Assembly (NCBI GenBank): GCA_005887925.1
Contig: VBLP01000203.1
Location: 1-33,122, forward strand
Origin: Deltaproteobacteria bacterium
GTDB lineage: Bacteria > Myxococcota_A > Polyangia > Haliangiales > Haliangiaceae
DNA length: 33,122 bases
Direction: 5' to 3'
Below are positions 1 to 33,122 of the stretch, piece by piece (position 1 is the first letter of the stretch; each line of letters opens with the position of its first letter). Under the pieces are notes generated by a model. That model saw nothing but the letters and a program-made list of their open reading frames with translations. It was not told the DNA's origin and did not search any database. The translations under genes were made by a program, and so were the position numbers.

Positions 1-303
1 GGATCCACCGAGCCGACGAGATCCACCGGGCGGACGGGATCGACCAAGCCGACGAGATCCACCCGGCGGACGGGATCGACCAAGCCGACGAGATCCACCG
101 GGCCGATGGGATCCACCGAGCCGACGAGATCCACTGGGCCGACGAGATCCACCGGGCCGATGGGATCCACCGAGCCGACGAGATCCACCGGGCCGATGGG
201 ATCCACCGAGCCGATGGGATCCACCGGGCCGATGGGATCCACCGGGCCGATGGGATCCACCGGGCCGATGGGATCCACTGGGCCGATGGGATCCACCGAG
301 CCG
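1..303 (+). repeat. 18-bp tandem repeat, 17 units
   Basis: Seventeen contiguous 18-bp units (the first one codon short) of the type GGGATCCACCGGGCCGAT run from the window edge to about 303. In frame 1 they read (M/T)(G/R)ST(G/E/K)P. The upstream units are more diverged ([12 protein letters not shown]) and the downstream ones are nearly identical, so expansion seems recent at the 3' side. All units keep the frame and contain no stop. The array continues into the window edge, so its true length is unknown. It may be a coding VNTR or a non-coding array in front of the next gene. Confidence 0.9.
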
Positions 304-858
304 ACGGGATCGATCCGGTCGACCGGACTGAACGGGGCGGCCGCGATCGGCGGGGTGCCGCGGTTGATCACGCCGGGGCCGCCGGCGGAGTGGCGGCTGG
401 GGGAGCTGACGGTGGTGGTGGGAGCGGAGCGGGCGGAGCTGCGCTATGCGCGCGAGCCGGTGGGTTCGGTGCGCGCGACGCCGGAGGCGATCGTGGGGGC
501 AGTGCAGCGGGCGCGCGAGCGGCTGGCGGCGCGGTCGCGCGGGCCGGACGAGCTGTTGCCGGCGCTGGTGGCGGGGTATGGCGCGGTGCTGGCACGGCGC
601 GGCGGGCGCGTGGGGGACCGGGTGCCGCTGGTGGAGCTGCGCGCGGAGCTCGCGGGTACGCGGGCGCAGTTTGCATGGGACGTGGCGCGGCTGCGCCGCG
701 AGCGGCGGCTGGTGGTGGGCGGCCGCCGCATCGATCTGGGGGTGGCGGCCGGGCATGCGGCGGAGCGGCGGTCGCGCGTGGTGTGGATCGAGAATGATGG
801 TGGTGGCGGGAGCTATTTCGAGTGGTTTCGTCTGATCGGACAGGAGGCACGCTCGTGA
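106..858 (+). CDS. Hexapeptide-repeat protein with unrecognised C-terminal domain, upstream of BREX-type ATPase
   Basis: I do not recognise the family. The first 66 residues from the ORF-track start are eleven MGSTGP-like hexapeptides, and the frame stays open to base 1, so the gene may be truncated by the window or may start after the repeats. About residues 80-250 look globular: a strand-rich segment, an Arg/Ala-rich helical stretch, then a possible winged-helix-like part ([20 protein letters not shown]) and an aromatic end (YFEWFRL). Its TGA overlaps the GTG of the downstream ATPase, and that gene's Shine-Dalgarno lies inside this ORF, so the two are translationally coupled. By context I infer an accessory partner of the ATPase. 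Start and function are uncertain; the C-terminal 170 codons are well supported as coding by the overlap. Confidence 0.6.
842..847 (+). promoter_or_regulatory. Shine-Dalgarno that decides the ATPase start
   Basis: AGGAGG lies 7 nt before GTG 855. This favours GTG 855 over the ATG 822 of the ORF track, which has no such site and would lengthen the overlap with the upstream gene. Confidence 0.7.
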
Positions 859-2222
859 CGAGAAGTACACCGCCAAGGCCGCCGCCGAGGCCGGCGTCCG
901 TCGAGGAGCTGGATCGGATCCAGGCGCGGCGCATCCTGGCCCAGATGGGCGAGAATGGAAAGCCGCCGGAGCTGGGGATTGCGCATGTGAATGCAGGGAA
1001 CGAGTCGTATTTGAGAGTGATCGATACGGCGTATATTCAAGATCTGATATGCACGGCAGAGGGATCGAGCTTCAAGCTGGTGCAGGGGACGTATGGAGCG
1101 GGGAAGACGCACTTCCTGTACTGCGTGCGAGACCTGGCGTGGCGGCGCCGGCTGTTGACGGCGCTGGTGACGATCTCGCCGAAGGAGTGTCCGTTCAACC
1201 GGCCGGGGGCGGTGTACCGGGCGGTGGCGCAGCGGATCGAGCGGCCGCGGGGGCCGGACGGCGACGAGCTGCGCGGGCTGGACGACTTGATCCGGCAGTG
1301 CGTGGAGGACCGGGTGGCGGAGGAGGGCCGCGACGAGACGCGGAGCTGGATCGACAAGGGGCTGGCGCGGGCGCAGCTGACGCGGCACTCGTTCCGCGAC
1401 GCGGTGGCGGGGTTCGCGCGCGCGGTGGTCGACGGCGACGAGCCGGCGGCGCGGCGGCTGGGAGCGTGGCTGCGCGGCGAGGACGTGTCGCTGGCGGAGG
1501 CGAAGGCGGCGGGGGTGTACGAGGTGCCGTCGAACGAGAACGGCTTCGGGATGCTGCGCTCGCTGGTGCAGCTGGTGCCGCGGCTGGGCTGGCAGGGCTG
1601 CGTGCTGCTGCTCGACGAGGCGGAGCGACGGCTGTCGGCGGACGACAAGCCGACCAAGGCGCTGGGCGAGACGGTGGATCACCTGCGCGAGCTGATCGAT
1701 CTGTGCGGGCGGTCGGAGCTGCCGCGGACGCTGGTGCTGTATGCGGTGACGCCGCTGTTCACCGAGCACGTGCTGCCGATGTATCCGGCGCTGCAGCAGC
1801 GGCTGGGCGCGCCGATCCAGTTCCTCTGCGCGAGCAATCCGAAGGCGCCGGTGATCGATCTGGAGGCGCTGGACCTCGAGCCGCGCAAGCTGCTGCTCGA
1901 GATGGGCGAGCGGCTGGCGGTGGTGGCGCGGCTGGCGTACGACTGGTCGCCGGCGGACAAGCTGGTGCAGGACAACCTGGAGCGGCTGGCGGTGGTGGTG
2001 ACGCAGGAGCAGCTCGAGGTCGGCCACCGCCGGTTCTTCGTGCGGCTGTGGGTGCGGCTGCTGGATCAGCTGCGGCTGGCAAAGCCGAAGGTGCTGACCG
2101 ACGACGAGCTGCGCAGCCTGGTGCGCGATGAACAGGCGCTGGTGACCGAGGAAGTGGACGAGTCGCAGGTGAATACGTTCTTCGGGATCCCGTATCTGGC
2201 AAAGCCGTTCAAGAAGAAGTGA
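855..2222 (+). CDS. BREX-type ATP-binding protein (DUF2791/BrxD-like P-loop ATPase)
   Basis: A 455-aa AAA-like P-loop ATPase. Walker A is at about residues 78-87 ([11 protein letters not shown]84), in the arrangement typical of the BREX ATP-binding family. Walker B is VLLLDEAE near residue 245. A conserved N-terminal segment before the P-loop ([13 protein letters not shown]) also fits this family. No signal peptide or membrane segment is seen, so it should be cytoplasmic. In known systems such ATPases work with helicases, methylases or nucleases in phage defence (BREX type 2 BrxD and related modules). Here only the repeat protein lies directly upstream, coupled by a GTGA overlap, and no methylase or PglZ is visible; a helicase partner would have to be upstream of the window. 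The family call is confident; membership of a complete defence system is inference. Confidence 0.82.
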
Positions 2223-2263
2223 TGCGCGCGGCGGCGGCGGCGTGATGCGCGCCGCGGCGGCGT

Positions 2264-2278
2264 AGGACGAAACGTCCT
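2264..2278 (+). terminator. Short hairpin after the ATPase gene
   Basis: AGGACG-AAA-CGTCCT forms a 6-bp stem with a 3-nt loop about 40 nt after the ATPase stop. No T-run follows, so termination is only a possibility. The stretch just before it (2221-2262) is a duplicated GC-rich TGATGCGCGC...GGCGGCG sequence. Confidence 0.3.
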
Positions 2279-2315
2279 CTCGCGGTCGGGAGGCGGGCGT
2301 GGACATGCTGGGGGG

Positions 2316-3083
2316 ATGCTGCAGACGGACGTACAGCCGAAACCGGACCCCTACACGAAACCGAACGATCAGGCGCTGGCGCGCCTGCTCACGCCGCCGG
2401 CGGACCCGGCGCCGTCGGCGATCGAGGTGCAGGGCTGGCTGATGGCGGAGATCAACCTGCCGCGGCTGACCGGCAACATGGGGACGACGCGCGAGATCGG
2501 GACGAAGCTGTACGCGCTGTGGCTCAAGCTGGACGAGAACCAGATCACGGCGACGGCGGCGCTGGAGGGGTTCCAGAGCTGGACCGGAGAGCACCCGGAC
2601 GTCCTCGAGGCGTACGAAGGGGCGCGCCGCGGAATGCTCGACAAGCTCGGGGCGAAGAAGGACACGCGCGGGCGGAAGATCCTGCGAGCGCGCTCGGTCG
2701 CGACGGCGAACGCCTTCGGCGAGACGAAGCGACACCCGCATGGCCCCGATTCGCAGACGGGCAAGACGATCGCCTGCTTCGTGCTGGTGGACGACCCGAC
2801 CAGCTACTGGATCGGGCACTCGGGCTTCGGTCATCACGCGCAGCAGGACAGCCCGGCGCGCATGACGGCGCTGCTGCAGGGCGTCGGCAAGGTCGAGGAG
2901 TGGGAGGTGGATGTGTGCGCCGAGGTCGACTGCATGAAGCAGGCGCTGACCGCCGGCGCGGCCGAGGATGACCTGGTCTGGTACTGCTTCACCTGGAACG
3001 GCAAGACGAACCGCTGGACGGGTCGCTCGGCCTGCTACAATTGCCGGCAGTGGCTGTCCAAGCTGGTGCTGCGCACCGAGTGA
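2316..3083 (+). CDS. Putative cytidine-deaminase-fold protein
   Basis: A 255-aa protein not named in the track. The C-terminal 110 residues carry the layout of the CDA deaminase fold. Two strands (FVLVDDPTSYWIGHSGFG, about 155-172) are followed by a helix starting VCAEVDC, giving C201-A-E203. A strand (LVWYCFTW, about 220-227) comes next, then SACYNCRQWL with C240 and C243. In tetrameric cytidine deaminases the zinc is held by the Cys of CAE and the two Cys of PCxxC, with Glu as proton shuttle, and a CRQ triplet follows; all four key residues are present at plausible spacing (39 residues from C201 to C240). Pro before the first Cys is replaced by Ala. The N-terminal 145 residues are unrecognised and helical. 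It lies 93 bp after the BREX-type ATPase on the same strand. The substrate (nucleotide, DNA or RNA) cannot be told; a defence or toxin role is inference. Confidence 0.68.
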   Translation: MLQTDVQPKPDPYTKPNDQALARLLTPPADPAPSAIEVQGWLMAEINLPRLTGNMGTTREIGTKLYALWLKLDENQITATAALEGFQSWTGEHPDVLEAYEGARRGMLDKLGAKKDTRGRKILRARSVATANAFGETKRHPHGPDSQTGKTIACFVLVDDPTSYWIGHSGFGHHAQQDSPARMTALLQGVGKVEEWEVDVCAEVDCMKQALTAGAAEDDLVWYCFTWNGKTNRWTGRSACYNCRQWLSKLVLRTE

Positions 3084-3123
3084 CGGTGGCGGCGGCTTCA
3101 GCGGCCATTCCGTATGAGGTTCG

Positions 3124-4143
3124 TTACTGCGCGGCGACGGCGGCGAGGAAGCAGCCGAGGACGGGCGCCCACCTGGCGGCATCGGCGCCGGGGGCGAGGT
3201 GGCCGTAGGGGCTGTCGAGCTCGTGGTAGGAGGCGGCGACGCCGGCGCGCGCCAGGGCGGCCATGACGGCGGGGGCGAGGCTGGGCGGGAACAGCGCGTC
3301 GCTGGTCGACAGCACGAACAGCACGCGGGCGCGCAGCCGGGCGAAGTCGGCGGTGGCGTCGAGCTCGTTGGCGGCGGCGCCGAGCACGAGGAGCGAGTGG
3401 GGGTCGAAGGCCTCGGCCCAGGTCCGCGCGAGCAGGCGCAGGGCGCGGGCGCGGTCGTCGGCGGCGGGGTAGCGCTCGGCGAGGATGGCGTCCATGCCGT
3501 AGCGGCGCAGGGTGTCCTCGCGGAGCGCGGTCATGGTGTCGACCATCGCGCCGGGGGCGTAGCGGCCGCCGTTCCAGGCCGGGTCGGCGGCGAGCCGGGC
3601 GCGCATGGCGTCGACGGGGATGGCGCCGACGGTCCGGGGCGCGGTGGTGACGGGGACGATCGCGCGGACGAGGTCGGGGAACTCGACGCCCCACGCGAAG
3701 GCTTGAAAGCCGCCGTACGACGGCCCGACGACGGCGAGCAGCTGGGGCACACCGAGCTGATCGAGCAGGCGGCGCTGCGCGGTGACGATGTCGCCCAGGG
3801 TGATGCGGGGAAAGTCGGGGCCGTAGGGCCGGCCGGTGGCGGGGTCGATGCTGCGCGGCGCGGTGGAGCCGTAGCTCGAGCCGAGCATGTTGGAGCTGAC
3901 GACGAAGTAGCGGTCGGTGTCGATCGCGCGGCCGGGGCCGACGAGCGGCGCCCACGAGCCCTCGGCGGCTGCCGTGCCCTCGGCGAAGCGGTGGCTGCTG
4001 GTGAAGCCGTGGGTGAGCAGGATGGCATTGCCGCGGTCGGCGGCGAGCGCGCCGTAGGTGACGTAGGCGAGCTGGGCGTCGCGCAGGAGCCCGCCGTGGC
4101 GGAGCGCTAGATCGCCGATCGCGGCGCTGGCAAAGTCGGTCAT
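3124..4143 (-). CDS. MetX-like alpha/beta hydrolase (homoserine O-acetyltransferase family)
   Basis: A 339-aa alpha/beta-hydrolase of the homoserine O-acetyltransferase family. Features include the oxyanion-region LLTHGFTSS, the MetX-type segment NMLGSSYGST (about 85-94), the nucleophile elbow GPSYGGFQAF (S142), an Asp in STSDALFPP and a His in SPYGHLAPG near the C-terminus. I chose ATG 4143 (MTDFASAAIG), since the 27 extra residues of the track ORF are low-complexity and overlap the divergent gene. MetX enzymes acylate homoserine in methionine synthesis, but many relatives are hydrolases or acyltransferases of unknown substrate; GSSYGST differs from the usual GGCQG(T/S)TGP of true MetX. It is convergent with the deaminase-like gene and divergent from the PPOX gene. 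Confidence 0.82.
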   Translation of the reverse strand: MTDFASAAIGDLALRHGGLLRDAQLAYVTYGALAADRGNAILLTHGFTSSHRFAEGTAAAEGSWAPLVGPGRAIDTDRYFVVSSNMLGSSYGSTAPRSIDPATGRPYGPDFPRITLGDIVTAQRRLLDQLGVPQLLAVVGPSYGGFQAFAWGVEFPDLVRAIVPVTTAPRTVGAIPVDAMRARLAADPAWNGGRYAPGAMVDTMTALREDTLRRYGMDAILAERYPAADDRARALRLLARTWAEAFDPHSLLVLGAAANELDATADFARLRARVLFVLSTSDALFPPSLAPAVMAALARAGVAASYHELDSPYGHLAPGADAARWAPVLGCFLAAVAAQ

Positions 4144-4190
4144 CGTGCGCAGTGTACGCGACCGGCCGGGCGGCCGAGTGCTACGGTGCG

Positions 4191-4820
4191 ATGATGAGCC
4201 AGCGCGACTGGATCGAGGTGACATCGGAGGCGGAGCTGCGCGAGATGCTCGGCGAGCCGAATGCGAGGGTCCGGCAGAAGGACCGGGCGCGGCTGCACGA
4301 GCGCGATCGGGACTGGCTGGCGGCGTCGCCGTTCTGCCTGGTGGCGACGGCGGGCGCCGACGGGAGCTGCGACGTGTCGCCGAAGGGTGATCCGCCGGGC
4401 TTCACGCGGGTGCTCGATGACACGACGATCGCGATCCCGGAGCGCGGGGGGAACCGGCGGTCGGACGGCTTCCGCAACGTGCTGAGCAATCCGCACGTGG
4501 GGCTGCTCTACCTGGTGCCGGGACGCGGCGACACGCTGCGGATCAACGGACGCGCCCGCGTGGTCCGCGACGCGGCGTTCTTCGACCAGATGATCGTCAA
4601 GGGGCACCGGCCGCGGCTGGCGCTGGCGGTGGAGATCGAGCAGATCTTCTTTCACTGCCCAAAGGCGTTCCTGCGGTCGTCGCTGTGGCAGCCGGAGACC
4701 TGGCGGCCGGACGCGCTGCCGTCGCACGCGACGCTGGTCAAGGCGGTGCAGCCCTGCGGGGAGACCCTCGAGGAGCTGGAGCGCTACTACGGGCCGAGCT
4801 ACGTCGCCCTGCTGTATTGA
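4191..4820 (+). CDS. Pyridoxamine 5'-phosphate oxidase-family flavoprotein (MSMEG_1061-like)
   Basis: About 209 aa, a split-barrel FMN-binding protein of the PPOX family. Recognisable segments are FCLVATAGADGSCDVSPKGD, then AIPERGGNRRSDGFRNVLSNP and GLLYLVPGRGDTLRINGRAR, the order expected in the MSMEG_1061-type subfamily. Such proteins use FMN or F420 to reduce or oxidise small molecules; the substrate here is unknown. ATG 4191 or 4194 is preferred to the track's GTG 4152, whose extra residues overlap the promoter region shared with the divergent MetX-like gene. The C-terminus ends in Tyr-rich SYVALLY. It has a single GG-N10-GC site upstream but no enhancer pair, so I do not place it in the sigma-54 regulon. 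Confidence 0.85.
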   Translation: MMSQRDWIEVTSEAELREMLGEPNARVRQKDRARLHERDRDWLAASPFCLVATAGADGSCDVSPKGDPPGFTRVLDDTTIAIPERGGNRRSDGFRNVLSNPHVGLLYLVPGRGDTLRINGRARVVRDAAFFDQMIVKGHRPRLALAVEIEQIFFHCPKAFLRSSLWQPETWRPDALPSHATLVKAVQPCGETLEELERYYGPSYVALLY

Positions 4821-4836
4821 CCTGCACATGGATCGG

Positions 4837-4883
4837 TCCGCAGCGCTTGCGCTTGCCGGCGCCGCGCGCGCGGGCGCTGCGCG
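4837..4883 (+). promoter_or_regulatory. Tandem enhancer palindromes (UAS pair) for the small ORF
   Basis: Two copies of the island-wide palindrome: TCCGCA-GCGCT-TGCGCT (4837-4853) and CGCGCG-GGCGC-TGCGCG (4867-4883). Centre to centre they are 30 bp apart. They lie about -107 and -77 from the transcription start predicted by the sigma-54 site at 4926. They are read as binding sites of the island's NtrC-type regulator, by inference. Confidence 0.5.
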
Positions 4884-4925
4884 CTGAACGAACGATCAGA
4901 TCGCCTGCGGGCCGGCACGATCGGC

Positions 4926-4942
4926 CGGCGGAAACGATGCGA
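4926..4942 (+). promoter_or_regulatory. Candidate sigma-54 promoter, weak match
   Basis: CGGCGG-AAACG-ATGCGA keeps GG-N10-GC but is poor outside these bases. It is supported mainly by the UAS pair upstream at the distance seen for the Hsp20 promoter. Predicted start near 4952. Confidence 0.4.
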
Positions 4943-4972
4943 CTGTCAGTCCCCTGGGCGATCGTGCGATGC

Positions 4973-5200
4973 ATGGATGATGGCCAGGCCAGGGACGGGC
5001 GAGTGCGGCTCGCTCGCGGAACGGCGCCGAACGCGGTGCGCGGCGCGGCTGCGCCCGACGCAGTGGTTGCGGCGCAGGCCACGCCGATCTGCGCGACGAC
5101 CGAGGAGCCGGCCGGGACGATTCACGAGGCGATCGAGCGCTGGATCAGCGCCCGGGAAGCCGACGAGGCGGTCGAGGAGTGGTCGCAGGCACGAGCGTGA
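4973..5200 (+). CDS. Small hypothetical protein, possible sigma-54 regulon member
   Basis: A 75-aa ORF (MDDGQARDG...) with an acidic, helix-prone C-terminus (EAIERWISAREADEAVEEWS). No family is recognised. It is the end of a longer track ORF (4685-5200) whose first half is a shadow of the PPOX gene. The reason to call it is regulatory context: a UAS pair and a sigma-54-like site point at it. GTG 4964 is an alternative start in the same frame. No clear Shine-Dalgarno is visible. The rest of the gap (5201-5339) shows only a further 28-codon ORF at 5272 that I do not trust. Confidence 0.38.
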   Translation: MDDGQARDGRVRLARGTAPNAVRGAAAPDAVVAAQATPICATTEEPAGTIHEAIERWISAREADEAVEEWSQARA

Positions 5201-5339
5201 CAGGGGTGCGATCGCGGATCGGTCGCGCCGGCACAGCGTCACGAGGTACGAGCCATGCATGCTCCGCGTGGATGGACCGCAGCGCCGAGGACGCCTGCGA
5301 GGTCCGTGCGCTCCTTCGGCTCCCGGCGGCGATCGAATT

Positions 5340-5386
5340 CGCGCAGCGGATGCAGTGAAGCCTGCCGCGATCGCATGAGCTGCGGA
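5340..5386 (+). promoter_or_regulatory. UAS pair upstream of hsp20
   Basis: CGCGCA-GCGGA-TGCAGT (5340-5356) and ATCGCA-TGAGC-TGCGGA (5370-5386), centres 30 bp apart, about -104 and -74 from the predicted transcription start at 5452. Same palindrome as elsewhere in the island. Confidence 0.55.
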
Positions 5387-5425
5387 TTATCGATATTGAA
5401 CCGCAGCGAAAGGTGGGTAGTGGTG

Positions 5426-5442
5426 TGGAATGGAGATTGCTG
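5426..5442 (+). promoter_or_regulatory. Sigma-54 promoter of hsp20
   Basis: TGGAAT-GGAGA-TTGCTG matches the -24/-12 consensus at the GG and TTGC cores. Predicted start 5452, giving a 23-nt leader that contains the AAGGAGG ribosome site. This is one of only two island promoters with a normal leader. Confidence 0.65.
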
Positions 5443-5474
5443 ATCATGGGTAGTCCTGAAAAAGGAGGGCTGCC

Positions 5475-5960
5475 ATGTCACTCATCCGTCGTGTAACGCC
5501 AGAGCATCCGGTACCGTCGGTGAAGCCGGAGGCGGATCCGTTCCGCTGGTTCCTGCGCTGGGATCCGTTCCGCGAGATGACGCCGTCGTGGTTCGGCGCG
5601 CCGCCGGTGGATACGACGTTCATGCCGCCGTTCGAGGTCAAGGAGACCAAGGACACGTTCCTGTTCAGGGCGGACCTGCCCGGGATGAACGAGCAGGACA
5701 TCGAGGTCAAGCTGGCGGGTGACCGGCTGACGATCAGCGGCAAGCGCGAGGCCGAGCGCGAGGAGAAGGACGACACGTACTACGCGTTCGAGCGCTGCTT
5801 CGGCAGCTTCCTGCGCACGTTCACGCTGCCCGACGGGTTCGACAACGAGCACGTGTTCGCCGAGCTCAAGGACGGCGTGCTGACGGTGGTGGTGTACAAG
5901 AAACCGATCGCGCAGGCCAAGACGATCGCGATCAAGGGCGGCGACTTCAAGAAGTCCTAG
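5475..5960 (+). CDS. Hsp20/alpha-crystallin small heat-shock protein
   Basis: A 161-aa holdase-type small heat-shock protein. The alpha-crystallin domain runs from about residue 52 (PFEVKETKDTFLFRADLPG) to about 150, with LTISGKREAE and the family's terminal A-x-x-x-G-V-L signature as AELKDGVLTV. The C-terminal tail has IAIKGG rather than a perfect I-x-I. The N-terminus is rich in W, F and P (FRWFLRWDPF), as usual. The start is fixed by AAGGAGG before ATG 5475. It protects unfolded proteins in the cytoplasm as an oligomer. A sigma-54 site and a UAS pair upstream place it in the island's regulon; alpha-crystallin genes are also a hallmark of the DosR hypoxia regulon in mycobacteria (family knowledge). 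Confidence 0.95.
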   Translation: MSLIRRVTPEHPVPSVKPEADPFRWFLRWDPFREMTPSWFGAPPVDTTFMPPFEVKETKDTFLFRADLPGMNEQDIEVKLAGDRLTISGKREAEREEKDDTYYAFERCFGSFLRTFTLPDGFDNEHVFAELKDGVLTVVVYKKPIAQAKTIAIKGGDFKKS

Positions 5961-6042
5961 CGGCCCGCGGAGTCGCGGCCAAGCGAGGCCAGCCATGGTC
6001 ACACGACCAGCGTGGGTCGCCGGGGTGCGGGCGTGTGCGGAT

Positions 6043-6089
6043 CGCGCAGCGGTTGCGCGGCGGGAGCAGACATGCGCAATCGGATCGCG
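6043..6089 (+). promoter_or_regulatory. UAS pair upstream of the secreted-protein gene
   Basis: A perfect palindrome CGCGCA-GCGGT-TGCGCG (6043-6059) and a degenerate copy TGCGCA-ATCGG-ATCGCG (6073-6089). Centres are 30 bp apart, at about -92 and -62 from the start predicted by the site at 6117. Confidence 0.65.
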
Positions 6090-6116
6090 AGGCGCCGGCG
6101 CGCGCCGCCGCTCGAT

Positions 6117-6133
6117 TGGAACGTGGCTTGCTC
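6117..6133 (+). promoter_or_regulatory. Sigma-54 promoter, near-leaderless
   Basis: TGGAAC-GTGGC-TTGCTC. The C of the -12 GC is 14 nt before GTG 6145, so transcription should begin about 2 nt before the start codon. It also argues that GTG 6145, not ATG 5995, is the true start. Confidence 0.65.
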
Positions 6134-6144
6134 GGCATGCAGGT

Positions 6145-6918
6145 GTGAAGCTCTCGGCGCTCGCGCTCGCGTTGACGGCAGGCGCACTGACCATGGGTGC
6201 GGCGCCGATGGCTGCGCCGCATCCGCACGATGGCGCGGGATTGGACGCGCGGGCGGCTGCGAGGAACGCCGGCACTGCGACGGATGCTGAGCTGGCCGCT
6301 GCGGCAAATACCGAGTCGGCGATCGAGCAAGAAATGCGCACATTACCGTGGTTGCGCAACTTCGCTGCATCAGCGGAAGCCGCCGAAGCGAAGTCGGGTG
6401 TGGTGACGCGCATGGCGAAGTGGCGGGATCCGGATCCGAGCTGCAGCGCCTCGGCGTACGGCGGCCTGGAGATCACGGCGGATGTCGCCGGCGCGCCGAG
6501 CGACGAGAAGGTGCTGGCGTCGTTCACGCAGGGCGTGCTGGTGCTCGACGCGCAGGGCGAGCTGCTCGCGTCGGCGACGGCACCGGCGTGCCAGGGCTCG
6601 GCCGACGAGCTCGAGGCGATCGCCGCGGGCGATGCGCACATCGATCGCCCGGTGATCGCGCTGGCGGTGACGGTGGGCGGGCATCGCGAGGCCTCGACCT
6701 GGCTGGTGCTGTACCGCGTGGTGGGCGGCGTGGTGGCGCCGGCGTTCGCCGGGGTGGTCGAGGAGCGCGTGGGCGACCAGCGCCGGATCGGCGAGGTGAC
6801 GCTGCTGCCGGGCGCGCTGCTGTACCGAGCACCGTCGGGGACGCAGCGGCTCTGGGTGTACAGCGCCGAGCGGCAGCGCTACGTCGAGCTGGCGCTGGTG
6901 GTTCCGCCGGACGCGTGA
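6145..6918 (+). CDS. Secreted protein of unknown function
   Basis: A 257-aa protein starting at GTG 6145 with a clear signal peptide (VKLSALALALTAGALTMGA, likely cleaved near APMAA-PHP). The ORF-track start at 5995 adds 50 arginine-rich residues that cover the promoter and enhancers. The mature part has a helical N-terminal region and a strand-rich C-terminal domain (LEITADVAG, GVLVLDAQGELLAS, TWLVLYRVVGG, YVELALVV) that suggests a beta-propeller-like or beta-sandwich fold. Two Cys (PSCSAS and APACQGS) could form a disulphide in the periplasm. I do not recognise the family. It is convergent with the USP operon and belongs to the sigma-54 set. Confidence 0.72.
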   Translation: MKLSALALALTAGALTMGAAPMAAPHPHDGAGLDARAAARNAGTATDAELAAAANTESAIEQEMRTLPWLRNFAASAEAAEAKSGVVTRMAKWRDPDPSCSASAYGGLEITADVAGAPSDEKVLASFTQGVLVLDAQGELLASATAPACQGSADELEAIAAGDAHIDRPVIALAVTVGGHREASTWLVLYRVVGGVVAPAFAGVVEERVGDQRRIGEVTLLPGALLYRAPSGTQRLWVYSAERQRYVELALVVPPDA

Positions 6919-6938
6919 GCGGCCGCGGCGAGAGCTCG

Positions 6939-7367
6939 CTAGAGCAGCGTGCGGACGACCAGGACGTTGCGATCGGCGTGGTTGACGACCTTGGCGGCGG
7001 TGGTGCCGATGACGCGATCGATCGCGCCGTAACCGTGCGAGCCGATCACGATGAGATCGACATCGAGCTCGCGCGCAGCGTGGCAGATGCCGTCCCATGC
7101 GGTGGCGAACGGCGTCATGATGCGCTCGACGCGGCCACGCGGCAGGCCGGCGGCGTGGCGCTCGAGCTCGGCGTGGGCGTTGCCGATCAGGACGTCCTCG
7201 AGGCGGCGGTCCATCACGCTGAGCACCTCCTGCGGCATGTCGACGGGGATGCTGATCGCGCGGAACAGCACGAGCTTGCCGTTGCTGAGCTCGGCGAGCC
7301 GGGCGGCCGCGGCGATCACGGTGGGCGCGCGCGGCGAGCCGTCGAGAGCGACCAGGATGCGCTTCAC
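6939..7367 (-). CDS. Universal stress protein (UspA family), second gene of operon
   Basis: A 142-aa single-domain USP. It begins VKRILVALDGS (strand 1 and the ATP-site Asp) and ends with the nucleotide-binding signature VIGSHGYGAIDRVIGTTAAK followed by the last strand NVLVVRTLL. GTG 7367 is chosen because AGGAG lies 8 nt upstream and it overlaps the TGA of the preceding USP (GTGA). The signature ends in GTT rather than the usual GS, so ATP binding is not certain. USPs act in the cytoplasm in energy and redox stress. It is co-transcribed with 7364-7801 from a sigma-54 promoter. Confidence 0.93.
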   Translation of the reverse strand: MKRILVALDGSPRAPTVIAAAARLAELSNGKLVLFRAISIPVDMPQEVLSVMDRRLEDVLIGNAHAELERHAAGLPRGRVERIMTPFATAWDGICHAARELDVDLIVIGSHGYGAIDRVIGTTAAKVVNHADRNVLVVRTLL

Positions 7368-7801
7368 GACTTCGGCTCCTGGCGGACCGCGAGCACCGGA
7401 CACGGCGCGCGGCGCACCACGTCCTCGGCGACGCTGCCGAGCAGCATGCGCGAGATGCCGCGCCGGCCGTGCGTGCCGATGATGATCAGGTCGGCGCGGA
7501 CCGACCTGGCGGCCTTGACGATGGCGTCGCGCGCATCGTCGTCGATGACCATGACCTCACCGAACGTCGCGAGCGAGCGGCGGTCGGCGACCAGCTTGTC
7601 GAGCAGGGCGGCGTTGTTGACCCGCCATGTCGAGATCATCTGGTCGGTCAGCGCGATGGACAGCTCGGGCAGCGTGGTCGCGATCGCATTGACGAGGTGG
7701 ATCCGCGCACCGAGCTTGCCGGCGAGGGCGCAGGCGTAGTCGAGGGCGTGCTCGGCGCAGGGGCTGAAGTCGATGGGAACGAGGATGTTCGTCGGGATCA
7801 T
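7364..7801 (-). CDS. Universal stress protein (UspA family), first gene of operon
   Basis: A 145-aa USP. It starts MIPTNILVPIDFSPCAEHAL and carries a full ATP-binding signature, IIGTHGRRGISRMLLGSVAE (G-x2-G-x9-GS), followed by APCPVLAV. ATG 7801 is chosen over the track start at 7906, because the extra 35 residues are Cys/Arg-rich and lie over the promoter region. The -12 element of a sigma-54 site is exactly 14 nt before this ATG. The 3' end overlaps the next USP by 4 nt. It is divergent from the phosphotransferase gene, with a shared enhancer between them. Confidence 0.94.
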   Translation of the reverse strand: MIPTNILVPIDFSPCAEHALDYACALAGKLGARIHLVNAIATTLPELSIALTDQMISTWRVNNAALLDKLVADRRSLATFGEVMVIDDDARDAIVKAARSVRADLIIIGTHGRRGISRMLLGSVAEDVVRRAPCPVLAVRQEPKS

Positions 7802-7812
7802 GCCGATCGGTG

Positions 7813-7829
7813 CTGCATACGCGGCGCCA
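7813..7829 (-). promoter_or_regulatory. Sigma-54 promoter of the USP operon, near-leaderless
   Basis: On the minus strand TGGCGC-CGCGT-ATGCAG, a good -24 and a fair -12. The GC is 14 nt before ATG 7801, so the predicted start is 7803. Confidence 0.58.
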
Positions 7830-7847
7830 GCGGATCCGCTGCGCGAA

Positions 7848-7864
7848 CGCGCACGGTCTGCGCG
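7848..7864. promoter_or_regulatory. Perfect enhancer palindrome between divergent promoters
   Basis: CGCGCA-CGGTC-TGCGCG, one of three perfect copies in the window. It is about -53 from the USP start. It touches the -24 element of the phosphotransferase promoter, so it could activate one gene and repress the other. No convincing second copy at 30 bp was found here. Confidence 0.6.
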
Positions 7865-7879
7865 GCACGGGCGATGCAA
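7863..7879 (+). promoter_or_regulatory. Sigma-54 promoter of the phosphotransferase operon
   Basis: CGGCAC-GGGCG-ATGCAA. The GC is 14 nt before ATG 7891, the same spacing as at the USP operon, so a near-leaderless transcript is predicted. Confidence 0.55.
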
Positions 7880-7890
7880 CACCGAGCAGC

Positions 7891-9006
7891 ATGGCGAGCA
7901 ATGCACGTTCTTCGTCGGGCGCGTCGCACGCCGGGCCGCCCGGGCTGCGCGATCACCTGGCGCGGCTGTTTCCGGGCGCAGTGATCGAGTCGATCGAGCC
8001 GCTCGGACCGGACACCGGCGCGACGGCGGGGACGACCAAGGCGGCGGGCTACGGCTTGCCGGTGCGGATCACGTTGCTCGACGGTGGTGAGCGCCGCGAG
8101 CTGGTGTGGCGGACGGCGTCGGCCAACGCGTTCGGCCACGATCGCCGCGCCGACCGCGCCGCGGCGATGATCCAGGCGTTCGACGACTTCACCGGGATGC
8201 CGCAGCACGTTCGTGCGATCGATCTCGGCGTGATCCGCCAGACCGGCGAGCTGGTGTCGACGCGCGACGCCGGCGAGCACTACCTGATCACGACGTACGC
8301 GCCGGGGACGATCTATGCGCACGACCTGCGCAGGATCGCGGGCGAGCGGGTCGCGACCCCGCGCGACGTCGATCGCGTCGACGCGCTGGCGCGCTACCTC
8401 GCGGCGCTGCACACGCCGATCGCGACGCCGGGGGCGCGTTACCGCCGCGCGATCCGCGACCTCCTGGGCAGCGGCGAGGGCATCTTCGGGATCATCGATG
8501 GCTATCCGGCCGGCGTGCCGGGCGCGCCGCCGGAGCGGCTGCAGGCGATCGAGGCGCGCTGCGCGGCGTGGCGATGGTGGCTGCGCGGCCGCGATGCGCG
8601 GCTGTGCCGAACCCACGGCGATTTCCACCCGTTCAACATCGTGTTCGACGGCGACGTGCCGATGCTGCTCGACGCCAGCCGCGGCGGCTGCGGCGACCCG
8701 GCGGACGACGTGACGGCGCTGGCGATCAACTTCGTGGTGTTCGCGCTCGAGGCGCCGGGCGCGTGGGGCCACGGGCTGGGCGTGCTGTGGCGCCACCTCT
8801 GGCACCGCTACCTGGCCGAGCGGCCCGACGACGATCTGCTCGCGGTGGCGCCGCCGTTCCTGGCCTGGCGCGCCCTGGTGATCGCGAACCCGGCGTTCTA
8901 TCCCCGGATGACCGAGGCGGCGCGCGACAAGCTGCTCGGGTTCGCGACCGACGTGCTCGACGATCACGCGCTCGATCCGGCGTGGGCGGAGGACCTGTTT
9001 CGATGA
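7891..9006 (+). CDS. Aminoglycoside-phosphotransferase-like (APH/choline kinase fold) protein
   Basis: A 371-aa kinase-fold protein. The catalytic loop is THGDFHPFNIVF (H-x-D-x4-N) and the metal-binding region is MLLDASRGGCGDPADDV. The N-lobe starts near residue 13 (LRDHLARLFPGAVIESIEPL). ATG 7891 (MASNARSSSG) is preferred to the track start 7810, whose extra residues cover the promoter. It overlaps the APS-kinase-like gene by ATGA. In many bacteria an APH domain is fused or paired with a small P-loop kinase (COG2187/COG0645 type); the substrate is unknown. An antibiotic-resistance role is not supported by the context. Confidence 0.82.
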   Translation: MASNARSSSGASHAGPPGLRDHLARLFPGAVIESIEPLGPDTGATAGTTKAAGYGLPVRITLLDGGERRELVWRTASANAFGHDRRADRAAAMIQAFDDFTGMPQHVRAIDLGVIRQTGELVSTRDAGEHYLITTYAPGTIYAHDLRRIAGERVATPRDVDRVDALARYLAALHTPIATPGARYRRAIRDLLGSGEGIFGIIDGYPAGVPGAPPERLQAIEARCAAWRWWLRGRDARLCRTHGDFHPFNIVFDGDVPMLLDASRGGCGDPADDVTALAINFVVFALEAPGAWGHGLGVLWRHLWHRYLAERPDDDLLAVAPPFLAWRALVIANPAFYPRMTEAARDKLLGFATDVLDDHALDPAWAEDLFR

Positions 9007-9530
9007 CCCGCGAGGCCGGCGCCGTCGCCTGGTTCACCGGCCTGCCGTCGTCGGGAAAGTCGACGCTGGCGCGCCGGGTGCGGGCGCGGCTCGCGGACGC
9101 CGGCCGTGCGTCGGTGCTGCTCGACAGCGACGAGCTGCGCGATGTGCTCGGCGCGCACTCGTACGCCCCCGACGACCGCGATCGGTTCTACTGCTCTCTG
9201 GCGGCCTTGGCAGCGCTCCTGGCGAGCCAGGAGGTGGTGGTGCTGGTCGCGGCGACCGCACCGCGGCGCCAGGACCGCGATCGCGCGCGCGAGGCGGTCG
9301 CCGGGGCGGTCCCGTTCGTCGAGGTCTGGGTGCAGACGCCGCTCGCGGACTGCGAGGCCCGCGATCCCAAGGGCCTGTATGCGGCCGCGCGGCGCGGCGA
9401 GACCCGCGAGCTGCCCGGGGTCGGCGTGCCGTACGAGCCGCCGCGGTCGCCCGAGGTGACGGCCGACGGCGGCTTCGACGAGGCAGCGATCACGGCGATC
9501 GAGCATCGGCTGGCGGCGCCGCGGCGATGA
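9003..9530 (+). CDS. Adenylylsulfate kinase-like P-loop kinase
   Basis: A 175-aa kinase. Walker A is GLPSSGKST (about 13-21). The APS-kinase lid motif DPKGLYAAARRGE is present, followed by GVPYEPPRSPEV. ATG 9003 overlaps the upstream TGA. True APS kinases have DGDNVRxGL and a following N-I-R-R motif; here these read DSDELRDVL and FYCSLAAL, so the APS-binding face is changed and the substrate may differ. No sulphate-assimilation gene is nearby. Coupling to the APH-like gene suggests a two-kinase unit acting on the same small molecule, by inference. The final 70 bp before the next enhancer hold nothing I can name. Confidence 0.8.
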   Translation: MTREAGAVAWFTGLPSSGKSTLARRVRARLADAGRASVLLDSDELRDVLGAHSYAPDDRDRFYCSLAALAALLASQEVVVLVAATAPRRQDRDRAREAVAGAVPFVEVWVQTPLADCEARDPKGLYAAARRGETRELPGVGVPYEPPRSPEVTADGGFDEAAITAIEHRLAAPRR

Positions 9531-9595
9531 CCGCACCGGCCTGCAGCTGCGATATCAGCCGCGGCAGGGCCACCGTGATGGTCGGACCAGCAAAA

Positions 9596-9643
9596 CGCGC
9601 AGGCTTTGCGCGCGTCTTGCGTCGGACGCGCAATTTGCACGAA
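9596..9643 (+). promoter_or_regulatory. UAS pair upstream of the response-regulator gene
   Basis: Perfect CGCGCA-GGCTT-TGCGCG (9596-9612) and a half-degenerate CGCGCA-ATTTG-CACGAA (9627-9643). Centres are 31 bp apart, about -92 and -61 from the predicted start 9696. This suggests autoregulation. Confidence 0.62.
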
Positions 9644-9669
9644 GCCCGACGCAACTAGGCGGATTGTGC

Positions 9670-9686
9670 TGGCACGATCGTCGCTA
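9670..9686 (+). promoter_or_regulatory. Sigma-54 promoter of the response-regulator gene
   Basis: TGGCAC-GATCG-TCGCTA: a perfect -24 and a -12 with C for T at its second base. GC to ATG 9699 is 15 nt. Confidence 0.6.
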
Positions 9687-9698
9687 CGATGGCCGGCT

Positions 9699-11018
<1,320 letters not shown>

Positions 11019-11043
11019 TCGTGGGTGCAGAGAGTGCCAGCGA

Positions 11044-12249
11044 GTGACGTTCCTCGAGGAGCTGCTCGCGTTCGTCGGATTCGACGACGCTGATCGCGCG
11101 CGGCTCCGCGAGCTCCACCCGCGGCTCGCGCCGCGGTTCCCCGACATCGCCAACCGGTTCTACGAGGCGGTGTTTGCCAACCCGGGCGCCGCGGCGGTGC
11201 TGTCGGGTCCGGCCCAGGTCGAACGGCTGCGCGCGTCGCTGATCGACTGGATGTCGAGCGGTCTGCTCGGGCCGTACGACGAGCGGTTCTACGAGAAGCG
11301 GAGCCGGATCGGCCGGCGCCACGTCACGGTCGGCCTGGCCTCGCAGTACATGTTCACGGCGATGACGGTGCTGCGCCTGGCCTACCAGAGCGGCATCGCC
11401 GAGCTCTACCCGGCGGGCGAGGCGCTGACCATAATGCGCTCGATCCACAAGCTGCTCGACATCGAGCTCGCGATCATGGTCCAGCACTACGAGCTCGATA
11501 CCGAGGACAAGCTGGTCAGGCGCGAGCGCCGCGCCCAGGCCGACCGCATCCTCGCGATGCAGACGATGTCCGCGGGGCTGGCCCACGAGGTCCGCAACCC
11601 GCTCAACGCCGCCAAGCTCCAGCTCGAGCTGCTCGAGCGGCGGCTCAACCGCACCATGGCCGATCCGCGGCTGACCGAGCCGACCGAGCTGGCCCAGAAG
11701 GAGATCGATCGGCTGACCACGCTGCTCAACGAGTTCCTCGTGTTCGCCCGCCCGCCCGAGCTGCATCCCCAGGAGCACGACGTGGTGGCGATCCTGCGGC
11801 AGGTGGTCGATCTCGAGCAGATCGCGGCCGAGGCGCGCGGCATCACCTTGACGGTCGACGCCGCGCCGCCGCAGGTGATCGCCGAGGTCGATGTCGCCAA
11901 GCTGCACCAGCTGGTGCAGAACCTGGTGCGCAACGCGACCGAGGCAGTCGGCCCCGGCGGCCGGGTCACCGTGTCGGCCCGCGTCGACGACGACCGCTGC
12001 ACGATCCGGGTCACCGACAACGGCCCCGGCATCCCCGACCAAGTCCAGCCGCGGATCTACGAGCCGTTCTTCTCGACCAAGGAGGGCGGCACCGGCCTGG
12101 GCATGTCGATCGTCCACAGCCTCGTGTCGCTGCACGGCGGTGCGATCGACCTCGCGACCGGGCCGGGGGGCACCACGTTCGAGGTCACGATCCCCCGGTG
12201 GCGGAGATGCGGCCCGGCGCGGCGAACCGTCGCGCTTGTGCGCCGGTGA
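11044..12249 (+). CDS. Globin-coupled sensor histidine kinase
   Basis: A 401-aa cytoplasmic kinase starting at GTG 11044 (the track ORF starts earlier in a shadow). Residues 1-150 are a globin-coupled sensor/protoglobin domain: [16 protein letters not shown], then [20 protein letters not shown] with H93 as the likely proximal haem ligand. The kinase core has the H-box [19 protein letters not shown]-box [11 protein letters not shown]1 DNGPGIP, and [19 protein letters not shown]. No membrane segment is seen. Globin-coupled sensors bind haem and respond to O2, NO or redox state (family knowledge). It is coupled by GTGA to the NtrC-type regulator gene, so it is the natural partner. Signal identity and direction are inference. 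Confidence 0.92.
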
Positions 12250-12263
12250 ACGCGTCTTACTAT
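12236..12263 (+). promoter_or_regulatory. Possible sigma-70-type promoter before the hybrid kinase gene
   Basis: TTGTGC-N16-TACTAT is the only AT-containing patch around and lies about 12 nt before ATG 12275. It overlaps the 3' end of the upstream kinase gene. Weak; the gene may simply be co-transcribed. Confidence 0.22.
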
Positions 12264-12274
12264 ATCGGGACCTG

Positions 12275-13390
12275 ATGGTGGAACGGCGGCATCACGTCGT
12301 GCTGGTGATCGACGACAACGCGTCGAACCGCGCGCTCGCCCAGGCCACGCTCGAGGACGAGGGCTACCAGGTGGTGCTCGCGGCGACCGGCGAGGACGGC
12401 GTGGCGGTGTTCCTGTCCACCGCGCCCGACTGCGTGCTGCTCGATGTCCAGATGCCGGGGATGGACGGCGTCGCGGTCTGCAAGCGCATCCGCGAGGTAC
12501 CCGGCGGCGGCGACGTGCCGATCGTGTTCCTGACCGCGCAGCGCGACGTCGAGACCTTCGACCGCGCGCGCCAGGCCGGCGGCGACGACTTCCTGACCAA
12601 GCCGTTCCGCCCCGACGAGCTGGTGCTACGGATCGAGGCAGCGATGAAGCTGCGGCGGGTCTCGCTCGAGCGCAGCGAGGCCTTCGAGCTGATCCGGCGC
12701 CAGCGCGACGACGTCATGCGGCTGCAGCTGCAGCGCGAGCAGCTGATGGCATTCCTGGTCCACGACCTCAAGAATCCGGTCCACGCGATCAAGCTCAACA
12801 GCGAGCTGATCGCGCGCGACCGCGCCGCCTCGCCGCGCAGCCTGACCGCCGCGGCCGGCATCCGGTCGGACTGCGAGGCCCTGCAGCGCATGATCATGAA
12901 CCTGCTCGATCTGAGCAAGGCCGACGAGGGCCGTCTGGTGCTGACGCGCCAGCCGGTCGATCTCGCGGCGCTCGCCAGCGAGATCGCCACCAGCATGGCG
13001 GAGCGGGCGCGGACCGCCGAGGTCGAGCTCGTCGTCGAGGTGGCGCCGCGGACGATCCAGGGCGACCACGAGCTGCTGCGCCGCGTGCTCGAGAACCTGG
13101 TCGACAACGCGATCCGCCACGCGCCGGCCGAGTCGCATGTCCTCATCGCCGGCATCGATCGCGGTGCCGACATCGAGCTGCGCGTCGCCGACACCGGTCC
13201 GGGCGTGCCCCCCGAGCTGCGCGAGCGCGTATTCGAGCGCTTCGTCCAGGGCGAGTCGCGATCGCGCGGCGGCCGCGGCCTCGGCCTCGCCTTCTGCAAG
13301 CTCGCCGTCGAGGCCCACGGCGGCGCGATCTGGATCGAGGATGCCAATCCCGGCGCGGTGTTCTGCGTCCGCTTCTCGGCCGCGGCGTAG
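12275..13390 (+). CDS. Receiver-histidine kinase hybrid
   Basis: A 371-aa protein. The N-terminal receiver ([14 protein letters not shown], phosphoacceptor D57 in [14 protein letters not shown] in FLTKPF) is followed by a coiled linker and a kinase with H-box [21 protein letters not shown]-box [17 protein letters not shown] and [19 protein letters not shown]. No sensor or membrane domain is present, so it is likely to take phosphate or signal from another component. It begins 25 bp after the globin kinase. ATG 12275 is used (the next codon is GTG); the track's 11891 start is a shadow. It may add a branch to the oxygen-sensing pathway, by inference from position. Confidence 0.9.
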
Positions 13391-13416
13391 CGTAAGATCG
13401 TGACAGACGTCGCCGG

Positions 13417-13686
13417 GTGTCGGGTCATCGTCCACGATCCGCGCCTCGAGATGCCCGCGACACAGGTCGTACAGCGCGCATTTCTCCTCGTGTACTCCAT
13501 GCGGCCGAGGTACCGCACTACTGGATCCTCGATCCGGACGAGAGGATCCTGCTCGTTCACCGCTGGTCGCGCGATGGCTACACGGTCGTGCAGCGCGCTG
13601 CCGCAGGCGAAACGGTCCGCGCCGAGCCGTTCGATGCAATCGAGCTGCGTGTCGGCATGCTGTTCGGCGATGAGGAGGACGAGTAG
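13417..13686 (+). pseudogene. Uma2-family (DUF820) nuclease remnant
   Basis: Only the C-terminal part of a Uma2-type restriction-fold protein is recognisable: VPHYWILDPDERILLVHRW and then YTVVQRAAAGETVRAEPFDAIELRVGMLF. The catalytic D...ExK core and the N-terminal 100 or so residues are absent. Upstream of VPHYW the expected K-x-x-x-Y-x-x-x-G segment is only hinted at in another frame (LLVYS), suggesting a frameshift. Uma2 genes are multicopy in cyanobacteria and myxobacteria and often decay. The 160 bp that follow, up to 13847, hold no gene I can support. Confidence 0.6.
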
Positions 13687-13816
13687 CGAGGTCAGCTGCA
13701 GTCAGCACCGGGCCAGAGCTGGCGCGACGCGATCGACGATCTGGTTCGTGCCCAGGGCCTCCATGGAACCGACGACACGCGGATTTTCAGTCGGGGCGGA
13801 CGCCGCGGTCGCCGGA

Positions 13817-13834
13817 CTGATCACGGTAGATCAG
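13817..13834. terminator. Small hairpin between convergent genes
   Basis: CTGATC-ACGGTA-GATCAG, 6-bp stem, located just beyond the stop of the Pat-type gene. No T-run. It could end transcription from the minus strand. Confidence 0.3.
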
Positions 13835-13847
13835 CCATGGTCGCGGC

Positions 13848-16523
13848 TCAGTCGAGGGCGAGGCGGAGGCGGCCGTCGACGGCGATGCAGCCTTCGCCGG
13901 GGGTGTGGACGATGATGGGGTTGAGGTCGAGCTCGATCATCTCGGGGACGATCTCGATCAGGGCGGAGATGCGCTGGATGACGGAGATGAGGGCGTCGCG
14001 GTCGGCGGGCGGGGCGCCGCGGAAGCCGTCGAACAGGGCGCGGCCGCGCAGGCCGTCGATCATGTCGGCGGCGTCGCGATCGCTGACCGGGGTGACGCGG
14101 AAACTGACGTCCTTGTAGAGCTCGACGGCGACGCCGCCGATGCCGGCGACGAGGAGGGGGCCGAGCGAGGCGTCCTTGGTCATGCCGACCATGGCCTCGA
14201 CGCCGGGGCGGACCTGGCGCTGGACGAGGTAGCCCTCGAGGTTGGCGAACCTGGCGCGCATCGCGACGGCCGCGGCGACGACGGCGGCGGGGTCGCCGAG
14301 GCGGAGCGCGACACCGCCGACGTCGGTCTTGTGGACGAGCCTGGGGACGGAGGCCTTGAGTGCGACGGGGAAGCCGAGCTCGCGCGCGGCGGCGACTGCG
14401 GCCTCGGGGTCGCGCGCGGCGCGGTGCTCGACGACGGGGACGCCGGCGATCGCGAGGAGCTGGGCGAGCTCGGAGAAGGTCAGCCAGCGCGTGGTCGGGC
14501 TGGCCTCGCGCCAGGCGCGGATGCAGGCGCGCACGGCCTGCTCGCGCTCGGGCTCGAGGCGGAGCGGGGTGCCGCGCGGCCGGCTGCGCCAGGCGGCGTA
14601 GCGCGCGGCGGCGCCGAGCGCGAGCGCGGCGTTCTCGGGGAAGCTGTAGGACGGGATCGCGCCGCGCGGACCGGATGACAGGACCTCGGGGGTGCCCTTG
14701 GACGACAGGAACACGGTGGCGATCGGCTTGTCGCCGGGGAGCGTGCCGGCGGCGCGCGCGATCGCAGCGGCGACGGGCTCGGGCTGGGTGACGAGCGGCG
14801 GGACGTAGATCGCGACGATGGCGTCGATGCCGGGGTCGTTGCCGACGAGCTGGATCGCGCGCTCGTAGTGCTCGGGCGGCGCGGAGGCGATCATGTCGAC
14901 GGGGTTTCCGATGCTGGCCTCGCGCGGCAGGAATGCGCGCAGCGCCTCGGCGGTGGCGGGCGCGAGCGCGGGCAGCGTCAGGTCGTGGGCCTCGCAGGCG
15001 TCGGCGAGCAGGATGCCCGGGCCACCGGCGTTGGTGACCACGCCGATGCGCCGGCCGGCCGGGACCGGCTGGCTCGACAGCAGCGCGGCGACGTCGAACA
15101 TCTCCTCGAGCGTGGTCGTGCGGATCACGCCGGTCTGCGCGAACAGGGCGTCGATGCCGACGTCGAGGCTGGCGAGCGCGGCGGAGTGGCTCGAGGCGGC
15201 GCGCGTGCCGGCGGCGGATCGGCCGGACTTGACGGCGACGATCGGCCGGTCGCGGGCGACCTCGGGGGCCAGGCGCGCGAACATGCGCGGGTTGCCGAAG
15301 CTCTCGAGGTAGAGCGCGATCACCTTGGTCCTCGGGGCTTCGTGCCAGTAGGCGAGCAGGTCGTTGACCGAGACGTCGGCCTTGTTGCCGATCGAGACGA
15401 AGTCGGCGATGCCGAGGTGGAGCTCCTTGGCGTAGTCGAGCATGGCCAGGCCGAGCGCGCCGCTCTGGCTGACCAGCGAGACGTTGCCGGCGGGCGGGAA
15501 GATCGGGCTGAACGTGGCGTCGAGCCGGACCGCCGGATCGGTCGACATCACGCCCATGCAGTTGGGGCCGACCATGCGCATGCCGGCGCTGCGGACCTGC
15601 TCGCGCAGCCGCTGCTCGGCGGTGCCGTCACCGACCTCGGCGAACCCGGCCGAGATCACGACCACGCCGCGCACGCCGGCCGCGGCGCAGTCGGCGACGA
15701 CAGCCTCGACCGCGGGGGCGGGGACCGAGATCACGGCGAGATCGATCGGGCCGGAGGCCGTGGCGGCGGCGGTCACCGACGGGAAGCACGGCCGGCCGGA
15801 GATCTCGCTCGCGGTGGGATGGATCGGATGGATCGCGCCGCGGAAGCCGTCGCGGATCAGGTTGTCGAGGATCGCGCGGCCGATCGAGTGGGCCGCGTTG
15901 CGCGACGCGCCGATCACGGCGACCGCGCGCGGGGCGAGCAGCGCCCGCAGGCTGCGCGCGGCGGCCTCGCGCTCGCGGGCGGCGGCGGCGGTGACGAACC
16001 GCTCGGTGTCCTTGGTCGGGAACTCGACGTGGTAGGCGTGGTCCTCGACGGTCCGCCGCACCGAGAACCCGCTGGCGACGAACACCTCGAGCATCGCGGC
16101 GTTATCGGCCTCGACCTCGGCGACGAACGTGGCGACGCCGCGCGTGCGGGCGATCGCGGCGAGGTGCTCGAGCAAGAGCGTGCCGATGCCGCGGCCCTGA
16201 TCGGCGTCGCCGACCTCGAACGCGACCTCGGCGCTGCGCGGATCGTCGAGCACGATGTAGCGGCCGATGCCGAGCGCGCGCTCGCCGGCGGCATCGCGCA
16301 CCATCGCGCCGAGCGCGACGTCGGAGCCGTCGGCGAGCCGGTCGAGGAACGCGAGGTCGGACGGCGACAGCTCGCGCTTGGAGGTGAAGAACCGGTGGCG
16401 CACCGACGCCGGGCTCATCTTGTGGAACACCGCGACCACGTGGTGGCGATCGGCGGAAGTGAGCGAGCGGATCGTGATCGAGGCGCCGTCCCGGAGGATC
16501 GCCTCGCGGCTATAACTTTGCAT
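13848..16523 (-). CDS. Pat-type protein acetyltransferase: GNAT fused to ADP-forming acyl-CoA synthetase
   Basis: An 891-aa protein. The N-terminal GNAT domain (about 15-165) has the acetyl-CoA motif DQGRGIGTLLLEHLA. Then come a CoA-binding domain (AVAVIGASRNAAHSIGRAIL), succinyl-CoA-ligase-like domains with SSHSAALASLD (the His position of ACD/SCS enzymes), and a C-terminal ATP-grasp domain (FPVALKASVPRLVHKTDVGG). The order GNAT-first is the reverse of Salmonella Pat and matches the type with N-terminal GNAT. Such proteins acetylate lysines, often inactivating acetyl-CoA synthetase. ATG 16523 (MQSYSREAIL) is chosen; the track's long upstream part is a shadow of the lipoprotein gene. It lies 14 bp after the lipoprotein gene, so it is probably driven by the same sigma-54 promoter. 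The presence of His at the phosphorylation site leaves open real ligase activity. Confidence 0.92.
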   Translation of the reverse strand: MQSYSREAILRDGASITIRSLTSADRHHVVAVFHKMSPASVRHRFFTSKRELSPSDLAFLDRLADGSDVALGAMVRDAAGERALGIGRYIVLDDPRSAEVAFEVGDADQGRGIGTLLLEHLAAIARTRGVATFVAEVEADNAAMLEVFVASGFSVRRTVEDHAYHVEFPTKDTERFVTAAAAREREAAARSLRALLAPRAVAVIGASRNAAHSIGRAILDNLIRDGFRGAIHPIHPTASEISGRPCFPSVTAAATASGPIDLAVISVPAPAVEAVVADCAAAGVRGVVVISAGFAEVGDGTAEQRLREQVRSAGMRMVGPNCMGVMSTDPAVRLDATFSPIFPPAGNVSLVSQSGALGLAMLDYAKELHLGIADFVSIGNKADVSVNDLLAYWHEAPRTKVIALYLESFGNPRMFARLAPEVARDRPIVAVKSGRSAAGTRAASSHSAALASLDVGIDALFAQTGVIRTTTLEEMFDVAALLSSQPVPAGRRIGVVTNAGGPGILLADACEAHDLTLPALAPATAEALRAFLPREASIGNPVDMIASAPPEHYERAIQLVGNDPGIDAIVAIYVPPLVTQPEPVAAAIARAAGTLPGDKPIATVFLSSKGTPEVLSSGPRGAIPSYSFPENAALALGAAARYAAWRSRPRGTPLRLEPEREQAVRACIRAWREASPTTRWLTFSELAQLLAIAGVPVVEHRAARDPEAAVAAARELGFPVALKASVPRLVHKTDVGGVALRLGDPAAVVAAAVAMRARFANLEGYLVQRQVRPGVEAMVGMTKDASLGPLLVAGIGGVAVELYKDVSFRVTPVSDRDAADMIDGLRGRALFDGFRGAPPADRDALISVIQRISALIEIVPEMIELDLNPIIVHTPGEGCIAVDGRLRLALD

Positions 16524-16537
16524 GTGGGGCACGCTGG

Positions 16538-17179
16538 CTAGTGGTGCTGGGACCGCAGCTGGGCCGCGGCCTCGAGGTCGTGCGCTGCGCGGCGCTGAAG
16601 CTCGGCGACGAGCGCGGGATCGCGGATCACGATCGAGACGGTAACACCGCCCTCCTCGCCGCGCGCGTCGAGCGCGATGCCGGGCAGATCGAGCGGGCAG
16701 TCCTCCATCCCCGACGGCGCCATCATCATCGCGGCGCGGTGACACTTCATCCGGGCCATCAGCTGATCGGCCGGGCCGGCCTCGGGCGCGAGGTACATGA
16801 TGACGCCCGTGGTGGTGTTCCAGCCGCCGATCCCGTAGGCCTCGAGCGGCGAGATCTGGGCCTCGCTCGCCGAGATGTCGCGGCACGCCTCGTCGTACTG
16901 GGCGTGGATCTCGGCGGCCCTGGCGCGGTGGGCGTCGGCGATCCGGTCGTGCTCGCCGGCGGTGTCCCACGAGCGATACCACGGGATCGCGACTGGCCGG
17001 AGATCGCCGGGCGCCGCCGGGCGCGTGTCCGGCCAGGTCTCGCGCTCGCGCGCCATCGCATCGTGCTGGTGCGCGACGTCGAGGTGCTCGTTCGCGCGCA
17101 GCCCGCGCGGTCCGCCCTTGGGCTCGGTCATGGGGGTGGTCGCGCAGCCGACCAGAAGCGTGGCGATGGCGAGACGCAT
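16538..17179 (-). CDS. Predicted lipoprotein of unknown function
   Basis: A 213-aa protein. It has a short signal peptide with a lipobox (MRLAIATLLVGC-ATT), so it is likely anchored in a membrane facing the periplasm. The mature part is rich in His, Met and acidic residues (HLDVAHQHDAMARERETW; MARMKCHRAAMMMAPSGMEDC), which might bind metal; this is only suggestive. The C-terminal helix ends in QHH. I do not recognise the family. ATG 17179 is supported by the lipobox and by a sigma-54 -12 element exactly 14 nt upstream. It is the first gene of an operon with the Pat-type acetyltransferase. Confidence 0.75.
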   Translation of the reverse strand: MRLAIATLLVGCATTPMTEPKGGPRGLRANEHLDVAHQHDAMARERETWPDTRPAAPGDLRPVAIPWYRSWDTAGEHDRIADAHRARAAEIHAQYDEACRDISASEAQISPLEAYGIGGWNTTTGVIMYLAPEAGPADQLMARMKCHRAAMMMAPSGMEDCPLDLPGIALDARGEEGGVTVSIVIRDPALVAELQRRAAHDLEAAAQLRSQHH

Positions 17180-17190
17180 GACCGGTCGGG

Positions 17191-17207
17191 GAGCACGCAG
17201 CGTGCCC
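17191..17207 (-). promoter_or_regulatory. Sigma-54 promoter of the lipoprotein-pat operon
   Basis: On the minus strand GGGCAC-GCTGC-GTGCTC, one mismatch to TGGCAC and one to TTGCT. GC to ATG 17179 is 14 nt; predicted start 17181. Confidence 0.6.
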
Positions 17208-17246
17208 GCGCGATCTACGGGTCTTCGCGGTGGCGCAGTCCGCCAA

Positions 17247-17293
17247 CGCGCAAGGACTGCCGTGCAGTGGCCTCCCCCCGCAGATCTTGCGCG
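17247..17293. promoter_or_regulatory. UAS pair shared by divergent promoters
   Basis: CGCGCA-AGGAC-TGCCGT (17247-17263) and CCCGCA-GATCT-TGCGCG (17277-17293), centres 30 bp apart. They are -74 and -104 from the lipoprotein start, the same as at hsp20, and -138/-168 from the USP start on the other side. Confidence 0.58.
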
Positions 17294-17396
17294 GGCGGGA
17301 AACCTGCCGAGCCGCCGCGGTGGCTGACGAAAGCGAGGATCCGCGGAATCTGACGTGCGGCAGGGGGACGTTGCTGCCAAGTCCCGGGTGGGCACC

Positions 17397-17413
17397 TGGC
17401 ACAGACGTTGCGA
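17397..17413 (+). promoter_or_regulatory. Sigma-54 promoter of the USP gene, near-consensus
   Basis: TGGCAC-AGACG-TTGCGA, the best match in the window. GC to ATG 17425 is 14 nt, so a leader of about 2 nt is predicted. Confidence 0.75.
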
Positions 17414-17424
17414 CAGCCGACGAC

Positions 17425-18009
17425 ATGAGCAGCACAAACTCCCAGGTCGTCGTCGGCTACGACTTCAGCCACAGCGGAACGGCAGCGCTGCATCGCGCGA
17501 TCGCTCTCGCGATCCGGGCACCGTTTCATGTCCTGCACTTCGCCTGCATCGTCGAGCGGCACGCCCCGCTGCCGGGCCACCGCCACCGCGGGCCGGTCGA
17601 CTACGCGTACACCGAGCAGCTGCAGCTGGAGCTGACCGACATGGTCACCCAGGAGCTGCGCGGCGCGGGCATCGACCCGGCGGGCCGGATCCACTTCTTC
17701 GTGCACGTCCGGATCGGCAAGCCGGCCGAGGAGCTGCTCGTGCTGGCGCGCGAGGTCGGCGCCGATCTGATCATCGTCGGCAGCAAGGGCCTCACCGGGG
17801 TCGAGCGGCTGGTCCTGGGCTCGGTGTCCGAGCGCGTCGTGCGCGAGGCGGGTTGCACCGTCGAGGTCGCGCGGCCCAAGTCCTATCCGTACGTCGAGCT
17901 CGCCGACATCGTCGAGGTCGAGCCGCACCTGACCTACGTGCCGCCGCATCGCTACTCCTACGAGGACCACCGCGTCGAGATGCGGCCGGCCGAGTGGCCG
18001 CTGTACTGA
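17425..18009 (+). CDS. Universal stress protein with C-terminal extension
   Basis: A 194-aa USP starting MSSTNSQVVVGYDFSHSGTA. The ATP-binding signature is IIVGSKGLTGVERLVLGSVS. After the normal end (CTVEVARPK, about residue 153) there is an extra 40-residue tail rich in Tyr, His and acidic residues (PHLTYVPPHRYSYEDHRVEM), not usual in UspA; it may serve binding or dimerisation. ATG 17425 replaces the track's 17230, whose extra 65 codons lie over the promoter and enhancers. It is the third USP of the island and faces away from the lipoprotein operon, with shared enhancer DNA between. Confidence 0.93.
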   Translation: MSSTNSQVVVGYDFSHSGTAALHRAIALAIRAPFHVLHFACIVERHAPLPGHRHRGPVDYAYTEQLQLELTDMVTQELRGAGIDPAGRIHFFVHVRIGKPAEELLVLAREVGADLIIVGSKGLTGVERLVLGSVSERVVREAGCTVEVARPKSYPYVELADIVEVEPHLTYVPPHRYSYEDHRVEMRPAEWPLY

Positions 18010-18115
18010 CTCCAGAGGTTCCGCGGCGGTGCGCGTCAGTTGACCATCCCGCAGCTCCAGATGTGGAACGTGCGGCGGGGGACCGGCGGGGCGAGGCCGC
18101 GATCTGCGCGCGTTT

Positions 18116-18161
18116 CGCGCAAGGCTTGCGGCCGGCGCAACCGCGGCGCAGCGGCTGCGGC
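18116..18161. promoter_or_regulatory. Orphan UAS pair
   Basis: CGCGCA-AGGCT-TGCGGC (18116-18132) and GGCGCA-GCGGC-TGCGGC (18145-18161), centres 29 bp apart. They sit in the gap between convergent genes. No good sigma-54 site lies within 110 bp on either strand. They may serve a small RNA, act at a distance, or be chance. Confidence 0.35.
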
Positions 18162-18214
18162 CGCTGATGCGATCGAGACGCGACGCGCGGTCGCCAGTCG
18201 TGAATGATCCGACC

Positions 18215-18254
18215 GGCTTTGCCGGTCCAGAGGGGCGGGAAAGGCGGCAAAGCC
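18215..18254. terminator. Hairpin between convergent USP and hemerythrin genes
   Basis: GGCTTTGCCG pairs perfectly with CGGCAAAGCC (10 bp) across a 20-nt loop. A smaller alternative hairpin GACCGGC-TTT-GCCGGTC overlaps its left arm. No T-run. Placement 14 nt beyond the hemerythrin stop fits a bidirectional terminator. Apart from this and the orphan UAS pair, I see nothing in 18010-18267. Confidence 0.5.
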
Positions 18255-18267
18255 CCCTATTGATCAA

Positions 18268-18702
18268 TCACCGCAGGTCGCGGGTCCGGGTGCGGATCAC
18301 GTCGTCGCGCAGGGTCAGCGGGCTGAGGAACGTGCGTTCCTCGGCTGCCATGTGCGCATCGAGCTCGTCGGCGAGCTCGGTGATGCGCTCGGCGACCTCG
18401 GCCTGGCTGCCGCACAGAAGCGCCCAGAACGCGGCGTGCTCGGCGACGTGCTCCTCGAGCATGCGATCGACCATCAGCGAGCCCCACGCGGCCGGACCGT
18501 GCAGGAGCTCGGCGACGATCGCGGTCTCGTCGCGGTTGTGCACGGCGACCTCGTCGCGGAGCTCGGCGAGCGCGGCGTCGAGCTCGGGAGTGACGGCTTC
18601 GCCGGCGTGGAGTGCGTGTGAGAGCCGGATGCAGATGTCGAGCTGCTCGCGGATCCGATCGTGCTGGGCAAGCAGGAGCGCACGCGCCTGTTGTGCATTC
18701 AT
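18268..18702 (-). CDS. Hemerythrin-like (HHE) protein
   Basis: A 144-aa four-helix protein with the diiron ligands in order: H14 (AQHDRI), HNRDE (H-x3-E), MLEEHVAEHAAF (H-x3-H), and ELDAHMAAEE (H-x4-E). There is no signal peptide, so it is cytoplasmic. Hemerythrins bind O2 reversibly or act in NO and iron redox stress. ATG 18702 overlaps the TGA of the 27-haem cytochrome gene, so it can be coupled to that operon. It also has its own sigma-54 site (GC 15 nt before ATG) and a UAS pair inside that gene. It can therefore be made either with the cytochromes or independently under stress. Confidence 0.92.
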   Translation of the reverse strand: MNAQQARALLLAQHDRIREQLDICIRLSHALHAGEAVTPELDAALAELRDEVAVHNRDETAIVAELLHGPAAWGSLMVDRMLEEHVAEHAAFWALLCGSQAEVAERITELADELDAHMAAEERTFLSPLTLRDDVIRTRTRDLR

Positions 18703-20525
18703 ATCCCGAGGTCTTCGCAATCCGCGGGCCGGCGAACCGCGCTGTTGGCCGGCGATTTCGCGCACTCGCTGCGTTCCGCGGAGCTGTGGCGCACACGCTG
18801 CGGAAAACTAGGACGCCTGGAGCCGCCGAACGGATGGCACGCGCCGCAGCGAACGGCGCTGGGCTCGTGGTTGACCTGGGCCTGGTGGCAGCGCAGGCAG
18901 GTCGCGCGATCGTCGCCGGGGGCCGGCTCGTGCGCGCCGTGGCAGCTGTTGCAGGTGGCGTGACCGGCGACGCGGTGCAGGCCGGGGCGCTGCTCGGCGG
19001 GATGGCAGGTCGCGCAGGCCGGCGGTGCGGCCTGGCCCTGCGGGCCGTGCGGACGGTGGCAGCTGACGCAGTCGAGGCGCTTGCCGTGGCCCTGGCTGGC
19101 CTTGTCGGTGTGGCAGGTCGCGCAGGTCTTCTCGGGGCGGCGTGCGCCGCTGTGCGGCTCGTGGCAGGTCGCGCATTGCGTGTGGCCGCTCGGCGCCGAC
19201 GCCGCCTCGGCGGCATGACAGGTCGCGCAGGCGGCCTGGGCCCGGGGCTGATGCGGACCGGCGGTGTGGCAGTCGGCGCAGGCGGTGTGGCCCTTGCGGA
19301 CGACCTGCGCTTTCTGGGCGTGGCACGTCGCGCAGCTCGGCGGCGGCCTGGCCGGCTCGTGGGCGGCGCTCGCGTGGCACTGCGTGCAGGTCGCATGGCC
19401 GGTGGACGCGGTGGTCGCCGACTCGCGGCCGTGGCACCTGGCGCACAGCGCGGGCTCGAGCTTGGGCTTGCCGGCGTGCGGCGCGTGACAGTCGAGGCAC
19501 TTGGCCGTCGCGTGGTGCGGCTTGTCGTGACAGGTGACGCACGCGACCGCGAGCTGGCCGGTCGGCTGGGCGTGCGGCGGATGGCAGCCGGCGCAGGCCG
19601 CGGTGCCGTTGCCGTGCGCGGTCCGGGCCTCGTCGCGGATCGGCGCGGCGCCGACTGTAGTCACCGCGGACCTGATCGGCGGCGGGTGGCTGACACGCTG
19701 CACGTGGCAGCCGGTGCACGGTTTGGCGGCGGCGCCCTCGTGCTGGGCGTGACAGCTGATGCAGCGGGTGTGCTTGGCCGGCGCGATCACGTGCTGCTTG
19801 GTGTGGCAGCTCGTGCACGCCATGGTCTGGGCGGCGTCGAAGGCGTGCGGCTTGTGGCAGCCGGTGCACGCGTTGTGGCCGACGGTGATCGCGCGCGCGT
19901 CGACGCGGATCTTGCCGCGCTGCTGGGCGTGGCAGGTCGCGCAGCCGGTGTCGGCGGCGGCGTTGACCTCGTGCATCTGGTGGCAGTCGAGGCAGCTGCG
20001 CGCGCCGGCGTGGTGGTTCTGCTCGTCGGCGTGGCAGCTCGCGCACGGCCTGGGATCGAGCGACGGCGTCGCGTGAGCGCGGTGGCAGTCGCCGCACGTC
20101 TGATCGCTGTGCGCGCCGACCGCAGCGTGATTGCCCTGCGGCTCGGTGTGGCAGCGCATGCAGTTGCTCGGAGCGACCGCGGGATCCTTGCCGAAGCCGT
20201 GGCAGTCCTGGCAGGCGGGCGAGCGCTGGCCGCCGAGCGGATCGACGGGGTGGAGCGCCGCCCGGACCGCCGGGTGGCACTTCTGGCACAGCTCGAGCGG
20301 CGGCGTCGAGAAGCCGGCGTCGCCGTGGCACTCGCGGCAGGCCACGCCGCGCTTGAGGACGTGGGCGGTGTGACCGGCGCTGTCGCGCACGTCGCGCCAC
20401 ACCACCGGGACCTGCGCGGGCGAGGCATGGCGCTCGCCGGCGCCGGAGCAGCCCGTGGACCAGGCGACCGCCGCGATCGCGCATGCGACCGCCGCGCCGA
20501 GCGCGCCGACGATGACGCGCCTCAT
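18699..20525 (-). CDS. 27-haem c-type cytochrome lipoprotein
   Basis: A 608-aa protein with 27 CxxCH motifs by count (CRECH first, CGACH last), nearly one per 20 residues. The N-terminus MRRVIVGALGAAVACAIAAV...STGC has a lipobox, so it is likely a periplasmic or outer-membrane lipoprotein, possibly surface-exposed, and a long electron wire. The domains repeat as C-x-x-C-H-x-P/A-H, as in NrfB/DmsE- and MtrA-related chains. ATG 20525 is right after the upstream gene's stop (ATGA overlap). The last 40 residues after CHPFGG are not cytochrome-like; that DNA holds the hemerythrin promoter and enhancers, so the tail looks like read-through of regulatory sequence. The function in extracellular or periplasmic electron transfer is inference. 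Confidence 0.93.
   Translation of the reverse strand: MRRVIVGALGAAVACAIAAVAWSTGCSGAGERHASPAQVPVVWRDVRDSAGHTAHVLKRGVACRECHGDAGFSTPPLELCQKCHPAVRAALHPVDPLGGQRSPACQDCHGFGKDPAVAPSNCMRCHTEPQGNHAAVGAHSDQTCGDCHRAHATPSLDPRPCASCHADEQNHHAGARSCLDCHQMHEVNAAADTGCATCHAQQRGKIRVDARAITVGHNACTGCHKPHAFDAAQTMACTSCHTKQHVIAPAKHTRCISCHAQHEGAAAKPCTGCHVQRVSHPPPIRSAVTTVGAAPIRDEARTAHGNGTAACAGCHPPHAQPTGQLAVACVTCHDKPHHATAKCLDCHAPHAGKPKLEPALCARCHGRESATTASTGHATCTQCHASAAHEPARPPPSCATCHAQKAQVVRKGHTACADCHTAGPHQPRAQAACATCHAAEAASAPSGHTQCATCHEPHSGARRPEKTCATCHTDKASQGHGKRLDCVSCHRPHGPQGQAAPPACATCHPAEQRPGLHRVAGHATCNSCHGAHEPAPGDDRATCLRCHQAQVNHEPSAVRCGACHPFGGSRRPSFPQRVRHSSAERSECAKSPANSAVRRPADCEDLGI
18715..18731 (-). promoter_or_regulatory. 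Sigma-54 promoter of the hemerythrin gene
   Basis: On the minus strand CGGCCC-GCGGA-TTGCGA. GC to ATG 18702 is 15 nt; predicted start 18705. It lies within the 3' end of the cytochrome ORF. Confidence 0.58.
18759..18804 (-). promoter_or_regulatory. UAS pair for hemerythrin, inside the cytochrome ORF
   Basis: In plus-strand reading CGCGCA-CTCGC-TGCGTT (18759-18775) and GGCGCA-CACGC-TGCGGA (18788-18804), centres 29 bp apart, at -62 and -91 from the predicted start. The same geometry occurs at the 6145 and 9699 genes. Confidence 0.58.
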
Positions 20526-21559
20526 CGCGTCCCCACGGGGTGGCACATCCGGCACGGCATCGCGGTCAGCGGCTGCCGGCTCGACCAGCCGGGTGGATGC
20601 GGATTGCCGCCGACGCCGCCGACGGCGTGGCACTGCACGCACAGGCTCTCGCCGGCGCCGCCGTGACAGCCGGCGCACGCGGCGGGATCGCGGCGGGCCT
20701 CGCGGCCGTGCAGGTTGTCGCTCGCGGTCAGCCCGACCCAGCCGGCCGGGTGCGGATTGCCGCGCGATGCGCCGGCGACGCCGCGCGCGGTGTGGCAGGC
20801 GACGCAGCGATCGGGCGCGTGGCAGGTGGTGCAGGCGCCGGGCTCGGCGCGCGCCTCGAGGCTGTGGCGCGACAGGAACCCCGCGCGGTGCACGCTCGCG
20901 GCGAACGGATCGTTGAACCGGCGGGTCGCGGGCAGCGCCGGCGCGGTCACGCCGTGGCAGCCGGCGCAGTACGACGGCTTGTGGCAGCTCTCGCAGACCT
21001 CGCCCGACGAGGGCGCGCGCGCGCCGTGCTCGCGCAGCCAGTCGCCGTCGTGCGCGAGGTGGGTCGCGGGCAGCGTCGCCTGCTCGGCGAGGCCCTTGTG
21101 GCAGGCCTCGCACTTGCGCGCGTCGCGCGCGGCGTCGTCGGCGTGGCACTTGAAGCAGGTCGCCATCGCCGGCCGCATGTGGTCATCGCCGTCGGCGACG
21201 CCGGTGTGGCAGCGCATGCAGTTGCCCTTGGTGCCGTCCTGGTGCCTGGCGTGGCTGAAGACCAGGTGATCGCGCGCCTCGGACAGCTGGGCGATCGCGC
21301 CCGGCGCGACGTGGCAGCTCTGGCACGACCGGCTGTCGTGCGGCTTGGTGTGGCAGGTCGTGCAGCTGTCGTCGGTCGGCAGGTGCAGCGCCGGCGAGCC
21401 GTCCTGGATCGTCGGGTGGCAGCGCATGCACGACACGCCGGCGACGGCGTGGGCGCGGTGCGGGAACGAGCGCGGGCCGGAGCGCGTCAAGCCGAGCACG
21501 CCGGCGCACGCGACCAGGCCGCACAGCGCGATGCTCGTGGTGATGCGGCGCAGCGTCAT
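20522..21559 (-). CDS. 13-haem c-type cytochrome lipoprotein
   Basis: A 345-aa protein with 13 CxxCH motifs (CMRCH, CTTCH, CQSCH ... CRMCH). The signal MTLRRITTSIALCGLVACAG has a lipobox-like end, so it is probably lipidated. It has extra His between motifs (FPHRAHAV, FSHARHQ, GNPHPAGW twice) that can serve as distal haem ligands. It overlaps both neighbours by ATGA, placing it between the barrel protein and the 27-haem protein. In porin-cytochrome conduits a periplasmic decahaem-type protein sits inside the porin and passes electrons to a larger outer cytochrome; this trio fits that pattern, though I cannot show homology to MtrA. Confidence 0.9.
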   Translation of the reverse strand: MTLRRITTSIALCGLVACAGVLGLTRSGPRSFPHRAHAVAGVSCMRCHPTIQDGSPALHLPTDDSCTTCHTKPHDSRSCQSCHVAPGAIAQLSEARDHLVFSHARHQDGTKGNCMRCHTGVADGDDHMRPAMATCFKCHADDAARDARKCEACHKGLAEQATLPATHLAHDGDWLREHGARAPSSGEVCESCHKPSYCAGCHGVTAPALPATRRFNDPFAASVHRAGFLSRHSLEARAEPGACTTCHAPDRCVACHTARGVAGASRGNPHPAGWVGLTASDNLHGREARRDPAACAGCHGGAGESLCVQCHAVGGVGGNPHPPGWSSRQPLTAMPCRMCHPVGTR

Positions 21560-22743
21560 GGTGTCCCCCAGCGCCGGCTGAGCTGGAACAGCACATCGAC
21601 GCGGCTGCGGTACTCGGGAGATGCGCTGGCCTCGACGGCGATCGCCGACTGCCAGTCGCCGCGGTCCCAGCTGAGCGCGCCGAGCGCCCACGGCCACAGC
21701 GTGCCTCGGCCGCGCGGCTCGTCGGGCCGCACCAGCTCGAGCTCGGTCGACGCCACCAGCCGGTGCGACAGCGCGATCCGCGCCGCGGCCCGCGCGCCGG
21801 TCCACGCCTCGCCGGCGACGCCGCTGCGCCGCAGCTCGGCCGAGATCGCGCTGGCGCCGCGGTCGTCGAGCTTGAGCCGCGCGCGGCCGACCAGCTCGGG
21901 GGAGATGTCGGCGTCGACCCGGCGGGCCCCGGCGTCGGCGATGACGTCGAGGCGCGGCGCCGCCGCCCAGGTGATCACGGCCCCGGCACGCTGCGCCGGC
22001 ACGTCGCCGATCACCGAGAACAGCGTGGTCGCCGGCAAGAGGTGAGACGCGGCGCGGTGGCTGGCGTAGAGCTCAGCGCGCACGTGCTCGCTGCGGTGGC
22101 TCGCGGTCAGCGCGACCTCGGCGAGCCCGGGGTTGGCGACGTCGTAGGCGATGCGCGCCCCGAGGTCGTCGCGGCGGCCGAGCGCCATGCCGGCGTCGGC
22201 GGCGAGCTCCTCGGTGACGAGCTGGCCGTCGTCGCGGCGCTGCTCGTAGGCGATGCCGGCGGAGCCCCAGTCGCCGAACCGGCGCGACACGCGGCTCGCG
22301 GCCACCCAGCCCAGCGCGCGATCCATGGTCAGCCCCGGCATCACCGGCACGCCGGCGGCGGCCTCGACGACGAAGCGCTGCGGCAGCTGGAGCCGGGCCG
22401 AGCCGCCATCGAGGTGCTCGGGGCGCAGCGCGCCGAGCGCGACGACGAACCGGCCGAGCCGCGCCGCGGCCATCCCGCCCGGTGTGTGGGCGTCGATCGC
22501 GATCACCAGCACGTCGCCGTGCGAGCTGTCGCCCGGCGTGCCCGGCAGCGCGGCCCCGCCGGCGAGCCACACGACGGCCTCGGCGGACAGCCCGGGCTGC
22601 GCGGCGCCGCTGGCGTCGAGCACGAGCAGGCCGGCGGGCGACGCGGTGGTCGCGAGCGCGTCGGCGCGCAGGCGCAGCGGATCGGCCGCCGCCGCATGCG
22701 CGACCAGCGCGAGCGCGAGCGCGAGCAGCGGCAGCGACTTCAT
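21556..22743 (-). CDS. Predicted outer-membrane beta-barrel protein of a porin-cytochrome unit
   Basis: A 395-aa protein with a clear signal peptide (MKSLPLLALALALVAHAAA-ADP). After an N-terminal part of about 130 residues, alternating amphipathic strands dominate (DWGSAGIAYEQR, ARIAYDVANPG, AEVALTASHRS, HVRAELYASHR ... SRVDVLFQLSRRW). It ends in an aromatic-containing strand, as expected of a barrel of about 14 or more strands. No haem motif is present. It is placed between a small membrane protein and two multihaem lipoproteins with 4-nt overlaps, so it likely forms the conduit's porin. This rests on fold and context, not on a recognised family. Confidence 0.72.
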   Translation of the reverse strand: MKSLPLLALALALVAHAAAADPLRLRADALATTASPAGLLVLDASGAAQPGLSAEAVVWLAGGAALPGTPGDSSHGDVLVIAIDAHTPGGMAAARLGRFVVALGALRPEHLDGGSARLQLPQRFVVEAAAGVPVMPGLTMDRALGWVAASRVSRRFGDWGSAGIAYEQRRDDGQLVTEELAADAGMALGRRDDLGARIAYDVANPGLAEVALTASHRSEHVRAELYASHRAASHLLPATTLFSVIGDVPAQRAGAVITWAAAPRLDVIADAGARRVDADISPELVGRARLKLDDRGASAISAELRRSGVAGEAWTGARAAARIALSHRLVASTELELVRPDEPRGRGTLWPWALGALSWDRGDWQSAIAVEASASPEYRSRVDVLFQLSRRWGTP

Positions 22744-23096
22744 GGCGAGATCTCCCGCGGTGCGTCGTCGCGCGGTGTCCGGGTACCGGACGGGCCGTTC
22801 TGCGGAGCGAGGCCGAGCAAGGAGTCCCCGGCGGCGAGCTCGGTGCTCGTCATCTTCTTGCCCCTGGCGCGCTGCTTCCTGACCTGGTCGATCAGGACCG
22901 AGATGCAGAACAGCGCGAACGCCAGGATGCCGAGGCCCTCGCCGAGCGACATCGCGAGGATGACCGGCATCGGCGTCGGCTGCAGCATCGACCACACCAT
23001 GAGCGCGAGCGCGATCAGCGTGAGCACGGCGGACAGCTTGAGCAGCGTGGGCACCCGCGGTGGGCGCGTCACGAGCGTCTTGAGGCGGCGGATCAT
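22740..23096 (-). CDS. Small membrane protein, two TM segments
   Basis: 118 aa. Two hydrophobic segments, VPTLLKLSAVLTLIALALMV (about 15-34) and VILAMSLGEGLGILAFALFC (about 45-64), lie at the N-terminus and are followed by a soluble tail of about 50 residues with K/R and P. No haem or metal motif is seen. It overlaps NapC-like and barrel genes by ATGA. It may be a quinol-side or assembly subunit of the cytochrome complex; family not recognised. Confidence 0.75.
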   Translation of the reverse strand: MIRRLKTLVTRPPRVPTLLKLSAVLTLIALALMVWSMLQPTPMPVILAMSLGEGLGILAFALFCISVLIDQVRKQRARGKKMTSTELAAGDSLLGLAPQNGPSGTRTPRDDAPREISP

Positions 23097-23764
23097 GGCG
23101 AGGCTCCTTCCGCCCCGGCCGCGGCTTGCTCGGCCTTGAGGTGCGCGATCGCGGCGAACGGGTGGGCCGGTCCGTGGCAGCCCTGGCTGGCGCAGCTCAC
23201 CGAACCATCGCGCACCTGGTCGATCAGGCTCTTGTGGTCGCCGACCCGGCGCCACCCCGGCGCCTCGGTCGAGTGGCAGCGCATGCAGGTCGCGTTGGGG
23301 AACGGCTGGCGGATGTGGATCCTGGGCAGCGCCTCCTCGAGGCTGAGCTGGTGGAAGTGCAGCGCGTACTCGTAGACGTGCCGCATCCCGCCGATCTTGG
23401 TCGTGACCGTGCCGAACATCCCGTAGTCGGCGTGGCACGTGTAGCAGTTCTCCTCGCCGAACGCCTGGTTGCGGCCGTGGCGCGCGGCGAGCGACGTGCT
23501 GCCCGGGTTGGACGAGTCGGCGCCGAACGGCGTCATCACGTGGCACGAGCTGCAGAACGTCCGGGTCTTGGTCGCCTCGTAGCCGGCGATGCTGCCGTTG
23601 GCCGCGGTGCCGAGCGGCAGGATGCCGATCGCGACCAGCAGCACGAGCTTGGTGCCGCGGGTCAGCGCCGGCCGCGCGATCAGGAACCAGATCAGCAGGA
23701 CGGTGGCCAGCCCGGCGCAGATCAGCGCGAACAGGACGAACGGATTCGGGTGCTCAGTGGACAT
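23093..23764 (-). CDS. NapC/NirT-family membrane tetrahaem cytochrome
   Basis: A 223-aa protein. An N-terminal pair of hydrophobic segments (VLFALICAGLATVLLIWFLI; LVLLVAIGILPLG) precedes haem motifs CSSCH, CYTCH, CMRCH and a C-x4-C-H motif (CASQGCH). Family members oxidise menaquinol and feed electrons to periplasmic multihaem partners, so this is the likely entry point for electrons from the quinone pool into the conduit. The downstream and upstream genes overlap (4 and 11 nt), so the order 12-haem, NapC-like, small TM, barrel, 13-haem, 27-haem is one operon. The C-terminal tail is Ala/Glu-rich. Confidence 0.9.
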   Translation of the reverse strand: MSTEHPNPFVLFALICAGLATVLLIWFLIARPALTRGTKLVLLVAIGILPLGTAANGSIAGYEATKTRTFCSSCHVMTPFGADSSNPGSTSLAARHGRNQAFGEENCYTCHADYGMFGTVTTKIGGMRHVYEYALHFHQLSLEEALPRIHIRQPFPNATCMRCHSTEAPGWRRVGDHKSLIDQVRDGSVSCASQGCHGPAHPFAAIAHLKAEQAAAGAEGASP

Positions 23765-24971
23765 CGACCACTCCGTTGATGTGCGTGCTGCTGAGGACGC
23801 CGTCGGGACCCGGCGTGAGGATGATCATCCCGGTCGCGTCGATCGTCCGGGGGTGACACCCGGTGCAGCTGGCCAGCGTCATGGCCGGGCTGTGGCTCGG
23901 TGTCGTCGGCGGGACGCCGTGGCAGCTGCCGCACACCAGGCCGCCGGTCTGGGTCCACACCGGGCGGCCTGCGAGGTGGCACAGCGCGGTCGCGCAGGTC
24001 GCGGTGCTGCGGTCCCAGCGCAGCTCGGTGTTGACCTCGGCGGGCGGCGGCGAGTCGATGTGGCCCGCGTCGCCGATCTGGGTCGGCACCTGGTGGCAGG
24101 CGCTGCACGGTACCGGACCGCGCAGCCGCGACGGTGCCTCGATGTGCGCACGGTGAGCGCCGACGCCGATCGCGGTGATGAGCGTGTTGCCCGACAGATC
24201 GCCGGGCGGCGCGGGCGACGTGGCGTCGCCGTGGCAGCCAGAGCAGCCCGGGACGCGGCCGACCTGGACGGTGCCGTCGATGTGCGGCGCGCCCGGCGGA
24301 TGGCAGGTCTCGCAGTGATCCTGCGCGTGGCTCGGCGGTGGGGCGCCGTGGCAGCGATCGCAGGCGCCGGCGGGCGCCGGGTCGTCCCACCGCGGCTCGG
24401 TCGCGGTGCCGCCGGCGGCGTGCAGCACGTCGCCATGGCAGTACACGTTGCTGCACCGGCCGTCGTGGAACAGGGGGGGGCCGGGGCGATCACCCGGGTC
24501 GAGCGTGAATCCCGCGCGCGTGCCGAACGTGACCCGGGGCGGGGTCTGGATCGCGACGCCGCCGCTCAGGATGTGGCCCTCTGCGTTCCAGGTCGCGGGA
24601 ACGACATGGCATTCGCCGCACGCGAGCCCGGCGACCTCGCGGTGGACGACGTGCGCGTTGCTCGTCGGGCCAGCCCCGTGACAGGTGATGCACGCGGTCG
24701 GACCTGCGCTGTGGCAGGTCAGGCATGACACCTTCGCGGTGCCACCGGTGAAGTCGTCGCCATGGCAGCCGGCGCAGACCGAGAAGTTCCAGTTACGGCG
24801 CACCAGCTCGCGGACGTGGAAATCTTCACTCTTGGAGTCGAGGATCCCGGCAGGGTGGACCGACACGGTGGTCGTGCCGCCATCGGGCTGCGGCCGCACA
24901 TCCGAGCACGCGCCCAGCGCGAGCGCGGCCCACAGGCCGGCGGCGGCACATGGGGCGATGACCCACCTCAC
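23754..24971 (-). CDS. 12-haem CxxxxCH/CxxCH cytochrome lipoprotein
   Basis: A 405-aa protein with ten CxxCH motifs and two C-x4-C-H motifs (CSNVYCH, CATALCH), the mix known from Geobacter-type CxxxxCH/CxxCH cytochromes. Lipobox LALGACSD after the signal MRWVIAPCAAAGLWAAL (start GTG 24971). Segments such as GCHGDATSPAPPGD recur. It is probably an outer-membrane or surface cytochrome. It opens the multihaem operon and starts 51 bp after ccoS, so read-through from the cbb3 operon is possible. No convincing promoter is seen in the gap (only a weak GG-N10-GC near 25003). Confidence 0.9.
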   Translation of the reverse strand: MRWVIAPCAAAGLWAALALGACSDVRPQPDGGTTTVSVHPAGILDSKSEDFHVRELVRRNWNFSVCAGCHGDDFTGGTAKVSCLTCHSAGPTACITCHGAGPTSNAHVVHREVAGLACGECHVVPATWNAEGHILSGGVAIQTPPRVTFGTRAGFTLDPGDRPGPPLFHDGRCSNVYCHGDVLHAAGGTATEPRWDDPAPAGACDRCHGAPPPSHAQDHCETCHPPGAPHIDGTVQVGRVPGCSGCHGDATSPAPPGDLSGNTLITAIGVGAHRAHIEAPSRLRGPVPCSACHQVPTQIGDAGHIDSPPPAEVNTELRWDRSTATCATALCHLAGRPVWTQTGGLVCGSCHGVPPTTPSHSPAMTLASCTGCHPRTIDATGMIILTPGPDGVLSSTHINGVVDVH

Positions 24972-25022
24972 AGCATTCCGTGGGTGAAGGCCATTGGCGA
25001 AGGCTGCATGACGTCCCTCTAC

Positions 25023-25250
25023 TCACGAGCTGTGCCAGCCCACAGGCGGTGCTGCGGTGGGCTCCAGCGCAGCATCTGCGGGGGACCCCCGGGCGTCTGC
25101 AAGGATTGCGCGATCGTCGTCGAACAGGATCCGGCGCGGCGGGGTGTCGACGTCATCGAGCTGGCCGGACCGGACGGTCCACGCAAAGGCTGCGACCGCG
25201 ACGCCGGCGAACACCAGGGCGAGCGGGAGGATGAGATAGAGGATGGTCAT
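25023..25250 (-). CDS. ccoS: cbb3 oxidase assembly protein CcoS
   Basis: A 75-aa protein. One N-terminal TM segment ([21 protein letters not shown]) is followed by the CcoS-typical [20 protein letters not shown]. It is needed for copper and haem insertion into CcoN. ATG 25250 overlaps the TGA of ccoI by 4 nt. The C-terminal tail after the conserved part is longer than in small CcoS proteins ([17 protein letters not shown]). Confidence 0.95.
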
Positions 25251-27667
25251 CGGGGGTCCTCGGCGCGGAACGCCCGGGAGCGCAGCGAGCTGGCGAGCAC
25301 CGTCAGCGAGCTGAGGGGCATGACCGCCGCGGCGATCAGCGGGTGGATCCAGCCGAGCACCGCGAGGCTGCCGGCGAGCAGGTTGTAGGCGAGCGAGAAC
25401 TTGAGGTTGCGCCGGATCGTCGCCAGCGTCGCCTGCGCGCCGGCGCAGGTCGCGGCGATCGCGGTGATGGACGGCGAGCGCAGGTAGACGTCGGCGGCCT
25501 CGATCGCGATCTCGGCGGCACCCGACACCGCGATGCCGGCGCTGGCGGCGGCCATCGCCGCGGCATCGTTGACACCGTCGCCGACCATCGCGACCGGGCC
25601 GTGCTCCCGCGCCGCCGTGACCGCGGCGACCTTGTCCTCGGGCGAGACCCGGCCGTGGCAGTGCGCCCACGGGATGCCGAGCGTGCCGCCGACCCGGCGG
25701 ACGACGCGCTCGTCGTCTCCGGACAGGAGCTGCACGTCCCAGCCCAGCCGGACCAGCGCGTCGAGCGCCTCGCGCGCGTCGTCGCGGATCGGATCGGCGA
25801 GCCCGGCGACCGCGACCATCGTGCCGTCGCACGCGATCACGATCGGGGTCTCGCCGCGATCGGCGAGCTCCGCGATCCAGCCGTCGATGATGGGGCGCGA
25901 CGGGCAGCGCTGGCGCACCCAGGCCGGCGCGCCGACCACGACGCGGTGATGGCCGACGGTCGCGGAGACGCCGCGGCCGAGCTCCTCGGTGATGTCGGTC
26001 GCCACCCCGGCGGGCCGGGCGTGGGCGCAGAGCGCGCGGGCGATCGGGTGGTTGCTGCCGGATTCGGCCGCCGCGGCCAGCGCGGTCGCGTCGACATCGC
26101 CGTACCAGCTGACCACCGCGAGCTTGCCCGCGGTCAACGTCCCGGTCTTGTCGACGAACAGCGTGCCCGGCGTCGCGAGCCGCTCGAGCGCATCGGCGCC
26201 CTTGATCAGCACGCCGCGCCGCGCCGCGCGGCCGAGCGCGACGGTGACCGCGAGCGGCGTCGCCAGCGCGAGCGCGCACGGACAGGTCACGATCAGGAGC
26301 GCCATCGCATGCTCGGCGCCGGCGGCCACCGAGTGGCCCCAGATCACCGACCAGCCGATCAGCGTCAGCGCGGCGACCGCCGACACCACGGCGACGAACC
26401 GGCCCGCGATCCGGTCGACCAGCCGCTCGATCGGCGACTTGACCGACAGCTGTGCGATGCTCGCGACCAGCCTGCCGACGCGGGTGACCTCGCCGACCGC
26501 CGTCGCGCAGACCGCGATCGGGGCGGCGACATTGACCGTGCCGGCGTGGACGTGCGCACCGGGCGCGACATCGATCGGCCGCGACTCGCCGGTCAGGACG
26601 CCGAGATCGATCGCCGAGCGCCCGGCCACGACGTCGCCGTCGACCGGGATGATCTCGCCGACCAGGACGCGCACGACGTCGCCCGGCACGATCGCCTCGA
26701 TCGGCACGTCGGTGGCCGCGCCGTCGGGCCGCTCCGGGCCGAGACGGTGGGCACGGCTCGGCGTCAGCGACAGCAAGAGCTCGGCCGCGGTCGAGGCCCG
26801 GCGCTGGTGACGCAGCACGATCCAGCGCGCGGTCAGGAGCAGGAACACCAGCATCGCGAGCGAGTCGAAGTAGATCTCGCCGACGCCGCGGATCACGTTG
26901 GCGCTGCCCCAGAGCAGCCCGGCCAGGATGCCGATCGACAGCGGCAGATCGAGGTGGAGCCGGCGCGCGCGCAGCGCACCCAGCGCGGTGCGGAAGAACG
27001 GCGTCGCGGCGAAGCCGAGGGCGGGCACCGCGACGCACAGCGACGCCCAGCGGAAGAAGCCGGTGTCGGCGCGCGACATGCCGCCGAACAGCCCGGCGTA
27101 CAGCGCGATCGCCAGCAGCATGAGGTTGCCGGCCGCGGCGCCCGCGACGCCGAGCTTGACGAGCAGCGCGCGATCCTCGCGGCGGCGCAGCGCGTCGCGC
27201 TCGAGGCCGCGGTAGGGGTGCGGCGGGTGGCCGATGCGGTCGAGGTAGCGCGCGATCTGGGCGAGCGAGGTGACGGCGGGATCCCACGCCACGTCGGCGC
27301 GGCTGCGCCCGAGATCGACGCGCACGTCGCTGACCCCGGCGAGGCAGCGCGGCGCGCTCTCGACCAGCCACACGCACGCGGTGCAGCGCAGGTCCTCGAG
27401 GTAGAGGGCCGCGCGCGCCGTGCCGCCGGGGCCGGCCTGCACGTGCAGGCGCTGAAACGCCGGATCATCGAGCTCGGTGTAGCCGTGATCGGTCGTCCGC
27501 GCCGGCTCGGCGGTCTCGCGCAGCGCGTAGAACCGCTCGAGGCCGTTGGCGGCGATCGCGCCGTACACGACCTCGCATCCGGAACAGCAGAAGGCCGATG
27601 CCCGGCCGGCCGGCACCGGCAGGCTGCAGTGGCGGCACGGCGCGGGGGCAACCGCGGCGGCGGTCAT
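25247..27667 (-). CDS. ccoI: Cu+-exporting P1B-type ATPase CcoI (FixI/CopA2)
   Basis: An 806-aa P-type ATPase. The N-terminal Cys cluster (CRHCSLPVP...[10 protein letters not shown]) and the HMA-like domain with CTACVW are typical of CcoI. It has membrane helices, the CPC metal site ([13 protein letters not shown]), the phosphorylation site DKTGTLT and the hinge [10 protein letters not shown]. It delivers copper to the periplasm for cbb3 assembly. ATG 27667 overlaps the upstream TauE-like gene by ATGA. The track ORF's longer N-terminus (to 28363) is a shadow of that gene. Confidence 0.96.
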
Positions 27668-28350
27668 GGCGCGCTCCGGTGGCAGTGCGGCGCCGTCGCG
27701 CCCGTCGCGCCGGCATCGGCCCAGCGCCCGGCCAGCGTCGCGAGCCCGAGGACGATCAGGATGCCCGCCGAGATCACCGGCATGCGGCGCCGCATCGCAT
27801 CGAGCACGGCGCCGCCGAGCGCGAGCACGCCGGTCATCGCCGGCACGGTGCCGAGCCAGAACACCGCCATCACCAGCGCGCCGGCCACCGGGCTCGCTGT
27901 GCCGGCCGCCGAGACCACGAACGCCCACAGCCAGCCGCACGGCAAGAGGCCGGTCAGCACGCCGACGAGCCACGCCCGCCCGGCGGGGCGCCGGCCGCGG
28001 ATCTGGACCAGCCCGCGCTGGAACAGCGCGCCGCCGCTCGACTGGACCGTGATCCAGCCTGCCGCGACGGCGATCGCGCGCACGCCCCAGCCGACGATCG
28101 CACCGCCCGCGACGATCGCCGCGACATGCTGCACCGCCGCGAGGTGGCCCGCGACGTCGACCGCGCTGCCGACGAGGCCGGCGAGCGCGCCGAGCGCGCC
28201 GTACGTCGTCAGCCGCCCCAGCGCGTGGATCAGCGCGAGCCGCAGCGAGCGCGCGCCGCCGTGCAGCCCGACCAGCGGCCCGCACATCGCGACGCAGTGC
28301 AGGCTCCCCGCGAGGCTCGATCCGAGGATCGCGGCCCAGAGTGCGATCAT
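27664..28350 (-). CDS. Sulfite exporter TauE/SafE-like (DsbD_2-type) membrane protein
   Basis: A 228-aa polytopic protein. It starts MIALWAAILGSSLAGSLHCV, with the family motif GSLHCVAMCGP, and a second similar motif GLLPCGWLWAF, in the arrangement of cytochrome-biogenesis-related TauE/SafE proteins found in cbb3 operons, probably linked to copper handling. ATG 28350 fits an upstream GGGGGCT; the track start at 28485 adds residues from the gap. It overlaps ccoI by 4 nt. The 148 bp before it (28351-28498) show nothing further. Confidence 0.88.
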   Translation of the reverse strand: MIALWAAILGSSLAGSLHCVAMCGPLVGLHGGARSLRLALIHALGRLTTYGALGALAGLVGSAVDVAGHLAAVQHVAAIVAGGAIVGWGVRAIAVAAGWITVQSSGGALFQRGLVQIRGRRPAGRAWLVGVLTGLLPCGWLWAFVVSAAGTASPVAGALVMAVFWLGTVPAMTGVLALGGAVLDAMRRRMPVISAGILIVLGLATLAGRWADAGATGATAPHCHRSAP

Positions 28351-28498
28351 CGAGCCCCCACAACGCCAGACGACGCCCGGAGGGAGTCGACGGATCTCGT
28401 CTCGGTGCGACCGGGGAGCCACGAATGGTTCTGATGAGGAGCTTCCGGTGAGCGCGAAGCCCCTCTCGATCGACCCGTCGCCCACGGCACCGGTGTCA

Positions 28499-28948
28499 TC
28501 ATCTGGCCTCGACCGCGACGTGCTGGACGTAGTGCGCGCCGCCGCGATCGGCGGCGATGGTGAGGTCGTGCCAGCCGCGGCGCTCGCGGAGGTCGCCGCG
28601 ATAGTGGCCGCCGCCGGTGGTCGCGAGCTCGAGGTCGAGCAGCTCGCCGGCGTGCGCGCGCTGGTAGCCGGTGATGTGGACCCGCGCGCCCTCGATCGCC
28701 CGGCCGGCCGCGTCGGACACGGTCACGTCGACCGCGCCGGCCGCGATCGCGACCTCGGCGTGCCAGCCCAGCGCGCGGCTGGCCGACGCGCGGTCGAGCT
28801 CGTCGTCGTAGTGCGCGGCCCGGTCGTAGTACTGCGGGATCACCTGGGTGCCGCCGTCGTTGGCGACCACCGCGAGGATCACCATCGCGATGACGTTGCC
28901 GGCGAGCAGGCCGACGATCGCGATGATCCAGGTCACGCGCGGCGTCAT
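28499..28948 (-). CDS. ccoH: FixH/CcoH-family cbb3 assembly protein
   Basis: A 149-aa protein. One N-terminal TM helix (VTWIIAIVGLLAGNVIAMVIL) is followed by a periplasmic beta-sandwich domain (WHAEVAIAAGAVDVTVSDAAG ... HDLTIAADRGG), with the YYDRAAHYDDELD segment typical of FixH. It stabilises assembly of the oxidase. ATG 28948 overlaps the ccoG stop by ATGA. Confidence 0.92.
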   Translation of the reverse strand: MTPRVTWIIAIVGLLAGNVIAMVILAVVANDGGTQVIPQYYDRAAHYDDELDRASASRALGWHAEVAIAAGAVDVTVSDAAGRAIEGARVHITGYQRAHAGELLDLELATTGGGHYRGDLRERRGWHDLTIAADRGGAHYVQHVAVEAR

Positions 28949-30360
28949 CGCTCACCTCGCTCGCGGCCGCGGTCGTCGGCTTCGCCGCCGTCGGGGCCGA
29001 GCAGCGTCACGGTGACGATCCGCTCGAACTGCTGATCGTCGAAGATCCGCAGGTGGACGCGGCGCTCGCCGTGGTGGAACGTCGACGCCGCGGCCTCGAC
29101 GTAGAGCGGGATCGGCTGGGCGTGATGCGGCCGGATCTCCCACACCGCGAGCGGCGACTTGAGCACCGCGTCGGGCGAGCCGGCCAGCGAGATGACGTAG
29201 TGGCGAGGCTCGTCGCTCTCGTTCTCGATCTTGAGCTGGACCGCCGACGCGATCCGGCCGTCGGGCAGGGTCACGAAGCTCGGCCCGTCGTTGCGCAGCG
29301 CGGTCACCTCGGAGGTCGCGCGCGACGCCACCGCCCACACGAACAGCGAGCCGACGATCGCCAGCAGCGCCGGATACACCACCAGGCGCGGACGCAACAG
29401 CTTGCGCGGCACGCCGGCGAGCTGGTCCTGCGACGTGTAGCCGATCAGGTGGCGCGGCCGGTGCAGCTTGTCCATCACCGCGTCGCACGCGTCGATGCAC
29501 TGGGCGCAGCCGACGCACTCCATCTGCAGGCCGTCGCGGATGTCGATGCCGGTCGGGCACACCGCGACGCAGGCGCTGCAGTCGACGCAGTCACCGCGCG
29601 CGCCGGTCGCGACCGCGAGCTTCTTCGCCTTGGTCCGCGGCTCACCGCGCCGCGCGTCGTAGCCGACGATCAGCGACTGGCGATCGAGCAGCACCGACTG
29701 CAGCCGGCCGTACGGGCACGCCACGATGCAGGTCTGCTCGCGGAACCAGCCGAAGTTGGCGAGCATCAGCACGGTGACCAGCGCCACCACGCCGAACCCG
29801 CCGGTGTGCACCGCCGGCGACTCGAGCACCCAGACGCGCAGCCGGTCGACCCCGACGAAGTACGCGAGGAACACGTTGGCGATCGCGAACGCCAGCGCGG
29901 CGTAGATCGCCCACTTGATCAGCCGGCGCGGCGCGAACCTCGACAGCCGGGCCTGCTGCGCCGGCGTGCCCTCGAGCCAGCGCTCGATCGGCCGGAACAC
30001 GTGCTCGAGGTACACCGTGTGCGGACAGCCCCAGCCGCACCACACGCGGCCCAGCAGCGCCGTCAGCACGAACACCGCCAGCACGATGGTCAGGCCGAGC
30101 AGCAGCAGCAGGAAGCCGTTGCTCGGCCGGAACACCGCGCCGAACGCCGACAGCTCGCGCGTCACCAGGTCGATCAGCAGCGCGGGCCGGCCGCCGATGC
30201 GGACGAGCGGCAGCGCGACGAACAGCGCGATCAGCGCCCACGCCACGATCCGGCGGCGACGCAGGAACCGGCCGCGCGCCAGCTTGGGACGGATCCAGTT
30301 GCGCGTGCCGTCCTCGTTGAGGGTCGACAGGATGCGGTGGTGCGGCAGCGGCGGGGACAC
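28945..30360 (-). CDS. ccoG: CcoG, ferredoxin-type copper-reducing accessory protein
   Basis: A 471-aa membrane protein. Several TM helices and RVWCGWGCPHTVYLEHVFRP lead to two ferredoxin-like clusters, CVDCSACVAVCPTGIDIRDG and CVGCAQCIDAC, then a periplasmic IG-like C-terminal domain. CcoG family members help cbb3 assembly by reducing copper. The start is GTG 30360, because AGGAG lies 5-7 nt upstream; the track's 30885 start is a shadow of ccoP. Confidence 0.95.
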   Translation of the reverse strand: MSPPLPHHRILSTLNEDGTRNWIRPKLARGRFLRRRRIVAWALIALFVALPLVRIGGRPALLIDLVTRELSAFGAVFRPSNGFLLLLLGLTIVLAVFVLTALLGRVWCGWGCPHTVYLEHVFRPIERWLEGTPAQQARLSRFAPRRLIKWAIYAALAFAIANVFLAYFVGVDRLRVWVLESPAVHTGGFGVVALVTVLMLANFGWFREQTCIVACPYGRLQSVLLDRQSLIVGYDARRGEPRTKAKKLAVATGARGDCVDCSACVAVCPTGIDIRDGLQMECVGCAQCIDACDAVMDKLHRPRHLIGYTSQDQLAGVPRKLLRPRLVVYPALLAIVGSLFVWAVASRATSEVTALRNDGPSFVTLPDGRIASAVQLKIENESDEPRHYVISLAGSPDAVLKSPLAVWEIRPHHAQPIPLYVEAAASTFHHGERRVHLRIFDDQQFERIVTVTLLGPDGGEADDRGRERGER

Positions 30361-30386
30361 GATGGCTCCTTCGATGGATGCGGCGA

Positions 30387-31043
30387 TCAGGGCGCGAGCG
30401 CGGGCACCGACTTGCCCTGCGGCTCCTTGCCGGGGAGGTTCTTGCCGCGCAGCGACGACACGTAGGTCGCGACGGCGATGATCTCGGCCGGCTTCATCAC
30501 CTCGCCCCAGGCGATCATCGCGGTGCCCGGAGCGCCGCCGAGGATCGTCCCGTAGAGGTCCAGCCGCGTCGTGCCGTGGATCTGGTAGAGGTCGGTGAGG
30601 TTCGGCCCGATCTGGCCGCGGCCGTCGGCGGCGTGGCAGCCGATGCAGCGGCTGGTGAACACCTCGGCGCCGCGCGCGACGACATCGGGGTTCTGCACGC
30701 CCGCGGCGAGCATCTCCTCGGTGACGCTCGGCCCGCCGCCGCCCGGCCCACCCCTGTAGCCGGCCTGCCAGCCGGCGAGCGCGATCTGGTACTTCTCGGC
30801 CGGCGTCTTGCCCCAGCCCGCGATGTTGTAATAGGCGAAGTACAGGAACGCGACCACGAAGGTCGCGGCGAAGATCAGGTTCCACCAGCCGGGGAGCGGG
30901 TTGTCGTACTCGCGGATCCCGTCGTAGGCGTGATCCATCAGGCGCGCCTGATCCAGCGTGTCGTCGGCCCTGTCGTGGGCCGGGCTCGCATCGCGCGAAC
31001 CGACGACCGGGATGTCATCTGCAGTGGTGGCGTGCATCGTCAT
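30387..31043 (-). CDS. ccoP: cbb3 oxidase subunit CcoP, single-haem form
   Basis: A 218-aa protein. The N-terminal part (YDGIREYDNPLPGWWNLIFA, one TM helix, WGKTPAEKYQ) is the typical CcoP N domain. It is followed by only one cytochrome c domain (CIGCH; axial Met likely in EVMKPAEI). Most CcoP proteins carry two haems and are about 290-310 aa, so one domain is absent. The C-terminus ends in KSVPALAP with no sign of a frameshift in the next 26 bp. ATG 31043 overlaps the ccoQ stop. Confidence 0.93.
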   Translation of the reverse strand: MTMHATTADDIPVVGSRDASPAHDRADDTLDQARLMDHAYDGIREYDNPLPGWWNLIFAATFVVAFLYFAYYNIAGWGKTPAEKYQIALAGWQAGYRGGPGGGGPSVTEEMLAAGVQNPDVVARGAEVFTSRCIGCHAADGRGQIGPNLTDLYQIHGTTRLDLYGTILGGAPGTAMIAWGEVMKPAEIIAVATYVSSLRGKNLPGKEPQGKSVPALAP

Positions 31044-31227
31044 CGGGGTGCTCCCTGGGCATCGGCGTCATCGGCGAGTGGCAGCTGGGCGCAGGCGGCG
31101 TGCTCGGCGGCGCGGCGCCGTCCGCCATGCCGGATCAGCACGCCGGCGAACACCATCAGGAACAGGACCAGCGACAGCTCGGCGTACTGCACCGGCGTCA
31201 ACGCGGACACGAGCTCGGACAGGCGGA

Positions 31228-31231
<4 letters not shown>
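31040..31231 (-). CDS. ccoQ: cbb3 oxidase small subunit CcoQ
   Basis: A 63-aa one-TM protein (VIRLSELVSALTPVQYAELS then LVLFLMVFAGVLIRHG). GTG 31231 is chosen because AAGGAGG lies 6 nt upstream and it overlaps the ccoNO stop (GTGA). It is hidden inside a track ORF (31040-31915) that is otherwise a shadow. Confidence 0.9.

Positions 31232-33122
<1,891 letters not shown>

Follow-up and report, generated by a model that had tools for sequence, protein, structure and literature searches.

A predicted porin-cytochrome electron conduit with a NapC-like module and a 27-haem protein in a myxobacterial MAG

The window, a stretch of 33,122 nucleotides from a myxobacterial MAG (72% G+C, 81% completeness) with Kofleriaceae relatives, includes a set of six overlapping minus-strand genes that code for four haem proteins, a predicted outer-membrane β-barrel and a small membrane protein, named SMP (Table 1). 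The first-pass annotation had counted 27+13+4+12 haem motifs in these genes and a recount gave the same total of 56, consisting of 53 CxxCH and three CX4CH. The 53 CxxCH motifs observed in six frames are far above the numbers found in 200 dinucleotide shuffles (mean 0.41, maximum 2), and the rest of the window outside the gene set holds two. The layout described at that stage, four cytochromes with a NapC-like protein, a barrel and a small protein, stands with the correction that the four cytochromes already include the NapC-like protein. The genes for H12 and the NapC-like protein overlap by 11 bases and each junction that follows is a 4-base ATGA overlap. The start of a hemerythrin gene overlaps the 3' end of the H27 gene in the same manner, raising the number of overlapping genes to seven, and this hemerythrin-like gene is probably the seventh gene of the transcript. 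HHE genes also adjoin the cluster in loci L041, L044 and L050. A scan for promoters and terminators gave nothing informative at 72% G+C.

Table 1. Location and characteristics of the features in the window.
Feature	Coordinates	Strand	Length	Characteristics
Hemerythrin-like (HHE) protein	18268..18702	-		PF01814, E 2.8e-9; ATGA overlap with H27 stop
H27, 27-haem 'peptide-minimised' cytochrome	18699..20525	-		27 CxxCH
H13, 13-haem lipoprotein	20522..21559	-	346 aa	13 CxxCH; ATGA overlap with barrel gene
Outer-membrane β-barrel (predicted)	21556..22743	-	395 aa	Signal peptide; ~20 predicted strands; candidate porin sheath
Small membrane protein (SMP)	22740..23096	-	118 aa	Two TM-like segments; no histidine, no haem motif
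NapC/NrfH-like 4-haem protein	23093..23764	-	223 aa	3 CxxCH and 1 CX4CH; two TM-like segments
H12, 12-haem c-type cytochrome	23754..24971	-	405 aa	10 CxxCH and 2 CX4CH; lipoprotein signal LGAC
ccoS/H12 junction	24972..25022	-		13-codon mini-ORF ending in GTGA overlap with H12
cbb3 oxidase operon	25023..33009	-		ccoN/O fusion, P, G, H, DsbD-like, I, S; head-to-tail, upstream of H12

The same genes were found in 58 named loci, nearly all of them labeled as myxobacteria or Deltaproteobacteria. The core across these loci consists of the barrel, H13 and H27, to which NapC and SMP are usually added. A check for the same gene order elsewhere was positive, as the order H12-NapC-SMP-barrel-H13-H27 is retained in most of 19 order-level loci. 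The 43 long named loci include the barrel/H13 pair without exception (43 each), H27 in 41, and NapC, SMP and H12 in 36 each, and the haem motifs are invariant among orthologues. Plasmid records queried with H13 gave no match, and a literature search found no paper describing this system in uncultured myxobacteria. The gene set suggests that extracellular electron exchange may be found among large groups of myxobacteria (Kofleriaceae, Labilithrix/Polyangiaceae, Nannocystaceae) that are uncultured and mostly environmental.

The barrel candidate could have proved to be a soluble protein; it is instead predicted to be an outer-membrane β-barrel, as its AlphaFold2 model consists of ~20 strands (pLDDT 75.9, pTM 0.73) and 50 of the 50 PDB matches listed in a fold search are outer-membrane barrels. 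Comparison to the sequences of solved structures, using the single sequence or a profile, gave nothing meaningful. A lipobox is present in 68 of 77 H13 orthologues, and the N-terminal half of H13 weakly resembles Qrc/ACIII ActA (QrcA/ActA)/c7 multihaem folds. The H13 model is of moderate quality (pTM 0.49), and its fold search returned only two weak matches, both to ACIII ActA, with no solved structure at E<0.001. By sequence, MtrA matches H13 weakly (E 0.018). The moderate model and these weak matches are points against a conduit. H13 is a candidate for the cytochrome located inside the barrel.

The NapC-like protein matches PF03264 (E 3.4e-9) with a score of 37.1 versus a gathering score of 24.1. 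Its first haem motif, CSSCHVM, fits the pattern CxxCHxM and its TM-like segments supply an N-terminal membrane anchor, features that predict an inner-membrane quinol-cytochrome oxidoreductase of the NapC/NrfH family. The quinol site of NrfH and CymA includes a Lys/Asp pair. Lys123 and His129 of the NapC-like protein are invariant in 51 of 51 orthologues, and alignment to NrfH shows His129 at the position of Asp89; the Lys of the pair is kept and the Asp is replaced in all of them. The replacement of this Asp, as well as the absence of a surface decahaem gene from the window, are observations that speak against a conduit. The SMP gene is always paired with the NapC-like gene, and profile searches found no family match for the protein. 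The NapC-SMP pair is absent from four loci, in which a QrcA-B-C-D-like module is found directly behind H27, thereby placing H27 next to a quinone module. The matches of this module (QrcA 1.4e-28, QrcB 4.9e-93, QrcC 1.6e-78, NrfD 1.3e-28) fall below the NCBI equivalog cut-offs and we therefore refer to it as Qrc-like only. This module, resembling QrcABCD/alternative complex III, is not part of the window operon.

The haem motifs of H27 are mostly 17-18 residues apart and the protein includes 34 additional histidines; the spare histidines are enough for bis-His ligation of every haem. The high haem density pointed out in the first-pass annotation holds, but at 21.6 amino acids per haem it lies at the edge of the range of 22-39 published for PCC3 (PMC5566968). 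In 28 of 50 distinct orthologues the N-terminus has a hydrophobic segment but lacks a lipobox cysteine, and 12 of these 28 lack a cleavage-like site. H27 had been called a lipoprotein; with these N-termini it looks like a membrane-tethered periplasmic bridge, and a surface lipoprotein is not supported. About 27 haems have been estimated to span a periplasm of 200 Å (PMC7096707), and we propose that H27 alone may have roughly the length needed to reach from one side of the periplasm to the other.

H12 carries, in addition to its lipobox, a GSu CX4CH domain (TIGR01904 CxxxxCH/CxxCH, E 1e-15; PF09698), and its sequence makes it a candidate surface or outer-membrane cytochrome. In most close relatives an OmcA/MtrC-family (TIGR03507) decahaem gene of ~720 aa is located directly upstream (E 1e-107 to 1e-129, ~1e-119); in these relatives, including L042 and L044, it occupies the position equivalent to the ccoS/H12 junction.

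The gene content, its order and conservation, the predicted barrel, the surface cytochrome family of the relatives and the replaceable quinone module are observed, and together they make it probable that the gene set codes for a conduit of porin-cytochrome type that carries electrons across the envelope. If the proteins assemble as we infer, the NapC/NrfH-like tetrahaem protein and SMP would exchange electrons with the inner-membrane quinol pool, and H27, its N-terminus tethered at a membrane and its body in the periplasm, would be the bridge to the outer membrane. H13, inserted in or lying under the ~20-strand barrel, would then pass the electrons through it, and H12, together with the OmcA/MtrC-family decahaem in most relatives, would be the outer-surface terminus. 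The flow would most likely be outward, with an extracellular acceptor being respired when oxygen is scarce, although the wire itself would be reversible. The barrel, the conserved order and the decahaem of the relatives support the trans-outer-membrane layout first suggested; respiration and uptake are uses between which sequence cannot decide.

A further possibility, advanced only tentatively, is that membrane-tethered H27 joins the inner-membrane quinone module directly to the porin-cytochrome as a continuous fixed haem wire that needs no soluble carrier. This would be a modular system found across the Myxococcota in which barrel, H13 and H27 are constant while modules are exchanged at the input end (NapC-SMP or Qrc-like) and at the surface end (H12, OmcA/MtrC decahaem or other MHCs). 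For a periplasm crossed by one fixed haem wire, as opposed to diffusing carriers, this operon is a candidate found in nature whose length agrees with the prediction, and the anchor-like N-termini of orthologues and the module swaps make the topology testable.

The gene set is best read as a variant of the known porin-cytochrome conduits. The general form of Pcc, a barrel gene beside a periplasmic multihaem cytochrome gene, is found in the barrel and H13. Going by published ranges rather than by sequence, this pair falls within the Geobacter type, with barrels of 18-22 strands and periplasmic cytochromes of 5-14 haems (PMC4245776), and H13 is close to the Anaeromyxobacter periplasmic cytochromes of 338-344 aa and 12-14 haems (PMC4245776). 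Clustered genes and, with H12 as the candidate, a 12-haem outer-membrane cytochrome are also shared, according to the same description, with Geobacter OmbB-OmaB-OmcB and Anaeromyxobacter group IV (PMC4245776), whereas the NapC-SMP module and the 27-haem protein in the window, and the OmcA/MtrC-family decahaem in relatives, are additions. Shewanella MtrCAB with CymA is alike in having a barrel, a multihaem insert (here the candidate H13) and a NapC-family quinol oxidase, as well as a surface decahaem that has its counterpart (TIGR03507) in the relatives. Unlike MtrCAB, the window has no MtrC/OmcA-family decahaem but has the extra H27 and H12, and H13, with 13 haems and 18.2 bits versus a cut-off of 192.2 for TIGR03508, is not a DmsE/MtrA-family decahaem. 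The barrel has ~20 strands in 395 aa, below the ~26-28 of that type and the 26 seen in the MtrB crystal structure (PMC7198977); this narrower barrel bears on the fit of H13 and is a point against the conduit. The PCC3 systems of Sideroxydans, Leptothrix and others combine a barrel with a periplasmic MHC that carries 21-27 haems, has a low amino acid/haem ratio and has been proposed to span the periplasm (PMC5566968, PMC10734462), a description, not a sequence relationship, into which H27 fits. However, the conserved inner-membrane protein of PCC3 is larger, at ~300 aa, and has HX13H motifs as well as five TM helices, in contrast to the two-TM, histidine-free SMP and the NapC of the window, and the PCC3 description includes no separate barrel cytochrome of 13 haems. 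The c7-type periplasmic nanowire cytochromes GSU2210 and GSU1996 are similarly monomeric, periplasmic and compact, with 27 haems in GSU2210, but their reported context has no porin and the near-even motifs of H27 differ from concatenated triheme c7 repeats.

The same conduit might be run mainly inward, from an extracellular donor such as Fe(II) or a partner cell through H12, H13 and H27 to the quinone pool or the neighboring cbb3 oxidase, a use that we consider rather unlikely. A role in Fe(II) oxidation has been proposed for PCC3 and Mto systems whose periplasmic cytochromes carry 21-27 haems (PMC5566968, PMC10734462), the swapped-in module resembles Qrc, a menaquinone reductase, and the cbb3 operon adjoins the cluster in the window as well as in L042, L044 and L049, ccoS ending at 25023, ~50 bases ahead of the H12 start. 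On the other hand, NapC/NrfH relatives usually oxidize quinol, OmcA/MtrC-family surface cytochromes are best known for outward reduction, and no more than 3-4 of the other loci contain cbb3 genes (ccoI or ccoN/O). This rarity also leads us to reject joint control with cbb3 as a general trait, as had been suggested, while the head-to-tail arrangement with the cbb3 operon upstream is as described.

That the conduit is degraded in this strain, having lost its surface decahaem so that the rest serves small soluble acceptors only or decays, seems quite improbable. The decahaem (H10) present in most relatives is missing from the window and also from G006 (L043), and the sole other OmcA/MtrC gene in the genome (C500/C149) is divergent, with 25-31% identity to operonic copies; as the MAG is 81% complete, the absence could reflect loss or incompleteness elsewhere. 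However, the six remaining genes are intact and translationally coupled and keep every haem motif, known MtrAB/Mto/Pcc clusters function without MtrC (PMC4245776), and H12 could be the surface terminus. The C500/C149 gene was rejected as a relocated operon copy, its identity contrasting with the mostly 35-76% between operonic copies and the L042 copy. The junction mini-ORF resembles the decahaem C-terminus (xHGxx-stop) but is not long enough to be taken for a remnant.

It is very unlikely that the set stores or buffers electrons in the periplasm, with H27 and H13 serving as a capacitor and the neighboring barrel gene coding for an ordinary channel: Geobacter sulfurreducens has in GSU2210 a monomeric periplasmic 'nanowire' cytochrome with 27 haems (PMC10138318) and the genome itself includes an unlinked H27-like 24-haem gene adjoining Qrc-like genes with no barrel within the stretch read, but barrel, H13 and H27 occur together in 41 of the 43 long loci, the H12-barrel-H13 trio is found without H27 in other Myxococcota families, and in relatives the surface decahaem is encoded in the same operon.

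The source genome (12.2 Mb, 778 contigs, 72% GC), of which the window is part, has Kofleriaceae and other Myxococcota MAGs as its named relatives in the GTDB collection. The first-pass annotation's count of haem-binding motifs in the four cytochromes of the cluster, 27 + 13 + 4 + 12, proved exact with three CX4CH motifs included; 53 CxxCH were seen in the region versus 0.41 expected by chance. An ATGA stop/start overlap is found at each junction from the NapC-like gene to the 27-haem gene (H27), and since H27 and a hemerythrin-domain gene overlap in the same way, the overlapping set consists of seven genes. The C-terminus of H27 in the window (18699-18821) is about 40 residues longer than the end common to its orthologues (CHPFG...) and terminates exactly at the hemerythrin start codon, which suggests that a stop was lost or that the border between the two genes was slightly rearranged.

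Features of the window and of other contigs (C) of the source genome, with fetched stretches (L)
Location	Feature	Strand	Remark
	H12, 12-haem lipoprotein	minus	first of six overlapping genes
	NapC/NrfH-like tetrahaem protein	minus	second of six
	SMP, 118 aa, two-TM	minus	third of six
	Barrel, 395 aa	minus	fourth of six
	H13, 13-haem lipoprotein, 346 aa	minus	fifth of six
	H27, 27-haem protein	minus	sixth of six
window 18702-18268	Hemerythrin-domain gene	minus	ATGA overlap with H27
window 9606-13390	Sigma-54 response regulator, protoglobin-domain histidine kinase, hybrid histidine kinase
window 822-2222	AAA ATPase matching BREX BrxC/BrxD		PF10923, E 1.5e-39
window 13848-17435	Large ORF, GNAT acetyltransferase and acetyl-CoA synthetase (ADP-forming) domains		adjoins universal stress protein genes
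C500:3549-5183 and C149:10636-11544 (L063, L064)	OmcA/MtrC-family gene		probably single, broken by assembly; no porin linked
C551, L067:3414-10460	H27-like 24-haem gene, five-haem QrcA-like lipoprotein, QrcB-like molybdopterin protein, QrcC-like FeS protein, QrcD-like region	minus
C20, L060:1718-4761	Predicted ~500-aa barrel-like protein, another 13-haem protein		second pair in genome
C580, L066:6970-12954	ORFs of 23, 10 and 7 haems, separate CX4CH-rich protein		dense cytochrome cluster
C562, L065:7131-11810	14- and 15-haem proteins		dense cytochrome cluster

The cluster is real and conserved. The barrel is present in 23 of the 35 genomes of the order, and the gene order, which it had been proposed to seek elsewhere, was repeated in most of the 19 stretches fetched around it. 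A wider scan, with one genome per species, produced 58 loci, nearly all named as myxobacteria or Deltaproteobacteria; one labelled Actinomycetes is probably a binning or label error. Among the 43 loci of at least 12 kb, H13 was found in all 43, H27 in 41, and the NapC-SMP pair and H12 in 36 each. In Labilithrix- and Nannocystis-type loci NapC-SMP, with H12 where seen, lies on the opposite strand adjoining the barrel-H13-H27 unit, so the association is more than mere inherited gene order. Short stretches from more distant Myxococcota families include H12-barrel-H13, which argues that this trio is the porin-cytochrome heart and that H27 and NapC-SMP are an inner extension. No paper describing the conduit in these myxobacteria was found by literature search; a wastewater survey mentions multihaem cytochromes in some Myxococcota in general terms (PMC11495043).

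The AlphaFold2 model of the barrel, built with 20 orthologues, has about 20 strands (pLDDT 75.9, pTM 0.73), and all 50 of the PDB matches listed are either outer-membrane beta-barrels themselves or complexes based on such a barrel, which speaks against the alternative of a soluble protein. This strand number is within the published range for Pcc (18-22) and below that of MtrB (26). H13 is similar in size to the Anaeromyxobacter Pcc periplasmic cytochromes (338-344 aa, 12-14 haems; PMC4245776). Profiles liken its first half to c7, QrcA and ACIII ActA cytochromes, while its model is moderate (pTM 0.49) and structural search returned only weak ActA matches; it is the barrel/H13 pairing that leads us to infer that H13 is seated inside the barrel.

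The mode of action would be that of a porin-cytochrome conduit. By form the cluster is closest to Pcc, which it resembles in barrel size, H13 and H12, Geobacter Pcc being likened by published descriptions rather than sequence. The giant periplasmic cytochrome recalls PCC3 and the surface cytochrome in relatives' loci is of Mtr type, but the cluster does not match PCC3 in its inner-membrane protein, nor MtrA or MtrB. About 16 close relatives carry, directly upstream of H12, a ~720-aa decahaem protein of the OmcA/MtrC family (TIGR03507, E 1e-107 to 1e-129, 360-431 bits; cut-off 209), with a lipobox followed by a collagen-like GPAGP stretch. In the window only about 50 bases separate ccoS from H12 with no decahaem gene between them, and a relative (G006, L043) likewise has none beside H12; the strongest evidence for surface function was thus invisible to the first-pass annotation. 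The one other OmcA/MtrC gene of the source genome, split over the ends of two contigs with unrelated flanks, has just 25-31% identity to the operonic decahaems. This strain, or its 81%-complete assembly, so has a conduit without the usual surface decahaem.

The haem motifs of H27 are mostly 17-18 residues apart (21.6 residues and 2.25 kDa per haem), and its 34 extra histidines suffice to give every one of the 27 haems bis-His ligation. In the window and in close relatives the N-terminus bears a signal of the lipoprotein type; in 28 of 50 distinct orthologues it is hydrophobic without a lipobox cysteine, and 12 of these also have no cleavage-like site. Such an anchor, left uncleaved, would keep the protein on the periplasmic face of the inner membrane. 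Four loci lack the NapC-SMP pair and carry, directly behind H27, Qrc-like genes for QrcA, QrcB, QrcC and an NrfD-type protein; the set is whole in three of them, and in the fourth, L082, the contig stops once QrcB has begun. As the input module varies while H27 stays, H27 most likely receives electrons from it. Structural trends indicate that about 27 haems are needed across a 200 A periplasm (PMC7096707), and PCC3 periplasmic cytochromes of 21-27 haems have been proposed to span it (PMC10734462, PMC5566968). H27 is predicted to cross the periplasm as a single protein, the one strong testable idea in what is otherwise a variation on the known porin-cytochrome type.

Genes, order, haem motifs, predicted barrel and families are known from the sequence; in the path that we infer, quinol would be oxidized at NapC-SMP, electrons would pass into H27, H27 would bridge to H13 in the barrel, and H12, plus the decahaem where present, would form the outer terminus. 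The case for such outward flow is built on NapC and OmcA/MtrC family membership, and a case can also be made for inward flow through the conduit, as Qrc is a quinone reductase, PCC3 and Mto provide analogies, and cbb3 genes are adjacent in four genomes. In the NapC-like protein the lysine of the quinol site is retained, but the NrfH aspartate is histidine in 51 of 51 orthologues, a departure that may tune this site.

The cbb3 operon noted head-to-tail with the cluster is real; a general linkage did not hold, ccoI or ccoN/O being near the cluster in just 3-4 other loci. Usp, sigma-54 response regulators and histidine kinases are commoner neighbours, and at least one such regulatory/stress gene or a cbb3 gene occurs in 19 of the 43 long loci, a figure that stands without a background rate. 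Low-oxygen control would fit what the window itself encodes: a protoglobin-domain histidine kinase, a sigma-54 regulator, Usp, HSP20 and hemerythrin. The regulators at 9606-13390 are candidates for oxygen- or NO-sensing control of the cluster. In one locus (L042) their orthologues sit right behind H27.

No further BREX gene was identified around the AAA ATPase. Multihaem proteins abound in the source genome. The 13-haem protein on C20 is 31-38% identical to H13, with no H27 beside the pair. On C551, where Qrc-like genes come after a 24-haem gene resembling H27, the genome has another large-haem wire, this one with a module of Qrc type; the stretch read there contains no barrel.
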